Shown in pieces: positions 1-64,000 of a stretch of DNA of 64,000 nt (positions are counted from its first letter, which is position 1; every line of letters begins with the position of its first letter). Made by a program: the position numbers and the translations under genes. Under the pieces are notes generated by a model. It searched no databases, had not been told where the DNA came from, and saw only the letters and a program-made list of their open reading frames with translations. The stretch comes from Minwuia sp. (GTDB taxonomy: Bacteria; Pseudomonadota; Alphaproteobacteria; Minwuiales; Minwuiaceae), in NCBI GenBank assembly GCA_029210175.1, contig JARGPL010000004.1:1-64000 (forward strand). The letters run 5' to 3'.

Positions 1-58
1 GATCGCCCGTTGCAGAAAGCGCCGCATAACGATCATCAAGGTCAAAAAAGCCAGGGGA

Positions 59-412
59 ATGAGCCAACGCATGCCTCCAAATCAGTCGAGGTACATTGAA
101 TCAGATGAGCGCAGATCAGGCGAGGTTTTTAGAAGTGCCCACCTGCCATCCTATCGGTTCGAATCGGCGGAACCGGCGTTCTGGCTGGAAAGCCTTTATG
201 TCGTGCCGGATTTCCGCCGCTCAGGTGTGGCGCGTGCGCTGATGGCGACCGTTTCGGCGGACAGTCTGGCGCGGGGGGCGGCGGCGCTTTACTGGGGCGT
301 TCGCATGGTCAATGACGGGGGCAAGGGGTTCTATGCCTCCATCAAAGCGCAGAGCGAGAAGGCAGAGATCCTGGCGCTTTTTCGCGACGAGATGACTGCC
401 CTGACGCAGTGA
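59..412 (+). CDS. GNAT family N-acetyltransferase (C-terminal part; possibly cut by window edge)
   Basis: The stretch LYVVPDFRRSGVARAL (about residues 46-61) matches the GNAT beta4-alpha3 acetyl-CoA binding segment, with RRSGVA in place of the usual Q/R-x-x-G-x-G/A loop. It is followed by the typical late helix with a W/Y-rich strand and GFYASI, which corresponds to the common GFY motif. The substrate cannot be told. At 117 residues it is shorter than the usual 140-170, and the first 25 residues do not look like a GNAT N terminus. The frame stays open from the ATG at 59 back to position 2, so the true gene may begin outside the window, or the 5' part may be decayed. It converges with the broken MATE gene that follows, which suggests a region of gene loss. 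Confidence 0.6.
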   Translation: MSQRMPPNQSRYIESDERRSGEVFRSAHLPSYRFESAEPAFWLESLYVVPDFRRSGVARALMATVSADSLARGAAALYWGVRMVNDGGKGFYASIKAQSEKAEILALFRDEMTALTQ

Positions 413-434
413 CCCGACCAGGCGGCAAGATGTT

Positions 435-782
435 TCAGAGCGGACGCCAGGCGAACAGGCGCAGGCCAAGCGCCACCACGAGGCCGTAGATCACCATCGC
501 TGCTGCCACCAGGATGAAGATGTTGTCGGGGTCGGTGTCGCCCGACCGGAACAGGACGATACCACCGCCGATGGCGCCGGCAGACAGCATGGTCGACAGC
601 ATCATGATCGGAAACACCAGCGCCACGCCTGCCAGTTCGATGGTGCCTTCACGCCCCAGGTACCAGGCCTCGACGATGCTCATCGACGACATGATCATCA
701 TCGCGGCGATGCTCGGCACGGCGAGCCGGAACAGGGTCGGCAGAACAGGCGCAGTCAGCAGCCGGGTACGGCGGTCCATCAT
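435..782 (-). pseudogene. MATE family efflux transporter, truncated N-terminal remnant
   Basis: The 115-residue product begins like a MATE (multidrug and toxic compound extrusion) transporter: TAPVLPTLFRLAVPSIAAMM, then an EAWYLGREGT segment, then ELAGVALVFPIMML and SAGAIGGG, which correspond to the first two or three membrane helices. The family is normally about 450 residues with 12 helices. After GGG the conserved loop is missing or scrambled, and one more helix follows before the stop near WRPL. Nothing in the next 430 bases downstream on this strand restores the transporter. I infer a decaying remnant that is unlikely to transport anything. Confidence 0.65.
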
Positions 783-876
783 GGTTCAGTCTCCCTCTGG
801 ATAGAGGAACTGTATCACCACAATTTACAAGTCCAGAGAGTCAGTGCAAAAAATGCACTGAGGCATGCAGATCTGT

Positions 877-1719
877 TCAGAGGGCTACCCGGCAGGCGGG
901 TACAGGCAGGCCGGCGATGCCGATACTGGTGCGGAAGATGGTGCCGCTCTTGTCGTCTGGCCCACCGACGGAGCCGGTGACGACATACAGGTCGCGGAGG
1001 TCTTCGCCACCGAAGGCGACACTGGTCACCATCGGCAGGGGGCAGGGCAGGCTCTGGCACAGGCTGCCGTCCGGTTCGAAGACATCGACCCGGCTGCCAT
1101 GGGCCACAGCCACCACTACAGCCCCGTCGGCTGCAACACACAGCCCGTCCGGATGCCCGTCGTTGTAGGTCGCGAAGGGTTGCCAGCCGCTGACGCCACC
1201 GTCCGTCACGTCATAGACCCGCACGACATTTTCGCGTGCGTCGGAGTGATAGAGCTTCTTGCCGTCGGGTGAGAAGGCCAATCCGTTGGTCAGCATGATT
1301 CCATCGGACACGGTACGCACGCTGCCGTCCAGATCGATGACATGCAGGTGGCCTGGACGCGGTGTCTGGTCGGAAAACACCACATAGCCAAGGGATCCGA
1401 CCCAGAGCCGTCCCTTGGCGTCCGTCGTGAGATCATTGAAACCGATGGCGGTATCGGTCACGTCCTTGTCCAGCAGGACCAGCGAGCGGTCGTCACCCAG
1501 ACCCTTGAAGGCGATGTTGCGACCGCCAACCACGATCCCCCCATCCTGGTGCGCTGCCATGCCACCAATGCCCTTGCGGTGTTCCAGCACCGTCGAGACC
1601 CGTCCGTCCCTGCCCAGGGCGAACACGCCACCATTCAGGACATCGCTGAACAGCAGGCCCCGCCCGTCCATCCAAAGAGGCCCTTCGATCAGGCCGTAGC
1701 CAGTGACGATCTTTTCCAT
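877..1719 (-). CDS. SMP-30/gluconolactonase/LRE family protein
   Basis: The predicted product is a 280-residue six-bladed beta-propeller of the SMP-30/gluconolactonase family, whose members hydrolyse sugar or other lactones with a bound divalent metal. Visible hallmarks are the N-terminal EGPLW (the metal-ligand Glu), GFNDLTTDAKGRLWVG (the FND metal-binding motif), LTNGLAFSPDGKKLYHSD (the N-G motif) and PDGLCVAADG near blade 5 (the PDG Asp). All the usual ligands appear present. A start at ATG 1719 is preferred because AGGGAGAA lies just upstream; the longer frame to 1833 adds an unconserved tail. The gene is divergent from the SDR at 1824, so the two probably share a control region. The natural lactone is unknown. 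Confidence 0.85.
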   Translation of the reverse strand: MEKIVTGYGLIEGPLWMDGRGLLFSDVLNGGVFALGRDGRVSTVLEHRKGIGGMAAHQDGGIVVGGRNIAFKGLGDDRSLVLLDKDVTDTAIGFNDLTTDAKGRLWVGSLGYVVFSDQTPRPGHLHVIDLDGSVRTVSDGIMLTNGLAFSPDGKKLYHSDARENVVRVYDVTDGGVSGWQPFATYNDGHPDGLCVAADGAVVVAVAHGSRVDVFEPDGSLCQSLPCPLPMVTSVAFGGEDLRDLYVVTGSVGGPDDKSGTIFRTSIGIAGLPVPACRVAL

Positions 1720-1823
1720 GTCCCGATTCTCCCTGCTCGACCATGATGCTCGCCCACCATGGACTTTGGGGGAGTATGCAGCATTTCGGGCTGCAATCGG
1801 AAATCGACGAAGGGGAGCATGCG

Positions 1824-2552
1824 ATGGATGCACTGGATTTCAAGGATCGGCGGGTGCTGATCACGGGGGGCACGAATGGCATGGGCAACGCGATGGCGCA
1901 TGCATTCCGCAAGCGGGGCGCGGCGGTGACCGTTACCGGGACGCGCCCGGCGGAATCCTATGACAGTGATCTGCAGGGGCTGGACGTGCGCCAGCTGGAT
2001 GCGGGGGACGCCGGTCAGGTGGCGCGGCTGGTCGCATCCATCGAACGGCTGGATATCCTGATCAACAACGGCGGCATGGTGCTCTACAAGGGCCAGGAGT
2101 TCGAGCCGGAGGGATTTCAGCGGGTGCTGGACGTCAATCTGACCGGGGTGATGAACCTCTGCACCGGTTTTCGGCCCAGGCTGGCGGCGCGACAGGGCAG
2201 CATCATCAACGTTTCGTCGCTGGCGGCATTTGGTGCCGTGCGGGGCAACCCGGCCTACGGCGCGTCGAAGGCGGCACTGGTCAATCTGACCAAGACCCTG
2301 GCCGTGGTCTACGCCCGCGACGGCATCCGGGTGAACGGTATCGCGCCCGGGTTCGTGCAGACCAACATCACCCAGGTCAGCCAGGACAATGAAGCGATCT
2401 CCGACGCCATCGTGCAGAAGACACCGATGCGGCGCTGGGGGCAGCCGGAAGACATGGTCGGGCCAGCCCTGTTCCTGGCCTCATCTCAGCTGGCCGGTTT
2501 CGTGACCGGGCAGACATTGCTCGCCGATGGTGGCTACAGTCTGCAGGTCTGA
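1824..2552 (+). CDS. SDR family NAD(P)-dependent oxidoreductase
   Basis: This is a classical short-chain dehydrogenase/reductase of 242 residues. It has the Rossmann glycine motif TGGTNGMG near residue 14, NNGG in place of the usual NNAG near residue 85, the catalytic Ser in INVSSLAAFG, the YGASK (Y-x-x-x-K) pair, the NGIAPGFVQT segment after it, and a C-terminal LLADGGYS. A start at ATG 1824 follows GAAGGGGAGC; the longer frame from 1743 adds 27 unconserved residues. The cofactor preference and substrate cannot be assigned. It is divergent from the SMP-30 lactonase gene, and a dehydrogenase next to a lactonase would fit a sugar or polyol oxidation pair, but that is inference. Confidence 0.88.
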   Translation: MDALDFKDRRVLITGGTNGMGNAMAHAFRKRGAAVTVTGTRPAESYDSDLQGLDVRQLDAGDAGQVARLVASIERLDILINNGGMVLYKGQEFEPEGFQRVLDVNLTGVMNLCTGFRPRLAARQGSIINVSSLAAFGAVRGNPAYGASKAALVNLTKTLAVVYARDGIRVNGIAPGFVQTNITQVSQDNEAISDAIVQKTPMRRWGQPEDMVGPALFLASSQLAGFVTGQTLLADGGYSLQV

Positions 2553-2895
2553 TCCCATCACCACCCCACCGCGCACGTGGACTTGATCCGCGTGTCCAGT
2601 CTTTCAGAGTTTGAGGGGCACATCGTCTGAAGGGGGCGTCGTCCAGTCCCCGACTGTCATCCCGGGCAAGCGCAGCGCCGACCCGGGATCCACCCTTCGC
2701 GCCTTTGACGCGGTCGGCAAAGCGTGGGCGCCGGGTCTTCGCCCGGCGTGACAGCTGGGGTGCGCTTGATTGCCATCCCATCACCACCCCACCGCGCACG
2801 TGGACTTGATCCGCATGGCAGTCTTTCAGCGTTTGAGGGGCACATCGTCTGAAGGGGGCGTCGGGACTTCGCCCGGCGTGATGGTTTCAAACCGT
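2552..2895. repeat. Intergenic mosaic of direct repeats (two ~90-bp copies flanking a dispersed-type element)
   Basis: No convincing gene lies between the SDR and the nitrile hydratase operon. A block beginning ATCCCATCACCACCCC occupies about 2552-2641 and recurs at about 2775-2863 in the same orientation with only a few differences. Between them is a segment with CATCCCGGGCAAGCGCAGCG and CTTCGCCCGGCGTGA, which resembles the dispersed intergenic repeats common in alphaproteobacterial genomes; CTTCGCCCGGCGTGA recurs after the second copy near 2867. The ORFs read across this region on the minus strand are repeat sequence and should not be annotated as genes. Confidence 0.75.
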
Positions 2896-3270
2896 TCAGC
2901 CGGTCTTCAGTTCCACCGGCTGACCATGCGGGGTGCTGCGATAGGCGCGGACCCAGTCGTCGGCGCGCAGTGACAGGGCGTCGGGGGTGGTGAGGGACTT
3001 GTCCGTCACCAGTTTCTCCAGGGCGGCCAGCCAGTGCTGGTAATAGGTATCGCCCAGGTCCGGGTCGCCCGCATCCTGTGCCGCCATGATCGTGATGCTG
3101 AGCGTCGTCGCCCACTCGTCCCAGCTGAAATGCCCGGCTGCGTGCAGTTCCAGCGTGATGGCGAAGGCCGTGGCCTCCCACGGTTCTCGGAACACCGGAC
3201 CGTCTGCATCGCGCGGCAGGTCGGGCAGGGCGTCGAGCGGGGGCAGGTCGCTGGCTGATGACGTGGTCAC
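2896..3270 (-). CDS. Nitrile hydratase accessory protein (activator)
   Basis: This 124-residue protein matches the small nitrile hydratase activator family, which shares ancestry with the N-terminal half of the beta subunit. The diagnostic stretch is PVFREPWEATAFAITLELHAAG followed by FSWDEWATTLS and DTYYQHWLAALEKLVTDK, then the closing DDWVRAYRSTPHG. In cobalt-type enzymes the activator is needed for metal insertion and for oxidation of the active-site cysteines. It starts with GTG at 3270, overlapping the beta-subunit stop (GTGA), so translation is probably coupled. It is the last gene of the alpha-beta-activator operon. Confidence 0.9.
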   Translation of the reverse strand: MTTSSASDLPPLDALPDLPRDADGPVFREPWEATAFAITLELHAAGHFSWDEWATTLSITIMAAQDAGDPDLGDTYYQHWLAALEKLVTDKSLTTPDALSLRADDWVRAYRSTPHGQPVELKTG

Positions 3271-3932
3271 AGTGCCTCCAGATAGGGTTCCCAGAGGTCG
3301 ACCATGACCGAATCAGCGGCAGGCGCAGCCTCACCCCAAAGGTCGCGAGCCATGAATTTGACCGTATAGAGATGCTCCCCGCGACGGACGCCGACAGCGC
3401 TGTCATCGGCGAACACGTGACCGCCATGCCACAGCACCACTTCCCCCGGATGCCCCCGAACGTAGCGCGGGATGCGGGTGTGCCCGACCGGGTTCATGTT
3501 GCGGGCGCGCACCGTGTCCCCGACCTTGAACAGGGCGGCATTGTCGATGGCCATGCTGGTCGGGCCGCCCTGGGCATAGACCTTGTCCACGGCATCGGCG
3601 CGCAGCACCCGATAGGCTCCGGCATCGGGCACCTGACTGACCGTTGCGGTCTCCAGTTCCTCGGCGGTCACGAGCCCCTTGTCCACCATCTGCCGCGTCA
3701 GCGCTTCGAACCATTTCTGGTAATAGCTGCTGGACGTGTAGAGCGCGGGGTCCAGGGATTCGCGCACCGAGCGTGCTTCGTCGATGCTCCACTGGCCGAG
3801 CGCGCCACAGGCCAGCGTCAGGGCCAGGGCCTTGCGTTCCCAGGGTTCGTGAAACAGCGGCTCTGTTGCCTCCGGTTCCGGGTTGATGGCCCCATAGGCG
3901 TGCATCCCGCCCATGTCATGCGGGCCGTTCAT
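3267..3932 (-). CDS. nthB: Nitrile hydratase subunit beta
   Basis: The 221-residue product begins [14 protein letters not shown], the standard beta-subunit opening, and continues with [18 protein letters not shown] and [18 protein letters not shown]. The C-terminal SH3-like half has [25 protein letters not shown] and [13 protein letters not shown], all typical. The beta subunit pairs with alpha to form the cytoplasmic enzyme that hydrates nitriles to amides. The start at 3932 overlaps the alpha-subunit stop by four bases, so the order alpha, beta, activator is one transcript. The longer frame to 4019 is only the alpha gene read out of frame. Confidence 0.95.
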
Positions 3933-4555
3933 GCCGAAGCCTCCGATGCAGGCCGGGCTTTCTCCACGCCGATCATCGAATTGCGGCTGACCAGGGGAAT
4001 CAGCTGTTCTTCCGTCCAACCCTCGGTCCCGGCTGGTCGTTCGGGCAGCACCAGAAAGCGGACTTCGGAGGTGGAGTCCCAGACCTTCACTTCCACATCG
4101 TCATTCAGTTCGGTGCCGAATTCGGCCAGCACACCGCGTGGATCGATCACTGCGCGGCTGCGATACGGGGATGACTTGTACCAGGCGGGCGGCAGGCCCA
4201 GGACCGGCCACGGGTAACAGGAACACAGCGTGCAAACGACCAGGTTGTGGACCTTCGCGTCGTTCTCCACGACCACCATGTGCTCGCCCTGGCGACCGGT
4301 GTAATCCAGTTCGGCTATGGCAGCGGTGGCATCGGCGCGCAACCGTTCCAGATAGGCCGGATCCGTCCATGCGCGGGCCACGACATGCGCACCATTGCGC
4401 GGGCCGACGCGGTTCTCGTAGCGATCGACGATCACGTCCAGCGCCCTGGGGTCGACCAGTCCCTTCTCCACCAGCAGGGATTCCAGCGCCTGCACGCGCA
4501 GCGCCATGTCCGATGGTGGCGCTGTCATGTCGTCGCCGTGATGATCGTGTGCCAT
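3929..4555 (-). CDS. nthA: Nitrile hydratase subunit alpha (cobalt type)
   Basis: This 208-residue alpha subunit carries the metal-binding motif [10 protein letters not shown] at residues 107-116. Cys108, Cys111, Ser112 and Cys113 are the ligands, and two of the cysteines are oxidised in the mature enzyme. Thr in C-T-L-C-S-C marks the cobalt type; iron enzymes have Ser there. The opening MAHDHHGDD is His/Asp-rich, as in other cobalt enzymes. ATG 4555 follows AGGAGAAG; the same frame is open far upstream across the M20 gene, which is coincidental. No amidase gene lies beside the operon, so further use of the amide must be encoded elsewhere. It diverges from the M20 peptidase gene across about 90 bases. 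Confidence 0.95.
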
Positions 4556-4645
4556 GCTCGCTTCTCCTGTCCGGTACGCCACCGAAGCTTGCCATGGGCG
4601 CAGCCCGGTGTCAGCCTCCGCCGTTGATGCAGGCAGGAGCGTGAG

Positions 4646-6058
4646 ATGAGCAGAGAAGCAGCAGTCGCAGCCGCAGAGGACTATATCGGTGACGGGCGGT
4701 TCTTCGACGAACTGGCCGAACGCGTGGCCGTGCGGACCGAAAGCCAGAAAACCGAGAGCTTGCCGGAACTGCACCGCTATCTCGATACCTTCATGCAGCC
4801 CGCGTTCGAGCGCATGGGGTTCACATGCGCCAAGTTCGAGAATCCGCTGGGGTTCGGCCCCGTCCTGCTCGCCACAAGGCATGAAGGCGATCATCTGCCC
4901 ACGGTCCTGGGCTATGGCCACGGAGATGTGATCCGGGGGCTGGAGGATCAGTGGACCAAGGGGCAGGGGCCGTGGGAACTGACCCGGGACGGGGAACGGC
5001 TCTATGGCCGGGGTACTGCCGACAACAAGGCGCAGCACACAATCAACATGGCGGCGCTGCGTCAGGTCATCGCCACGCGTGGCCATCTGGGCTTCAACGC
5101 CAAGTTCATCATCGAAACCGGGGAGGAAACCGGCTCCCGCGGCCTGCATGAGGTGATCGCGGCGAACATGGATGCGTTTTCGGCTGATGTCTTCATTGCC
5201 TCTGACGGTCCGCGCGTGAAACCCGACCGTCCGACCTTGACGCTGGGCGCGCGGGGGGCGGTGAATTTCGACCTGCTGGTGGACCTGCGTGAAGGCGGAC
5301 ACCATTCCGGCAACTGGGGCGGCCTGATCGCCAACCCGGCCATCATCCTGGCCCATGCCCTGGCTTCCATCACCGGACCTGAAGGATCGATCCGCATCCC
5401 CGAATGGCGGCCGCCCGCGATTGACGCCATCACGCGGGCTGCTCTGGCCGACATCGAGATCGATGCAGGGGCTGGCGGCCCGACGATTGACCGGGAGTGG
5501 GGGGAACCGGGACTGACGTCGCCGGAGCGGGTCTATGCCTGGAACAGCTTCGAGGTGCTGGCTTTCAAGACAGGCAATCCCGACCGGCCGGTGAACGCCA
5601 TCCCGCCCCGCGCCTGGGCTCACTGCCAGTTGCGGTTCGTGACGGGTATCGACTTCGACGACATCATCCCGGCGCTGAAACGACACATGGCCCGAGGCGG
5701 CTTCGATCAGGTGCAGGTCCTGCCCCCGGATGAGAAGAACGCTGGCGCCTTCATTGCAACGCGGACGCGCCCCGATGATCCCTGGGTATCGCGCATTCAT
5801 CGCTCGATGGCGGAGACCATTGGCGCGGCACCAGCGGTCATTCCCAGCCTTGGCGGGTCGATCTGCAACGAGCTGTTTACCGATCTGCTTGGCCTGCCGG
5901 CAATCTGGATTCCGCATTCCTATGCCGCCTGTTCCCAGCATGCGCCGAACGAACATGTGCTGATGCCCTGCATGACCAGCGCGGCGCAGATCATGACCGG
6001 GCTCTACTGGGACCTCGGTGCCGATACGGAAGCTGTCCTGGGCAAAGCGCATCGCTGA
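4646..6058 (+). CDS. M20 family metallopeptidase / dipeptidase-like hydrolase
   Basis: The 470-residue protein has the two-zinc M20 layout. GHGDV at residues 91-95 carries His92 and Asp94, [10 protein letters not shown] carries the bridging Asp126, [10 protein letters not shown] carries the catalytic and ligand Glu160-Glu161, and ASDGP carries Asp187. A C-terminal [15 protein letters not shown] supplies the last His. The central lid domain contains [10 protein letters not shown]. Members cleave dipeptides, acylated amino acids or carbamoyl compounds; the substrate is not clear here. ATG 4646 follows AGGCAGGAGC. The stop at 6056-6058 lies one base before the truA start, so the two are probably cotranscribed. 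Divergence from nitrile hydratase makes an amide-linked substrate possible but unproven. Confidence 0.85.
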
Positions 6059-6059
6059 G

Positions 6060-6815
6060 ATGCCGCGCTATCGCCTGACGCTGGAGTTCGATGGTGGCGG
6101 CTTTGTCGGCTGGCAGTTCCAGCCCAATGGATTGAGCGTGCAGGAAGTGGTCGAGACCGCCATCGAGCGGCTCTGTGGCCAGCCGCAGCCCCGGATCATG
6201 TCCGCGGGCCGGACGGATGCCGGGGTGCATGCGCTGGGCATGGTGGCGCACGCCGACATCGGTCGCGACATGACCGACGCACGGCTGATGGGGGCGCTCA
6301 ACTTCCATCTCAGGCCACACCCGGTCGTGGTGCGGGATGTTGCACGTGTCACAGACGACTTCGATGCCCGACGCAGCTGCCTGCAACGGCACTACATCTA
6401 CCGGATCGTCAATCGCGTTCCGCCGCCGGCGCTTGACCTTGGCCGGGTCTGGCATGTGGCGACGCCGCTCGACCTGCCCGCGATGCAGACAGCGGCGGCC
6501 CTGCTGCAGGGACACCATGATTTCGAGAGCTTCCGGTCAGCCCATTGCCAGTCAAAGGTGTCCGAGAAAACGCTGGAACGGCTGACGGTGACCCAGGCGG
6601 CTGGGGATGAGGTGCACATCCATGCCTCGGCGCGGTCGTTCCTGCACAATCAGGTACGCATCCTGACCGGCACGCTGGTGGACGTGGGCAAGGGGCGCTG
6701 GACGCCGGATGACGTTGTCAGGGCGCTGGCGGCGCGCGACAGGCAGGCGGCCGGACCCACCGCGCCCGCCGGTGGCCTGTATTTTCTCAGCGCGGATTAT
6801 CCGCAAGACGCCTGA
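6060..6815 (+). CDS. truA: tRNA pseudouridine(38-40) synthase TruA
   Basis: TruA isomerises uridines 38-40 in the tRNA anticodon arm. The 251-residue product begins [20 protein letters not shown], the standard opening. It has the catalytic motif [13 protein letters not shown] with Asp53, the RHYIYRI and [14 protein letters not shown] segments, and [19 protein letters not shown] near the end. I chose ATG 6060 because homologues begin at this MPRYRL, and it sits immediately after the M20 stop; there is no strong separate ribosome binding site, so translational coupling is likely. The frame back to 6018 lies inside the M20 gene. Confidence 0.95.
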
Positions 6816-6825
6816 TCGCAGGATA

Positions 6826-7428
6826 TCATGACGGATCGGGAAGTCCGACGTAGGGGGCGACCATCTTGATGACCAGCAGGGACCAGGCAACGCTGACCAC
6901 CAGGTCGAGGAACGACACACCCATGGCCGCATAGCGGTCGATGCCCAGCACGTCGCGCGCCAGCAGGAACCGGTAGACCACCACCAGCAATACCGTGACG
7001 ATCATGGCAAAGCTGCCCGCCTGGGACCCCACGATGCCGCTCTGGCTCAGGGCCAGCAGGGGCAACTGCAACAGCATGATCCAGACGTGCGACCAGTTGT
7101 AGGCGACGACATAGCGCCGCCAGGCAGCGCGAACGCTGAAGAAGCGCGCGATCTCGAAGGACAGGACGGGCCACACCAGCCATCCCACCAGGTAGGCCAC
7201 GCCTTCGATGGCCATGACACCGACCATGTCGTCGGGCGGCTGGTCCAGATAGCTGCGGATCATGACCACCAGGGCATAGAGCGGCGCAATGATGATGGCA
7301 GCAAAGAAGGATTTCAGGAAGCCGACAACGGAATCATCCAGGATCCACGCACCGGCGCGGTCCCGCAGCGCGATCCGGTATGTTGCCTGCAACGCCGTTG
7401 CGATTTCCATTCTGTTGGGGATCAGCAT
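6826..7428 (-). CDS. Integral membrane protein of unknown function (Yip1-like layout)
   Basis: I do not recognise this 200-residue protein. A short cytoplasmic N terminus (MEIATALQATYRIALRDRAG) is followed by about five hydrophobic segments: GFLKSFFAAIIIAPLYAL, GVAYLVGWLVWPVLSF, WSHVWIMLLQLPLLAL, FAMIVTVLLVVVYRFLL and GVSFLDLVVSVAWSLLVI. This compact five-helix layout resembles Yip1-domain proteins, but no signature residues settle it. The start could be ATG 7428 or ATG 7410; neither has a strong ribosome binding site. It converges with truA and is the last gene in the leftward direction after the hydrolase operon, with a 34-base gap to the hydrolase stop. Confidence 0.6.
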   Translation of the reverse strand: MLIPNRMEIATALQATYRIALRDRAGAWILDDSVVGFLKSFFAAIIIAPLYALVVMIRSYLDQPPDDMVGVMAIEGVAYLVGWLVWPVLSFEIARFFSVRAAWRRYVVAYNWSHVWIMLLQLPLLALSQSGIVGSQAGSFAMIVTVLLVVVYRFLLARDVLGIDRYAAMGVSFLDLVVSVAWSLLVIKMVAPYVGLPDPS

Positions 7429-7462
7429 GTGCTTGCCAGTGCCGGGGTAAGGTTGGTGGGAC

Positions 7463-8308
7463 TCACAGGCGTGTCACCCGGTCCAGGATCGGCAGGATGT
7501 ATTCGCGAAACCTTGCCGGGTTTTCCGACATGGGGAAGTGGCCCAGTTCCTCCATGATCTCCGCCTCGACACCGGGGATGTCCTTGGCGGTGCGCAGGGT
7601 ATCGGCTGGCGTGCAGGAAAAATCGTACTCCCCGGTCAACAGGAACACCGGGCAACGGGTGGTGTCGATCAGATGCACCCGGTCGCGGAAGTCGGAATCC
7701 GCGCGATAGAAATGCAGATCGCCCTTGAACACGCCGGGGCCACTGCTGAGGTAGCCCCAGAGCGTTTCCCAGCGATAGCGATCCGGGCTCTGCGGTGCCA
7801 CAAGTCCTGAAATCATCGCGGCGCAGATCTCGCCGCCATGCACGTCCGGGCGGTTCAGCCATTCGGTGTCATACCAGGGCTGTTGATGGTCCGCGGCTTC
7901 CAGCCCGATGACGGCGCGCACGTCATCGGCGAAGGCGTGCGCCAGATGCAGCACGATGCGTCCGCCCATGCTGCAGCCCATGATCACGGGCTGATCCAGG
8001 CCCAACGCCCGGGCAACGCCCATGATGGCCGCGCTGTAGAACTCGGTCGTCAGGGCATAGTCCTCGTCCTGGTATCCATTCCAGGGCAGGGACTTGCCGT
8101 GCCAGGGCAGGTCGAAGGCGATGACCCGGAACCTGTCCGTTATGGCGCTGTCGAGCATCAGGTGGCGGAACTGCCGCCCGTCCGCACCTGCCGTATGCAG
8201 GCAGAGCAGGGGAATGCCCGACCCCGCTTCCTCGAAATAGATCCGGCAGGACCGGCCTTCGATGTCCAGCGTCATGTAGCGCCCGACGATGGGTTCCAGG
8301 TCAACCAT
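7463..8308 (-). CDS. Alpha/beta fold hydrolase
   Basis: The 281-residue protein is a soluble alpha/beta hydrolase. LLCLHTAGADGRQFRHL contains the His-containing oxyanion-hole strand, FDLPWHGKS is the D-x-x-G-H-G-x-S counterpart, VIMGCSMGGRIVLHLAH carries the nucleophile Ser (G-C-S-M-G-G), LLTGEYDFSCTP carries the acid, and MEELGHFPMSENP carries the catalytic His. The catalytic set looks complete. The start is set at ATG 8308 because GGAGG at 8318-8322 lies nine bases upstream; the ATG at 8317 touches that site and is too close. It overlaps the preceding gene by eight bases, in an operon with the SCP2-like, PDZ and isomerase genes. The substrate is unknown; C-C-bond or ester hydrolysis of an aromatic or acyl compound is plausible from the neighbours. 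Confidence 0.82.
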   Translation of the reverse strand: MVDLEPIVGRYMTLDIEGRSCRIYFEEAGSGIPLLCLHTAGADGRQFRHLMLDSAITDRFRVIAFDLPWHGKSLPWNGYQDEDYALTTEFYSAAIMGVARALGLDQPVIMGCSMGGRIVLHLAHAFADDVRAVIGLEAADHQQPWYDTEWLNRPDVHGGEICAAMISGLVAPQSPDRYRWETLWGYLSSGPGVFKGDLHFYRADSDFRDRVHLIDTTRCPVFLLTGEYDFSCTPADTLRTAKDIPGVEAEIMEELGHFPMSENPARFREYILPILDRVTRL

Positions 8309-8720
8309 GGTGCCCATCCTCCGACAGGCGGCGCGGGGCAGCCAGGACGTCCTTGAAATAGCGCAGGTTGGCCATCAGCGGCTGCAGGTCGCCGTCGATG
8401 CTGGCCCGGTGGGTCTTGGTCATGGCGAACAGGTCGTGGAAGCCCGGATCCGGCATTGGCGCCCAGAACCGTTCCCAGTGTTCCTGCGCCCCGCGAATGG
8501 CAAAGGTATGGGACCGCATCAGGACTGGCCCTCGCACCAGTTCCAGGATCATCCCGTTCTGAATGCGGATGTAATAGGGCACATCGCCGATCTGCCACAG
8601 CCATTGCATCTGGATGAAGCGCCCGCGATGCACCATCGACTGGTCGGCATTGACCACGTCGGCCAGGTGTTCGATGGCGTGGCTGGCAGGTGGGCCACCC
8701 GCGATGGAGCGCTTGGCCAT
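8301..8720 (-). CDS. Small conserved protein, SCP2/sterol-carrier-like (tentative)
   Basis: This 139-residue soluble protein has alternating strands (GRFIQMQWLWQIGDVPYYIRI, GMILELVRGPVLMRSHTFAIRG) and a C-terminal helix GDLQPLMANLRYFKDVLA that resembles the closing helix of SCP2-type lipid-binding domains. I am not certain of the family. It has no membrane segment or signal peptide. ATG 8720 lies three bases after the PDZ-protein stop, and the gene overlaps the hydrolase start, so it sits in the middle of a tight four-gene operon. A hydrophobic-ligand carrier serving the hydrolase would fit the context, but this is inference. Confidence 0.6.
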   Translation of the reverse strand: MAKRSIAGGPPASHAIEHLADVVNADQSMVHRGRFIQMQWLWQIGDVPYYIRIQNGMILELVRGPVLMRSHTFAIRGAQEHWERFWAPMPDPGFHDLFAMTKTHRASIDGDLQPLMANLRYFKDVLAAPRRLSEDGHHG

Positions 8721-8722
8721 GG

Positions 8723-9790
8723 TCAGGACTCCCAGCGCGGGATCTTCAGGAAACTGTCTCGGCTTGCGGTCCGGATACGGCTTTCGAAGACCCGGTCGTC
8801 GCGCATCAGGGTCAGGCCAACCTCCACCCCCGCATCGCCCGCACCCCAGAGCTGATCGTAGAAATCGTTCAGGCCGCCGATCGCGACCTCGTTGACCCGC
8901 AGCACCACATCCCCCTGCGTCAGGCCGATCGATGCTGCCGGACTGGTCGCGGCAACACCCATGATCACCAGGTGGCCATTCTGTTCGGCGGCATAGACGC
9001 CGATCCATGGCCGCGCGGGACCGGCACGCCGTCCGTCCTGCAGCAGGTCGTCGAGCACGGGCACCAGCAGGTCGATGGGCACGAACATGTTGCCGATGGC
9101 CTGTTCGTCGCTGCCCGTCGCGTCTTCCACATACAGGGACCCGACGCCGTAAAGCAGGCCGTCCATGCCGATCAGTGCTGCGCCACCCCAGTTCGGATGC
9201 ACGGGCATGGTGAACAGGGCCTCCTCCAGGCGGTATTCCCAGTAGCCGCAGAACCGCCGCTTGCCGACGATTTCCTGCATGATCGTCTCTGCGCCGCCAC
9301 AACTGGCAACCACGGGGGTGCCAACGCTGAGGTTGCGCACGCTGCCGAATTCCAGAACGGGTCGGTCCAGCGGTTCCACGGCACGGATCAGGCCGAGACC
9401 GCTTTCGAAGTCATAGGCCACGACATCCGCCTCTATCGGCTCGCCACCGGCGTTCAGCACCGCAACGCTCTCGGCCTCGACCACCACATAGCCGATGGTC
9501 AGCACCAGATCATTGGCCCCGATGACGATACCGCCGCCCTGGCGTTCGGTGCCCAGAATACCTGCGGTGAAGGCATTTTCCGGGATTTCGCTCTGGACCG
9601 GGGTCAGCGCGCGCCGCGTTGCTTCCAGGTCGAACGGCAGTTCCTCTGCTCCATCGCCCGGCTGCTGCGCAGCCCTGGACTTCGATCCGGTGACGGAAGA
9701 AAGCGCCGGGTGCTTGTGGCCATTGACCTTGTGTCCGTTGGTCTTGCTGCCGCCCGCGCCGCTGCCGGAGCCATGTTCATCCTCAGCCAT
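8723..9790 (-). CDS. Trypsin-fold (S1C/Deg-like) PDZ protein lacking the catalytic His and Ser
   Basis: The 355-residue product has a disordered Gly/Ser/His-rich N terminus (1-50), a trypsin-like double-barrel domain (about 70-250) and a PDZ domain (about 262-345, with SPAASIGLTQGDVVLRVNEVAI). It aligns with Deg/HtrA proteases, but NDLVLTIGYVVVE has Tyr101 where Deg has His, and HPNWGGAALIGMDG has Trp201 where G-N-S-G-G has the nucleophile Ser. The acid Asp127 (AYDFESGLGLIR) is kept. It should therefore bind peptides but not cut them. There is no signal peptide, so it is probably cytoplasmic. It lies in an operon with an isomerase upstream and the SCP2-like and hydrolase genes downstream; a scaffold or adaptor role is a guess. 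Confidence 0.8.
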   Translation of the reverse strand: MAEDEHGSGSGAGGSKTNGHKVNGHKHPALSSVTGSKSRAAQQPGDGAEELPFDLEATRRALTPVQSEIPENAFTAGILGTERQGGGIVIGANDLVLTIGYVVVEAESVAVLNAGGEPIEADVVAYDFESGLGLIRAVEPLDRPVLEFGSVRNLSVGTPVVASCGGAETIMQEIVGKRRFCGYWEYRLEEALFTMPVHPNWGGAALIGMDGLLYGVGSLYVEDATGSDEQAIGNMFVPIDLLVPVLDDLLQDGRRAGPARPWIGVYAAEQNGHLVIMGVAATSPAASIGLTQGDVVLRVNEVAIGGLNDFYDQLWGAGDAGVEVGLTLMRDDRVFESRIRTASRDSFLKIPRWES

Positions 9791-9796
9791 GCGCGC

Positions 9797-10453
9797 TCAG
9801 GCCGCCCGGGCTTTCAGGCCCGCCTGCTTCATGCGCCAGATGCACATGTCGATCCGGTCCTGACCGAAGAAGGCTTCTCCCTTGAACGCGAATGTCGGGA
9901 CACCCCAGTGGCCGGATTTCTCCAGCGCGGCCTCATTGACGGCAATCGCGGCCTCGTAGTCATCGGTCTTGCCAGCGATGGCCTGTTCCATGTCGGCCAG
10001 GTCCAGTCCGGCACGGGCGGTGGCTTCTGCCAGATGATCGCCCTCATGCCAGTTCTTGACTGCCCGGCCCCACAGCAGATCAGACACTTCCGAGATGAAG
10101 GCAAGTCCGGCACCGCGTTTCGCCGCCTCGATCCCCAGATAGGTCAGGCGATGGATATGGGGCTGTTCCTTCGGGATGGTCCGGGTTGGCATGTCCATGA
10201 CCACGGGGTCCGGGTCCGGCCAGGTGAACGGCACATCCAGGTATTCGGCGACCCGATAGACGTCGCGCATCAGGTACGGAGGCCACAGCGGATTCACCTG
10301 GGAGAAGAATTCCGGCGTGCGGATGGCAATGGGGTAGACCGGTCGCACGTTGATCTTCAGATCCCACGCCTTCTCCATTTCCCGATAGCGCGGCGTGCCG
10401 AGGTAGGAATAGGGGCTGCGAAACGACCAGAACAGGTCAACGTCGAGGGTCAT
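9797..10453 (-). CDS. 2-hydroxychromene-2-carboxylate isomerase / DsbA family (kappa-GST-like)
   Basis: The 218-residue protein begins with the thioredoxin-like strand VDLFWSFRSPYSYLG, in which Ser replaces the DsbA cysteine; this is typical of HCCA isomerases and kappa-class glutathione transferases. Downstream features are the helical insertion, FISEVSDLLWGRAVKNWHEGDHLAEATARAGLD, and the closing GHWGVPTFAFKGEAFFGQDRIDM, which contains the cis-Pro (GVPT). Known family members isomerise 2-hydroxychromene-2-carboxylate in naphthalene-type breakdown using glutathione, but many homologues have other roles. It appears to be the first gene of the leftward operon 10453-7463, and ATG 10453 fits homologues. 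Confidence 0.82.
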   Translation of the reverse strand: MTLDVDLFWSFRSPYSYLGTPRYREMEKAWDLKINVRPVYPIAIRTPEFFSQVNPLWPPYLMRDVYRVAEYLDVPFTWPDPDPVVMDMPTRTIPKEQPHIHRLTYLGIEAAKRGAGLAFISEVSDLLWGRAVKNWHEGDHLAEATARAGLDLADMEQAIAGKTDDYEAAIAVNEAALEKSGHWGVPTFAFKGEAFFGQDRIDMCIWRMKQAGLKARAA

Positions 10454-10619
10454 GGCTTTGTCCTTGGCTTCATTTTCCGGTCGGGTCGGATCAGTCGGTC
10501 AGTGTAGCCGCCGGGTCGCTCCCTTGGCAAAGCGCGTCATCGGGCACGAAACCGAAAATGTCGCTTGCGCCAGACCGGGGCAGTCGCTAGAACGCGCCCT
10601 CGGCGGCTTTGTGGTCGTT

Positions 10620-10706
10620 GCCCAGGTGGCGGAATTGGTAGACGCGCTAGCTTCAGGTGCTAGTTCTGGAAACGGAGTGGAGGTTCGAGTCCTCTCCTGG
10701 GCACCA
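10620..10706 (+). tRNA. tRNA-Leu (anticodon CAG)
   Basis: The 87-base cloverleaf has acceptor stem GCCCAGG paired with CCTGGGC, discriminator A and an encoded CCA. The anticodon stem CTAGC/GCTAG encloses loop TTCAGGT with anticodon CAG, reading CUG. A long variable arm (about TTCTGGAAACGGAGT) marks a class II tRNA, and GGTTCGAGTCC is the T arm. A second, almost identical leucine tRNA follows 90 bases downstream. Confidence 0.97.
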
Positions 10707-10732
10707 CCGCCGACCCTCCAGGCAGCCGAATT

Positions 10733-10757
10733 GGTGACATGACCCGGTCATGTCGCC
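10733..10757 (+). terminator. Hairpin between the two tRNA-Leu genes, terminator-like
   Basis: GACATGAC-CCG-GTCATGTC forms a perfect eight-pair stem with a three-base loop. It can be extended by a T-G wobble and two G-C pairs (GGT...GCC). No run of T follows on the plus strand, so it may be a processing signal or a Rho-type terminator rather than a classical intrinsic one. Confidence 0.4.
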
Positions 10758-10795
10758 TGTGCGTCGATCCTCAGACGCCCGACATGACGAACCGT

Positions 10796-10881
10796 GCCCA
10801 GGTGGCGAAATGGTAGACGCGCTAGCTTGAGGGGCTAGTTCTGGCAACGGAGTGGAGGTTCGAGTCCTCTCCTGGGCACCA
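10796..10881 (+). tRNA. tRNA-Leu (anticodon GAG)
   Basis: The 86-base class II tRNA has acceptor stem GCCCAGG/CCTGGGC, encoded CCA, the same CTAGC/GCTAG anticodon stem as its neighbour, and loop TTGAGGG with anticodon GAG (reads CUC and CUU). It differs from the upstream CAG tRNA at only a few positions: one base fewer in the D loop, changes in the anticodon loop and one in the variable arm. The pair therefore looks like a duplication or a product of ongoing gene conversion. Confidence 0.97.
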
Positions 10882-10969
10882 TTCGTCGGTTCGAATGTCA
10901 ACTGGCCGCCTTCGATGTGTCATGATGCCGTGAACGATCTGCATCACCGATCCGTCGGAGAAGGCGACC

Positions 10970-11221
10970 ATGCCCACGAAACCCGGTACAGTCAGGCCAA
11001 GGCGCTACCCGCTGCCGAAACGGTTCTCCGCTGCCCTGTCGGAAGACGCCTATGCGCGCCTGCGCGCGCTGAACGCCAGGCACGGCTTCGGCAACAACTA
11101 TCTGCTGACGATCCTGCTGGAACGGCTTGATGATGTCGTGGACGCCGAGGCGCTGGACCGGATCTATGCCGAATTCGCCGCTGAATATGGTGCACCGTCG
11201 GCGGGCAAAAGGGCTGACTGA
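10970..11221 (+). CDS. Small hypothetical protein, ribbon-helix-helix-like
   Basis: This is an 83-residue protein with a basic N terminus. The segment KRFSAALSEDAYARLRALNARHGFGNNYLLTILLERLDDVVD resembles a ribbon-helix-helix fold (one strand, then two helices), as in small DNA-binding regulators or antitoxins. No partner toxin gene is adjacent, so a toxin-antitoxin role is not supported. ATG 10970 follows CGGAGAAGG. The gene is convergent with the Crp/Fnr regulator, with seven bases between the stops. The assignment of fold is tentative. Confidence 0.6.
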   Translation: MPTKPGTVRPRRYPLPKRFSAALSEDAYARLRALNARHGFGNNYLLTILLERLDDVVDAEALDRIYAEFAAEYGAPSAGKRAD

Positions 11222-11228
11222 ACGAAGG

Positions 11229-11948
11229 TCAGCGCGCCAGGTTCTCCGGCGCAGCCATGCGTTCGGCGCGGGCGGACAGGGATTCGCGATCCCAGATGTA
11301 CAGGCTCTTGCCCTTCTTCTTCACGATCTCTTCCTGTGCCAGCTGGCCGATGACGCGGGCCACGGTTTCCCGCGTGGTGGAGGCACGGGCGGCGATGTTG
11401 CTCTGTGTCGGCATGGGGTAGATCACCCAGGATCCCGGGGTCACGGGGTCTTCCTCTGCCAGGCGCAGCAGTTCCAGATAGACCCGCTGCACGGCGCCGA
11501 GTGTGGACAGGTCCATGATCCGCTCATCACAGGTGCGGATGATCCGGGCCAGCCGTTGCATGACCTGGTGCGCGACACCCGGGTGATTCGCGACATATTC
11601 CATGAAGGCGTTGGGGGCGACCAGCGCCAGCATGCAGTTGCCCAGCGCGACAGCGGATGCGGAGCGCGAATTGCCGTCGATTGCCGCCAGTTCGCCGAAA
11701 TATCCGCCCTGACGCACCGTGGCGTAGGCAATTTCGCGACCCGAGGCCGAGTAATTGACGATCTGGACCTGACCTTCCACGACGAAGAAGACGTCGCGGG
11801 TATCATTGTTGCGGTCAAGAATTTGTTCGTTGTTCTTGAAGCGTCGCCAGGTACAGCGACGTTCCAGCGCATGGATTTCTTCTTCCGGCAATCCGTCGAG
11901 CAATTCTACGCCGCCCAGACTCCCCGGAACATGTTGCTGTGTCGACAT
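11229..11948 (-). CDS. Crp/Fnr family transcriptional regulator
   Basis: The 239-residue protein has an N-terminal cyclic-nucleotide-binding-like beta roll: NEQILDRNNDTRDVFFVVEGQVQIV, then GGYFGELAAIDGNSRSASAVA, which keeps the phosphate-cassette FGE and R-S-A-S residues of cAMP-binding Crp proteins. It also has the dimer helix and a C-terminal winged helix-turn-helix (QSNIAARASTTRETVARVIGQLAQEEIV). It lacks the N-terminal cysteine cluster of Fnr, so oxygen sensing by an iron-sulfur cluster is unlikely; a cyclic nucleotide ligand is plausible. Targets cannot be read from the sequence. It is followed leftward by the convergent small ORF and preceded by the VTT protein gene in the same direction. 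Confidence 0.88.
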   Translation of the reverse strand: MSTQQHVPGSLGGVELLDGLPEEEIHALERRCTWRRFKNNEQILDRNNDTRDVFFVVEGQVQIVNYSASGREIAYATVRQGGYFGELAAIDGNSRSASAVALGNCMLALVAPNAFMEYVANHPGVAHQVMQRLARIIRTCDERIMDLSTLGAVQRVYLELLRLAEEDPVTPGSWVIYPMPTQSNIAARASTTRETVARVIGQLAQEEIVKKKGKSLYIWDRESLSARAERMAAPENLAR

Positions 11949-12083
11949 CTGTCCCTCTGCTTCACCCCTTGCTCCGGACGGGCCCCAACCCCTCCGATCT
12001 TCCCTGTGGCATATACTATAGCGCCTCCGACAGGGTTGTCCGCATTCCTTTGATGGAGGTGATGAATCCCCGGGGAAGCTGCG

Positions 12084-12827
12084 TCAGGTCCGCTTGCGGC
12101 GGATGCGCTTCACGATGATCGGCAGCACAGACAGCACGGCCAGCGCCACCAGGGCGATGATCACGTCGGCAGTCAGGACAGTCGACAGGTCAGGTTCCCC
12201 GCCGGTTGCCAGCACGCTGTCGAGGCCACGACCAACCTGAGCAAAGACAAATGTGCCCGGGATGATGCCGATCAGCGTTGCCGCAATGAATGTGCCGACG
12301 CGGACGCCCAGAAAGGCAGGCACCAGGTTGACGATGAAGAACGGGAAGACCGGCACCAGCCGCAGGAACAGCAGATAATTGAAGGCGTTTTCCCTGAATC
12401 CGTCCTCCATGCGCTTCAGGGATGGCCCTGCTTTCTTGCGCAGGGTGTCGCCGAGCGCGGTCCGGGCAGCGAGGAAGATGCCCGTGGCCCCGATGGTTGC
12501 GCCGATCACCGCCCACAACGTGCCGAAGACATTGCCGAAGAGGAAACCGCCGGTGATGGTCAGGACCAGGGCACCCGGCACCGACAGGGCCACAGCCAGA
12601 GTGTAGATGCCGATGTAGATGAGCACGGCGACGACCGCGTTTTCGCTGACGAAAGCCTGCAGGGCATCACGGTTGTCACGCAGGGCATCAAAGCTGAGAA
12701 ACCGCTGCAGGTCGAAGGCGAAGAACAGGACCATGCCCAGGACGATGGCGGCGATCGGCAGGAACCTCTGCAGGCCCTGCTTCTTCTCCGGTGTGCCGTC
12801 GCTCGGTTCCGGCTGGTCTGCGGCCAT
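12084..12827 (-). CDS. TVP38/TMEM64 family membrane protein (VTT/DedA-like domain)
   Basis: The 247-residue inner-membrane protein has an N-terminal helix (FLPIAAIVLGMVLFFAF) and the VTT domain. Its hallmarks are ALSVPGALVLTITGGFLFGNVFGTLWAVIGATIGATGIFLAAR and FLRLVPVFPFFIVNLVPAFLGVRVGTFIAATLIGIIPGTFVFAQVGRGLD; the two re-entrant motifs G-x-x-F-G and F-x-x-R-x-x-P are present. Related proteins act in lipid transport or membrane homeostasis, but the function in bacteria is not well fixed. ATG 12827 has AGAGAGGG upstream; the longer frame to 12866 is not needed. There are 135 bases to the Crp/Fnr start. Confidence 0.87.
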   Translation of the reverse strand: MAADQPEPSDGTPEKKQGLQRFLPIAAIVLGMVLFFAFDLQRFLSFDALRDNRDALQAFVSENAVVAVLIYIGIYTLAVALSVPGALVLTITGGFLFGNVFGTLWAVIGATIGATGIFLAARTALGDTLRKKAGPSLKRMEDGFRENAFNYLLFLRLVPVFPFFIVNLVPAFLGVRVGTFIAATLIGIIPGTFVFAQVGRGLDSVLATGGEPDLSTVLTADVIIALVALAVLSVLPIIVKRIRRKRT

Positions 12828-12897
12828 GGCTGTGCGCCCTCTCTGTGCTCTGATCCACCGACACATAGTGCATCCCCGGCTGCAGCGCGATCAAACA

Positions 12898-12943
12898 GCC
12901 CGTGATCCGTGCCCGTGATCCGTGCCCGTGATCCGTGGCCGTG
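12898..12943. repeat. Tandem repeat, three 13-bp units plus a partial fourth
   Basis: The unit GCCCGTGATCCGT is repeated three times without change at 12898-12936, followed by a partial degenerate copy. It lies in the divergent gap between the VTT protein gene and the esterase gene. Exact tandem units suggest recent slippage; whether it affects either promoter is unknown. Confidence 0.85.
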
Positions 12944-13027
12944 GAGCGCATTGTCGCTCCGCTGATTCTGCGTCACTATCTGCGGTGTACTGAAATGCAC
13001 CACACGGCCACACCCGGGGAGGGACCC

Positions 13028-13921
13028 ATGACCGTTCAAGAACTCGATTCACTCATTGATTTGCTCACCAGCCGTCCGGCACCGGAGAACCTGCCCCCGG
13101 CGGAAATGCGCGAGCGCTTCGAGAAGCTCGCCGAGTTCCTGCCGCCGCCTGCCGGAACAGCGGTCGAGAGCGTTGATGCCGGCGGCGTTCCGTCGGAGTG
13201 GGTGACAGCGGAGGGCGTGTCGGGCAATCGCGTGATCCTGTACCTGCATGGCGGTGGCTACGTCATCGGCTCCCTGAATACCCACCGGGCACTGGCGTCC
13301 AACCTGTCGAGGGCGGCAGGGGCGCGGGTTCTGGTGGTCGACTACCGCCTGGCGCCGGAACATCCTTTCCCGGCTGCCGTCGATGATGCGGTGGCCGCCT
13401 ATGGCTGGTTGCTGGATCAGGGCATTTCCGCAGCAGACATCGCCATCTCCGGTGATTCTGCAGGCGGTGGCCTGACCATCGCCGCGCTGGTCGCCCTGCG
13501 TGACAAGGGGCTGGCGATGCCGGCCTGTGCCGTGCCGATTTCCCCCTGGGTGGATCTGGAAGGCACGGGCGACAGCATGACCGCGCTGCACGATGCTGAT
13601 CCCATGGTGAAGAAGCCGGGACTGGCCAGAATGGCCGACATGTACCTTGGCGGCGCGGACGCGAAGTCGCCTCTGGCGGCCCCGATGCATGCGGATCTGA
13701 CGGGCCTGCCGCCGATGCTGATCCAGGTCGGCACGCGCGAGACCCTGCTGGATGATGCGCGGCGTCTGCATCGCAATGCACTTGCGGCCGGTGTCAACTC
13801 GTCGCTGGAGGAAGCGGGGGGGATGATCCACGTCTGGCATCTGTTCGGCCCGATGCTTTCCGAAGCCCGGGAGGCGATTGGCCGTGCAGGGGCCTTCATG
13901 CAGGTTCACGCCGGGGGCTGA
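13028..13921 (+). CDS. Alpha/beta hydrolase, hormone-sensitive-lipase-type esterase
   Basis: The 297-residue protein carries the HSL-family marker [14 protein letters not shown] (oxyanion hole), the [19 protein letters not shown] segment, the nucleophile motif [15 protein letters not shown], the acidic residue in [11 protein letters not shown] and the His in [10 protein letters not shown]. The catalytic triad appears complete. Such enzymes hydrolyse short- to medium-chain esters in the cytoplasm. ATG 13028 follows GGGGAGGGACCC; the frame extends to 12935 across the tandem repeat but has no conserved sequence there. It is followed by a strong hairpin before the DAHP synthase gene, so it is probably monocistronic. 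Confidence 0.88.
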
Positions 13922-13939
13922 GGGCGGTCCCGCAACCGG

Positions 13940-13974
13940 CTGCGGAAGGCTGACGTTGCGTCCGCCTTCCGCAG
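13940..13974 (+). terminator. Strong hairpin after the esterase gene
   Basis: CTGCGGAAGGC pairs with GCCTTCCGCAG (11 pairs), and inside it GACG pairs with CGTC around a TTG loop, giving a nearly continuous long stem. It starts 19 bases after the esterase stop. A T-rich stretch (TTTTATTT) follows only about 19 bases later, so this is a probable terminator with a loose tail. Confidence 0.55.
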
Positions 13975-14009
13975 AGGCCCCGAAATCCGGCGTTTTATTT
14001 CCCTCCATG

Positions 14010-14060
14010 AACACTTATAAGGTGCGCCTGCCCTATATGACGGGCAGCACAAGAAGTGTT
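14010..14060 (+). promoter_or_regulatory. Long leader stem-loop just upstream of the DAHP synthase start
   Basis: AACACTT (14010-14016) pairs with AAGTGTT (14054-14060), GTG (14022-14024) with CAC (14048-14050), and CTGCCC (14028-14033) with GGGCAG (14042-14047) around an eight-base loop. The structure ends about five bases before the GGAG ribosome binding site. It could control translation or processing of the DAHP synthase message. It carries no run of aromatic codons, so a classical peptide attenuator is not supported. It would lie in coding sequence if an upstream ATG (14007) were used. Confidence 0.45.
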
Positions 14061-14075
14061 TCTGGAGTTGGAACG

Positions 14076-15461
14076 ATGGCTGCGACGAACTGGACCCCGC
14101 AATCCTGGCAAACCAAACCCGCTCGGCAGATGCCGGATTATGCGGACAAGGCGCTGTTGGGAGATGTAGAGGCTCGCCTGCGTCGGAACCCGCCGCTGGT
14201 CTTTGCGGGTGAGGCACGGAACCTGAAGGCACGCCTGGCGGAAGTTGCGGCGGGCCGTGCATTCCTGCTGCAGGGGGGTGACTGCGCCGAAAGCTTTGCC
14301 GAGTTCCATGCTGACAACATTCGCGACACTTTCAAGGTGCTGCTGCAGATGGCGGTTGTCCTGACCTATGGCGCGCAGTTGCCGGTGGTGAAGGTCGGAC
14401 GCCTTGCTGGCCAGTTCGCCAAGCCGCGGTCCAACCCGACGGAAGTGATCGATGGTGTCGAACTGCCGATCTATCGCGGTGACATCATCAATGCGATCGA
14501 GGAAACCGCGGAGGCGCGGGAGCCGAACCCGGATCGCATGCTGCGGGCCTATGCCCAGTCCGCCAGCACGCTGAATCTGGTACGGGCCTTCGCGCAGGGC
14601 GGTTTCGCCGACCTGAACCGCGTGCATCAGTGGAACATGGGCTTCGTCAGCGACAGTCCGGCGGGTGAGCGTTATCAGGAGATGGCGGACCGCATCGCCG
14701 ACTCGCTGGCGTTCATGGAAGCCTGTGGCATCAGCGCCGACAGCTCTCCGTCCGTTGGCCAGGTGGATTTCTACACGAGTCACGAGGCGCTGCTGCTGCG
14801 CTATGAGGAGGCCCTGACCCGGATGGATTCAACCACCGGGGCCTGGGTGGATACCTCTGCGCACATGCTCTGGATCGGTGACCGCACCCGCGACCCGGAT
14901 GAGGCGCATGTCGAGTTCATGCGCGGCATCACCAACCCGATCGGCATCAAGTGCGGGCCAAGCCTGGATGATGATGGTCTGATGCGGCTGCTGGATACCT
15001 TGAGCCCGGACAATGAGCCGGGCCGGATCACGCTGATCTCGCGCTATGGCGCGGGCAAGGCGGGTGAGCATCTGGTCAGCCTGGTGCGCCGTATCAAGCG
15101 TGAAGGCCGCAATGTCGTCTGGTCCTGTGATCCGATGCACGGCAACACCATCAAGGCACCTTCCGGTTACAAGACACGTCCGGTTGACCGCATCCTTCAG
15201 GAAGTGAAGGAAGTGTTCGAGGTTCATATCGCCGAGGACTCCTATCTCGGCGGCGTGCATTTCGAAATGACCGGACAGGACGTGACCGAATGTCTGGGTG
15301 GAGCGCAGGCAATCTCCGACGAAACACTTTCGGACCGGTATCACACCCATTGTGATCCGCGCCTCAACGCCAGCCAGGCACTGGAACTGGCGTTCCTGAT
15401 CGCCGAGATGCTGAAGAAACAGAGGGGAGACCGCGATGTCGCGCTCCGTGAAGCTTCCTGA
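14076..15461 (+). CDS. aroG: 3-deoxy-7-phosphoheptulonate synthase, class II (DAHP synthase)
   Basis: This enzyme condenses phosphoenolpyruvate with erythrose 4-phosphate, the first step of the shikimate pathway. The 461-residue product is the plant/microbial class II type. [17 protein letters not shown] opens the protein, [15 protein letters not shown] carries the metal-binding Cys, QFAKPRSNP and WNMGFV follow, and [54 protein letters not shown] and [18 protein letters not shown] complete the active site. ATG 14076 is preferred because homologues start at this WxPxSW segment and GGAG precedes it; in-frame ATGs at 14007 and 14037 would add 13-23 unconserved residues. It overlaps the next gene by 26 bases. 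Confidence 0.95.
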
Positions 15462-16641
15462 ACTGCGTGTTGTCGGGCGCTCTGATGCGTCCGGCACAGA
15501 CAGCGACCGTGTGCCGGACCTGGCGCTGGAACATGACATTGCCGGCCGGACGGACCACTATTTCCGGCGCACCAAGGCAATCGTCGAACATGTTGGTGAC
15601 ATGCCGGTCACCTATGCCGTGTTCATGCGCCGCCCGGTCATCTTCTCGCCCCGGCTGGCCGTTGCCCTGCTCGAGAAGGCGGCGGATGAGCGTGGTGTCA
15701 CCTTCGAGATCGAGCTGTGTCACACGGAAGGTGACTGGGTCGGTGCCGGTGATCCGCTGTTCTACATCAGCGGCAGCCTGAAGCATCTGGTCGACCTGGA
15801 AACCCTTTACCTGCAGAAGCTCGGGTCCGCCTGTGTCGCGGCCTACAACGCGTTCGCCATGTGCAGCGACCTGCCTTATGCGGGCTTTCTCGCCATGGAC
15901 GCGCGCCACTGCACAGGCCCTGACATGGCGGAACTGATGGCCTATGCGGCCTCCGTCGGGTCCGCGGCCGCGAAGCTCGACAATGACAAGGTGGTGGGCT
16001 TCATCGGCAATGCCACGGACGCCACCGCGCACTTCTTTGGTCAGGATCGTGGGTTCGGCACCATGCCCCATGCCCTGATCGGCTATGCCGGTTCGACACT
16101 CAGGGCGGCCGAGATGTTCCGGGAAGTCTATCCGGATGACCCGATCACCGTGCTGGTGGATTACTTCGGACGGGAAGTGACGGATGCACTGACCGTTTGC
16201 CGCCGCTTCCCTGACATTGCCAGTGTGGGGGCAATGTCCATTCGCCTCGACACCCATGGCAGCCGCTATGTGGAGGGGCTGGACCCCAGCACGTCCTACG
16301 CCGTGCTGGAACGCCATGTGCCGAACGCCACCCGCCAGTACCGCAACGAAACCGAACTGCGCTACCTGATCGGCACCGGCGTGTCCGCTGCGGCGATCTT
16401 CCACCTGCGCGAACGGCTGGACGGCGAAGGCTTCCAGAACGTGAAGATTGTCGCGTCCTCCGGTTTCGGGCCGGAGAAATGCCGGGTCATGGGCTCGGTC
16501 AATGCGCCGATCGATGTGGTGGGTACCGGATCCTATCTGCCCGACCGCTGGACGGAGACCTACGCCACGGCAGATATCATCGAATATGACGGGGAACCTC
16601 GTGTGAAGCTGGGACGCGAGTTCCTGCTCCGCCGTACCTGA
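15436..16641 (+). CDS. Nicotinate phosphoribosyltransferase family protein
   Basis: The 401-residue protein matches the nicotinate phosphoribosyltransferase fold, which makes nicotinate mononucleotide in NAD salvage. Clear segments are [51 protein letters not shown] with the ring-stacking region, [23 protein letters not shown] (the phosphorylated-His region in classical enzymes), [16 protein letters not shown] and [14 protein letters not shown] for phosphoribosyl binding. It begins inside the end of the DAHP synthase gene, so the two are translationally coupled. That pairing of NAD salvage with aromatic synthesis has no obvious metabolic logic and may only be operon linkage. Confidence 0.85.
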
Positions 16642-16646
16642 GCGTC

Positions 16647-17123
16647 ATGCTCGACGTTCGGCCCGCCCGCTCGGACGCCGAGGTCGCGGCGGCACGGCGG
16701 CTGTTCCTCGCCTATGCGGCCAGCCTGGACTTCGATCTCGGGTTTCAGGGGTTCGACGCGGAGATGGCGCGTTTTCCCGGGGAATATGTTCCCCCGGATG
16801 GTGACATCCTGCTGGCCTGTCATGATGATGCGACAGTGGGTGTCGTGGCGCTCCGCCGTTTTGACGGCAACTCCGTCGAAATGAAGCGCCTGTACCTGGA
16901 TCCGGCGGCGCGTGGTCTGGGTGCGGGACGTCGCCTGACCGTGGAAGCCATCACGCTGGCGCGGAACATGTCCTACGCACACCTGAGGCTCGACACGGCA
17001 AGCAGCATGACGGCGGCCATTCAGCTCTATCGGGATCTGGGGTTCCGGCAGCTCGATCCGCCGTCGACGATGGCAGGCAATGTCGGTGCACCGGACCTGC
17101 TCTACTTCGTGCTGGACCTGTGA
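16647..17123 (+). CDS. GNAT family N-acetyltransferase
   Basis: The 158-residue protein shows the complete GNAT fold: an N-terminal strand (LDVRPARSDAEVAAARRLFLAYAASL), DDATVGVVALRRFDGNSVEMKRLYLDPAARGLGAGRRLTVEAI with the acetyl-CoA loop R-G-L-G-A-G (about residues 90-95), and LRLDTASSMTAAIQLYRDLGFRQL. It resembles the small MarR-linked or YitH-type acetyltransferases acting on amines or amino acids; the substrate is unknown. The start lies five bases after the nicotinate phosphoribosyltransferase stop, so it is the third gene of that operon. Confidence 0.85.
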   Translation: MLDVRPARSDAEVAAARRLFLAYAASLDFDLGFQGFDAEMARFPGEYVPPDGDILLACHDDATVGVVALRRFDGNSVEMKRLYLDPAARGLGAGRRLTVEAITLARNMSYAHLRLDTASSMTAAIQLYRDLGFRQLDPPSTMAGNVGAPDLLYFVLDL

Positions 17124-17299
17124 AAGACAGCGCTGACGTCAGATCGCCAGCAGGACCGCAATCATCGCCACACCACATGCGGTCACTGCCACAATCCTGA
17201 ACAGGCGGGTGCGGGATGTGGACCGGTTGTCGTTGGCGGCATGCAGGAACGCAACACGCGCCGGGCTGTCGAAGCGTCTCGACCCGGCGGAGATGCCAA

Positions 17300-17323
17300 C
17301 CCGGGGCGCCCGTGCGCCCCGGG
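17300..17323. terminator. Perfect GC-rich hairpin between convergent GNAT and gltA genes
   Basis: CCCGGGGCGC (17300-17309) pairs perfectly with GCGCCCCGGG (17314-17323) around CCGT. On the plus strand it is followed by GGTGTTTTG, so it could end rightward transcription of the aroG operon; it also lies about 35 bases beyond the gltA stop. The remaining 17124-17357 interval shows no supported gene. Confidence 0.6.
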
Positions 17324-17357
17324 GGTGTTTTGAAGCCCGAACGCGGGCCATTGCCAA

Positions 17358-18662
17358 TTACCTCTTGTGGATCGGCGTGTAGGGACGCTGAGCCGGGCCG
17401 GTATAGAGCTGGCGCGGGCGACCGATCTTCTGGTGCGGATCCTGGATCATCTCGTTCCACTGGGCGACCCAACCGACGGTGCGGGCCAGGGCGAACAGCA
17501 CCGTGAACATGTCCACCGGAAAGCCCATCGCCTTCAGGATGATGCCGGAATAGAAATCGACGTTCGGATACAGCTTCTTCTCGACGAAGTAAGGATCTTC
17601 CAGCGCGACCTTTTCGAGCGCCATGGCGATCTGCAGCAGCGGGTCGTCCTGCACGCCCAGGCGATCCAGAACCTCATGACAGGTTTGCTGCATCACGGTC
17701 GCGCGCGGATCGTAGTTCTTGTACACCCGGTGACCGAAGCCCATCAGGCGGAACGGATCATCCCTGTCCTTCGCCTTCTTGACGAATTCACCGACCCGGT
17801 CCGGGGTGCCGATTTCGTTCAGCATCTTCAGAACGGCTTCGTTGGCACCACCATGTGCCGGGCCCCAGAGGCTGGCGATACCTGCTGCGATGCAGGCAAA
17901 CGGGTTGGCACCGGACGAACCGGCAAGACGCACCGTTGACGTGGATGCATTCTGTTCGTGGTCGGCGTGCAGGATGAAGATCTTGTCCATTGCCTTCGCC
18001 AGCACGGGGTCGATCCGGTATTCCTCCGCCGGGACGCCGAACATCATGTCCAGGAACCGCTCGGAATAGGTCAGGTCGTTCTTCGGATAAACGAAGGGCT
18101 GTCCGATGGAGTACTTGTAGGCCCAGGCGGCAATCGTCGGCATCTTCGCAACCAGCCGGTAGGATGCGATTTCACGCTGCTTCGGATCATTGATGTCGGT
18201 TGAGTCGTGATAAAACGCGCTCATCGCGCCGACGACACCGCACATGATGGCCATCGGATGGGCATCGCGACGGAAGCCACGGAAGAAATAGTTCATCTGG
18301 TCATGCAGCATGGTGTGCCGCGTGACGGTATTCACGTAGTCCGCCTTCTCTTCAGCCGACGGCAATTCACCGTTCAGCAGCAGGTAGCAGACCTCAAGAT
18401 AATCAGAGTGTTCGGCCAGTTCGTCGATGCTGTAGCCACGATGCAGCAGGATACCCTGATCACCGTCAATGTAAGAGATTTCTGATTGGCAGCTTGCCGT
18501 CGACGTGAAACCCGGATCGTAGGTGAACTGGCCCGTCTGGGCATAGAGCTTGCGGATATCGAGAACGTCAGGGCCGACCGTGCCTGACAGAACGTCGATG
18601 TCCATGTTCGACCCTCCACCGATCGCAAGGTTTGCACTACCGGTTTTCTTTGCGTCATCCAT
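17358..18662 (-). CDS. gltA: Citrate synthase
   Basis: This enzyme condenses acetyl-CoA and oxaloacetate to citrate at the entry of the TCA cycle. The 434-residue type II (hexameric, gram-negative) enzyme has [46 protein letters not shown], the catalytic His segment [61 protein letters not shown] with the second His, and [19 protein letters not shown] with the catalytic Asp. ATG 18662 fits the family length. The 139-base gap to gltX upstream probably holds its promoter. Confidence 0.98.
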
Positions 18663-18801
18663 GTTCTGACCCCCGTCTGTTACTTCCGCACGTCATGCCG
18701 ATGGGACGGAAACGTTTCATCCCGCATGTGCGAACCATTATACTCAAAGCTTGCTTCGTGAACACGTCCGGTGTCGCGCTTGCGTCCAAATCACTGACAC
18801 G

Positions 18802-20196
<1,395 letters not shown>

Positions 20197-20266
20197 CGGT
20201 GTTTCTCCTGTAGGCAGAAAGACATAAGGTTCGCATGGGGATCGGAGTCCACAGCGGGAGGCGGTC

Positions 20267-22432
20267 ATGTATCACATCGCCCGGCAGGTGACGAGACGAC
20301 TGACACTTTACGCTGCCATGACCGGTGCGGTTCTGGTCCATCCGTTCGATTCCCTGACGCTGGCGATTGCGCGCGAACGTACCCGCCTGTTCTTCTGGCT
20401 GCCGGTCCTGTTCGGTGTCGGGATCAGTGTCTATTTCGCCCTGCCGGTGGAGCCGAGCCGTCTGATCGTCGCCGTGATTGGCCTGCTGTCGGTCTTCGGC
20501 GCCTGGCAACTGCGGCACACGGGCCTGTCGTTCTGGGCGCTGGGCCTGGCGATGGTGGCCCTGGGCCTTGTCGCGGCAACGGTTCGCACGGAGATCGTTT
20601 CCACGCCGGTCCTGCCGGCAGAGATCGGCCCGGCAGAACTGATGGGCACCGTGACCCGGCGCGAAGTGCGCGAGAAGGATACCCGACTGACAGTCCGCCT
20701 CGACGGCTTTGCCGGGTTGCGCGCCGAAGACCTGCCGGGCCATGTCCGCCTGACGGTCAGGACAGCGGGTGACGACGCACAATCCGGGGACCGGATCATG
20801 GTGCGCGCAACCCTGCTGCCCCCGTCACCGCCGGTGGAGCCGGGGGCTTTCGATTTCCAGCGCTATGCCTTCTATCGTGGCATCGGGGCCAACGGCTACG
20901 CCATGGGGCCGGTGATCATCACGGCGACGGCCAGTGCAACGGCGCAACCGATCGCCCAGATCCGCGATGGATTGACGGCGCGCATACGCGCAGCACTGGA
21001 CAATGCTGCGGGGGGCGTCGCGGTGGCCCTGCTGGTGGGGGAGCGTGGCGGCATTCCGGCGTCTGACACGGCGGCGCTGCGGGACGCGGGGCTGGCGCAC
21101 CTGCTGGCGATTTCCGGACTGCACATGGGTCTGGTCAGCGGCTTCCTGTTCTGGCTGATCCGGCTGGGGCTGGCGCTCCGCCCCGCAATCGCCCTGCATT
21201 TTCCGATCAAGAAGATCGCTGCCGTCGCCGCTTTGACCGGCGCGCTGGCCTATCTGCTGCTGACAGGCGGTTCCGTGCCGACGATCCGCGCCTTTGTCAT
21301 GGTGGGGCTGGTCATGCTCGCTGTCCTGACCGACCGTCGCGCGATCTCGTTGCGCACGGTCGCACTGGCCGCGCTGGTGGTCCTGGCCATGACGCCGGAG
21401 ACCTTGCTGGAACCGGGGTTCCAGATGTCGTTCGCCGCCGTTGTCGCGCTGGTTGCGGTCTATGAACGCTTTGGCGACCGCATGCTGCGCCGCACGCATG
21501 ATACCAGCCTGCCGATGCGCATGCTGATCTATCTGGCCGGCGTCTGCGTGACGACGCTCGTCGCCGGGCTCGCCACCGCACCCTTCGCGATCTACCACTT
21601 CGGGCGGGTCGCGGACTATGGCGTGCTGGCCAATCTGGCGGCGGTGCCCGTCATGGCGTTCTGGGTGATGCCAGCGGGAACATTGTCGATTCTCGCCATG
21701 CCGCTGGGTCTGGAACTGCTGCCGCTTTGGTTCATGGGGCAGGGGATCGATCTGATCCTGATCATTGCACATGCGGTTGCCGGTCTGGATGGCGCGGTGC
21801 GCCTGGTGCCCGCGATGCCGGCTGCGGGGCTGGTTGCGGTGACGCTGGGGGGGCTGTGGCTCTGCCTCTGGTCCGGTTCCTGGCGGCTTTTCGGCTGGCT
21901 GCCGATCTGCATCGGCATGGTGACGCCATACCTCATCGACCCGCCCCTGCTGCGGATCACCGGTGATGGCCGATTGACGGGTATCACCACAGCGGCGGGG
22001 GGCATGCTGCTTTCGTCGGAACGGCGGGAGAAATTCGTGGCGTCACAATGGCTGGCGCGGGTGGGGCAGACGGACCCGGCCGGACGCTGGCCGCATGCCG
22101 GTGCCAGTGCAGATGGCAGCCTGCGCTGTGATCTGCTGGGCTGCATCCTGCGCCGTGACGGCTGGATGATCGCTCTGCCGACCGATGCGCGCGCGGTGGA
22201 CGAAGACTGTGGCCGTGCCGATGTTGTCGTGGCGACCGTGCCTGTCAACGGACGCTGCCCGTCCGCCCGGGTCGTGGTGGATGTATTCGATCTCTGGCGG
22301 GACGGGCCGCATGTCCTGTATCTCGGCCCGGATCAGGGGCCGCAGGTTCGCACCGTCAACGGTTCACGCGGGGATCGGCCATGGGTCTGGCGACCGATCC
22401 CGCGCAAGGACTGGTACTGGGGCCGAAACTGA
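20267..22432 (+). CDS. comEC: ComEC/Rec2 family DNA-uptake/competence channel protein
   Basis: The 721-residue membrane protein has an N-terminal helix-rich DUF4131-type region (residues about 40-200), the ComEC core with the diagnostic [22 protein letters not shown] and the [20 protein letters not shown] segment, [15 protein letters not shown], several more helices, and a C-terminal soluble part. In many ComEC proteins that last part is a metallo-beta-lactamase-like domain; here (about 570-721) the H-x-H-x-D-H zinc motif is absent, as is common in alphaproteobacteria. It probably acts as the inner-membrane DNA channel. It begins about 70 bases from gltX on the other strand and converges with lexA across a hairpin. 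Confidence 0.9.
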
Positions 22433-22438
22433 CGGCAT

Positions 22439-22467
22439 GGCTGGTGCAGGCCGGAATTGCACCAGCC
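22439..22467. terminator. Bidirectional hairpin terminator between comEC and lexA
   Basis: GGCTGGTGCA (22439-22448) pairs perfectly with TGCACCAGCC (22458-22467) around a nine-base loop. It lies six bases after the comEC stop and 16 bases beyond the lexA stop, so it can serve both converging transcripts. Confidence 0.7.
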
Positions 22468-22482
22468 CGATGCGACGAACAA

Positions 22483-23211
22483 TCAGTACTGGCGGAAGAG
22501 TGCCACCAGCCGACCCTGCACACGCACCTGATCGGGGCGGTAGATGCGGGTCTCGTAGGCCGGGTTCTCTGGTTCCAGCGCAATGGCGTTGCTGCGGCGG
22601 CGCAGGCGTTTCAGGGTGACTTCCTCCCCCTCCACCAGGGCGACGACGACGCTGCCGTTGTCGGCAACGTCACCGCGTTCGATGATGACGGTATCGCCGT
22701 CCAGGATTCCTGCGTTGATCATGGAGTCACCGGCGACTTCAAGCGCGTAATGCTCCCCGCGTCCGACCATGTGCGATGGCACATCGACATAGTTCGAATG
22801 GTCGCGCAGCGCTTCGATCGGTGTACCGGCGGCGATCCGGCCGTAGAGCGGCAGGCTGACGGTATCGCTGGCCGTGCGCGATGGCGGCGGCGGTGCGGCG
22901 GAAAGCGGCAGATCGGGATTGCTCACCACGGTGGGGCGAAACGCGCCATGGCTGAGGACGGGTTCGCCTGAGGCACGGCGACCGGCAGGGGTCGCGGCAT
23001 CGGGCATCCGCAGAACCTCCAGCGCGCGGGCGCGATGCGGCAGGCGACGGATGAAGCCCCGTTCCTCCAGCGCCGTGATCAGGCGATGGATGCCGGACTT
23101 GGACTTCAGGTTCAGGGCGTCCTTCATTTCGTCGAAGGACGGTGAGACACCATTCTTGTTCAGGTGTTCATCCACGAACAGAAGCAGTTCGTGCTGTTTT
23201 CGGGTCAGCAT
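22483..23211 (-). CDS. lexA: LexA SOS repressor
   Basis: The 242-residue product has the LexA winged helix-turn-helix ([28 protein letters not shown]...[20 protein letters not shown]), a long Pro/Ala linker, the self-cleavage site IAAG with Ala128-Gly129, the S24 peptidase Ser163 in GDSMINAGI and Lys201 in EVTLKRL. All autocleavage residues are present, so it should respond to RecA. The linker is longer than in Escherichia coli LexA, as usual in alphaproteobacteria. A GTTC-N7-GTTC box lies about 130 bases upstream, which suggests autoregulation. Confidence 0.97.
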
Positions 23212-23341
23212 GGTCGTCCCCCCGCTGAAAGCACTGCCATGCAGTGCGTTGCATAGGCCTTGCGCGTTGCGTTGCCGTCCGACCGTCCTGCGAGACGTGT
23301 GGCTGAGAACCCAAAACGAATCACCCGGCCAGACCGTCTAT

Positions 23342-23356
23342 GTTCTATGAAAGTTC
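23342..23356. promoter_or_regulatory. LexA binding site (alphaproteobacterial SOS box)
   Basis: GTTC-TATGAAA-GTTC matches the direct-repeat box GTTC-N7-GTTC known for LexA in alphaproteobacteria. It lies between the lexA start (23211) and the moeA stop (23422), about 130 bases upstream of lexA. The spacing is generous, so the lexA promoter may lie between the box and the gene. A further GTTC occurs at 23372. Confidence 0.7.
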
Positions 23357-23421
23357 CCAAATTCCGTCAATGTTCCTGTTTCAACCCGGCGTTGGTCCCG
23401 AAATGATGCAGGGCAGGAACG

Positions 23422-24627
23422 TTAGATCAATCCATTCAGGGGAATGAACGAAATCGGGCTGCCCGCCGACAGGGCAGGTGCATGGGGTGCACGTATGGCG
23501 AGTGCACCGGCCCGGGACAGGACATGCAGCATGCTGGAGTCCTGTCTGGCGAACGGGGTGACGGTTGCCTGCCCGTCTGCATTGATGCGGAGTTCGCTGC
23601 GCAGGTAGTCCTCACGGCGATCATTCCCCGGCAGGTCACGGCCCAGCATAGCTGTCCGGATCTGCGGTTCGATGTCGTCGGCACCCAGCATCTGGCGGAT
23701 TGCAGGGCGCAGGAACAACAGGCCGCAGACGACCGCGGATACCGGGTTGCCGGGCAGTCCGAGCAGGCGCACGTCACCGAACTGACCAAACATCAGCGGC
23801 TTGCCGGGGCGCATGGCGATACGCCAGAAATCGAGCGCCAGCCCTTCATTGGCCAGCACGTCCTGCACCAGATCATGGTCACCGACGGATGCCCCGCCCA
23901 GGGTAACAAGCATGTCGCAGCCATTGGCGCGGGACGCGGCTTCCGCCAGCGCGTCCGGGCGGTCAGGTGCGATGCCGATGTCGACAGGTTCTGCACCCGC
24001 GCGCCGGACCAGTGCCGCCAGCGAGATCGCGTTGGATGACACGATCTGGTTCGGCCCCAGTGCCTCACCGGGACGCACCAGTTCGTCGCCCGTGGACAAC
24101 AGGGCGATGCGTGGCCGCCGTCGCACGCCAACCCAGGGGACATTCATGGCAGCAAGCAACCCGAGGTCGCGCGGCGCGAGTTCCCGCCCCGGCACCAGAC
24201 CTGTTTCACCGGCGCGGAAATCGAGTCCCGCCCGGCGAACATAGGTGCCACCTGGCACGGATTCCCAGGCTGTGACCGACCGGCCTGAAACATCCGTGTC
24301 TTCCTGGATCAGGATGGTATCGGTCCCCGCGGGCAGCGGGGCGCCGGTGAAGATACGGACGCACTCGCCTGGTTTCACCGCGCCTTCATGGCCGTGCCCT
24401 GCTGCTGATTCCCCGACACATGTCAGCACGGCACCCGGCTGGGCAACATCGCTGCCAAGGACCGCATAGCCATCCATGGCGGACAGATCCGCCGGGGGTT
24501 GGGTGCGTTGGGCGATGGCGGGTTCCGCGAGGACCCGTCCGTCAGCTTCCGCGATGGAAATCCATTCGGCGGGCATCAGCGGCATCTGTGCCAGGATACG
24601 CTGCCGCGCCTCCGTCACCGGAATCAT
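23422..24627 (-). CDS. moeA: Molybdopterin molybdotransferase MoeA
   Basis: MoeA inserts molybdate into adenylated molybdopterin to finish the molybdenum cofactor. The 401-residue product has the N-terminal domain with [45 protein letters not shown], the [42 protein letters not shown] segment, [17 protein letters not shown] for the catalytic domain, and [37 protein letters not shown] 24627 overlaps the moaC stop (ATGA), so it is coupled to moaC; the frame extending to 24714 lies inside moaC. It is the last gene of the trpGDC-moaC-moeA operon. Confidence 0.95.
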
Positions 24628-25103
24628 GGTGCTTCGTATCGGCCGGACTTGCCGCCGTCCTTGAACAGCAGCCGAACGTTCTCGATCACCATGCCCCGGT
24701 CCACGGCCTTGCACATGTCATAGACCGTCAGCGCGGCGATGGAGGCGGCAGTCAGGGCCTCCATCTCCACCCCTGTCTTGCCGCGCAGCTTGCAGGTGGC
24801 GCGGATGACGATGGCCGGGGCAGGCGTGTCTTCCGTGGTCAGGTCCAGCTCGACATTGGTCAGCGCCAGCGGATGGCAGAGCGGGATCAGGTCCGGCGTC
24901 TTCTTTGCCCCCATGATCCCGGCCAGACGCGCCACGCCCAGCACATCACCCTTGCTGGCCCGGCCTTCGCGGATCAGGGCAAGTGTTTCGGGCAACATGG
25001 TGATGCGGGATTCTGCCGTGGCGGACCGTTCGGTCTCCGCCTTGTCACCGACATCCACCATGCGGGCGGCACCGGTTTCGTCGAAGTGAGTGAACCCGGC
25101 CAT
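24624..25103 (-). CDS. moaC: Cyclic pyranopterin monophosphate synthase MoaC
   Basis: MoaC converts the MoaA product into cyclic pyranopterin monophosphate, an early molybdenum-cofactor step. The 159-residue protein is full length and contains [58 protein letters not shown] (the LCHPL motif), [28 protein letters not shown] with the catalytic Lys-Asp region, and the closing [10 protein letters not shown]. It starts a few bases after trpC ends and overlaps moeA. Confidence 0.97.
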
Positions 25104-25105
25104 GA

Positions 25106-25924
25106 TCAGGACACCGCTTGCAGGGATGCGTCGTCGCCCAGCAGGTCGCGCACGGCCCAGGCCACATCATCCTGTCGCATCAGGCTCTCGCCAATCAGGA
25201 AGCTGCGGCACCCGGCTTCGGCCATCCGGTCGAGATCGGCACGTCCGCCCAGCCCGCTCTCGCTGACTGCAACGCAATTGTCCGGCAACGCGGCGGCGCA
25301 CTGGATTGTGGCTTCCAGACTCACCTCCAGGGTCTTCAGGTTACGGTTGTTGATGCCGATCAGGCGGCTCTTCAGGCAGGCCCGGGCGCGCGTCAGTTCA
25401 TCGACATCGTGCACTTCCACCAGAACATCCATGCCCCAGTGGCGGGCGGCGTCCTCCAGTTCCTGCGCCTGGCCGTCGGTCAGTGCCGCCATGATCAGCA
25501 GGATGCAGTCGGCCCCCAGTGCTCGCGCCTCCGCCACCTGGTAGGTGTCGAGCATGAAATCCTTGCGCAGGACCGGCAGATCAACCGCTGCCCGCGCCGT
25601 AACCATGTAGCTGTCGGCCCCCTGGAAGTAGGGAATGTCCGTCAGCACCGACAGGCAGGACGCGCCGCCAGCCTCATAAGCGCGGGCCAGCGACGGTGGG
25701 TCGAAGTCAGCCCGGATCAGCCCCTTCGACGGCGAAGCCTTCTTGATCTCCGTGATCAGGCCATAGCGTCCGGCGGCCTGATCACGCTCCAGCGCAGCAA
25801 TGAAGCCGCGTGGCGCATCCTGGACCCTTGCCGCCGCTTCCACCGCAGCCAGCGGTCGCTCGGCCTTGCAGGCGGCGACATGGTCGCGCTTGTCGTCGCA
25901 GATCTTGTCGAGAACGGTCCCCAT
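25106..25924 (-). CDS. trpC: Indole-3-glycerol-phosphate synthase TrpC
   Basis: TrpC makes indole-3-glycerol phosphate in tryptophan synthesis. The 272-residue TIM barrel has [41 protein letters not shown] (catalytic Lys in IKKASPS), [57 protein letters not shown] (N-N-R-N-L-x-T) and [15 protein letters not shown]. It is monofunctional, with no fused TrpF. It sits two bases after trpD and three before moaC, inside one operon. Confidence 0.97.
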
Positions 25925-25926
25925 GC

Positions 25927-26964
25927 TCAGGCTTTCCCGTCTTCGTTGGAAATGCGGACAAGCTGTTCCAGCCGGGCCAGGGCCTGGCCGTTGTCCAGAA
26001 CCGCAGCTGCCATGGCCGCCCCATCCTTCAGGTTCGCTGCCTTCTCCGCCACGATCAGGCCCGCCGCGGCATTCAGCAGCACGATGTCGCGAAACGCATT
26101 CCGATCCCCCTGCAGCACGGCCCGCAGCGCCGCCGCATTGGCCGCTGGCTCGCCGCCTTTCAGGTCATCGGGCGACGCTGTCGGAAGACCGGCGTCGGCG
26201 GGGGTCACGTCAAAGGTACGAACCTCCCCATGGGCCAGCTCGGCCACGTGGGTGACACCGGTCGTCGTCAGTTCATCCATGCCATCGGCGCCATGCATGA
26301 TCCAGACACGTTCCGCCCCCAGCTTCTTCTGCACATGGGCCAGCGGCTCGACCCACTGGCGGGCGAAGACACCGATGATCTGGCGTTTCGCGCCTGCCGG
26401 GTTCGACAGCGGCCCCAGCAGGTTGAAGATCGTCCGGGTGCCGAGTTCCACTCGTGTCGGGCCGACATGGCGCATGGCCCCGTGATGGCGCGGGGCCATC
26501 AGGAAGCCGATGCTGGCTTCGCGCAGGGATTTCTCCACCAGTTCGAACGGGCATTCGATGTTGACGCCCAGCGCGGTCAGCACATCCGCGGCGCCGGTCT
26601 TTGACGACAGGGCACGGTTGCCGTGCTTGGCCACGGGAATGTCGTGGGCGGCCAGCACGAAGCTGACAGCGGTAGACACGTTCCATGTCCCCTTGGCATC
26701 GCCGCCGGTGCCGCAGGTGTCGATGGCGTTTGCCGGGGCCGTGATCCCGTTGGCCTTGGCGCGCATGGCCATGGCACCACCGGTAATCTCGTCAATGGTT
26801 TCACCGCGCACACGCAGCGCCATCAGGAATGCGCCCATCTGGGACGGGGTGGCATTGCCCGACATCATGATGTCGAAGGCGGTCCGGGCATCATCGACGG
26901 ACAGTTCCTCGCGGTCCGCGACCCGCCCGATCAGGGCCTTGAAGGTTTCGATCTCGTTGCTCAT
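25927..26964 (-). CDS. trpD: Anthranilate phosphoribosyltransferase TrpD
   Basis: TrpD transfers phosphoribosyl to anthranilate. The 345-residue protein is full length and has the glycine-rich PRPP loop [94 protein letters not shown], and [14 protein letters not shown] near the end. The ATG overlaps the trpG stop (TGATG), so the two are translationally coupled. Confidence 0.97.
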
Positions 26965-27548
26965 CAGGCTGCCTTTCTCAATCCGGCAGAATTCAGGAAA
27001 TTGCCGAGCAGGGCGTGGCCGTGCTCCGAGGCAATGCTTTCCGGGTGGAACTGGACGCCGTGGACCGGTCGGTCACGATGCTGCAGCCCCATGATCACGC
27101 CGTCGGCAGTCCGCGCGGTAACCTGCAGGCAATCCGGCAGACCATCGGGTGATACGGTCAGTGAATGGTAGCGGGTGGCGGCGAAGCCATTCGGCAATCC
27201 GTCAAAGACACCTTGTCCGTCATGCTGTACCGCGGATGTCTTGCCATGCATCAGTTCCGCCGCGCGAACGACGGTGCCACCGAACGCCTGTCCGATGGTC
27301 TGGTGCCCCAGGCAAACGCCGAATATGGGCAGGTCAGCCGGCGCCGACTGGACCAGATCAAGCGAGATTCCTGCGCTTTCCGGGCGACCCGGCCCCGGTG
27401 ACAGGACAATGGCCTGTGGTCCGCTGGCCAGAACATCGGCGACGCTGATCATGTCGTTTCGCCAGACCACGACATCCGCCCCGAGCTCGCCCAGATAATG
27501 GACAAGATTGTAGGTGAAACTGTCATAGTTATCGATCAGCAGAATCAT
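26964..27548 (-). CDS. trpG: Anthranilate synthase component II (glutamine amidotransferase) TrpG
   Basis: This 194-residue class I glutamine amidotransferase supplies ammonia to TrpE. It has IDNYDSFTYNLVHYLGELG, VLSPGPGRPESAGI, the nucleophile Cys79 in FGVCLGHQTIGQAFGG, and GVQFHPESIASEHGHALLGNFL with the catalytic His and Glu. The same family serves folate synthesis as PabA, so it may be amphibolic. It is separated from trpE by an oppositely oriented gene, and must therefore have its own promoter in the 98-base gap to the divergent deacetylase gene. Confidence 0.95.
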   Translation of the reverse strand: MILLIDNYDSFTYNLVHYLGELGADVVVWRNDMISVADVLASGPQAIVLSPGPGRPESAGISLDLVQSAPADLPIFGVCLGHQTIGQAFGGTVVRAAELMHGKTSAVQHDGQGVFDGLPNGFAATRYHSLTVSPDGLPDCLQVTARTADGVIMGLQHRDRPVHGVQFHPESIASEHGHALLGNFLNSAGLRKAA

Positions 27549-27646
27549 GGCGTCGGTCCCAGGCGAAATGCGCCGGCGGGCACGTCGCTTACCGCCGTGC
27601 CGTCAGGGCGGCGTCAAGAAAACAGCGCGAACGCGGGGCGTCAAGC

Positions 27647-28582
27647 ATGTCGCAGCCAAAGGGCAGGGTGAAGAAGGTGATCGGGCAGCGAAAACACCAG
27701 CGACAACTGATTGTCGCCGGGGTCGGCATCGCCTGTGCGGTTCTGCTTGCCGTACTGCTCTGGCCGAACCGTGTCATGGCGCCTGTGACGCTTTATCCGC
27801 AGCAGGTTCTGGACAGCAGGGCGATGCCGGCTGGTGTCGCACGCAAGCCTCTCGTTGCCATGTACCTGCCCATAGCCATGCCGTCTGTCGCGCCGGTCCG
27901 GCAGCCGGATCGCCGCGCCCGCATCGCCATCGTGCTGGACGACATGGGGCCGAACCGGCCAGCGCTGGAGCGGGCGAGCCGTCTGCCGCCAGCGGTGAGC
28001 TTCGCATTTCTGCCCTATGCGCGGGATGTGCGTGCGCTGACGGCGGCGGCCCGGGCGGCGGGCCGCACCGTCCTGCTGCACATGCCGATGGAGCCGATGG
28101 GTACGGCCGACCCTGGGCCGGGGGCCTTGCTGCTGTCGCTCGACCCGGCGGAGCGGGACCGACGGTTGGTTGCCGCCCTGGCCGCCTTCGATCATCTCGA
28201 CGGGGTGAACAACCACATGGGAAGCCGTATCACGGCTGACCGGGCGGCCATGGATGCTGTCATGGCGCGGCTGAAGGGCAGGGGGCTGTTCTTCCTCGAT
28301 TCGCGCACGACCGGGGCCACGAAAGCCGCCGATGCTGCCGCACGGGCCGGGCTGGTGACGCTTTCGCGGGACGTATTCATCGATCCCGACGGCACGGGCG
28401 CAGAGGCACCTGATCAACTGCAACGCAGCCTGGCCATCGCTGCCAGGACGGGTCAGGCCATCGCCATCGGCCATCCGCATCGGTTGACACTGGACGCACT
28501 CGAAGCCTTCGTTGCGACGCTGGATCGAACCCGTTTCCGGCTTGTCAGCCTGTCGGAACTTGCCGCGACACAGACCGACTGA
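27647..28582 (+). CDS. Divergent polysaccharide deacetylase family protein (YibQ/DUF610 type)
   Basis: The 311-residue protein has an N-terminal membrane anchor (LIVAGVGIACAVLLAVLLW) and a periplasmic NodB-like domain. Key stretches are RIAIVLDDMGPNRPALERASRLPPAVSFAFLPYARD with the metal-binding Asp-Asp, LLHMPMEPMG, GVNNHMGSRITADRAAMDAVMARLKGRGLFFLDSRTT, and GHPHRLTLDAL. It probably deacetylates an envelope polysaccharide or peptidoglycan-related glycan. It lies in reverse orientation between trpG and trpE, splitting the tryptophan genes. Its closest usual neighbours elsewhere are envelope proteases, none of which is present here. Confidence 0.88.
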   Translation: MSQPKGRVKKVIGQRKHQRQLIVAGVGIACAVLLAVLLWPNRVMAPVTLYPQQVLDSRAMPAGVARKPLVAMYLPIAMPSVAPVRQPDRRARIAIVLDDMGPNRPALERASRLPPAVSFAFLPYARDVRALTAAARAAGRTVLLHMPMEPMGTADPGPGALLLSLDPAERDRRLVAALAAFDHLDGVNNHMGSRITADRAAMDAVMARLKGRGLFFLDSRTTGATKAADAAARAGLVTLSRDVFIDPDGTGAEAPDQLQRSLAIAARTGQAIAIGHPHRLTLDALEAFVATLDRTRFRLVSLSELAATQTD

Positions 28583-28677
28583 GCCATGCCGCCTGCGGCT
28601 GTCACCCCCCCCCCAAGCGACCGCTGACGCGGCCACTTCCCTTGGCTAAGGGGGGAAGGGCAGATGCGGATGCCGTG

Positions 28678-30201
28678 TTATCGGGGGGCGTTCATGCCGC
28701 CGGACTGGGCGAAGCGGACGGCTTCCTCGGCGGCGCGCATCAGGGCCTTGGCCTTGTTCACCGTCTCCTGATACTCGTCCTCCGGGTCGCTGTCGGCGAC
28801 CACGCCGCCGCCTGCCTGCACGTACATGGTGCCGTCCTTGACGATGGCGGTGCGCAGCACGATGGCCGTATCCATGGCTCCACCGGCGGAGAAATAGCCA
28901 ATGCCACCGGCGTAGAGATGGCGCTTGTCCTTCTCCAGTTCGTCGATGATCTCCATGGCGCGGATCTTCGGGGCGCCGCTGACCGTACCAGCGGGGAAAC
29001 CGCCGATCAGGGCATCCAGCGCATCATGCGCGGGGTCCAGTTCCCCCTCCACATTCGACACGATGTGCATGACCTGGCTGTAGCGCTCGATCTGGAATTC
29101 TTCCGTGACCTTCACCGTGCCGGTCTTCGCAACCCGTCCCACGTCGTTGCGGCCCAGGTCCAGCAGCATCAGGTGCTCGGCCAGTTCCTTCGGGTCGGCG
29201 AGCAGTTCCTCTGCCAGAGCCACGTCCTCGGCGGGTGTGGCACCCCGTTTCCTGGTTCCGGCGAGGGGACGGACGGTGACCTGACCCTCCCGCACGCGCA
29301 CCAGGATCTCGGGGCTGGAGCCGACCACGGAGAAACCGCCGAAATTCAGGTAATACATGAACGGCGACGGGTTGGTGCGGCGCAGCGCGCGATACAGTGC
29401 AAAGGGCGGCAGTTCGAATGGCACCTCGAAACGCTGCGACGGCACCACCTGGAAAATGTCTCCGGCGCGGATGTATTCCTTCGCCTTCTCCACCATCGCG
29501 TAATATTCCTCGCGCGAGGTATTGGAGGTCGGTTCCGGCAGGTCCGGCATGTTGTCGGTGCCTGAACGGCTGTAGGGCAGCGCGCGCTCGAAGTCGGCCA
29601 CCGTGTCGGCAAGCCGTTCGCAGGCGCGGTTGTACGCCTGGCGCGCGCCAACACCTTCCTGCGGCCATACCGGGGTGACGATGCTGACCATGTCACGCAC
29701 GGCGTCGAAAATCGCGATCACTGTCGGGCGGACGAACAGGGCATCCGGCACGCCCAGCACATCACGGTTGGCGGACGGCAACCGCTCCATCAGCTTGACG
29801 GTGTCGTAGGCCATGTATCCGAACAGCCCCGCCGACATGGGGGGCAGTTCGTGCGGCATGTCGATATGCATCTCTGCCACCAGCTTGCGGAAACTGGTGA
29901 GAGTTGGGTCGGCACAGGGCTCGAACCCGTCCGGATCAAAGCGGGCGGAACGGTTGATCTCCGCCTTGTCTCCGTGGGCGCGCCAGATCAGGTCGGGCTT
30001 CATGCCGATGAAGGAATAGCGACCGCGTACGGCCCCGCCCTCCACCGATTCCAGCAGGAAGACATTGGGGCGACCATCCGCCAGCTTCAGGAAGGCGGAA
30101 ACCGGGGTTTCCAGGTCGGCCACGATTTCCGTCCAGACCACCTGACCCTCACCGGCATCATAGCGGCTGGCAAAATCGCTCGCGTTCGGTGTGAAGGCCA
30201 T
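28678..30201 (-). CDS. trpE: Anthranilate synthase component I TrpE
   Basis: TrpE forms anthranilate from chorismate with ammonia from TrpG. The 507-residue product has LLESVEGGAVRGRYSFIGMKPDL (with the LLES tryptophan-binding motif), FRKLVAEMH, FGYMAYDTVKLMERLP, GDIFQVVPSQRFEVPFELPPFALYRALRRTNPSPFMYYLNFGGFSVVGSSPEILVRV, VTVRPLAGTRKRG, HLMLLDLGRNDVGRV, GTVSGAPKIRAMEIIDELEKDKRHLYAGGIGYFS and TAIVKDGTMYVQAGGGVVADSDPEDEYQETVNKAKAL. The LLES motif suggests feedback inhibition by tryptophan. ATG 30201 follows GGGAG. It follows ppiD by 76 bases in the same direction. Confidence 0.97.
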   Translation of the reverse strand: MAFTPNASDFASRYDAGEGQVVWTEIVADLETPVSAFLKLADGRPNVFLLESVEGGAVRGRYSFIGMKPDLIWRAHGDKAEINRSARFDPDGFEPCADPTLTSFRKLVAEMHIDMPHELPPMSAGLFGYMAYDTVKLMERLPSANRDVLGVPDALFVRPTVIAIFDAVRDMVSIVTPVWPQEGVGARQAYNRACERLADTVADFERALPYSRSGTDNMPDLPEPTSNTSREEYYAMVEKAKEYIRAGDIFQVVPSQRFEVPFELPPFALYRALRRTNPSPFMYYLNFGGFSVVGSSPEILVRVREGQVTVRPLAGTRKRGATPAEDVALAEELLADPKELAEHLMLLDLGRNDVGRVAKTGTVKVTEEFQIERYSQVMHIVSNVEGELDPAHDALDALIGGFPAGTVSGAPKIRAMEIIDELEKDKRHLYAGGIGYFSAGGAMDTAIVLRTAIVKDGTMYVQAGGGVVADSDPEDEYQETVNKAKALMRAAEEAVRFAQSGGMNAPR

Positions 30202-30277
30202 GTTGGGGCACTCCCGGTCGTCGGTCTGATGGATTGCCTGCGCCTTCAGAGGCGCCGGGCGTTGCTGGCAGAGGCCT

Positions 30278-32182
30278 CTACTGGACTTCGCGCAGAAGTG
30301 CCGGGTCAATGGCCTGGATCATGGCCTGACGGTTCACGCCGACGCTGAAATCCTGGCGCAGCTGCTGCTGGTAGGTGGCAAAGGCATCTTCTGCCATGGA
30401 TTGGCCGATTGCGGCTTCCAGCGCCTGGATCTGCTCAGCGCTTTCGAGCGGATTGGCCGCAACGATGTCCGTCACCTGTGCCACCACCTGAGCCGGTTCC
30501 GCCGCATGCTCACCGCCAGCAAAGTCACCGCGTGCAGCGGTGAACAGCACGGTACGCAGCGTCCCGGCGATTTCCGGTGCGCCACCCTGACGCGTGACGG
30601 CTTCAGCGGTCAGGACGGTCGCGCCAAATTCCGATGCGATATCCGCCAGCGCCACGCCACCCTGCAGTCGCTCCAGCAGCTTGTTGCGCGCATCCGCTGC
30701 GGCCTTGGCCAGATTCTCGGCCTGCCAGGCGGCGGTCACTGCGTCCTGCACGTCTGCGAAGGGGCGCAGTTCCGGGGTGATCACCTCTGCGACTTCCACG
30801 ATGTAATAGCCGCCATCGGGGGTTTCCTGCAGTTCCAGATCGTCGTCCGGGCTCTGGCGGAACCCCGACACGAGCGCGTCAGACAGGATCGGCGTTTCGA
30901 GTTCGACACCGGCGACATCGACGCCATTGCGATCAACCGGCCCGATTTCCCGAACGGCAATCCCGATGGCATCACCGACCGCACGCAGACGGTTGCCGCC
31001 TGCCAGTTCGTCCTCGACCTGGATGCCCAGATCAATGATCCGCTCCAGCGCATCTTCGATGCGAATGATCTCGGTCAATTCCTCCCGGACCTCTTCAAGG
31101 GGCCGGGTGCTTTCCGGCGTGACGGCGGTGACATGCACCAGATGCCAGCCAAACGCGGTTTCAACCGGGCCGGCGACGCCACCAACCTCACTGCTGAAGA
31201 CAGCCTCCCCCAGCGCGCCGGGCAGATCGCCCGGAGAAACGGTGCCCAGACTGGTCGGGCTGGACCCGATCTGCGCTTCGACGGCGGCGCTGAAGGCGAC
31301 ACCTTCGTTCACTTTGGCCAGCGCCGCGTCAGCAGCCTCCTGATCGGGGAAGATGGCCTGTTCGGCATCCCGCGTTGCGGGCACGGTAAAGCTCGCCAAC
31401 TGGCTCTCATAGGCCTGCTGGAGTTCTGATTCAGGTACATCGATCTCGGCTGCCACCGTCTCCGGCGACAGGTCGATCAGCAGGATACGGCGGCGTTCCG
31501 GCGTGGAAAACAGCTCCGGATGCCCTTCGTGATAGGCCCGCAGTTCAGCCTCCCGCGGCGGTTCGGTCGCGGCCAGGGCATCATTCGCGATCGTGATGTA
31601 TTCGAACGATCGCGCCTCGTTCTCGAACGTGAACAGCGCCCTGGCGAATGAATTGACACCGACATCCAGACCGGCGGTCACGGATGCCTCTATCTGGCGG
31701 CGCAACAGGTCGCCACGCAGTTCCTCCGCGAAGGCATTGGGCGACGCATAGCCCAGGAAGCGGATGGCCTGTTCGAAGCGCACCGGGTCGTATTCGCCAA
31801 GCTGGTTCTGGAAACTCGGGTTGGTGTGGGCTGCGGCGTTGACGGCACTGTCCGGCACGGCCAGCCCCAGTTCGGATGCACGCAGGTTCAGCGTCTGGCG
31901 GTCGATCAGCGCCGACAGCACCTGATCATAGACGCCCAGGGTCAGGGCCTCGCGCGGCTGCAGCACCATGTTCTGCTGTTGCTGCAACAGACGCAGGCGG
32001 CGGTTCGCCTCCCGCTGGAAGGTGTAGGAATCGATTTCCGTGTCACCAACCTGGGCCACCGGCGGGTTCACCGGCCCGGTGATGTAGTCGTTGATGCCCC
32101 AGAACGCAAAGCTGATGACGAGCAGGATGAGAAGGATCCGTACGACCCACTTGCCTGCGCCCTTGCCCATATTGCTGATCAT
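30278..32182 (-). CDS. ppiD: Peptidylprolyl isomerase, PpiD-type (SurA N-terminal and parvulin domains)
   Basis: The 634-residue protein is anchored by one N-terminal helix (GKWVVRILLILLVISFAFWGI) and projects into the periplasm. A SurA-like chaperone region follows (YTFQREANRRLRLLQQQQ... to about residue 200), then a parvulin domain (about 235-370: ASFTVPATRDAEQAIFPDQE...GDLPGALGEAVFSSEVGGVAGPVETAFGWHLVHVTAV) and a long C-terminal region that is weakly conserved. PpiD assists folding of outer-membrane and secreted proteins near the Sec exit. It is divergent from tpiA and stands ahead of trpE, the usual alphaproteobacterial order. Confidence 0.92.
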   Translation of the reverse strand: MISNMGKGAGKWVVRILLILLVISFAFWGINDYITGPVNPPVAQVGDTEIDSYTFQREANRRLRLLQQQQNMVLQPREALTLGVYDQVLSALIDRQTLNLRASELGLAVPDSAVNAAAHTNPSFQNQLGEYDPVRFEQAIRFLGYASPNAFAEELRGDLLRRQIEASVTAGLDVGVNSFARALFTFENEARSFEYITIANDALAATEPPREAELRAYHEGHPELFSTPERRRILLIDLSPETVAAEIDVPESELQQAYESQLASFTVPATRDAEQAIFPDQEAADAALAKVNEGVAFSAAVEAQIGSSPTSLGTVSPGDLPGALGEAVFSSEVGGVAGPVETAFGWHLVHVTAVTPESTRPLEEVREELTEIIRIEDALERIIDLGIQVEDELAGGNRLRAVGDAIGIAVREIGPVDRNGVDVAGVELETPILSDALVSGFRQSPDDDLELQETPDGGYYIVEVAEVITPELRPFADVQDAVTAAWQAENLAKAAADARNKLLERLQGGVALADIASEFGATVLTAEAVTRQGGAPEIAGTLRTVLFTAARGDFAGGEHAAEPAQVVAQVTDIVAANPLESAEQIQALEAAIGQSMAEDAFATYQQQLRQDFSVGVNRQAMIQAIDPALLREVQ

Positions 32183-32361
32183 GATCTGCTGCTGCCGTCC
32201 GTGAAATGAGGATGGCGGACATTACGCATGCGCCCGCGCAACCGCAACCGGCGGAAACAGAGCTTTTTCGGATGACGGCAGAGGGCGAATCGGTTGGCTT
32301 GGCCGCCGGGACAGTCGATGCTGTGACCAACACATGAGTTGGCTTGATGCGGGGGGAATGA

Positions 32362-33126
32362 ATGTCGAAGGTATTGATCGCCGGAAACTGGAAGATGAAC
32401 GGGTTGACCAGTGATGCAGCGCGGGAGGCGACGGCGCTCGCTGCCGGTGTCGCCGGGGTTCCCCATGTGCACCTGATGATCGCGCCGCCGACGAGCCTGA
32501 TCCACCCCTTGCGGATCAACCTGTTCGAGCGCGGGATCGCGGACCGGGTCGCCATCGGGGGCCAGGACTGCCACGCAAATGTGAACGGTGCCCACACGGG
32601 CGACGTCTCCGCGGAGATGATTGTCGACCTGGGTGGCAGCTACGTCATTGTCGGCCATTCGGAACGCCGGACTGACCATGGTGAGGGCGATGCGACCGTG
32701 AAGGCGAAGGCCGAAGCCGCGCTGCGCGCAGGTCTGGTCGCGGTAGTCTGCGTCGGCGAAACGGAGGCGGAGCGCAGGGGCGGCGAGACCCTGGACGTGC
32801 TGGCTCGGCAGGTCTCCGGCTCCCTGCCCGACGGCGCCACCGTCACCAACACGGTCATCGCTTATGAACCCGTCTGGGCCATTGGCACCGGACTGACCCC
32901 GTCGACGGATGACATTGTCGAAGCCCACGCGGGCATTCGCGAGACCGCAGCCGGGCAGATCGATGATGTTGCCAACTTGCGCATTCTCTACGGCGGTTCC
33001 GTGAAGCCGGGCAATGCGGCGGAACTGCTGGCGCTGGATGGCGTAGATGGCGCGCTGGTCGGTGGCGCGAGCCTGAAGGCGGCGGATTTCCTGGCCATCG
33101 CGGCGGCGGCTCCGGCGCGCAACTGA
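32362..33126 (+). CDS. tpiA: Triose-phosphate isomerase
   Basis: TpiA interconverts dihydroxyacetone phosphate and glyceraldehyde 3-phosphate. The 254-residue barrel has IAGNWKMNG with Lys11, YVIVGHSERR with His99, AYEPVWAIGTG with the catalytic Glu169, and LYGGSVKPGNA and DGALVGGASL for phosphate binding. All catalytic residues are present. It converges with the SDR-like gene; the palindrome CAACTGA-CTG-TCAGTTG (33120-33136) contains both stop codons and may be a weak shared terminator. The secG and pyrG genes that often follow tpiA are absent. Confidence 0.98.
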   Translation: MSKVLIAGNWKMNGLTSDAAREATALAAGVAGVPHVHLMIAPPTSLIHPLRINLFERGIADRVAIGGQDCHANVNGAHTGDVSAEMIVDLGGSYVIVGHSERRTDHGEGDATVKAKAEAALRAGLVAVVCVGETEAERRGGETLDVLARQVSGSLPDGATVTNTVIAYEPVWAIGTGLTPSTDDIVEAHAGIRETAAGQIDDVANLRILYGGSVKPGNAAELLALDGVDGALVGGASLKAADFLAIAAAAPARN

Positions 33127-33129
33127 CTG

Positions 33130-33993
33130 TCAGTTGTCGTCAGTGGCTGCTTCGTCGTCCCGGATCGCCCGCAGGCCTGTCTGATAATCGGGAAAGCTGA
33201 GCGTCACGCCGAGTTCGGTCTTGATCCGGTCGTTGCTGACCCGTTTGCTCTCGCCATAGAAGCTGCGGCCCATCGGGCTGAGGTCGGCGTCGGCAAAGGG
33301 AATGCCCGGCGGGACCGGCAGGCCCAGCAATTCCGCAGCGAAGGCAACGACGTCCTGCGGCGGGGCGGGAGTGTCGTCGCAGACATTGTAGATGCCGCCG
33401 CGCCGTGGCCGGTCGATCGACGCACACAAGGTGGCGGCGATATCGGCGACGTGAATGCGGGAGAACACCTGTCCGGGCTTGATCACGCGGCGCGCCGTGC
33501 CATTGCGCAGCGCAGCGAAGCCATTGCGGCCCGGACCATAGATTCCCGCCAGGCGGAAGATCTGGACCGGGGCATCGATTTCAGCCTGCAGATCCAGCCA
33601 CTGGTTTTCCGCCAGCACCCGGCGTTCGCCCCGTTGGCCAGCGGGCTTCAGGTCGCCGGTCTCATCCACCCAGCCCCCCTGCCGGTCGCCGTAGACGCCG
33701 GTCGTGGACAGGTAGGCGACCCATTCCAGGCTGCTGCAGTCGCGAATCTGCGCCGCCGCATGGCGCAGCACCGGGTCGCCCGCATCATCCGGGGGCACGG
33801 ACGAGACGATGTGGGTCACCCCATCCAGCGCATTGTCGGCCAGGGGGCCGGTTGCGTCGAACGCAATGGCGGTTACACCGTCAGGCAAAGATCCGGCGCG
33901 GCGTTCGGTCGCCGCAATCGTCGCGCCCCGCGCCGCCAGCATGGGTGCCAGCGCCCGGGCCGAGAAACCGTAGCCAAAACAGAAGAGTTTCAT
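33130..33993 (-). CDS. NAD(P)-dependent epimerase/dehydratase family protein (SDR, YeeZ-like)
   Basis: The 287-residue extended SDR begins with the dinucleotide motif LFCFGYGFSARALAPMLAARGATIAATER (G-x-G-x-x-A). It has HIVSSVPPDDAGDPVLRH, YLSTTGVYGDRQGGWVDE (with Thr-Thr and Tyr of the active site), FRLAGIYGPGRNGFAALR and FSRIHVADIAATL. It resembles the YeeZ group of sugar-nucleotide-like SDRs of unknown substrate. Its start overlaps the glycosyltransferase stop by four bases, placing it last in the leftward 36001-33130 operon. Confidence 0.85.
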   Translation of the reverse strand: MKLFCFGYGFSARALAPMLAARGATIAATERRAGSLPDGVTAIAFDATGPLADNALDGVTHIVSSVPPDDAGDPVLRHAAAQIRDCSSLEWVAYLSTTGVYGDRQGGWVDETGDLKPAGQRGERRVLAENQWLDLQAEIDAPVQIFRLAGIYGPGRNGFAALRNGTARRVIKPGQVFSRIHVADIAATLCASIDRPRRGGIYNVCDDTPAPPQDVVAFAAELLGLPVPPGIPFADADLSPMGRSFYGESKRVSNDRIKTELGVTLSFPDYQTGLRAIRDDEAATDDN

Positions 33994-35216
33994 GGGGCAG
34001 TCTCCAGCCCGAATTTTTCAGCCAGCCGGTCGATGCATCGGCTGAGGTCGAATTCTGTCCGCACCCGCTCCGCACCTGCTGCTCCCATCACCTGCCGCAT
34101 CTCCCCGTCCTGCAGCATGGTCTGCAGGGCGGCAGCCATTGCAGTGGCATCGTCGGGCGGGACCAGCAGGCCATTGTGGCCATGTCTGATCAGTTCCGGG
34201 ATGGCGGATACGTCGGTGGCAACAACGGGCAGATTCTGGCTCTGCGCCTCGACGAGGACGTTGGGTAACCCGTCGCGATCCCCATCATCGGCGATGCGGC
34301 TTGCCAGCACGAACAGGTCAGCTTCACGGCAGGCCGCGATCACTGCCTGCTGCGGCTGGGGTCCCAGCCATTGTACCCGGTCGGCGATGCCCAGATCATT
34401 GGCCTGCTGGCGCAAGGCGTCCAGCTGCGAGCCGCCGCCGATATGGATGAAACGCCAGGGCAACGTCAGCAGCGCCAGCGCGTCCAGCAGCACCGGATAG
34501 CCTTTCTTGGTCACGGCCCGTCCAACCGACAGGATAACCGGCACCTTGTTCAGTGCCTGACGTTCTGGTGGCGGAGGGAAGCGGCTGAGGTCCAGCCCGT
34601 GATAGACCCGCGCGACACGCCCGGCCGGAGCCAGTGCGGACAGATGCTCGGCGTTGGTCTGGGTGCAGGTCACCGCAAAGCCGCAGTCGGCCAGCTTTTC
34701 CCGCTTCTCCCATTCCGGGCTGGTCCAGATGTCCTTGGCGTGGGCGGAGACACTCCACGGCAGACCCTTGAGTGCGGCGGCGTAACGGGTGACGGACGCG
34801 GGTGTGTGCAGGAAATGCGCATGCAGCCGGGTCACGGTGGCAGGCAGTTCCGCCGCCAGCACCACGGCCTGGCCGAAGCGCCGCACCCGGTTCACGGTGG
34901 GGTCGCGCCTGTAATCCGCTTCGAACAGCGACACAGCCATGGCCCAGGTCGGCCAAGCGCTGCAGGTTTTCCAGGCCGCCCGAACGCGGACCGGATCGTC
35001 GCGCAGATACTCCGGCAGATAGGTCACGGGCGCGGCAATCTCTGCATGAACCGGATGGCTTGCGGCATCGGTCGGGTGGCGCAGCGACCAGATATCGATC
35101 GGCAGACCCCGCTGCTCCAGCGCCAGGATTTCCTGGGCGATGAAGGTTTCCGACAGTCGGGGATACCCCTTCAGGATGAATGCGACCCGGCCATTCATGC
35201 CTGTTTCGCTGCTCAA
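33990..35216 (-). CDS. Glycosyltransferase family 4-type protein
   Basis: The 408-residue retaining GT-B glycosyltransferase begins RVAFILKGYPRLSETFIAQEILALEQRGLPIDIWSLR, the typical N terminus of exopolysaccharide or colanic-acid-type transferases. It continues with VARVYHGLDLSRFPP, VPVILSVGRAVTKKGYPVLLDALALL, ADLFVLASRIADDGDRDGLPNVLVEAQSQNLPVVATDVSAIPELIRHGHNGLLVPPDDATAMAAAL, including the E-x7-E motif. It uses a nucleotide sugar on the cytoplasmic side. It overlaps the genes on both sides, in an operon with a TylF-type methyltransferase, so the product is probably a methylated surface glycan. Confidence 0.9.
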   Translation of the reverse strand: MSSETGMNGRVAFILKGYPRLSETFIAQEILALEQRGLPIDIWSLRHPTDAASHPVHAEIAAPVTYLPEYLRDDPVRVRAAWKTCSAWPTWAMAVSLFEADYRRDPTVNRVRRFGQAVVLAAELPATVTRLHAHFLHTPASVTRYAAALKGLPWSVSAHAKDIWTSPEWEKREKLADCGFAVTCTQTNAEHLSALAPAGRVARVYHGLDLSRFPPPPERQALNKVPVILSVGRAVTKKGYPVLLDALALLTLPWRFIHIGGGSQLDALRQQANDLGIADRVQWLGPQPQQAVIAACREADLFVLASRIADDGDRDGLPNVLVEAQSQNLPVVATDVSAIPELIRHGHNGLLVPPDDATAMAAALQTMLQDGEMRQVMGAAGAERVRTEFDLSRCIDRLAEKFGLETAP

Positions 35217-36001
35217 GCCGGCTTCACGCCGATGCGCGCAGCTGTGTCGATGCGGTTCAGGTAGGGGCGATTGCCCTCCGTCTCGAAATACTCGTCCGTT
35301 GCCTGGCGGGCACCTGCGTAGGCACCGTAATCATCGATGATCAGGAAGCCGCCGGTGGACAGACGCGGATAGAGGTGGGTCAGTTCATGGTGCGTGGACC
35401 GATACCAGTCCGTATCCAGCCGCAGCATGGCGATCCGGTCAGGTGCAACGCCGGGGATGGTTTCTTCCACCACACCCTTCACATAGATCAGGCGTTCTTC
35501 CGGGTATCCGGTGCTGGCCAGGTTGGCCTTCACCTGGTCGATCGGTGCGTAACACCACTCGTTATGGTCATCGCGCTGCTGCATTTCCCAGCGGCTGATC
35601 TGTTCCATGCCGTCGCGCTGACGCACGTCCACCTCTTCAGGCTTCACCATGCCGGTATAGGTGTCATAGAGGTAGATGTTGCGGTCCGTGACGCCGAGGT
35701 GCAGCAGGGTAAGGGCCATGGTCATGGCGCTGCCCCCCTCCCACACGCCGCATTCGACGAAGTCGCCGGGAATGTCCTGTTCCACGATGTGGCGGGTCGC
35801 GGCAAAGAGGGCATGCACGCAATCCGGCGTGGTCAGCGTGTGGTCACCCACCTTGGCGAATATCTCGCTGAAGATCGGTTCCATGTCGCGCGGCAGCTTC
35901 ATCTGCCGGTTGCGCAACCCGTGCTGGGGCAGTTTCCGGAAGGTGAAATCGTAGCCGTAGCGCAGGGCAAGCTTCTTCAGTGACTTGTTGACGTTCGCCA
36001 T
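35213..36001 (-). CDS. TylF/MycF family O-methyltransferase
   Basis: The 262-residue protein belongs to the macrocin-O-methyltransferase group. Characteristic stretches are IPGDFVECGVWEGGSAMTMALTLLHLG (SAM motif I), IYLYDTYTGMVKPEEVDV with the second motif, IYVKGVVEETIP, IAMLRLDTDWYRSTHHELTHLYPRLSTGGFLIIDDYGAYAGARQATDEYF, which carries the metal-binding Asp residues (LDTD and IDDY). Relatives methylate sugar hydroxyls. ATG 36001 is preferred; the frame to 36199 overlaps the dioxygenase gene out of frame. It is followed with a four-base overlap by the glycosyltransferase. Confidence 0.88.
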   Translation of the reverse strand: MANVNKSLKKLALRYGYDFTFRKLPQHGLRNRQMKLPRDMEPIFSEIFAKVGDHTLTTPDCVHALFAATRHIVEQDIPGDFVECGVWEGGSAMTMALTLLHLGVTDRNIYLYDTYTGMVKPEEVDVRQRDGMEQISRWEMQQRDDHNEWCYAPIDQVKANLASTGYPEERLIYVKGVVEETIPGVAPDRIAMLRLDTDWYRSTHHELTHLYPRLSTGGFLIIDDYGAYAGARQATDEYFETEGNRPYLNRIDTAARIGVKPA

Positions 36002-36020
36002 GAGTGACCTGTCTCTGAAT

Positions 36021-36764
36021 TCAGGCTGCGCGGGCCGGGTCGCGGCCCAGACGGCGTTCCTGCAGGCGCCGGTAAGGCGCGGGAAGCTGCAGCTCGGTTC
36101 CGACATTGCGGAAATGAAATCCGAGGCTGATACGCGGCTCATCGGTGCGATTGTGGAACGACGCGTGGACCGTGTAGGTGTGGGCAAGCACGGCATCACC
36201 GGCTTCCAGTACCAGCGGGACCGGATCGCGGAACGCGCTCATCTCGCAGCGCAGGTTCTCCAGCCCGAACTCGTCGGTGGCGACGTCATGGAACATGCGG
36301 CCCAGCAGGTGCGTGCCCGGCACCATCCAGATGCAGCCATTGTCCTCGTTCGTTGCCTGCATCGGCACGAAGACACAGCAGACCCGGGAATCGCTCAGAC
36401 CCCAGTAGACGCCATCCTGATGCCAGTGCTTCGTGCGTACTTCATGCGGCAGCTTTGTGAAGGCAAAGCTCTGCAGCAGTTCCGACGGGCCGTTGGCAGC
36501 CTCGATCACGCCTCTGACGCGGTCGGACTGCATCAGCGCATCGACGGCCTCAGACTTGGTGTGAATGTCCTTCTGGCGACGATGGTTCTGCGCCACCAGC
36601 GTTTCGATATCCGGGCGTACTTCAGCCAGCCGGGCCGCAGGGATCCAGTTCTTCAGGACGACAAAGCCGTCCCGATTGAACTGATCAGCCTGTTCCGGTG
36701 TCAGCAGATCGCCCGCTGGCGCAGGCACGAACTGCTGTTCTTCGATGAAATCATTGATCGCCAT
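36021..36764 (-). CDS. Phytanoyl-CoA dioxygenase (PhyH) family 2-oxoglutarate/iron oxygenase
   Basis: The 247-residue protein has FNRDGFVVLKNWIPAARLAEVR, the typical PhyH opening, and RTKHWHQDGVYWGLSDSRVCCVFVPMQATNEDNGCIWMVPGTHLLGR with the H-x-D iron ligands, followed by VLAHTYTVHASFHNRTDEPRISLGFHFRN, which supplies the distal His and the Arg for 2-oxoglutarate. The residues for iron and cosubstrate are present. Relatives hydroxylate lipids, small molecules or sugars. The stop is 19 bases from the TylF start in the same direction, so it is probably in the glycan operon. Confidence 0.87.
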   Translation of the reverse strand: MAINDFIEEQQFVPAPAGDLLTPEQADQFNRDGFVVLKNWIPAARLAEVRPDIETLVAQNHRRQKDIHTKSEAVDALMQSDRVRGVIEAANGPSELLQSFAFTKLPHEVRTKHWHQDGVYWGLSDSRVCCVFVPMQATNEDNGCIWMVPGTHLLGRMFHDVATDEFGLENLRCEMSAFRDPVPLVLEAGDAVLAHTYTVHASFHNRTDEPRISLGFHFRNVGTELQLPAPYRRLQERRLGRDPARAA

Positions 36765-36883
36765 GACGGGATATCTAGTCTCTTGGTTGCCAAACGAAAA
36801 GGTGCCCGCACCCCGTCAATTCCTGCAGCATCGTCGCAGGTCGGATCCGTGCGGGGCCAGTGCCCGACGCCGGATGCATCAGG

Positions 36884-38101
36884 TCAGTTGAACTTGCGCA
36901 CCGCATTCGAAGGGGTTCCGGTGTTCCGTTCCAGCCACGGCTTTGCCAGACGATTGACGTTGGTCAGCCCCTCAAGCAGGCCCGGCACGATGATTTCCGA
37001 AGGTTTCTTCTGTCGCGGCAGGGCGCGGATGGCGGCGGCCATGACCTCCGGATCGCGCTCGTCCTCCAGTGGTGTCATCTGCACCAGACCAAGCGCCTGC
37101 GCCCGCTCGGCCCGAATGGTCTGTTCCATCCGGGGCACGCTGCGCGGCACGATGATGGCACGCTTGTCCAGCGACAGCACCTCGCAGAAGGTGTTGTAGC
37201 CGCCCATGGCAACAACCCCGGCGGCACTGGCCATCAGGTTCTCGAAATGCGGATCGAAAGTGATCGCCTCCACACGGTCAAGCTTCGCCGCACGCTCATG
37301 GAAGCCGGCCTGAAGCTCCGGCGCCATGAAGGGGCCAAGCGCCAGCAGTGCCGGATAGGGCAGCAGCGGATCGGTCTCGTATGCCTTCAGCACCCAGTCG
37401 ATCAGCGCATCGCCATCGCCGCCGCCGCCTGTCGTGACCAGCAGGAACGGGCGGTTGGTGATCTCCGGCAGCGAAACGGACGGCGCGGTGCTCGGTCGAC
37501 GGGGCAGGTAGCCGGTGTAGACCATCTTCTGCGCAACACTATCGGGGATATCCAGCCCTTCGAGAGGGTTGCAGATCTGCGGCAGACCATAGACCCAGAT
37601 GTCGTCGTAGAGGTTTTCCAGGGCGGGCAGCACGTTCTTCTTCTGCCATTCCGGAACCAGCAACTTGGGCTCATCCATCACATCGCGCAAACCGAGGACC
37701 AGCCGGGTGCCGCGCTTCTTCAGCATTTCCAGCGTCGGCATGACCTCGCCACGCAGGCCCAGGGGTTCCTTGTCGACGATGAAGATGTCGGGATCGAAGC
37801 TCTCGGCCGTGTGCTGGATGATCGATGCCCTGAGCGCCAGCATGTCCTCGATATCGAGATGCAGGTTGAGGGAGGTATACTCACCGTTCCTCAGCTTGAT
37901 CACACCCGGAACGCGGACGAAGTCCACACGTGCCCGGAAGTCGAAGCTGCCGATGATCGGCGATCCGGAAAGGATCAGCACCGATAGGTTCTTGTTGTTC
38001 TCGACCAGCGAATGGGCAATTGCCCGGCAACGCCGAAGGTGTCCCAGCCCGAAGGTATCGTGGCTATAGATCAGGACACGCGAACCTTTTCCGTTCGCCA
38101 T
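36884..38101 (-). CDS. Glycosyltransferase, GT28/MurG-like predicted family
   Basis: The 405-residue protein begins SRVLIYSHDTFGLGHLRRCRAIAHSLVE, the G-x-G-H-x-x-R motif of GT-B enzymes related to MurG and CotSA-type predicted glycosyltransferases. It has DPDIFIVDKEPLGLRGE, LLVTTGGGGDGDALIDWVLKAY and AAGVVAMGGYNTFCEVLSLDKRAIIVPR (nucleotide-binding region G-G-Y-N-T). There is no membrane segment. The sugar donor is unknown. A 119-base gap separates it from the dioxygenase gene. Upstream is a 267-base divergent interval to the ABC operon that holds promoters only, as far as I can see. Confidence 0.85.
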   Translation of the reverse strand: MANGKGSRVLIYSHDTFGLGHLRRCRAIAHSLVENNKNLSVLILSGSPIIGSFDFRARVDFVRVPGVIKLRNGEYTSLNLHLDIEDMLALRASIIQHTAESFDPDIFIVDKEPLGLRGEVMPTLEMLKKRGTRLVLGLRDVMDEPKLLVPEWQKKNVLPALENLYDDIWVYGLPQICNPLEGLDIPDSVAQKMVYTGYLPRRPSTAPSVSLPEITNRPFLLVTTGGGGDGDALIDWVLKAYETDPLLPYPALLALGPFMAPELQAGFHERAAKLDRVEAITFDPHFENLMASAAGVVAMGGYNTFCEVLSLDKRAIIVPRSVPRMEQTIRAERAQALGLVQMTPLEDERDPEVMAAAIRALPRQKKPSEIIVPGLLEGLTNVNRLAKPWLERNTGTPSNAVRKFN

Positions 38102-38368
38102 TCAATTCCCCATTGCGCCGATTGTTCCGGCTAGTGTTGCGCCGGACTATGGCAGAATCGCCACGTAGCGGCAAATGGGTAATATCGAGGCAGTTTCGTG
38201 CGGCGGTATTCGCGGCACTGTTTCCCGCCCGCAACGTGATAGGCATCAGCTACCAAGTTGATTGTCGGCAACCCGACGCTCCACTAAGGTTTGGTTTGAT
38301 GGATACGTCAGCGCGGCGTTAGCCCCGGGGTGGTCGGCGTCGTGTCTGAAGCGTGAGGGGGAAGCGGC

Positions 38369-41095
38369 TTGGAACGGAACATTTTCAGTTTCATCCTGAA
38401 ATACAGCTACCGCCAGCAGATCGTGCTGGTGTTGCTTGCCGTGATCAACATGCCGTTCACGATGCTTGGCTATCAGCTGGTCGAAAAGATCGTCAACGAA
38501 GGCATTCAGGGTTTCCGCAAGGTGCCCGAACAGGTGACGCAGGACGACGGCTCCATCATTGAGAAGTCGGTCAAGATGATGATCGAATTCCCGGAGGCCG
38601 TGTTCGGCATCGGACCCGAGTTCGATCAGGTCATCTTCCTGTTCGTGCTGGTCGGGCTGTTCCTTGCCAATATCCTGTTGCTGCAGGGCATCAAGTACGC
38701 CCTGAACGTCTATCGCGGCGTGACGGCGGAACGGATGCTGCGGCGGCTGCGTTATGCGCTGTTCCAGCGCGTGCTGCGCTTCCCCAAGCCGACGTTCAAG
38801 AAGACCAGCCAGGGTGAGGTGATCTCCATGATCACCGGCGAAGTGGAACCCCTGGGTGGTTTCGTGGGTGAGTGTTTCTCCCTGCCGGTCATGCAGGGCG
38901 GCATCATGCTGATGTCGCTGGGTTACATGCTGATCGCCGACTGGAAACTGGCCCTGGCTGCCGTCGCGCTCTATCCGATCCAGTTCTACATCATTCCGAA
39001 GCTGCAGAAGCGGGTGAACCTGCTCGGCAAGGAACGCGTCAAGCGGGTCCGCAAGCTGTCGGAAAAGATCGGTGAGACGGTCACCGGCATCAACGAAATC
39101 CATGCACATGACGGCTCCAACCTGGAGCTCGCAACGTTCTCCGAACGCCTCAACGGCATCTATTACATCCGCCTGCAGATCTACATCTGGAAGTTCATCA
39201 TCAAGTTCGTGAACAACTTCATCCAGCAGCTGGGTCCGGTGATGTTCTACTCCATCGGCGGCTACCTGGTGATCAAGGGCGATCTCGATCTCGGTACGCT
39301 GTTCGCCGCCATCAGCGCACACAAGGAAATCGGGGCACCGTGGAAGGAACTGCTGGGCTATTACCAGCGCCAGGCCGATGCCCGCATCAAGTACGAACAG
39401 GTGGTGGAGCAGTTCGCCCCGGCCGGCCTGTTCGACGAAGAGCGGCTGATGAGCGAACCGGAAACTCCGGTGACGTTCGAAGGCAATGTGAACGCAAGCG
39501 GCATCATCCTGACCGACGACCAGAACAACAGTGTGCTCGACTCGGTCAGTTTCACCCTTGCGCTGGATCAGAAGGTGGCCCTGGTTGGGGCTGGCGGATC
39601 CGGTCGCGATGAATTGTCGGAAGTGCTGGCCCGCCTGATCGAGCCGGATCGGGGCACCGTCACCTTCGGCGGACACGACCTGAGCGCCTTGCCGGAATCG
39701 GTGACCGGACGGCGGATTTCCTACGTCGACAATGCGCCGTTCGTCTTCAACAAGACCCTGGGCGAGAACCTGTTCTATGGTCTGAAGCATCGCCCGCTGA
39801 AGGATGCCGAGTACGAAGGCGACCGGAAGAAGGAACGCGACAGCTATGTCTCCGAGGCCAAGGCGTCCGGTAACCTTGATTTCGATCTGGGTGCGGACTG
39901 GGTGGACTATGATGCTGCCGGTGTGCCCGACACCGCAGGTCTGCGCCAAGCCGGCATCGAGGCGTTGAAGATCGTCGGACTGGACGAGGATGTTTATCAG
40001 TTCGGCCTGCGTGGCCGGATCAACCCGGAAACCCGCGCTGATATCGCCGATGGTGTCCTGAAGGCCCGCAAGGCGCTGGACGAGCGGCTGACCGATCCGT
40101 CGCTTGCCGTGCTGATCGAACGTCTGGACCCGAATTCCTACAACACCAATGCCTCGCTGGCGGAGAACCTGCTGTTCGGCACGCCGGTGGGCGACACCTT
40201 CGACCTCGATCGCCTGGCGGAGCATCCCTACATTCAGGAGGTACTGGAAAAGGTCGGCATGACCAGTCAGATGGTCAGCATGGGCTACCAGGCGGCCGCG
40301 ACCATGGTGGAGCTGTTCTCCGATCTGCCGCCGGATCACGAACTGTTCCAGCAGTTCAGTTTCGTGTCTGCCGACGACCTGCCGGAGTTGCAGGGCCTGC
40401 TGGCGCAATACACCAAGGATCAGCTGGATACGCTGAAGCCGCATGAGCAGCTTCGCCTGATGTCCCTGCCGTTCAAGCTGATCCCGGCACGCCATCGTCT
40501 GGGCATCATCGACGATGAAGTCATGCCGCGGCTGCTGGAAGCGCGCAAGGCATTCGCCGGGAACCTGCCCGATAACCTGCAGGGTGCCGTCGCATTCTTT
40601 GATCCGGACGAATACAATGCCGCCGCGAACATTCAGGACAACATCCTGTTCGGCAAGATTGCCTACGGGCAGGCCCAGGCACAGGAACGTGTCGGTGCGC
40701 TGATGCGCGAAGTCATGTCGGAACTGGGCATCATCGAAACCGTTTCGGAAGTGGGGCTGGAGTTCGAGGTCGGTATCGGTGGGTCGCGCCTGACCGGTGC
40801 GCAGCGCCAGAAACTTGCACTGGCCCGTGCTGTCGTGAAACGTCCTGACGTGCTGATCCTGACCGAAGCCACGGCGTCGCTGGATACCAGCAGCCAGGCC
40901 CGCATTCTGGACGGCCTGCTCGGCGCGTTCGAAGGCCGGTCCATCATCTGGGGTGTGCATCGCCCGGCGATGGCCGAACGGTTCGATCATATCCTCGTCA
41001 TGAAAGGCGGGCGTATCGTCGAAAGCGGCAGCTTCGCCGAATTGAACAAGGAAGGCACGGCGCTCTCAGAGATGATAGCCGCCGAAGCCGCGTAG
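38369..41095 (+). CDS. Atypical ABC transporter protein: membrane domain fused to a degenerate, expanded nucleotide-binding domain
   Basis: Residues 1-340 form an exporter-type ABC membrane domain with extended helices (VLLAVINMPFTMLGY, IFLFVLVGLFLANILLLQG, FSLPVMQGGIMLMSLGYMLIA). The nucleotide-binding domain starts near 370, but its Walker A is GAGGSGRD (407-414), with Arg and Asp replacing Lys and Ser/Thr. The signature is LTGAQ (808-812), and Walker B is DVLILTEATASLD (827-839), with Thr832 replacing Asp although Glu833 remains. His864 is present. About 330 residues are inserted between the Q-loop region (NAPFVFNKTLGENLFYG, 455-471) and the signature, and that insert repeats N-A-S-L-A-E-N-L-L-F-G (594-604) and N-I-Q-D-N-I-L-F-G (754-762). 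TTG 38369 is the only workable start after an upstream stop, with GAGGGGGA before it. Confidence 0.85.
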   Translation: MERNIFSFILKYSYRQQIVLVLLAVINMPFTMLGYQLVEKIVNEGIQGFRKVPEQVTQDDGSIIEKSVKMMIEFPEAVFGIGPEFDQVIFLFVLVGLFLANILLLQGIKYALNVYRGVTAERMLRRLRYALFQRVLRFPKPTFKKTSQGEVISMITGEVEPLGGFVGECFSLPVMQGGIMLMSLGYMLIADWKLALAAVALYPIQFYIIPKLQKRVNLLGKERVKRVRKLSEKIGETVTGINEIHAHDGSNLELATFSERLNGIYYIRLQIYIWKFIIKFVNNFIQQLGPVMFYSIGGYLVIKGDLDLGTLFAAISAHKEIGAPWKELLGYYQRQADARIKYEQVVEQFAPAGLFDEERLMSEPETPVTFEGNVNASGIILTDDQNNSVLDSVSFTLALDQKVALVGAGGSGRDELSEVLARLIEPDRGTVTFGGHDLSALPESVTGRRISYVDNAPFVFNKTLGENLFYGLKHRPLKDAEYEGDRKKERDSYVSEAKASGNLDFDLGADWVDYDAAGVPDTAGLRQAGIEALKIVGLDEDVYQFGLRGRINPETRADIADGVLKARKALDERLTDPSLAVLIERLDPNSYNTNASLAENLLFGTPVGDTFDLDRLAEHPYIQEVLEKVGMTSQMVSMGYQAAATMVELFSDLPPDHELFQQFSFVSADDLPELQGLLAQYTKDQLDTLKPHEQLRLMSLPFKLIPARHRLGIIDDEVMPRLLEARKAFAGNLPDNLQGAVAFFDPDEYNAAANIQDNILFGKIAYGQAQAQERVGALMREVMSELGIIETVSEVGLEFEVGIGGSRLTGAQRQKLALARAVVKRPDVLILTEATASLDTSSQARILDGLLGAFEGRSIIWGVHRPAMAERFDHILVMKGGRIVESGSFAELNKEGTALSEMIAAEAA

Positions 41096-41108
41096 GGGAG
41101 AAACAGCC

Positions 41109-41582
41109 TTGAGCCTCAACGAAGAAGTCGAACTGCTGCGCCAGATCCCGATGTTCCAGAAAGTGGAGCAGTCGAAGCTGAAGCTGCTGGCCTTCACCTC
41201 GGAGCGACTGAGCTTTCCTGCCGGACAGGTGGTCTGCGAACAGGGGGAGCCGGGGGATTCCATGTATGTGATCGTGCAGGGGGATGCCGATGTCATCGTC
41301 AACCTGCCGAACGGACCCCTGACGGTCGCAGCCCTGCACAAGAACAGCTTTTTCGGTGAGATCGCCATCCTCTGCGATATCCCGCGTACCGCGACGATCA
41401 AGGCAAAGACGGAACTGGTGACGCTGCGCATCACCAAGGACCTGTTCTACCGCCTGGTTTCGGAGTTCCCGCAGATGACCATCGAGATCATGCGCGAAAT
41501 CGCATTCCGTCTTGACCGCACGACGCAGGACCTGCAGCAGGCCCGCAACGACCTGAACAAGTTGCAGGGCGCCGACAGCTGA
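41109..41582 (+). CDS. Cyclic nucleotide-binding domain protein
   Basis: The 157-residue protein is a free-standing cNMP-binding beta roll: LLRQIPMFQKVEQSKLKLLAFTSERLSFPAGQVVCEQGEPGDSMYVIVQGDADVIV, then HKNSFFGEIAILCDIPRTATIKAKTELVTLRI, with the FGE-I and P-R-T-A phosphate cassette of cAMP/cGMP receptors. It has no DNA-binding domain; a C-terminal helix (DRTTQDLQQARNDLNKLQ) may be a coiled coil. TTG 41109 follows GGGGAGAA. It lies 13 bases after the ABC gene, so it may sense a nucleotide and control that protein. Confidence 0.88.
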   Translation: MSLNEEVELLRQIPMFQKVEQSKLKLLAFTSERLSFPAGQVVCEQGEPGDSMYVIVQGDADVIVNLPNGPLTVAALHKNSFFGEIAILCDIPRTATIKAKTELVTLRITKDLFYRLVSEFPQMTIEIMREIAFRLDRTTQDLQQARNDLNKLQGADS

Positions 41583-41584
41583 TC

Positions 41585-42073
41585 GTGAGCCGACTTGATT
41601 CCGCCATTGACCGCCTGACGGCTCAGCGCGCGTGCCTGGATTGGGCCGCAGCAGCTATCGCAGGGCTGGCCGGGCCGGTGCTGGAACTCGGCCTCGGCAA
41701 TGGGCGGACCTATGATCATCTGCGAACCCTGTTGCCGACACGGCGCATTCATGTGTTCGAGCGACAGGTGAACGCGCACCTCGACTGCATTCCGCCCGAC
41801 GAAGACCTGTTTCTCGGGGATTTCCTGGAAACGCTGCCCGGCGCCGGACGGGTGATCGGCGCACCCGCCGCGCTGGTGCATGCCGATACCGGCACCGGGG
41901 AAAAGGCGGCCAGTGTGGCACTGGCTGCGGCCATCGTGCCGCTGCTGCTGCCGGTGCTGGCCTCCGGGGCCGTACTGGTCAGCGACCAGCCCATGCAGCA
42001 CCCCGGACTCGTGCCAGTGCCGCTGCCCCACGGCGTGAAACCCGGGCGCTATCACATCTATCGCAACAGCTGA
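41585..42073 (+). CDS. Class I SAM-dependent methyltransferase-like protein
   Basis: The 162-residue protein has GPVLELGLGNGRTYDHLRTLLPTRRIHVFERQ, the SAM-binding motif I with E-x-G-x-G-x-G and an acidic end to strand beta2. The rest is shorter than usual, and the substrate region is reduced (LLLPVLASGAVLVSDQPM near the end). It starts with GTG 41585, three bases after the cyclic-nucleotide protein stop, so it is the third gene of the ABC operon. Its substrate is unknown. Confidence 0.78.
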   Translation: MSRLDSAIDRLTAQRACLDWAAAAIAGLAGPVLELGLGNGRTYDHLRTLLPTRRIHVFERQVNAHLDCIPPDEDLFLGDFLETLPGAGRVIGAPAALVHADTGTGEKAASVALAAAIVPLLLPVLASGAVLVSDQPMQHPGLVPVPLPHGVKPGRYHIYRNS

Positions 42074-42086
42074 ACGGACGAGCCCC

Positions 42087-42539
42087 ATGACCGACGAGAC
42101 GAGTGAAACACCCAGGGAGCGTGCGCTCCGCATCCTCAGATCGCGCCCGACGAAAGGGGCCAGCGAACTGCTCGGCCTGAACCCCATCGACTGCGATCCG
42201 GAACGTGGCTGGGTCCGCATCGGCTACACCGCGCGCCCGGAATTCCTCAACCCGATCGGGGTCATCCAGGGCGGATTCCTGACCGGCATGGTGGATGAGG
42301 CGATGGCCGTCGCCTGCATCGTGAAGGCTGATTTCAAGATCTTCATCCCGACCCTGGAGCTGAAGATCAGCTTCCTCAATCCCGGTCATCCGGGGGAACT
42401 GTTTGCCGAAGGTCAGGTGGAAAAGCTGGGCAAGTCCATCGCCTTCCTGTCCGGGCGTCTGATGGACGCGGATGGCCAGACCATTGTCACTGCGACAGCC
42501 ACAGGCCGCGTGCTGCTGCGCGACAAGGTCAAGCGCTGA
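42087..42539 (+). CDS. PaaI-type hotdog-fold thioesterase
   Basis: The 150-residue protein has the hotdog-fold hallmark PEFLNPIGVIQGGFLTGMVDEAMAVAC, with the helix-capping N-P-x-G-x-x-Q-G-G and an acidic residue (Asp) in the hotdog helix, then LELKISFLNPGHPGELFAEGQVEKLGKSIAFLSGRLMDADGQTIVTATATGRVLL. Such enzymes hydrolyse acyl-CoA thioesters as tetramers. It starts 13 bases after the methyltransferase stop, so it is probably the last gene of the ABC operon. It converges with hemA. Confidence 0.87.
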   Translation: MTDETSETPRERALRILRSRPTKGASELLGLNPIDCDPERGWVRIGYTARPEFLNPIGVIQGGFLTGMVDEAMAVACIVKADFKIFIPTLELKISFLNPGHPGELFAEGQVEKLGKSIAFLSGRLMDADGQTIVTATATGRVLLRDKVKR

Positions 42540-42614
42540 ACGGGGCGCCACGTCAGACAGCATCGCGCAACCGTCGCCACATGGACCGGCCGCGCCGTTC
42601 ACCCCCTACCCGTC

Positions 42615-42635
42615 CTTCCCCCATCGAGGGGGAGG
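42615..42635. terminator. Hairpin between the thioesterase gene and hemA
   Basis: CTTCCCCC pairs with GGGGGAGG around ATCGA, with a T-G wobble, followed by GGGGAAG. It resembles the C/G-rich intergenic hairpins found as repeats in alphaproteobacteria, and could end both converging transcripts. The rest of 42540-42710 shows no gene. Confidence 0.35.
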
Positions 42636-42710
42636 GGGAAGCAAGGCACTGCCAGGAGCACCTTCTTCTCTTCGTTGCGGGAAATTGGACGCGTCAGTTG
42701 CGGGACGGAT

Positions 42711-43940
42711 CTACTCTGCAGCCTCCGCAGGCTTGTTCAATGGCAGGCCGAGGGTTTCCCAGACGGCGAGCAGGGCAGTGACCAGTTCATCCATCAGGTC
42801 ATCGCTGTGGCGCGGGCCAGGCGTGATGCGCAGCCGTTCCGTGCCGCGCGGCACAGTGGGATAGTTGATCGGCTGGATGTAGATGCCGTGCACGTCCAGC
42901 AGCAGGTCGGTGGCCTGCTTGCACAGCGCCGGATCACCCACCAGCACGGGCACGATGTGGGTATTGGACGTCATGACCGGCAGGCCGACCTCAGCCAGAC
43001 GTCGCTTCAGCGTCGCGGCACGTTCCTGCTGCTGTTCCCGTTCCACGTCACTTGTCTTCAGGTGGCGGATGCTGGCCACGGCACCAGCGGCGACGCCGGG
43101 GGGCAGGGCGGTGGTGAAGATGAAGCCTGGCGCGTAGGACCGCACGGTGTCGACCAGATCGGCAGAGGCGGCGATATAACCACCGATCACGCCAAATCCC
43201 TTGGCCAGCGTGCCCTGGATGACATCGATCCGGTCCATGACGTTCTCCCGTTCCGCGACGCCGCCGCCGCGCGGGCCATACATGCCGACCGCGTGCACTT
43301 CATCCAGGTAGGTCAGGGCGCCGAACTCATCCGCCAGGTCGCAGAACTTTTCCAGCGGGGCGATGTCACCGTCCATGGAGTAGACGGATTCGAAGATCAG
43401 CAGCTTCGGCAGGTCCGGGTCGGTGTCTTCCAGCAATTCGCGCAGGTGATCCACGTCGTTGTGGCGGAAGATCTTCTTCTGCGCGCCGGAATGGCGGATG
43501 CCCGCGATCATCGACGCATGGTTCAGTTCGTCGGAAAAGATGACACAGCCGGGCAGGAACTGCGCGATGGTGGAGATCGCCGCCTCGTTCGCGACGAACC
43601 CCGACGTCAGGACCAGCGCCGCTTCCTTGCCATGCAGATCGATCAGTTCGCGCTCCAGCTCCACCAGCGGGTGGTTGGTGCCGGATATGTTGCGGGTGCC
43701 GCCCGCGCCTGCACCCATCCTGTCGATGGCGTTTTTCATGGCGGTCGTCACGACGGGGCTCTGGCTCATGCACAGGTAATCATTGGAACACCAGACAACC
43801 ACATCGGGCTTGTTGCCGCCGGAGTGATTGGTCGCACGGGGATAGTGCCCGGCATGGCGTTCCAGTTCGGTGAACACCCGATACCGCTTCTCCTCATGCA
43901 GAGACTCTACAGCGCTCGAGAAGACCTTCGCATAATCCAT
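42711..43940 (-). CDS. hemA: 5-aminolevulinate synthase (ALAS)
   Basis: ALAS condenses glycine with succinyl-CoA to begin haem synthesis by the C4 (Shemin) pathway used in alphaproteobacteria. The 409-residue PLP enzyme has [132 protein letters not shown], the PLP-lysine segment [16 protein letters not shown], and [17 protein letters not shown]-like [19 protein letters not shown]. The sequence is complete. Confidence 0.97.
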
Positions 43941-44121
43941 CGTCGGAACCTTTCGTGTGGTTCTGGACCGGTTTCCACCGTTTCGGGCAGACGTCAGGCA
44001 GAGCTTTAACGCGTCACTATTGTGCCGTCAAAACCCGCACGCCGCGAGTGTGACGAATGCGACAATTCCGCGTTGACGCAGGTGTGGGGCGCAGCAGGCC
44101 GGGTTCGGGGGTGGCCGCTGC

Positions 44122-44622
44122 TCAGCTGGGGCAGAACCGCATGATGGCGGCGATCAGCAGCGCGACCCCACCATACTGGATGATGACGAAAAGGCTGCGT
44201 GCCACGTGATGCAGGATATTGCTGGTGCCTTGCTGGCTGGGCCACAGCGCGGCGATGCGCGGCAGGATGATCAGGGGCAGCAACATGGCAATCACGGCAC
44301 CGATGCGGATTGTTGTCTGATCCCCGGCCGAGGCAACGGCGGCGCCGATGAATATGATCAGCACCGCAACGCTGGACGCGACCCCGACCCAGCCACCGGA
44401 AAGCAGGAACAGCAGCTTCAGGTCATTGTGCCGCCAGCCGAGCCAGAACATGCTCTGCGTCACCCAGACGACCAGCGCCAGAGGCCAGAGGATCGGCGGT
44501 TCCGCCGCGCAGCGATCCAGACTGTACCCCCACGCGAACGCGGCGCCACCAAGCGCGAGCAGCAGCAGCTGGCGCACGACCAGGGCGGCGATGGTGGACT
44601 GTCCGGTGGTTGTTGCATTCAT
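44122..44622 (-). CDS. Hypothetical multi-pass membrane protein
   Basis: I do not recognise this 166-residue protein. It contains about five hydrophobic stretches: IAALVVRQLLLLALGGAAFAWGY, PILWPLALVVWVTQSMFWLGW, LLFLLSGGWVGVASSVAVLIIFIGAAVASAG, IGAVIAMLLPLIILPRIAALW and SLFVIIQYGGVALLIAAIMRF. ATG 44622 is my preferred start, with AGG about eight bases upstream; the frame continues to ATG 44652 and to 44736, where it would touch the start of the divergent acyl-CoA synthetase gene. The 181 bases between it and hemA hold no gene. Confidence 0.55.
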   Translation of the reverse strand: MNATTTGQSTIAALVVRQLLLLALGGAAFAWGYSLDRCAAEPPILWPLALVVWVTQSMFWLGWRHNDLKLLFLLSGGWVGVASSVAVLIIFIGAAVASAGDQTTIRIGAVIAMLLPLIILPRIAALWPSQQGTSNILHHVARSLFVIIQYGGVALLIAAIMRFCPS

Positions 44623-44735
44623 CGCCGCAACCTGCGCCAGCGCCCGCGCCATGACGTTGTGACCGATAGCCGCGCGATGCGGTTGACGCGACGGAGGCTT
44701 GTCGAAAGACTGCGCGGCGTACAGGGGAGAAGACA

Positions 44736-46340
44736 ATGACAGTCAAGTCTGCGGAAGATGGAATGGATCGGCGCAACGTCGCCGATGTGCTGCGCACGCT
44801 TGCGCGCGACAGCGGCGACCGGACCGCACTGGTTTTCGGCGACCGCCAGACCGACTACGCCACGCTGGACCGTCAGGCGAGCGCCATCGCGAACGGGCTT
44901 GTCGCGGCTGGCATCCGGCCTGCGGATCGCGTTGGCCTGATTGCCAAGAACTCCGATGACTTCATTGCGCTCTACTACGGCTGCGCCAAGGCGGGGGCGG
45001 TGCTGGTGCCCGTGAACTGGCGTCTGGCAGCAGCGGAGATGGCCTATATCATCAACGACAGCGGAGCCAGGGCCCTGGTGCTGGGATCCGGCTATCACGA
45101 TATCGGCCTGGAACATCGTGGTGCGATGCCGACGGTGGAACTCTATCTGGCCATCAATGGGCAGGTGGATGGCACGGTCGGGATGGATGACTTCCGGGCC
45201 TGGCATGGCCGGCAGGCGGACGTGGATCCAATGGTTCAGGTGCTGGTCACCGACGTCGCGGCCCAGCTCTATTCCAGCGGCACGACGGGGCATCCCAAGG
45301 GGGTTCAGCTCAGCCATTTCAGTTGCTACGAACTCTGGCCGATCCTGAGTTCCAGCGAGACCAAGGCCTATGGCCGCTGGACAGCCGACGACGTCAACCT
45401 GATCTGCATGCCGCTGTATCATGTGGGCGGATTGAACAATGCCCTGGCCGGCCTCTATGTCGGGGCCAAGACCGTGATCACGGCAGAGGCAGTGCCGGCG
45501 GAGATCCTGCGGCTGATCCCGCTGCACCGGGTGACCAAGTCCTTCATGGTGCCGGCGCTGATCAATTTCCTGCTGCAGACGCCGGGCTGTGCCGACACCG
45601 ATTTCTCGTCGGTTGACGAGATCTGGTATGGCGCCGCACCGATACCGGCGGAACTGCTGCGCCAGGCCATCGAGGTGGTGGGCAACAAGTTCGGTCAGGC
45701 CTACGGCATGACGGAATCCAACGGCGGCGGCGTTTACATGAGCCCCGACGAGCATGACCTTTCGAAGCCGGAGCGCCTGCGGGCCTGCGGTCGCGCGGCC
45801 CCGGGCTACGAGATTCGCGTCGTCGATGAAACCGGCAAGGATGTGCCGACCGGGGATGTGGGGGAGATCATCATGCGGTCATCCACCCTGATGTCCGGTT
45901 ACTGGAATTTGCCGGAGGCCACGGCGAGTGCGGTAAGAGATGGCTGGCTGCATACGGGGGACGCGGGCTACTTCGATGAGGAGCAGTTCCTCTACATCTA
46001 CGACCGGGTGAAGGACATGGTGATCTCGGGCGGGGAGAACATCTATCCCGCTGAAGTGGAGAGCGCGCTGTTCGGCCATCCGGCCATCGCTGACGTGGCG
46101 ATCATCGGTGTGCCTGACCCGCGTTGGGGGGAAGTCATCAAGGCCGTGATCGTGAAGAAGGCGGGTGAGGACGTGACGGAGGCAGAGGTGATTGCCTACG
46201 CCCGCGAACGCATCGCCCACTACAAGTGTCCGAAGTCGGTCGATTTCATCGCCGAACTGCCGCGCAACCCGACCGGCAAGATCCTGAAGCGCGAACTGCG
46301 CAAGCCCTATTGGGAAAAGGCAGGCCGCAATGTCGGGTGA
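44736..46340 (+). CDS. AMP-dependent acyl-CoA synthetase/ligase
   Basis: The 534-residue adenylate-forming enzyme has the AMP/ATP motif QLYSSGTTGHPKGVQLSH (about 182-199), then FGQAYGMTESNGGG, the core GWLHTGDAGYFDEEQFLYIYDRVKDMVISGGENIYPAEVESALFGHPAIADVAIIGVPDPRWGEVIKAVIV, and the catalytic Lys in NPTGKILKRELR. It activates a carboxylate and transfers it to CoA, probably a fatty or aromatic acid. It starts at ATG 44736 after GGGGAGAAG. The stop is 18 bases before the oxygenase start, so it leads a three-gene operon. Confidence 0.9.
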   Translation: MTVKSAEDGMDRRNVADVLRTLARDSGDRTALVFGDRQTDYATLDRQASAIANGLVAAGIRPADRVGLIAKNSDDFIALYYGCAKAGAVLVPVNWRLAAAEMAYIINDSGARALVLGSGYHDIGLEHRGAMPTVELYLAINGQVDGTVGMDDFRAWHGRQADVDPMVQVLVTDVAAQLYSSGTTGHPKGVQLSHFSCYELWPILSSSETKAYGRWTADDVNLICMPLYHVGGLNNALAGLYVGAKTVITAEAVPAEILRLIPLHRVTKSFMVPALINFLLQTPGCADTDFSSVDEIWYGAAPIPAELLRQAIEVVGNKFGQAYGMTESNGGGVYMSPDEHDLSKPERLRACGRAAPGYEIRVVDETGKDVPTGDVGEIIMRSSTLMSGYWNLPEATASAVRDGWLHTGDAGYFDEEQFLYIYDRVKDMVISGGENIYPAEVESALFGHPAIADVAIIGVPDPRWGEVIKAVIVKKAGEDVTEAEVIAYARERIAHYKCPKSVDFIAELPRNPTGKILKRELRKPYWEKAGRNVG

Positions 46341-46358
46341 TGCGTTCACGACCACCGG

Positions 46359-47318
46359 GTGAGTGCGGTGACTGACATTCCGGTCATCGACCTGGGGCCC
46401 CTTGCAGCCGAAGACGGCGGCGGCGTTCCGGCACGGATCGCGCAAGCGATGCAACGCAGCGGCTTCTTCTACATCACCAATCATGGTGTGGATGTGCAGG
46501 TGATCGCCCATGCCGCAGACATGGCGCTGGCGTTCTTCCGCCTGCCGCCGGACGAGAAGCGGAAGGTCGCGGTGACGAAACATCACCGTGGTTTCAATGC
46601 GCTGGGCGACGCGCGGATGTACAAGGCGAAGCGCCCCGATCACAAGGAATTCTTCCAGATCGGCCTCGACCTGCCACTGGATGACGTGGACGTTGCGGCG
46701 GGCCAGCCACTCCGGGGGCCGAATATCTGGCCTGAAACACCGCCAGGGTTTCGTGATGCGTTCGAGACCTATTACGCCGCCATGGCGGATTGCGGCCAGC
46801 GCCTGTTGCAGGGCGTGGCCCTGAGCCTCGGTGTCGACCGTCATTTCTTCGCGCCGTTCTATGCCAAGCCGCTGCAGCGTTCCCAGGCGGTCTATTATCC
46901 GCAGCAACCGGCGACCCTGGGGGATGATCAGTTCGGGGTTGCACCGCATACCGACTTCGGCCTGATCACCTTGCTCTGGCAGGACGACAATGGCGGTCTT
47001 GAAGTGTGTCTGCCGGACGGCCAATGGATCGCGGCACCACCCATACCCGGCTCGCTGGTGATCAATGCGGGGGACCTGATGGCGCGCTGGACGGGCGGAC
47101 GCTACCGGTCGACCCCGCACCGCGCCACCAATCGCCATGCGGCGGAGCGGCTGTCGATCGCGACATTTCACGACCCCGATTTCATGGCACCCATCGATCC
47201 GGCGGACCTGGTCGGCGATGTCGTGGACGCAGCCGATGTCACCACCGCAGGTGCACATATCCTGGGCCGCATCAATGATTCCTTCGGGTATCGCAGCCAG
47301 AAGGTCGCGGGGGCTTGA
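46359..47318 (+). CDS. Isopenicillin-N-synthase-like 2-oxoglutarate/iron-dependent oxygenase
   Basis: The 319-residue protein matches the IPNS/2OG-Fe(II) family: IPVIDLGPLAAEDGGGVPARIAQAMQRSGFFYITNHGVD, FFRLPPDEKRKVAVTKHHRGFNALG, GVAPHTDFGLITLLWQDDNGGLEVCLPDGQWIAAPPIPGSLVINAGDLMARWTGGRYRSTPHRATN, giving the H-T-D and distal His iron ligands, then RLSIATFHDPDF with the R-x-S cosubstrate pair. It probably hydroxylates or desaturates a small molecule. It starts with GTG (46359 or 46368), follows the acyl-CoA synthetase and overlaps the LysE-type gene by four bases. Confidence 0.88.
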   Translation: MSAVTDIPVIDLGPLAAEDGGGVPARIAQAMQRSGFFYITNHGVDVQVIAHAADMALAFFRLPPDEKRKVAVTKHHRGFNALGDARMYKAKRPDHKEFFQIGLDLPLDDVDVAAGQPLRGPNIWPETPPGFRDAFETYYAAMADCGQRLLQGVALSLGVDRHFFAPFYAKPLQRSQAVYYPQQPATLGDDQFGVAPHTDFGLITLLWQDDNGGLEVCLPDGQWIAAPPIPGSLVINAGDLMARWTGGRYRSTPHRATNRHAAERLSIATFHDPDFMAPIDPADLVGDVVDAADVTTAGAHILGRINDSFGYRSQKVAGA

Positions 47319-47929
47319 TCGCGGATCTGGTCTATTTCGTCGGTGCCTTCTTCCTCTTGATCATCACGCCGGGGCCTGGTGTCCTGTCGGTCGCTGGCGT
47401 CGGGTCCGGTTTCGGCTACCGCATCGGCGTGCGCTATATCGCCGGGCTGTGGCTGGGGACCAATCTGGTGGCCGTTGCCGTTGTCAGTGGCCTGGCGGTG
47501 GTTCTGGAAACGGTGCCGGAGCTGAAGCTGATCTTCCTCGTCGTTTCGGTCGCGTTCCTGTTCTATCTGGCCGCACGCATCGCCTTCGCGGGCACGACGA
47601 TTGCCTTCGCGCAGGCCGTGAAGGTGCCGGGGGCCGTGGACGGCATCTTCCTGCAGTTCGTCAATCCGAAGGCCTACGCGGTCAACGGCACCCTGTTCGT
47701 CAGCTTTCCGCTCGGCTTCGAGAGCTCGGCGACCGAGATCGCGGTCAAGTTCCTGCTGATCAACATCATCTGGGTCCCGGTGCACTTCGCCTGGCTGTTT
47801 CTCGGTGTGTCGCTGAAGCGCATGGCACTGGCCCCGTCGACGCAGCGATTGATCAACATCCTCATGGCGCTGGCCATGGTGATCGTGGTCGTGCTGGCTT
47901 TGCTGTCAGGTGAGGGTATCTTCGACTGA
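47315..47929 (+). CDS. LysE/RhtB family amino-acid exporter
   Basis: The 204-residue inner-membrane protein has about six helices and the family mark IITPGPGVLSVAGVGSGFGYRIGVRYIAGLWLGTNLVAVAVV at its N terminus (TPGP motif), then FYLAARIAF and GIFLQFVNPKAYAVNGTLFVSF, corresponding to the conserved N-P-K segment. It starts with TTG 47315, overlapping the oxygenase stop. As the last gene of the acyl-CoA synthetase/oxygenase operon, it may export an amino-acid-like product of that pathway; this is inference. Confidence 0.85.
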   Translation: MIADLVYFVGAFFLLIITPGPGVLSVAGVGSGFGYRIGVRYIAGLWLGTNLVAVAVVSGLAVVLETVPELKLIFLVVSVAFLFYLAARIAFAGTTIAFAQAVKVPGAVDGIFLQFVNPKAYAVNGTLFVSFPLGFESSATEIAVKFLLINIIWVPVHFAWLFLGVSLKRMALAPSTQRLINILMALAMVIVVVLALLSGEGIFD

Positions 47930-47950
47930 TCATCTTCAGGAAGGCACGAC

Positions 47951-48757
47951 ATGCCCAACCGACAGGACGTCCGCCACAACGTCTGGCTGAGCGGCGAATT
48001 CGCCGAGGCCGAAGGGCGGGGCGAGCTTTCCATCGCCTATCAACCCATCGTCGACATGCAGACCCGCCGGATCGTTGGTGCTGAGGCGTTGATGCGCTGG
48101 CATCATGGCACCCGCGGGGCCGTGTCGCCGAATACCTTCATCGGGCTGGCGGAGCCGGAGGGTCTGTTGCACGGCCCGGGCGCCTTCGCGATAGAGACGG
48201 CACTGGATGACCTGGCGATCTGGCGTGCGGCCAGCGATCTTGCCGATGGCCTGTTCGTTTCCGTCAACGTCTCACCCAGCCAGCTTGAGGATCAGGGCCT
48301 GATCGACGGCCTGATCACGACCCTGGACAGTCGTGGTCTGGATGCTGGCGACCTGCATCTGGAACTGACGGAGACCGCACCACCACCGGGGCCGTCCGGG
48401 ACGGCCATGCTCAATCGGCTGCATGGGGCCGGGTTTCATATTGCCATCGACGATTTCGGCACGGGCTACTCATCCCTGCTACGGGTGCAGCACCTGCCCT
48501 GCCGCAGCCTGAAGATCGACCGGGGCTTCACGACCGATCTCGCAACCAGCGCCACATCCCGCGCCATCGTGCGGAGCACGCTTCAACTGGCCCGCGACAT
48601 GGGTCTGGACGTCGTCGCCGAAGGCATCGAGACCGAAGACCAGCGCGATTTCCTGCACGACAACGGCTGTCCGATGGGGCAGGGATACCTGTTCGGCAAG
48701 CCCGCGACGTCAGACGACTTCCGTAGAGCTTTTCTGAATGGCAGCCTAACTCCATGA
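47951..48757 (+). CDS. EAL domain cyclic-di-GMP phosphodiesterase
   Basis: The 268-residue protein is a nearly isolated EAL domain: ELSIAYQPIVDMQTRRIVGAEALMRW with Glu45-Ala46-Leu47, SVNVSPSQLE, LHLELTETA with a metal-binding Glu, HIAIDDFGTGYSSLLRVQHLPCRSLKIDRGFTTDL with the Asp-Asp pair and the Lys, and DVVAEGIETEDQRDFLHDNGCPMGQGYLFGKP with the final Glu and Gln. All catalytic residues appear present, so it should hydrolyse c-di-GMP. It has no sensor or GGDEF domain. It starts 22 bases after the LysE-type stop, and is the last chromosomal-type gene before the recombinase island. Confidence 0.92.
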   Translation: MPNRQDVRHNVWLSGEFAEAEGRGELSIAYQPIVDMQTRRIVGAEALMRWHHGTRGAVSPNTFIGLAEPEGLLHGPGAFAIETALDDLAIWRAASDLADGLFVSVNVSPSQLEDQGLIDGLITTLDSRGLDAGDLHLELTETAPPPGPSGTAMLNRLHGAGFHIAIDDFGTGYSSLLRVQHLPCRSLKIDRGFTTDLATSATSRAIVRSTLQLARDMGLDVVAEGIETEDQRDFLHDNGCPMGQGYLFGKPATSDDFRRAFLNGSLTP

Positions 48758-48817
48758 AAAGCCATCGCACTGGGCAGGCGCTGCTTTGACCGTCAAGGAT
48801 CATTCCTGTGAACGCAT

Positions 48818-49786
48818 TTGCACATGGAGCATTCCCAGATGATCATATCGGACATCGCCGCATTTATGGATTTTTGCAGGGTTCAGCGCGGCCTCAGCCC
48901 GAATACGTTGAGAGCCTACAGGCAGGATCTCGAGAGCTTTGAACGCTTCAAATCTGCGCATGAGCCGGACTGTGAGACGACAGATAGTACGATTGTAAAT
49001 TTCATTGGAAATCTACAAAATGACCAGTGTCTCGGTCCTGCTACCATCAGACGCCGTGTGGTCACTCTACGCTTTTTCTTCAATTGGCGAAGGGATACGG
49101 GAAAGGATATTCGTTCCCCCTTCGAGGGATTGGTGCTTGAACTGAAACTCCCCAAACGACTGCCGCGGCCAGTGGACCGTCCGACGCTTGTACACCTCCT
49201 GCAAGGAACAACAATCGGGGACGTTCAGGCGCCACCTCGCCTGAGAGCGGGTGATCTTGGCCCAGGTGATCATCAGGTCACAGGTTTGGTGGTCAGATTG
49301 CTGCTGTCAACGGGGCTCAGGATTGGCGAGATAACCCGAGTGAGGATCCAGGACGTATCGCATGCCGGCTCGTGCATACGCGTCCGGGGAAAAGGCGACC
49401 GTGAGCGTCAAGTCTATGTCTGCAATGAAAGACTGTTGCTGGAATTCAATGCCTATATCCAGGTCCGCGAAGTGCAGGCGCCGACGACAGAATTTCTGTT
49501 CCTGAACAAGCGGGGCGGACGTCTGACGGAGCCAACGTTCCGAAAGCGGCTCAGGAAGCTTTCAAATGATCTCCTGATCACTCCTCACCTTACACCTCAT
49601 CGGTTTCGCCATTCGGCAGCAACGATGTTGATAGAGGAAGGGGTGGATATTCGCTTCGTCCAGCGATTGCTTGGCCACGCGAATATCTCAACAACCGAAA
49701 TCTACACAAAAGTTTCGGATAATTCACTTGTTTCCGCGATCCGGGACGCAGACACACTCGCAAAAATAGGTTTCCGGTTACGATAA
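48818..49786 (+). CDS. Tyrosine site-specific recombinase (XerC/XerD-like)
   Basis: The 322-residue protein has an N-terminal SAM-like core-binding domain (FMDFCRVQRGLSPNTLRAYRQDLESFERF, then ATIRRRVVTLRFFFNW) and a catalytic domain with all expected residues: Arg168 in STGLRIGEITRVR, Lys192 in RVRGKGDRERQVYV, His261 and Arg264 in TPHRFRHSAATMLIEEG, His287 in LLGHANISTTEIYTKV, and the nucleophile Tyr296. It should be active. The start is uncertain: TTG 48818, ATG 48824 or ATG 48839, none with a strong ribosome binding site. Its last codons and stop lie inside the left inverted repeat. The adjacent repeat is its likely substrate. It is distinct enough in composition from chromosomal xerC/xerD to be accessory. 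Confidence 0.9.
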   Translation: MHMEHSQMIISDIAAFMDFCRVQRGLSPNTLRAYRQDLESFERFKSAHEPDCETTDSTIVNFIGNLQNDQCLGPATIRRRVVTLRFFFNWRRDTGKDIRSPFEGLVLELKLPKRLPRPVDRPTLVHLLQGTTIGDVQAPPRLRAGDLGPGDHQVTGLVVRLLLSTGLRIGEITRVRIQDVSHAGSCIRVRGKGDRERQVYVCNERLLLEFNAYIQVREVQAPTTEFLFLNKRGGRLTEPTFRKRLRKLSNDLLITPHLTPHRFRHSAATMLIEEGVDIRFVQRLLGHANISTTEIYTKVSDNSLVSAIRDADTLAKIGFRLR

Positions 49787-49802
49787 CTGGGAATTATCAT
49801 GC
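49777..49802 (+). repeat. Left 26-bp inverted repeat (candidate recombination site)
   Basis: The repeat begins GTTACGATAACTGGG and ends AATTATCATGC; it is the exact reverse complement of 51886-51911. Its core GATAA-CTGGGAA-TTATC is a five-base dyad with a seven-base centre, the layout of a tyrosine-recombinase crossover site. The repeat also contains the recombinase stop codon (49784-49786), a GGGA that can act as a ribosome binding site, and the ATG (49799-49801) of the methyltransferase gene. Homology stops exactly at both ends. Confidence 0.9.
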
Positions 49803-50629
49803 CAAATAGGGTCAACTCTAAAGGCTCCGTCTTTTCCACCTCTGATTGGCTTAACAACCATTTCAGCATCAAGTCGCATGGCAGGTTCCGCCATATATCT
49901 GCGCTGCCAATCCGGTTCGGAGACAATGTTCTGGATCTTGGTTGCGCGAACGGCGCTTGGTCAAGACTCATGGCCGAACGAGTAGGAGCTGCCGGTCATG
50001 TTGATGCAGTTGACCATGATGCAGTGCTGATTGATGAAGCGCGAAATTCCGTTCGTGACAGCCATTTAGGGAACCGGTTGACTTTTTCTGTCGCAGATAT
50101 TTCGAACGAAGTTTCTGAATTCGAACCAAGGTACTCCATAGTATCCGCGTTCAATGTGTTGTCGCTCGTGCCTGATGCAAGCCTAGTCCTAAAGGCAATT
50201 CGCAAATTGCTTTTGCCCCGAGCTGGACTTTTGATATTGAAGGATTCTGCGATTTCGACTGATTTTTACTGGCCAATTTCGAGTGATATTGCCTGTGAAA
50301 TCCGCAAACGGCTCGAACTTGGCGAAACCATAGACGGGTACGATCCCAATTTTGGTCTTGGATGTCGCAACTTGTTGCTGGAAAACGGCTTTTCAATCGA
50401 TGAGGTTATGTTGCATTCATACGCTTTCATGCATCCGTTCAGCATGGAAGAGCAGAAGTACATAAGTAGCAATGCGAAAATGATAGAATCAATTAGCTCT
50501 GCTGATTGCATTTCTGCGGATTTGACTGAATGGATATCCAGCAACATGGGTGAAGGCGGATTTTTCTTCAGAAACTCTGAATCGATTTATACAACTACAG
50601 AATTCACCTACATTTGCTCGATCATATAG
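49799..50629 (+). CDS. Class I SAM-dependent methyltransferase (module gene, currently behind the recombinase)
   Basis: The 276-residue protein has SAM motif I, NVLDLGCANGAWSRLMAERVG (residues 43-63), an acidic VDAVDHDAVLIDEAR for motif II, SVADISNEV for motif III, and YSIVSAFNVLSLVPDASLVLKAIRKLLLPRAGLLILKDS, which fits small-molecule or lipid-type methyltransferases. The C-terminal half lacks a recognisable substrate domain. The substrate is unknown; no restriction endonuclease or DNA-methylase motif (D/N-P-P-Y) is seen. The start ATG is inside the left inverted repeat, 12 bases after the recombinase stop, with GGGA six bases upstream. The gene is AT-rich compared with the chromosome and overlaps the convergent gene by eight bases. 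Confidence 0.83.
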   Translation: MPNRVNSKGSVFSTSDWLNNHFSIKSHGRFRHISALPIRFGDNVLDLGCANGAWSRLMAERVGAAGHVDAVDHDAVLIDEARNSVRDSHLGNRLTFSVADISNEVSEFEPRYSIVSAFNVLSLVPDASLVLKAIRKLLLPRAGLLILKDSAISTDFYWPISSDIACEIRKRLELGETIDGYDPNFGLGCRNLLLENGFSIDEVMLHSYAFMHPFSMEEQKYISSNAKMIESISSADCISADLTEWISSNMGEGGFFFRNSESIYTTTEFTYICSII

Positions 50630-51869
50630 AATATGCACGCTCTAATTTGGCGATAAATGGAGAGACTTGCCCCATTTCTTTCTTGGAAAAGGTCAAGACG
50701 GAATCAGATAATCTGTCACCGATCACGGTAGTTAGTAGAGTGACCATTGGCCTCAAAACCGGGACAGCCAGCAGTACACTTCCCAGATTGGCTAAGCTGT
50801 CAATAAATGCGGAAATATCGATATCGGTACCCTCAGCCTTGATGCGGGTCACGATTTTTTCCGCCCATTCCGCAGCATCATGATCACGCAACTCAGCTGT
50901 GGACAGATGCAGGCTCAGTGACAGAGCTGTTGATACGTCTGCTATTGCCTGGTGATATGCTTCGGCGAACCTGTTCCAGTCCCCATTTTTGAGCGCGTGA
51001 AGTTTGTGAAAGCTATCGTTCATGAGTAATCCGAAGACTTTGGCGTCGACATGCATGTCGAGAAAGCTGCCGAAGACCATGGGGGAAGCCAAAAATGCCC
51101 GAGGCGTACCCGGGTTTGTAGATGCCGCCTCGGTCGAAAGGTCACCTGCAAGGAAGGGCGAATAAACCCAAAGACCAGGTAATTCATCTCGCATATGCTC
51201 AATTGTCACACCAAACAACTGCAGTTTTGCAATATTTAGCGTGTCTTTCGAAATAACAACCTGATCAAGGGATGGAAGTACCTCAATTGCAATAAGGGAT
51301 TTTGTAAAATCTTGCTGTTGGAGAACAATATCTCTGATGCTCGATAATTGATACGGATTGCTGACGATGCTGGTATTTTCTAATCTGTTGATATATTTTG
51401 CGGGCAAGTCTGAGTCAGGGGTTTCCGTAGAGCGTGAAATGGTATATTTTGGCTCAAATACTGAACCAATTTGTGCTAAGGTTTCAGGATTTTTTCGAAT
51501 TTTGAGTAAATCAGTGGAGTATTCTGATGCGGCATCAAACATGTCGGGAGCTTCACTGCCCCCCCATCCAAGAATTTTGAGAACACCAACCTCAAGCATT
51601 TCGCGGGTTCGATCATGAGAAAGAAATCCAGATATCACTTTTGATACAAATGCATCTCTCACATTGAATATAGTGGCCGACGTGATTATGATGCTATCAA
51701 AATAGAGACTTAGAAGTGTTATATTTTTTGCGTGATACTCTATTTCTCTTTTGACCGAAGATCTTGTGAGTCGTCCTGGTGCCACGGCACGGTAATAGTA
51801 TTCAGCTAATTCTTCATATAGCACGGTGCGTACTTGGTGCGCATGTTCGCTGGAATAAATCGATGTCAC
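50622..51869 (-). CDS. Unrecognised 415-residue protein (module gene in the opposite orientation)
   Basis: I do not recognise this protein. It is soluble, largely helical, and rich in Ser, Leu, Ile and Asp; it has no signal peptide or clear motif. Hydrophobic stretches near the C terminus (FIDSLANLGSVLLAVPVLRPMVTLLTTVIG) might associate with membrane or pack as a core. It starts with GTG 51869, overlapping the stop of a seven-codon ORF that begins with the ATG in the right inverted repeat (51889-51887). It ends eight bases inside the methyltransferase gene. In the present orientation no promoter is obvious upstream of it outside the right repeat, so it may be silent until the module inverts; this is inference. 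Confidence 0.75.
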   Translation of the reverse strand: MTSIYSSEHAHQVRTVLYEELAEYYYRAVAPGRLTRSSVKREIEYHAKNITLLSLYFDSIIITSATIFNVRDAFVSKVISGFLSHDRTREMLEVGVLKILGWGGSEAPDMFDAASEYSTDLLKIRKNPETLAQIGSVFEPKYTISRSTETPDSDLPAKYINRLENTSIVSNPYQLSSIRDIVLQQQDFTKSLIAIEVLPSLDQVVISKDTLNIAKLQLFGVTIEHMRDELPGLWVYSPFLAGDLSTEAASTNPGTPRAFLASPMVFGSFLDMHVDAKVFGLLMNDSFHKLHALKNGDWNRFAEAYHQAIADVSTALSLSLHLSTAELRDHDAAEWAEKIVTRIKAEGTDIDISAFIDSLANLGSVLLAVPVLRPMVTLLTTVIGDRLSDSVLTFSKKEMGQVSPFIAKLERAYSI

Positions 51870-51885
51870 TGATTTTGACCCAAGA

Positions 51886-51911
51886 GCATGATAATTCCCA
51901 GTTATCGTAAC
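51886..51911 (-). repeat. Right 26-bp inverted repeat (candidate recombination site)
   Basis: This copy reads GCATGATAATTCCCAG then TTATCGTAAC on the plus strand, the exact reverse complement of 49777-49802. Read on the minus strand it presents the same ribosome binding site and ATG to the 415-residue gene's leader. Just outside it, a 12-base perfect palindrome CGAACATGTTCG lies at 51922-51933. The interval 51912-52104 holds no supported gene. Confidence 0.9.
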
Positions 51912-52104
51912 TTCATTCTAGCGAACATGTTCGAAATTTGAAATTCACCTTACTGAAGGCTGATCGGATGACGCTACCATGAAAGACATGCGGCTCAAAC
52001 TGGGGCTTGCTGTTGACGGTCGATTTGAAGAGCGTTGCTGCGTAGCTTGACGTCAGTCGCGACGGTGCCCGGAGCGGGATACTCTGCATTTACGCTTGGT
52101 TCCC

Positions 52105-52692
52105 TCAGCTGATCACCTCCATCGTGTACCAGCCGTTGCCGACACCATTGGCGACGCCCGGTTCCTTGTCACCCACGAACGTGTAGAGCGGCTTGTCGGC
52201 CATGGTCAGGACCCAGACCTGCAAGGCCTCGTTCCAGGCCTTGCCCCAGAGGCCATAGGTTCGCAGGTCCTTGCTGACGGTCAGTGGTCGCCACTGCTTC
52301 AGTGCTTCGCCGGAAAGGCTTGATACGCCATAAGCGGTGTCGCGGTCCGTCGCGTAGAGCGCGTGGCCATCCATGTCCGTCAGGATCTGGCCGGTGCGGC
52401 GGGTATAGATGACATCCACCAGCGCGGATCCGCCCCGGTCCATCACACCACGCATGGGAATGCGGTCCACGATCGGGCGCTGGGCACGCTTCGGGCCGCC
52501 GTCTTCCACGGCGTAATAGGGCGCGCGCAGTTCTTCTTCCAGAACTTCTTCCGGATCCACGGCGTCACCGATGCGCAACTGAGCGGCGGCGGATTGCAGG
52601 GTGAGCAAGAGGCCGCCGATGATGATCAATGACACGATGTGCCATCTGGCAGGGAATGATCCAGACTGCGTGCTTGTGTGCGCGTGCATCAC
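52105..52692 (-). CDS. Secreted repeat protein of the COG4315 type (YxWxxD-like motifs)
   Basis: The 195-residue protein has an N-terminal signal segment (HIVSLIIIGGLLLTLQSAAA) and a periplasmic domain with two related repeats: TRRTGQILTDMDGHALYATDRDTAYGVSSLSGEALKQWRPLTVSKD, and then WVLTMADKPLYTFVGDKEPGVANGVGNGWYTM. The Y-x-[FWY/T]-x-x-D motifs and the KQW-x-PL link match the secreted-repeat lipoprotein family of unknown function. There is no lipobox Cys, so it is probably soluble in the periplasm. The start may be ATG 52692 or 52689. Confidence 0.8.
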   Translation of the reverse strand: MMHAHTSTQSGSFPARWHIVSLIIIGGLLLTLQSAAAQLRIGDAVDPEEVLEEELRAPYYAVEDGGPKRAQRPIVDRIPMRGVMDRGGSALVDVIYTRRTGQILTDMDGHALYATDRDTAYGVSSLSGEALKQWRPLTVSKDLRTYGLWGKAWNEALQVWVLTMADKPLYTFVGDKEPGVANGVGNGWYTMEVIS

Positions 52693-52775
52693 GAAACTCC
52701 TGTTCTGTGAACCGGGCCGTTGTCAGGTTTCACGTGCGACGCCGGGTTGGCAAATCAACTCCTGTTTTTTGGCCA

Positions 52776-53792
52776 TCACTCCCGTCCGAATTGTGATCGC
52801 GGGCACCCGCAGGTTTCGCTCGCGCGACCCCTCGCCAGCATGCGGGCAATGGCGGCGTCGATCCGTTCCGGCCCGAGCTTGATCTGGTTTTCCAGCGTCG
52901 GGGCATAGCCGATGGGCAACTTTGGTGCGCCAATCCGTCTGACGGGCGCGCGCAGGTCGCTGTGCAGGGCTTCCCCGACGCTCGCCGCGATCTCCGCACC
53001 GAAGCCACCGACCACCACGGCTTCATGGGCGATCAGCAAACGTCCGGTCTTGCGCACGCTGTCGAACACGGTCGCCCGGTCCCAGGGCCAGAGGGTGCGC
53101 AGGTCAATGACCTCCACATCCGCTGGCGCGCGTTCGGCGGCGGCCAGCACGTCATGCAGGGTTGCCGACCAGGTCACGATGGTCAGGTCGGCACCTTGAC
53201 GGGCCAGGTTGGCCGTGCCGATCCGGCAAGGCGCGGCAGCCAGGTCCACGGCACCGGGCATGGGCCATAGATTCTTGTGTTCCAGATAGACGACAGGGTC
53301 ATCGCTCAGGATCGCTGCCTTCAGCATCGCGTAGTTGTCTGCCGGCGTGGCAGGCATCATCACCACCAGCCCCGGGATGTGGGTATAAAGAGCTTCCAGC
53401 GACTGGCTGTGCTGTGCGGCGGATGACCGCCACATGCCGACAGGCATGCGCACGGTCAGGGGAACACGGGTCTGCCCGCCGAACATGTACCGGGCCTTCG
53501 CGGCCTGATTGATCAGTTCGTCGGTGGCACAGAGTGCGAAATCCGCGAACCGCATCTCCACCACCGGGCGGGTGCCGGTCACGGCTGCACCGACGCCGAC
53601 GCCCATGATCGCGGCCTCGGAGATTGGCGTGGAGACGATGCGCTGCGGTCCGAACCGTTCCGGCAGCCCGGCATACTGGCCAAAAACCCCACCCCGTCCC
53701 AGATCCTCGCCCAGCGCCCAGACCGTCGGGTCGGCTTCCATCATCTCGGCCAGCGCGGCAGCCCCGGCGGCGGCATAGGTCATGTCAGCCAT
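52776..53792 (-). CDS. Alpha-ketoacid dehydrogenase E1 component, beta subunit
   Basis: The 338-residue protein matches the E1 beta subunit of pyruvate, acetoin or branched-chain 2-oxoacid dehydrogenases: ADPTVWALGEDLGRGGVFGQYAGLPERFGPQRIVSTPISEAAIMGVGVGAAVTGTRPVVEMRFADFALCATDELINQAAKARYMFGGQ, then MWRSSAAQHSQSLEALYTHIPGLVVMMPATPADNYAMLKAAI and DVEVIDLRTLWPWDRATVFDSVRKTGRLLIAHEAVVVGGFGAEIAA. ATG 53792 overlaps the alpha-subunit stop (TGATG). The C-terminal tail GRASETCGCPRSQFGRE is unusual. No E2 or E3 gene is adjacent. Confidence 0.9.
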   Translation of the reverse strand: MADMTYAAAGAAALAEMMEADPTVWALGEDLGRGGVFGQYAGLPERFGPQRIVSTPISEAAIMGVGVGAAVTGTRPVVEMRFADFALCATDELINQAAKARYMFGGQTRVPLTVRMPVGMWRSSAAQHSQSLEALYTHIPGLVVMMPATPADNYAMLKAAILSDDPVVYLEHKNLWPMPGAVDLAAAPCRIGTANLARQGADLTIVTWSATLHDVLAAAERAPADVEVIDLRTLWPWDRATVFDSVRKTGRLLIAHEAVVVGGFGAEIAASVGEALHSDLRAPVRRIGAPKLPIGYAPTLENQIKLGPERIDAAIARMLARGRASETCGCPRSQFGRE

Positions 53793-54787
53793 CACGCCAC
53801 CTCCATGCCGCTCTGCCGGGCGTCGAGGACGTCTGTCAGGGCGTCCCCGACCTCGGGCCTGGGGGCGGCGCGCGCGGCCTGGAACACACCTTCCATTTCC
53901 TGTGCGATGTCCGCCGACATGTCCGTCAGGGTCTGCGTGGTCACGCCAGCGGCGGTGAGCAGGGCGGCGGAGCGGGCAATCGGGTCGTTGGACCAGGCCC
54001 GCTCCACCTCCTCCGCGGCGCGATAGGATGCCGGATCAGCCCCGGTATGGCCGGTCAGGCGATAGGTCTTGGCGAGCAGGAACGCGGGGCGGCGGTCGCG
54101 CCTGACCTGCGTGACCAGGCGGTCTGCCGCCTCCACGACTGCAGTGATGTCATTGCCGTCGATGGTCTCCGCCGCAATGCCGAAGGCTTCGGCGCGGGCG
54201 GCAGGTCCGGGACCGGCTGTCAGGTCCTCCGTCCGGGTCGTGGCGGCGAAGCCGTTGTCTTCGCAGATGAACAGGACCGGCAGATTGAAGACGGCAGCCC
54301 AGTTCAGTCCCTCCAGGAATGGCCCACGGTTGGTCGCCCCGTCACCGAAGAAGCAGGCAACCACCCGGTCGTCGCCATGCAGGCTGATTGCGTGTGCGGC
54401 CCCCGTCGCGATGATGATGTTGGCCCCGACGACACCGTTCGCACCCAGCATGCCGACGGAGAAGTCGGCGATATGCATGGACCCGCCCTTGCCGCCGCAG
54501 TTGCCGCCCTGACGACCGAACAGTTCCCGCATCATGGCTTCGGGATCAGCCCCCTTGGCCAGGGTATGCCCGTGGCCGCGATGGGTGGACAGCAGGATGT
54601 CGTCGCGCCGCAATTGACCGGCAACGCCGGCCGCAATGGCTTCCTGCCCGATGGAGGGGTGGATGGCCCCCAGTACCAGGCCATCCTTCAGACCGCGCAG
54701 TGCGGTTTCTTCCAGTGCCCGTATGCGCAGCATCTGCCTGTGCAGGTCCAGAAACCTGTCCCGGTCGAGATTTCTGAGATCATCCAT
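53792..54787 (-). CDS. Thiamine-diphosphate-dependent dehydrogenase E1 component, alpha subunit
   Basis: The 331-residue E1 alpha subunit has DRFLDLHRQMLRIRALEETAL, GAIHPSIGQEAIAAGVAGQLRRDDILLSTHRGHGHTLAKGADPEAMMRELFGRQGGNCGGKGGSMHIAD, the ThDP-binding motif FFGDGATNRGPFLEGLNWAAVFNLPVLFICEDN (G-D-G-x23-26-N), and TYRLTGHTGADPASYRAAEEVE, resembling acetoin or pyruvate dehydrogenase alpha subunits. Start ATG 54787 is preferred; the frame to 54829 adds an unconserved tail. It precedes the beta gene with a one-base overlap. The missing E2/E3 leaves the complex type undecided. Confidence 0.9.
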   Translation of the reverse strand: MDDLRNLDRDRFLDLHRQMLRIRALEETALRGLKDGLVLGAIHPSIGQEAIAAGVAGQLRRDDILLSTHRGHGHTLAKGADPEAMMRELFGRQGGNCGGKGGSMHIADFSVGMLGANGVVGANIIIATGAAHAISLHGDDRVVACFFGDGATNRGPFLEGLNWAAVFNLPVLFICEDNGFAATTRTEDLTAGPGPAARAEAFGIAAETIDGNDITAVVEAADRLVTQVRRDRRPAFLLAKTYRLTGHTGADPASYRAAEEVERAWSNDPIARSAALLTAAGVTTQTLTDMSADIAQEMEGVFQAARAAPRPEVGDALTDVLDARQSGMEVA

Positions 54788-54899
54788 TTGTCTCTCCCCC
54801 GCATTGGCAAGCTGCCTGCAAGCCGTCACGATAGGGAGGTCGGCTGAATCGGGTCAATCTGGTCGGCAATTCAGCACCTGATTGGGAGGCATCACGAAG

Positions 54900-55730
54900 A
54901 TGGCGGACCGGCCCTATGGAATCGTTCTGGCAGACACGATCACCAGCCTGCCAGCGGAGGCTGCGGGCGCGGTTGTGGTCTGCGGCAGCCATGGTGGTGT
55001 TTTCCCTGCGGCCTGCGCCATCAAGGCCGGCGTTCGGGCAGTCATCCTGAATGATGCAGGCGTGGGGCGCGATCAGGCCGGTATCGGCGGTCTCGACCTC
55101 TGTCTGTCGCATGGCATGGCCGCAGCAACAGTGAATGCGATGAGCTGTCGTATCGGTGATGCCGCCGACATGCTGCAGCGCGGCCGCATCGGCCACGTCA
55201 ATGCGCTGGCGCTCACCGTGGGGGTCCGTCCGGGGATGAGCGTCGAGGACGCGGCAGAAGCCTTGTTGCTGGCCCCGGTCTCCGACCTGCCGGGAACGGC
55301 GCCGGACGAAACCCGGGAGGAGATTGCCCTGCCGGATGCCCGTCGCCGGATCGTCATCATGGATTCCGCGTCACTGGTGAAACCCGATGACGATGGGCAG
55401 ATCGTCGTGACCGCGTCACACGGCGCCCTGGTTGGCGGAAACAAGACCTATGCCATACGGTGCGCGGTCTATGCCGCGCTGTTCAACGATGCAGGTGGCG
55501 GACCGGAGGGGTGGGGGTTCAGCCGACTGTCGGCGCTGGATGAGCGGCGGATTGCCGGGGCGACGGTCAGCGCGGCCAGTGCGCGGATTGGCGACGGCCG
55601 GTCAACCTACGACGATGGTATCCTGAGTGCGGTCAATGATGTTGCCCGTTTCATGGGCCTGCGCATCGGCATGACGGCGCAGGATGCCTGCGAACTGCTG
55701 GCCCTGTCGGACGTCAGGGACCCCCTGTGA
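54900..55730 (+). CDS. Unknown protein with two tandem copies of one domain
   Basis: I do not recognise this 276-residue protein by name, but it is clearly two copies of a domain of about 130 residues. Copy 1 reads GIVLADTITSLP, AVVVCGSHGGVFPAACAIKAGVRAVILNDAGVG, GGLDLCLSHGMAAATVNAMSCRIGD and HVNALALTVGVRPGMSVEDAAEALL. Copy 2 repeats these as RIVIMDSASLV, IVVTASHGALVGGNKTYAIRCAVYAALFNDAGGG, LSALDERRIAGATVSAASARIGDG and AVNDVARFMGLRIGMTAQDACELL. The shared G/A-S-H-G-G/A and N-D-A-G motifs suggest a catalytic or ligand site. No signal peptide. Start ATG 54900 follows GGGAGG; a TTG at 54882 is less likely. It is divergent from the E1 genes. Confidence 0.7.
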   Translation: MADRPYGIVLADTITSLPAEAAGAVVVCGSHGGVFPAACAIKAGVRAVILNDAGVGRDQAGIGGLDLCLSHGMAAATVNAMSCRIGDAADMLQRGRIGHVNALALTVGVRPGMSVEDAAEALLLAPVSDLPGTAPDETREEIALPDARRRIVIMDSASLVKPDDDGQIVVTASHGALVGGNKTYAIRCAVYAALFNDAGGGPEGWGFSRLSALDERRIAGATVSAASARIGDGRSTYDDGILSAVNDVARFMGLRIGMTAQDACELLALSDVRDPL

Positions 55731-55792
55731 TCTGATCAGGCACGCCCAAGGCGCGACTGCGCCGGGCAGGTGGACCAGCGTCGCCAGCTCGT

Positions 55793-57088
55793 TCAGGCGG
55801 CTGAGGAGGTTGCTTCAGGGATGCCGTCCGTAATCATCTGCAGGCGTTTTGCGGGCAGCACCAGACTGACCGTGGTGCCGACATCCGGTTCGCTGTCCAT
55901 TTCGAAACGGCCATTGTGCAGTTCCACCAGTGACTTGGTCAGCGGGACGCCGAGGCCGGTGCCTTCGTGATTGCGGGAATGGGTGGCATCGGCCTGACCG
56001 AACGGCTCCATGACCCGGGGAATATCCTCCGGCCTGATGCCAATGCCGGTATCGGCAACAATGAGATGCAGGTCGCCGTTGGTGTCGAGTTCGGCGCGGA
56101 TTTCCACCTGGCCGCCTGATTTCGAGAACTTGACGGCGTTGCTGAGCATGTTCAGCAACGCCCGGCGCATCAGGATCTCGTCGCAGAACAGTTCCACGTC
56201 GTTCAGTTCACCGCCGAAATTGATCCTGATCGCGTTCTTCTGCGCCATGGCATCCACCAGACGGATCGACCGCTCCACCAGATCGGCCACGGATGTGTGG
56301 GATTCGTTCAGCACTGTCTTGCCAGCATCGATCTTCGTCAGGTCGAGGATGTCATTCACGATGCGCAGCAGATGCTGTCCGCTTTCGTTGATGTAGACGG
56401 CGTATTCGCCGAACCGTGCCGTGTCGGCCGGCGCATCTGCCTGCAACTGCTGGCGGATCAGGTCAGAGAATCCGATGATCGAATTCAGCGGTGTGCGCAG
56501 TTCATGACTCATCGTGGCGAGAAATTCGGACTTCGCCCGATTGGCGGCCTCGGCCCGCAGCTTCTCCTGCCGCAGACCCTCTTCCAGGGACTGACGCTGC
56601 TTGATCTCGCTGCGCAGGTCGAAGTTCATCTTCTCCAGGTCAAGGGTGCGTTCCTCGACCCGTCGCTTCAGGCTTTCGTTGGCGGCATGCAGGGCCAGCT
56701 CCGCCTTGCGGCGATCGATCTGGGTCTGCATCCGGGCCATTGTGATATCCAGATCGACAGGCTTGGTGATGTAGTCGTTGGCACCCAGCTTGATCGCTTC
56801 GGCGATACCGTCCTTTTCATGGATCGCTGTCACCATGATGACGGGCAGGATGGCCGGGCTTCGGTTGGCGCGAATGATCCGCAGGACCTCGAGGCCGCTC
56901 ATGCCCGGCATCATGATGTCCAGCAACACGATGTCGAAATCCTGCTCGTCCACCATGCGCAATGCCATGGGACCATCGTCGGCCATCTCGGCCTCGAAGC
57001 CGCGGCGGATCAGGCGGCGCACGAGCATCGCCCGATTTGCCTCCAGGTCATCGACGACAAGTACGCGCGGCGGATTCTCGTGGCTCAT
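55793..57088 (-). CDS. Response-regulator receiver / histidine kinase hybrid
   Basis: The 431-residue protein starts with a receiver domain: RVLVVDDLEANRAMLVRRLIRRGFEAEMADDG, the phosphoacceptor Asp57 in FDIVLLDIMMPGMSGLE, and YITKPVD with the Lys. A coiled coil (residues 120-185) leads to HisKA with FLATMSHELRTPLNSIIGFSDLI (His195), and then HATPase motifs: NMLSNAVKFSKSGGQ (N box), VADTGIGIRPEDI (G1) and NHEGTGLGVPLTKSL (G2). It is soluble; no membrane segment. The REC-before-kinase order suggests it accepts and relays a signal. It is divergent from the MHYT kinase gene over a tandem repeat. Confidence 0.93.
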   Translation of the reverse strand: MSHENPPRVLVVDDLEANRAMLVRRLIRRGFEAEMADDGPMALRMVDEQDFDIVLLDIMMPGMSGLEVLRIIRANRSPAILPVIMVTAIHEKDGIAEAIKLGANDYITKPVDLDITMARMQTQIDRRKAELALHAANESLKRRVEERTLDLEKMNFDLRSEIKQRQSLEEGLRQEKLRAEAANRAKSEFLATMSHELRTPLNSIIGFSDLIRQQLQADAPADTARFGEYAVYINESGQHLLRIVNDILDLTKIDAGKTVLNESHTSVADLVERSIRLVDAMAQKNAIRINFGGELNDVELFCDEILMRRALLNMLSNAVKFSKSGGQVEIRAELDTNGDLHLIVADTGIGIRPEDIPRVMEPFGQADATHSRNHEGTGLGVPLTKSLVELHNGRFEMDSEPDVGTTVSLVLPAKRLQMITDGIPEATSSAA

Positions 57089-57167
57089 GATCGCTCCGGT
57101 ATCTGTGGACGGGGCAAGGCGTCCTTATGCCGGATCCGACCTGAAGAATTCGTTAAGGGTCGATGCC

Positions 57168-57231
57168 AACGCCAGTCTCTCGCAATGCCAGTCTCTCGCA
57201 ATGCCGGTCTCTCGGAATACCAGTCTGGGGC
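57168..57231. repeat. Tandem repeat of four 16-bp units in the divergent kinase promoter region
   Basis: Units AACGCCAGTCTCTCGC, AATGCCAGTCTCTCGC, AATGCCGGTCTCTCGG and AATACCAGTCTGGGGC follow one another from 57168 to 57231. They lie between the starts of the REC-kinase gene (57088, minus) and the MHYT kinase gene (57301, plus). The interval 57089-57300 otherwise shows no gene. The array could be a set of binding sites or slippage products. Confidence 0.8.
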
Positions 57232-57300
57232 CGCCCGATATACGGCTTAAGGCGAACTTAACTCCTCCAGCGCATGCTGACCGCGCACGGAGGAACATGA

Positions 57301-58905
57301 ATGCAAATGTCTTCAAATCATGATGCCGGTCTGATCCTGCTCGCCGTCGTGGTCTGTATCTTTGCAGCATTCTCGGCGCTCAACATCGCGTCTCGATCCA
57401 CGGAAGCGCGTGGCATCACGGCTGTTGGCTGGACGTTCTTTGCGTCCGTTGTGCTCGGCGGTGGTATCTGGTCGATGCACTTCATCGCCATGCTGGCTAC
57501 GGATCTGCCCGGCGTGACGATGCTGTTCGACGGACCAATGACGCTCGGGTCCATGGCGATTGCCATCGTGTTCACCTGGGGCGGATTGGCACTGGTCCGT
57601 GCACTTGGGACTGACATTCTGATGTTGCTGGCGGGTGGCCTCAGCATGGGACTCGGTATCGCCGGCATGCATTACCTCGGCATGGCCGCGATGCGCATGC
57701 CGATGGAAATCGTCTACGATCCCGTACTGTTCATGGTGTCGTTTGCGATTGCGATTACGGCTTCGATGGCAGCACTATGGCTCTGCCTGAATCTGGACAC
57801 CCTGCTCTGGAGGCTTTGCAGCGCGCTGGTCATGGCCGTCGCCGTGGCGGGCATGCATTACACGGGCATGGCGGCCGCGACATTCGAACTGAAGACCGGG
57901 TTTGTCGTGAATCCGTCGGATCTTGTGGGGTCAGACATGCTGGCCTACGCCATCGCGATCGGTGATGTTCTGCTGATTGGCCTGGGTCTGGCGACAGCCT
58001 TGGTCGACAAGCGCGTCGGGGACAACCTGAAAGCGGGCGGGGAACGGATACAACGCAGCGAAGAACGCTTCCGCCTCATGGTCAACGGTCTACAGGATCA
58101 TGCGATTGTCATGCTGGATCCCGGGGGGCGCATTTCCAGCTGGAATAACGGTGCCACACGGCTCTATGGATATTCGGCGGAAGAGGCGCTGGGCCTGTCC
58201 AGTGCGACCCTCGATACCGACAGCGTCAACGGCGTCCGCAACATGGCGCACGCGTTGTCGGAAGCCAACATGCGCGGGCGGTTCGAATCGGAAATGCGGC
58301 GGCGTCGCAAGGACGGCTCCGAGTACTGGGCGAGCGTCACGTTCCATCCTGTCTACGACCCGCAAGGTGATCTTTCCGGCTATGCCAGCATCACCCATGA
58401 CATCAGTCAGCGACGGGCCGCGGAAACGGCATTGCGTTCGGCTTTTGACGGTCTGGAAGCGAAGGTGGCGGAACGGACCCGCGAACTCAAGGCCGCCATG
58501 GAGGCTGCAGAGGCAGCGAACTCCGCGAAGAGTTCCTTCCTCGCCAACATGAGCCACGAATTGCGCACGCCGCTGAATGCCATCATTGGCTACACCGAGA
58601 TGCTGATCGAGGATTTCGAGGATCAGGGCGACGCGGGCACGGTCGATGATCTGCACCGTATCGAGAAATCCGGACGACACCTACTGGACCTGATCAATGA
58701 GGTTCTGGATCTGGCGAAGGTGGAGGCCGGACGGGTCACGCTGGATCTCGAAGCTGTGGACATTGCCGCGCTGGTCGATGAAGCGGCGAGCACGGTGCGC
58801 CCGATTGCGGAACGGTACGGTACGGCAATGTCCTCAATATCGATGTGGACATTGACCGCCAGCACCTGGAATCGGACCGCAAGCGCCTGTTCCAGTGCCT
58901 GCTGA
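57301..58905 (+). CDS. MHYT-PAS sensor histidine kinase, N-terminal part (frameshifted)
   Basis: The 534-residue ORF has an N-terminal MHYT integral-membrane sensor (residues about 1-230) with three motifs: WSMHFIAM, AGMHYLGMAAM and AGMHYTGMAAA. This is followed by a PAS domain (about 255-375, ERFRLMVNGLQDHAIVMLDPGGRISSWNNGATRLYGY), and HisKA with FLANMSHELRTPLNAIIG (His419). It then runs out of frame near residue 506, and the last 28 residues (SSISMWTLTASTW...) are not kinase sequence. The cause is a five-base direct duplication, GGTAC-GGTAC at 58814-58823; one copy would read ERYGNVLNIDVDID and rejoin the ATPase domain encoded at 58845. MHYT domains may sense O2, CO or NO through copper. 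As read, the protein lacks ATPase and cannot phosphorylate. Confidence 0.85.
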   Translation: MQMSSNHDAGLILLAVVVCIFAAFSALNIASRSTEARGITAVGWTFFASVVLGGGIWSMHFIAMLATDLPGVTMLFDGPMTLGSMAIAIVFTWGGLALVRALGTDILMLLAGGLSMGLGIAGMHYLGMAAMRMPMEIVYDPVLFMVSFAIAITASMAALWLCLNLDTLLWRLCSALVMAVAVAGMHYTGMAAATFELKTGFVVNPSDLVGSDMLAYAIAIGDVLLIGLGLATALVDKRVGDNLKAGGERIQRSEERFRLMVNGLQDHAIVMLDPGGRISSWNNGATRLYGYSAEEALGLSSATLDTDSVNGVRNMAHALSEANMRGRFESEMRRRRKDGSEYWASVTFHPVYDPQGDLSGYASITHDISQRRAAETALRSAFDGLEAKVAERTRELKAAMEAAEAANSAKSSFLANMSHELRTPLNAIIGYTEMLIEDFEDQGDAGTVDDLHRIEKSGRHLLDLINEVLDLAKVEAGRVTLDLEAVDIAALVDEAASTVRPIAERYGTAMSSISMWTLTASTWNRTASACSSAC

Positions 58906-60038
58906 ACCTGCTGTCGAACGCTGCCAAGTTCACCGAGAACGGCGAGATCGCCCTGCGCGTGCTTTCCCGCATCGTCAACGGGCAAGCCATGATCGAGTTC
59001 CAGGTGCGCGACACCGGCATCGGGCTGACGCCGGAACAGCTCGACAAGGTCTTCGAACCCTTCGAGCAGGCCGACGGCACCCTGACCCGCGAACGCGAAG
59101 GTACCGGGCTTGGCCTGACCATCACCCGCAGGATCGTGCAGATGATGGGCGGCGACATTTCGGCGGTCAGCACGTTGGGCGAAGGGTCCACGTTCACCCT
59201 GTCGGTCCCGGCTGAACTGGCGCAGGAACATGATGAAGGCCTGATCCGGTCTGGTGAGCCTGTGCCCGTCATCGCTGCATCAGGGGTCGCGTCGGTCGAT
59301 GCCGATGGCGGCGGGCCCCTGGCGGTCGTGATCGATGATGATCAGGATGCGCTGGACATTTACCGGCGGGTGCTGGAACGCAGTGGTTATCGCACCCGGA
59401 TGGCGACCGATGGTGATGCAGGCCTGGCCGTCATCCGCGCGTTGCTGCCAGACCTCGTGGTGCTTGATATCGCGATGCCCGGGATGGATGGCTGGGACGT
59501 GATGGCCGCCCTGAAGGCCGAGCCTGAACTGGCGGAAATCCCGGTGGTGGTGGCCTCCGTCAACGATCAGGCGGAACGGGGGCTGGCACTCGGTGCAGTG
59601 GATTGGCTGATCAAGCCGGTGTCGGCGGAGGCATTGACCGAAACAGCCGCACGGTTGCGCCGCAACACCGGCTTTCCGCGGGTGCTGGTCTTCAGCGATC
59701 AGATCGATGTCATCGAACCGGTCAGCGATACCCTGGACGACATGGGCATTACCTGCCTGTTCTTTGAAAGCCCGGACCATCTGCCGGATCTGCAGACCTT
59801 TGGCCCAGATGTCCTGATGATCGACCTGAACAGCTGTTTCGGAAACCCGGACGTGCTGGACCGGCTGAAGGCGCAGTCGCAGTGGAGCGAGATGCGGGTT
59901 GTCCTGCTCGCCGCGCCAGCAGACACCGGCCATGAACTCCGGCCCAGCATCGATCCGCGATTGCCCCCCGAAGATCTGCTGCGCGAGATCGAGAAGTTCG
60001 TGACGCCGGCCAGGAAAGCAGTGGTCGCCGCCGCCTGA
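58845..60038 (+). CDS. Histidine kinase ATPase plus receiver domains (C-terminal part of the frameshifted gene)
   Basis: This frame supplies what the preceding ORF lost: the HATPase domain with CLLNLLSNAAKFTENGEI (N box), FQVRDTGIGLTPEQL (G1) and REGTGLGLTITRRIV (G2); a receiver domain with AVVIDDDQDALDIYRR and the phosphoacceptor Asp in PDLVVLDIAMPGMDGWDV and WLIKPVSAE; and a second, degenerate receiver-like module (RVLVFSDQIDVIEPVSDTLDDMGI...DVLMIDLNSCFGNPD). The ORF starts with GTG 58845, but that is a frame artefact; it is really the tail of the gene starting at 57301. The two ORFs overlap by 61 bases. Confidence 0.85.
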   Translation: MDIDRQHLESDRKRLFQCLLNLLSNAAKFTENGEIALRVLSRIVNGQAMIEFQVRDTGIGLTPEQLDKVFEPFEQADGTLTREREGTGLGLTITRRIVQMMGGDISAVSTLGEGSTFTLSVPAELAQEHDEGLIRSGEPVPVIAASGVASVDADGGGPLAVVIDDDQDALDIYRRVLERSGYRTRMATDGDAGLAVIRALLPDLVVLDIAMPGMDGWDVMAALKAEPELAEIPVVVASVNDQAERGLALGAVDWLIKPVSAEALTETAARLRRNTGFPRVLVFSDQIDVIEPVSDTLDDMGITCLFFESPDHLPDLQTFGPDVLMIDLNSCFGNPDVLDRLKAQSQWSEMRVVLLAAPADTGHELRPSIDPRLPPEDLLREIEKFVTPARKAVVAAA

Positions 60039-60151
60039 TCTGCCACAGGCACATGTGGTCGCTTCTGGCAGCCACCCGCTGGTCGCCGTTCCCGAGCATC
60101 AGGTAAACCGCTAACATGCCCGTCAACACTTCAGCGAACGGGGAGGTTCAG

Positions 60152-61030
60152 GTGTCGAACGGAAATTCAGGACGCATGTCGGACAAGGTCGCGGTCATCA
60201 CTGGCGGCGCATCGGGCATGGGCAAGGCAACCGCGATGCGGTTTCTGGAAGAGGGCGCATCGGTGGCCGTGGGTGACCTCAATCAGGTGAACGGCGATGC
60301 AGTGGTTGCGGAAGCGACTTCGGCAGGGTTCGGTGACCGGGTCGCTTTCGTGCGGTGCGACGTGGCCGAAGAGGCGGATGTCGCGGCGCTGGTCGGCAGG
60401 GCAGTGGAAAAGTTCGGACACCTTGACTGCATGTTCAACAACGCCGGTGTCGGCGGCGCATTCGGCCCGATCACCGACACAACGGTGGATGAATGGGACT
60501 ACACGTTCGCTGTACTGGTGCGCGGTGTCTTCCTGGGCTGCAAGTATGCCACACGGCAGATGCAGCAGCAGGGTACAGGTGGTTCCATCATCTCCACAGC
60601 TTCCATCGCGGGACTTTCCGGCGGCGCTGGCCCGATTGCCTATTCTGCGGCAAAGGCCGCCGTCGTGAATCTGACGCGGGCGCTGGCCGGAGATCTGGCC
60701 CATGACCATATCCGGGTCAACGCCATTGCGCCGGGGGCCATCCGCACGCCCCTGCTGCATTCCGGCCGGGCCGAGATGATGGAGAAGATGGCGCAGGCGA
60801 AGACGCCCTGGCCACGGCTGGGTGAAGGTGCCGACATTGCCGGTGCGGCGCTGTTCCTGGCCTCCAGCGACAGTGAATTCGTCACCGGTCATACGCTGGT
60901 CGTCGATGGCGGTGTGCTGGGCGCGGCCCCGGATTTCTGGGGTCATGGCCCCGACGCCATGTTCAAGTCAAAGGCTGGCGTGAATCGTGGCACCACCGGT
61001 GCAGGTGGCGACGTGCGCGACGTCGATTGA
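60152..61030 (+). CDS. SDR family NAD(P)-dependent oxidoreductase
   Basis: The 292-residue classical SDR has KVAVITGGASGMGKATAMRFLEEGASVAVGDL with the glycine motif and an Asp at the end of beta2, which suggests NAD(H). It also has FNNAGVGGAFGPI (NNAG), SIISTASIAGLSGGAGPIAYSAAKAAVVNLTRALAGDLAHD (Y-S-A-A-K), RVNAIAPGAIRTPLL and the closing VTGHTLVVDGGVLGAAP. The 28-residue C-terminal extension is unusual. GTG 60152 is preferred because GGGAGG lies seven bases upstream; ATG 60116 and ATG 60176 are alternatives. The substrate cannot be assigned. Confidence 0.88.
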   Translation: MSNGNSGRMSDKVAVITGGASGMGKATAMRFLEEGASVAVGDLNQVNGDAVVAEATSAGFGDRVAFVRCDVAEEADVAALVGRAVEKFGHLDCMFNNAGVGGAFGPITDTTVDEWDYTFAVLVRGVFLGCKYATRQMQQQGTGGSIISTASIAGLSGGAGPIAYSAAKAAVVNLTRALAGDLAHDHIRVNAIAPGAIRTPLLHSGRAEMMEKMAQAKTPWPRLGEGADIAGAALFLASSDSEFVTGHTLVVDGGVLGAAPDFWGHGPDAMFKSKAGVNRGTTGAGGDVRDVD

Positions 61031-61128
61031 CGCATTCATCTGACGCCAGGTCGGTGCAAGACGGAAAGGGCCGCCGTGATCATGATGATCGCGGCGGCCC
61101 CATTTCGTTCCGGTCAGGTTCAGGGAGA

Positions 61129-62532
61129 TCAGTTCTCGAGGAACCGAACCTCAACCCGGCGGTTGCGCTGGAACGCTTCTTCCGTGTTGCCGGTATCGCG
61201 CGGATGGAATTCCGCATGACCAGCCGCGACCAGGCGGTTCTTCGGGATGCCCTTGTCGATCAGGTAGCGCACGACGGACAGTGAACGCGCGATGGACAGT
61301 TCCCAGTTGGACGGGAACTTCGGCGTTGAGATGGGTCGCTGGTCGGTATGGCCGTCGATCTGCAGGGCCCAGTCGATTTCAGCCGGAATGTCGGGCGATG
61401 CCGCAATCACGGCCTGGGCGAAGGCATCCAGGCGGGACTGGCCGATCGGGCGCAGGCTTGCCTTGCCGACATCGAACAGGACTTCCGAGCTGAAGACGAT
61501 CCGTTCGCCATCGATCTCGTCCGCATTGGCGACGCCACCAAGCTCGTTCACGCGGGCAAGGAATGACGTACGGTGGCCGATGATCTGGACATCGTCGCGG
61601 GTTTCGAGCGTTTCGACCCGTTCATTGGCCTGCTTCAGCCGCGCCTCCAGTCGGGCAACCTGGTTCAGGGCGCCGGTCAGACGCCCCTGGACCTTGCCGA
61701 ATTCGATCTTATCGATGCCGGTGTCGCCGCCTTCCAGCTGCGCCCGTGCGGTGACGAGTTCAGCCGTTGCCTCATCGAAGCGCGCGTTCGCGGCCGTCAG
61801 CAGTGCCTGGAACTGGTCGCGCTCGGTTTCGGCCTCACGGCGTTTCTGCGCGGCGTTGCGCAGGTTCTTCTGATAGCGTTCGGCAAGGGACTGGATCTCG
61901 GCCATCTGGGCCAGCAGGTCACGCTTTTCCTTTTCGGCGGCGGCGGCTTCGGCCCGCAGCTTGCCCACTTCCTGACTGATCTGTGTCAGCTGGTTGATCT
62001 GGGTGCTGAAGGTGCTTTCCAGGCGGGTGATGATCTGCTGCACCTGAATGACGCGGTTTTCAGTGTTCTGCAGTTCAAGGACCAGTGCTGCCACATGATC
62101 GGCCAGGATGTTGTTGCAATCCCCGGGCGCGCCATCTGCCAGACCACAGGCCTCGACGGAGGCCAGACGGTACTTGCGCTTGAAATTCCAGTACAGGAAG
62201 CCACCGATGGGCTGGTTGGCCAGCAGGCGGACGGCAACCCACGAATCCGGGTGCAGGTCGATGATCCGCTCGAACCGCTTCCACGCCAGGCCATAGAGGC
62301 GATGGCGCTCCAGCGGCAGTACGCCGGGCTTGTCGGCCTTGCGGATGAAATCGAGCGCGGAGACAAACAGCCCGTTCACATCGGTATCGCAGGCACAGGT
62401 GATCTCGTCGATGGATGCACCGGCAACAGGCGGCTGGACAGCCTTGCTCTGGGCCGGTGTGGCTGCTTTGTCCTGCGCCATGGCGCTGAAGCTCAGGAAG
62501 GAGGCCACGATGACCCCGGCAATACGTTGCAT
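61129..62532 (-). CDS. OmpA-family peptidoglycan-binding protein with long coiled coil
   Basis: The 467-residue protein has a signal peptide (IAGVIVASFLSFSAMAQ), a Cys-containing periplasmic N-terminal domain (EITCACDTDVNGLFVSALDFIRKADK, GLADGAPGDCNNILADHVAALVLELQ), a coiled coil (about 165-300), and a C-terminal OmpA/MotB domain: IVFSSEVLFDVGKASLRPIGQSRLDAFAQAV, DWALQIDGHTDQRPI, NWELSIARSLSVVRYLIDKGIPKNRLVAAGHAEFHPRDTGNTEEAFQRNRRVEVRFLEN. The Asp and Arg for diaminopimelate binding (N-W-E-L-S-x-A-R) are seen. It resembles the MotB-like/flagellar-associated group of alphaproteobacteria. No motor genes are near, so an envelope-stabilising role is equally likely. Confidence 0.9.
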   Translation of the reverse strand: MQRIAGVIVASFLSFSAMAQDKAATPAQSKAVQPPVAGASIDEITCACDTDVNGLFVSALDFIRKADKPGVLPLERHRLYGLAWKRFERIIDLHPDSWVAVRLLANQPIGGFLYWNFKRKYRLASVEACGLADGAPGDCNNILADHVAALVLELQNTENRVIQVQQIITRLESTFSTQINQLTQISQEVGKLRAEAAAAEKEKRDLLAQMAEIQSLAERYQKNLRNAAQKRREAETERDQFQALLTAANARFDEATAELVTARAQLEGGDTGIDKIEFGKVQGRLTGALNQVARLEARLKQANERVETLETRDDVQIIGHRTSFLARVNELGGVANADEIDGERIVFSSEVLFDVGKASLRPIGQSRLDAFAQAVIAASPDIPAEIDWALQIDGHTDQRPISTPKFPSNWELSIARSLSVVRYLIDKGIPKNRLVAAGHAEFHPRDTGNTEEAFQRNRRVEVRFLEN

Positions 62533-62656
62533 TTTGGAAATATCCCCTTAGACACGCGAACTGCTGCGGTACAAAGCAAGGGATGGGCCAGAACCTGTTT
62601 CAATTTCCGCTGGTCAAGCTGTGCGGGCTTTGGTATGCCCTCATCCGCTCTGTTGA

Positions 62657-62731
62657 TCCTCGGTAGCTCAGCGGTAGAGCAATCGGCTGTTAACCGATTG
62701 GTCGTAGGTTCGAATCCTACCCGGGGAGCCA
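62657..62731 (+). tRNA. tRNA-Asn (anticodon GTT)
   Basis: The 75-base cloverleaf has acceptor stem TCCTCGG with CCGGGGA (one T-G wobble), D arm TAGCTCAGCGGTAGAGC, anticodon stem ATCGG/CCGAT around CTGTTAA with anticodon GTT, T arm GTAGGTTCGAATCCTAC, discriminator G and encoded CCA. Confidence 0.97.
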
Positions 62732-62738
62732 GTTTCTC

Positions 62739-62771
62739 AAGGCCCGGACCTCACATGAGGTTCCGGGCCTT
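62739..62771 (+). terminator. Hairpin terminator after tRNA-Asn
   Basis: AAGGCCCGGA pairs with TCCGGGCCTT, and CCTC with GAGG inside it, giving a long stem with one bulged T and an ACAT loop, starting eight bases after the tRNA. The downstream tail is TGTGCATTTC, so U-tract support is weak. Confidence 0.65.
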
Positions 62772-62961
62772 GTGCATTTCAGACCCAGCCCTTCGCGTTT
62801 TGCCATGGAAATTTCACACAATCAGTACAGGTCCGCGCAGGCGTGGGCTTGATCAGATGTGCCAATGTCCTTCATATGGCGACCAGATCACGATGCCTGG
62901 CCCGATCGCTGCCCTGCGGTCGAACGCATCCGTCAAGAATAGTTGTGGGGAGACCATCGCC

Positions 62962-64000
62962 GTGTCCGATTCCAAGCCTGTCCTGATCGATACTCATCCT
63001 GGCCGCAATGCGCAGGCCTATGGCATTGCGCGGGAACTCGGCGCAGACATGGACCTGATCCATGAGCCTTCGGTCGGCGTCATCGGCAACAAGGGTGACA
63101 GCCAGTGCTACATCGGTGTTCAGCGGAAGGTGGAGGCGATCCACGAAAAGCTGCGCCAGCGGCTTGGTCGGGAAGACGGCCAGCTGGCCATGCGGCTGGT
63201 GCAGCCCGAATTCACCGTTGCCACGTCGGATGGTATCCGCAACGGCACGCGGGAAATGCGCTATTCGCTGATCGGTCGCGAAGTCACGCATGACAGTGTC
63301 TGCGAACACCTCAGCGCCAGTGGCATGGCCGGAACGGTTGCCGTGGTCGCCTGTGACAAGCCGCCGGTCGGCACCCTTGCCGCCCTGCTGGAACACAATC
63401 AGCCGGCCATCATCATGTCCGATGGTTCGATCCACCCTGCGACGGACCCGATCTCGAATGAAACCATCGATCTGGTTTCTGCCTATCAGGTCGCCGGGCA
63501 CGAGGATGAGGACTTCCGCAAGCACATCTCCTGCGCGGCGTGCCCCGGTTATGGCAGCTGCGGCGGCATGTTCACCTACAACACCATGCAGACCTTCATC
63601 GGTGTGGTCGGCATGCAGCCACTGCACATGGTGGCACCGCCGTCCGATGATCCGCGCCGGATGGAAGAATTCGCCGATGAACTGGTGGGCTATCTGAAGG
63701 GGATGATCGATTCCGGGACCCGTCCGCGCGACATCGTGGGGCGGGATTCGATTCGCAACGCCGTGATCGTCGCCATGGCGGTTGGCGGGTCCACGAATGT
63801 GGTGCTGCACACGCCGGAGATCGCACGTGCCGCCGGTTTCGCCAACTTCTGGCAGGACATCATGACGCCGGAAGAGTTCAATCACCTGTCGCAGCATGTG
63901 GTGCCGGTGCTGACCGATGCCCGTCCCTATGGCCGCTATTCGATGGTCGATATCGATGGTGTCGGTGGCGTGCAGGTCATCGTGCGCGAACTGATGGATG
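62962..64000 (+). CDS. IlvD/Edd family dehydratase, N-terminal part (runs off the window)
   Basis: The frame from GTG 62962 is open to the window end; it is preceded by GGGGAGA and begins VSDSKPVLIDTHPGRNAQ. It encodes an IlvD/Edd family dehydratase. The iron-sulfur region SCAACPGYGSCGGMFTYNTMQTFIGVVGMQPL has the family's C-P-G-x-G-x-C-G-G-M-x-T-x-N-T-M pattern, preceded by a Cys in NKGDSQCYIG and VVACDKPPVG, and followed by VIVAMAVGGSTNVVLHTPEIARAAG. The family includes dihydroxy-acid dehydratase (branched-chain amino acids), phosphogluconate dehydratase and sugar-acid dehydratases. The N terminus lacks the usual dihydroxy-acid dehydratase opening, so which reaction it catalyses cannot be decided from this part. 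The 341-residue minus-strand ORF across it is a shadow. Confidence 0.85.
   Translation, partial: MSDSKPVLIDTHPGRNAQAYGIARELGADMDLIHEPSVGVIGNKGDSQCYIGVQRKVEAIHEKLRQRLGREDGQLAMRLVQPEFTVATSDGIRNGTREMRYSLIGREVTHDSVCEHLSASGMAGTVAVVACDKPPVGTLAALLEHNQPAIIMSDGSIHPATDPISNETIDLVSAYQVAGHEDEDFRKHISCAACPGYGSCGGMFTYNTMQTFIGVVGMQPLHMVAPPSDDPRRMEEFADELVGYLKGMIDSGTRPRDIVGRDSIRNAVIVAMAVGGSTNVVLHTPEIARAAGFANFWQDIMTPEEFNHLSQHVVPVLTDARPYGRYSMVDIDGVGGVQVIVRELMD

Follow-up and report, generated by a model that had tools for sequence, protein, structure and literature searches.

The pseudo-ABC exporter gene and its surroundings

The window, that is, the whole stretch of 64,000 nucleotides of Minwuia sp. DNA analysed here, contains a long gene at 38,369–41,095 whose frame is intact, with no internal stop codon in its translation (Table 1). 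Pfam analysis assigned ABC_membrane (PF00664) to the product with 99.9 bits (cut-off 28), indicating homology with exporter transmembrane domains, and ABC_tran (PF00005) with 64.5 bits (cut-off 25), the latter match being split over two stretches of the 908-residue protein. Translation bore out the three unusual motifs named in a first-pass annotation of this DNA, GAGGSGRD at Walker A, LTGAQ at the signature and ILTE at Walker B. Judged from sequence and prediction, it is ancestry and fold, and not its motifs, that make the protein an ABC exporter. The next gene, which begins 13 bases past the ABC stop codon, encodes a 157-residue protein with cNMP_binding (PF00027; 73.7 bits, cut-off 27.5) as its sole Pfam domain.

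Table 1 Features of the locus (positions in the window)
Feature	Position	Strand	Basis
Pseudo-ABC exporter, 908 aa, TTG start	38369..41095	+	ORF, motifs, Pfam, relatives
Type IV (MsbA-like) transmembrane domain, residues 1-350	38369..39418	+	Pfam, alignment
Degenerate Walker A GAGGSGRD, residues 407-414	39587..39610	+	Motif reading, family alignment
Repeat copy 1: strand, Q-loop position, ENL-F-G segment, residues 450-472	39716..39784	+	Alignment, profile-profile
Inserted region, residues 480-770, pLDDT 93.5 when folded alone	39806..40678	+	Structure prediction
Repeat copy 2, residues 557-640	40037..40288	+	Profile-profile
Repeat copy 3, residues 718-797, directly adjoining the signature helix	40520..40759	+	Profile-profile
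Degenerate signature LTGAQ, residues 808-812	40790..40804	+	Motif reading, family alignment
Degenerate Walker B, residues 828-833, ends T-E (ILTE)	40850..40867	+	Motif reading, family alignment
Stand-alone cyclic-nucleotide-binding protein, 157 aa, intact phosphate-binding cassette GEIAILCDIPRTATIKA	41109..41582	+	Pfam, alignment
Methyltransf_17 protein, next gene in same direction	41585..42073	+	Pfam
Glycosyltransferase-28-like protein, divergent neighbour	36884..38101	-	Pfam, NCBIfam

Among 18 neighbouring ORFs scanned, the cNMP gene included, 16 gave a Pfam hit, none of them a cyclase such as would accompany the effector in Pycsar/CBASS-type signalling defence, and the other two gave no hit at all. 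Relatives of the ABC gene are encoded in 97 of 123 pattern-matching stretches, and the best 80 of these 97 loci were kept for comparison of gene neighbours. A glycosyltransferase-28-like gene of at least 50% identity is found in 54 of the 80 loci, on the opposite strand upstream in 49 of those 54, and a gene similar to that for the Methyltransf_17 protein in 33, whose link to the pseudo-ABC exporter is uncertain. On Rhizobium etli p42e, three glycosyltransferase genes are followed by the ABC gene and then by the cNMP gene; no glycosyltransferase is annotated near the fused form of Ruegeria, and the neighbouring genes vary between clades. These surroundings hint at an envelope glycan or lipid role, which is not firm.

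An ORF for a canonical ABC ATPase, as would be expected of a partner half-transporter encoded nearby, was detected by pattern scan in the flanks of only one of the 80 loci, some of which are cut by contig ends, and such a nearby partner was rejected; a partner encoded elsewhere is possible. Assignment to a defence system was not adopted either, as the PADLOC matches reflect common ABC and cNMP domains. Counting against the rejection of a nearby partner, the fused form of Azospirillum thermophilum is followed by a gene annotated as 'ABC transporter ATP-binding protein' and then by substrate-binding and permease genes, and ABC importer genes lie upstream of the pseudo-ABC gene in R. etli; the neighbouring ABC genes in both species are taken for importers.

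ATP-site motifs, the insert and its repeats

Six canonical features of the ATP site (K, S/T, D, E, [ST]G[GA] and H) were scored in an alignment of 138 proteins, from which six of 144 had been dropped as identical and fragments, membrane-only and membrane-divergent forms left out, and in a wider set of 160 relatives, comprising 155 distinct full-length proteins (19 of 174 full-length ORFs having been removed as duplicates) and five with a divergent membrane domain. None of the 155 keeps five or six features: zero, one, two, three and four are retained in 47, 30, 41, 31 and 6 proteins, respectively (37, 27, 39, 29 and 6 in the alignment of 138), and all five membrane-divergent relatives retain none. 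The window protein keeps three, E833, H864 and the signature [ST]G[GA]. The degeneracy first noticed in a single ORF is found throughout the 138 aligned and 155 counted relatives. Scanning of the whole ORFs of the 160 relatives by pattern gave a canonical Walker A in five, always in its usual position, and no intact Walker motifs at a second place in the protein. A sixth relative has LSGGQ, and the two motifs never occur together. Nor is there any sign of sequence error.

The residues that replace the canonical ones recur among the 138 aligned proteins. Walker A is closed by a basic-acidic pair, [KR][DE], in place of Lys-Ser/Thr in 105, with Lys and Arg at the Lys position in 64 each. The Walker B Asp position holds Asp in 11 and Asn or Ser in 112, and the second Walker B acid is Glu in 73 and Asp in 24. 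In the signature, L-[ST]-x-x-Q is retained more than the glycines. Other residues persist, namely the D-loop Asp (130), N467 (137) and Q812 (125). At the A-loop, an acidic pair occupies positions 383 (Asp 94, Glu 40) and 384 (Asp 97, Glu 31), with no aromatic residue at either; 32 of the 138 do carry one at 381, two residues ahead of the pair. Exporters of the same genome (eight sequences, seven distinct) have Tyr in seven and Phe in one at a column that is gapped in the ten family members displayed, and the A-loop aromatic seems to be missing in the window protein.

Taken at the level of motifs (A-loop, Walker A/B and signature), the relatives are predicted to lack a functional ATP site. The pattern of change does not look like random decay, given the basic-acidic end of Walker A, the Asn or Ser in Walker B and the retention of L-[ST]-x-x-Q in the signature. 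A possible loss of ATP hydrolysis, proposed earlier for this protein alone, is well supported at the sequence level for pseudo-ABC exporters, because the degeneracy extends throughout the relatives. Weak ATP binding may persist, above all in members with a P-loop Lys and a Walker B Glu, and the window protein itself may show it since the second Walker B acid and the H-loop His are kept.

In the window protein, 401 residues separate Walker A from the signature, compared to 104–109 in exporters of the same genome, the reference being the four exporter ORFs, out of twelve long ORFs scanned, in which both motifs were found by pattern, two of them the same protein from overlapping loci. The net insertion implied by this spacing is about 295 residues and lies after the Q-loop position and before the signature, so that the insert described in the first-pass annotation is present, at a net size smaller than the approximately 330 residues given there. 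Q-loop-like repeats lie near residues 463–471, 597–604 and 757–762, and profile-profile comparison revealed a common Q-loop/ENL-F-G/helix unit in segments 440–550, 550–705 and 705–810, with E values of 8.5e-7 (first to second), 6.4e-18 (second to third) and 9.4e-6 (first to third). The corresponding pair scores of 41.6, 101.7 and 34.1 stand well above the maxima of 16.1, 18.9 and 18.0 from 60 column shuffles each, which substantiates the earlier remark that a Q-loop-like segment recurs twice.

It had also been proposed that part of the ATPase domain was copied, and the profile-profile comparisons support this. Against a canonical exporter profile built from four sequences, the Q-loop-to-signature segment is matched by copy 3 along 65 columns (E 3.7e-5), copy 1 matches along 28 columns (E 1.4e-5), and copy 2 aligns poorly (15 columns, E 0.015). 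No Pfam or NCBIfam family was found in the insert among 60 members scanned, and a Foldseek search of the insert against the PDB gave no match at E 0.001 (best E 0.83). VIA-align of the insert placed segments of ABCB1 (1116–1193), IrtAB (737–807) and McjD (428–496), which we take to be the Q-loop/helical parts of those exporters, as the best three of 26 rows with weak Z scores of 4.0, 3.7 and 3.3; these modelled matches agree with the repeat analysis without amounting to proof. The insert is predicted confidently, and W511, R726 and N758 are among its residues invariant in 60 sequences.

Selection, distribution and the cyclic-nucleotide-binding partner

Pairwise comparison of five close orthologues (ten pairs) gave dN/dS values of 0.013–0.25 in every region, indicative of purifying selection. 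The fastest region is the Walker A half in six of the ten pairs and the insert in the other four; dN/dS reaches 0.25 in the Walker A half, compared to at most 0.065 in the transmembrane domain, and the C-terminal half of the NBD is about as constrained as the latter. Residues 71–350 have the top share of conserved columns among the regions compared (68 of 280 columns at least 90% identical in 138 proteins), and the transmembrane domain contains many invariant charged residues. Structure prediction of the whole protein gave a pTM of 0.79 and a pLDDT of 84.7, the latter falling below 50 in places within the membrane domain. The predicted NBD core superimposes on the ComA NBD (3vx4) with a Z score of 30.0 and 1.7 Å over 239 residues, and exporter structures match the predicted fold at Z of about 29–30. 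These observations fit an NBD that would be retained for shape and contacts, not for ATP.

Relatives matching at E 1e-60 or better were found in all nine genomes searched of the order Minwuiales and in 131 of 385 sampled genomes of the class Alphaproteobacteria, where the matches, single or split in two, span most of the protein except in five (G131, G216, G297 and G372 partial; G329 membrane-only). In a sample of the phylum, 26 of 299 genomes match the family profile at E 1e-80. Of these, 25 belong to the Alphaproteobacteria and the single match outside the class is a membrane-only protein; four genomes (G289, G510, G517 and G633) of the same class match solely via the membrane-divergent form. 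Holders include Minwuia, Sneathiella, Azospirillum, Inquilinus, Shinella, Rhizobium and Aureimonas, and a 'Mycobacterium' record and an 'Anaerolineae' MAG among the relatives are suspected to be misnamed. Transmembrane-only relatives without an NBD occur at 14 places in 13 of 190 genomes searched (E 1e-40). Rhizobium and Sinorhizobium account for 224 of 262 plasmid records, mainly rhizobial replicons. A search of viral contigs, reaching close relatives only, found no relative, and none of 86 matches in phage records spans 80% of the query; on these results a viral or mobile origin was rejected. Where annotation is present, the proteins are called 'ABC transporter ATP-binding protein' or similar. 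The Sinorhizobium meliloti homologue lies at 842 kb on pSymB, and smb20804/smb20805 may lie nearby; a study of KPS-affecting genes reports that mutation of smb20804 and smb20805 alters S. meliloti competitiveness under a plant peptide (PMC5539429), an observation given no weight as evidence here.

The link to the downstream gene is nearly constant among full-length members. Of the 155 distinct full-length members, 133 have a cNMP domain encoded adjacently on the same strand and 13 carry it fused; it is absent in six, and three sit at contig ends, so that 146 of the 152 relatives that could be assessed have the domain in one of these two arrangements, next door or fused. The cNMP match starts at a median of 31 bases after the ABC stop codon (range −11 to 618). 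When duplicates and membrane-only loci are counted, the domain is adjacent in 137 and fused in 14 of 186 loci. No cNMP neighbour was found at the membrane-only and membrane-divergent loci (L060/L194, L083, L184-L188, L192, L193 and L203-L215), suggesting that the cNMP link goes with the complete architecture. Adjacency and fusion show, as far as gene order can, a functional link between the ABC and cNMP proteins, not its direction.

The phosphate-binding cassette of cyclic-nucleotide-binding domains is defined by G-E...R-[ST]. Its Gly and Arg are present in 151 of 151 cNMP domains of the family and its Glu in 145 (duplicates included), and the 157-residue protein is, by domain and cassette, a predicted cyclic-nucleotide-binding protein. 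With the ATP motifs eroded and this cassette intact, the ATP site appears to have decayed while the cNMP site was kept. Among solved structures, the protein is matched best by PCR12 of Toxoplasma, next by cGMP- and cAMP-dependent kinases and after these by cyclic-nucleotide-gated channels. The genome itself gives ten class III cyclase matches and eleven cNMP-domain matches, ten of the latter over the cut-off, suggesting that a cyclic-nucleotide ligand can probably be made.

Possible mechanism and comparison with known systems

Any explanation has to accommodate what the sequences and predictions establish: a kept exporter fold, eroded ATP motifs, purifying selection, a triplicated Q-loop/helical unit and an intact, linked cNMP domain. 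The best reading is a pseudo-ABC exporter that would be unable to run on ATP and whose state would be set by cAMP or cGMP via the cNMP partner. A protein with no competent ATP site is expected to be a gate, facilitator, scramblase or signalling receptor rather than a pump, and we give an even chance to an ABC-derived membrane protein without productive ATP use that serves as a cNMP-controlled gate or facilitator. The protein, assumed to work as a homodimer, would have two NBDs that no longer bind and hydrolyse ATP productively. The cNMP-binding protein would dock on the NBD or on its insert, and cAMP or cGMP, not ATP, would change the NBD dimer, whereupon the transmembrane pathway would open, close or be re-oriented. 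A guess at the cargo, weakly suggested by the recurring glycosyltransferase neighbours, would be an envelope lipid or glycan intermediate. The 'regulated channel or scaffold' of the first-pass annotation may still hold as a guess, its author having overlooked the probable regulator encoded directly downstream. A wider proposal, that cyclic-nucleotide-gated ABC proteins have replaced ATP by cAMP/cGMP sensing, rebuilt the NBD by Q-loop/helical triplication and act as passive gates or flippases across the Alphaproteobacteria, is put forward tentatively, at somewhat less than even confidence.

Eroded ATP motifs, a confidently predicted cytoplasmic insert with invariant residues and glycosyltransferase neighbours would also suit a membrane-bound signalling scaffold or receptor, whose transmembrane part would sense a lipid, a ligand or tension while nothing crosses the membrane, and in which the cNMP protein would set the affinity for partners such as glycosyltransferases. 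We regard this as rather unlikely, since the transmembrane domain tops the share of near-invariant columns and holds many invariant charged residues, suggesting that the pathway itself matters, and since the neighbours differ between clades. A slow or ATP-bound exporter, in which ATP would bind, the metal site perhaps being changed, and an ATP-driven cycle would be modulated by cNMP, appears less probable again. The intact NBD fold, the P-loop Gly and basic residue that are often kept, the frequent D-loop Asp and second Walker B acid, and the five relatives with a canonical Walker A argue for it; however, acidic residues stand at the Walker A Ser/Thr position and in the A-loop, the Walker B Asp and the signature GG are lost mostly in the same chain as these acidic changes, and the Walker A half is the fastest to evolve in most of the ortholog pairs.

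The protein might instead pair, as degenerate half, with a canonical half-exporter encoded elsewhere, in a heterodimer of the TM287/288 or TAP kind, or, in some species, with its transmembrane-only paralogue. The long protein is matched in every one of the 13 genomes that have a transmembrane-only relative, compared to 131 of 385 overall, but relatedness of the genomes weakens this co-occurrence, and the short form was found in no more than those 13 genomes, a smaller number than have the long form. Canonical ATPase ORFs are nearly absent from the flanks, and damage to Walker A, Walker B and the signature falls on one chain, which would impair both composite sites; we consider such a heterodimer improbable. 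The degenerate motifs could also be expected of a pseudogene, a sequencing error or chance. Full-length open frames in more than 100 species-level genomes, a conserved operon and the low dN/dS rule out a pseudogene or sequencing error, and the probability left to this explanation as a whole is negligible.

If the cNMP-controlled reading is true, it follows that an ABC exporter cycle can part from ATP and come under the gating of a different nucleotide signal. Bacteria would then have a counterpart of CFTR and SUR that no longer even binds ATP, and in many Alphaproteobacteria, rhizobia and Azospirillum among them, cAMP or cGMP would act on a membrane target. The annotation 'ABC transporter ATP-binding protein' may then cover non-ATPases in many genomes. 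Within the open-access full-text literature, in which most subscription journals are absent, no paper on the pseudo-ABC/cNMP protein family was recognised, and gating by cAMP or cGMP, if shown, would bring this close to a new kind of system.

Compared to known systems, the transmembrane and NBD folds are like those of MsbA (type IV, or type I, exporters), and MsbA_lipidA (TIGR02203) is the best NCBIfam match, although its 220.1 bits lie far below the cut-off of 602, outside MsbA membership; the window protein differs in its eroded ATP motifs, about 295 extra residues and cNMP partner. NHLM systems combine an ABC exporter with cNMP-type domains, as the family names (NHLM exporters, TIGR03797; cyc_nuc_ocin, TIGR03896) also indicate, and their exporters are taken as ATP-competent. 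The scores of 139.8 and 162.4 bits for NHLM exporters (cut-offs 709.4 and 853.3) and 38.9 bits for cyc_nuc_ocin (cut-off 161.05) place the locus outside these families. The partner is related to the cyclic-nucleotide-binding domains of MloK1 (E ~1e-15) and SthK (E ~1e-13) and, like them, is expected to act on a membrane protein. The pore of MloK1 and SthK is unrelated to the ABC fold, whereas the domain here is a separate protein or is fused behind an ABC fold.

Non-canonical Walker B or signature motifs on an exporter fold are shared with TM287/288, TmrAB, TAP, MRPs and CFTR. Passages of a review of degenerate sites in exporters treat transporters with one degenerate site, in which one competent site remains (PMC7756269). 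In contrast, no competent chain was found near the present genes, and the A-loop and P-loop are also altered. SUR and CFTR put the ABC exporter scaffold to use in gating rather than pumping, and the structural matches of the predicted protein include chains of SUR2 and K-ATP. According to passages of the same review, ABCC7 (CFTR) and ABCC9 (SUR2) still bind ATP (PMC7756269), whereas the ligand proposed for the pseudo-ABC exporter would be a cyclic nucleotide, held on a separate domain.

Membrane-only paralogues of the long protein

A membrane-only paralogue of the long pseudo-ABC exporter is encoded elsewhere in the Minwuia sp. genome; it has no NBD, and its gene lacks the adjoining cyclic-nucleotide-binding gene typical of full-length relatives. 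This short form was found at 14 places in 13 of the 190 alphaproteobacterial genomes, all 13 of which also gave a match to the long protein, and a canonical ABC ATPase ORF lies close to 2 of 17 membrane-only loci. It is possible that the membrane-only paralogue acts as an accessory subunit.

Genes around and opposite the ABC gene

The gene run adjoining the ABC locus encodes a SurA-like rotamase protein, an epimerase-like protein, a group 1 glycosyltransferase, a TylF methyltransferase, a PhyH dioxygenase and a GT28-like protein. The long antisense ORF opposite the ABC gene probably arises as a side effect of base composition and codon bias.

Coordinates of the features discussed
Feature	Location	Positions	Strand
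Membrane-only paralogue (L083), 347 aa	own genome, C9	6068-7111	-
Envelope/glycan-type gene run adjoining ABC locus	window	30278-38101	-
Antisense ORF, 914 aa, spanning nearly the whole ABC gene	window	38246-40990	-
EAL-domain protein, then phage-integrase-type recombinase	window	47951-49786	+
Homologue (L199), reference strain S. meliloti 1021	pSymB	7685-10436	

Divergent and interrupted relatives

In the L184-L188 subfamily, the NBD and its insert are still recognisable (profile matches spanning about 500 to 860, E 1e-80 or better), but so much divergence has built up in the transmembrane domain that it can hardly be recognised. These proteins keep none of the six ATP-site features (K, S/T, D, E, [ST]G[GA] and H), and no cyclic-nucleotide-binding neighbour is present at their loci. 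The S. meliloti 1021 homologue, in which the match begins at residue 139 and two overlapping ORFs are present, seems to be interrupted near its start; other S. meliloti records, among the matches listed, gave nearly full-length matches.
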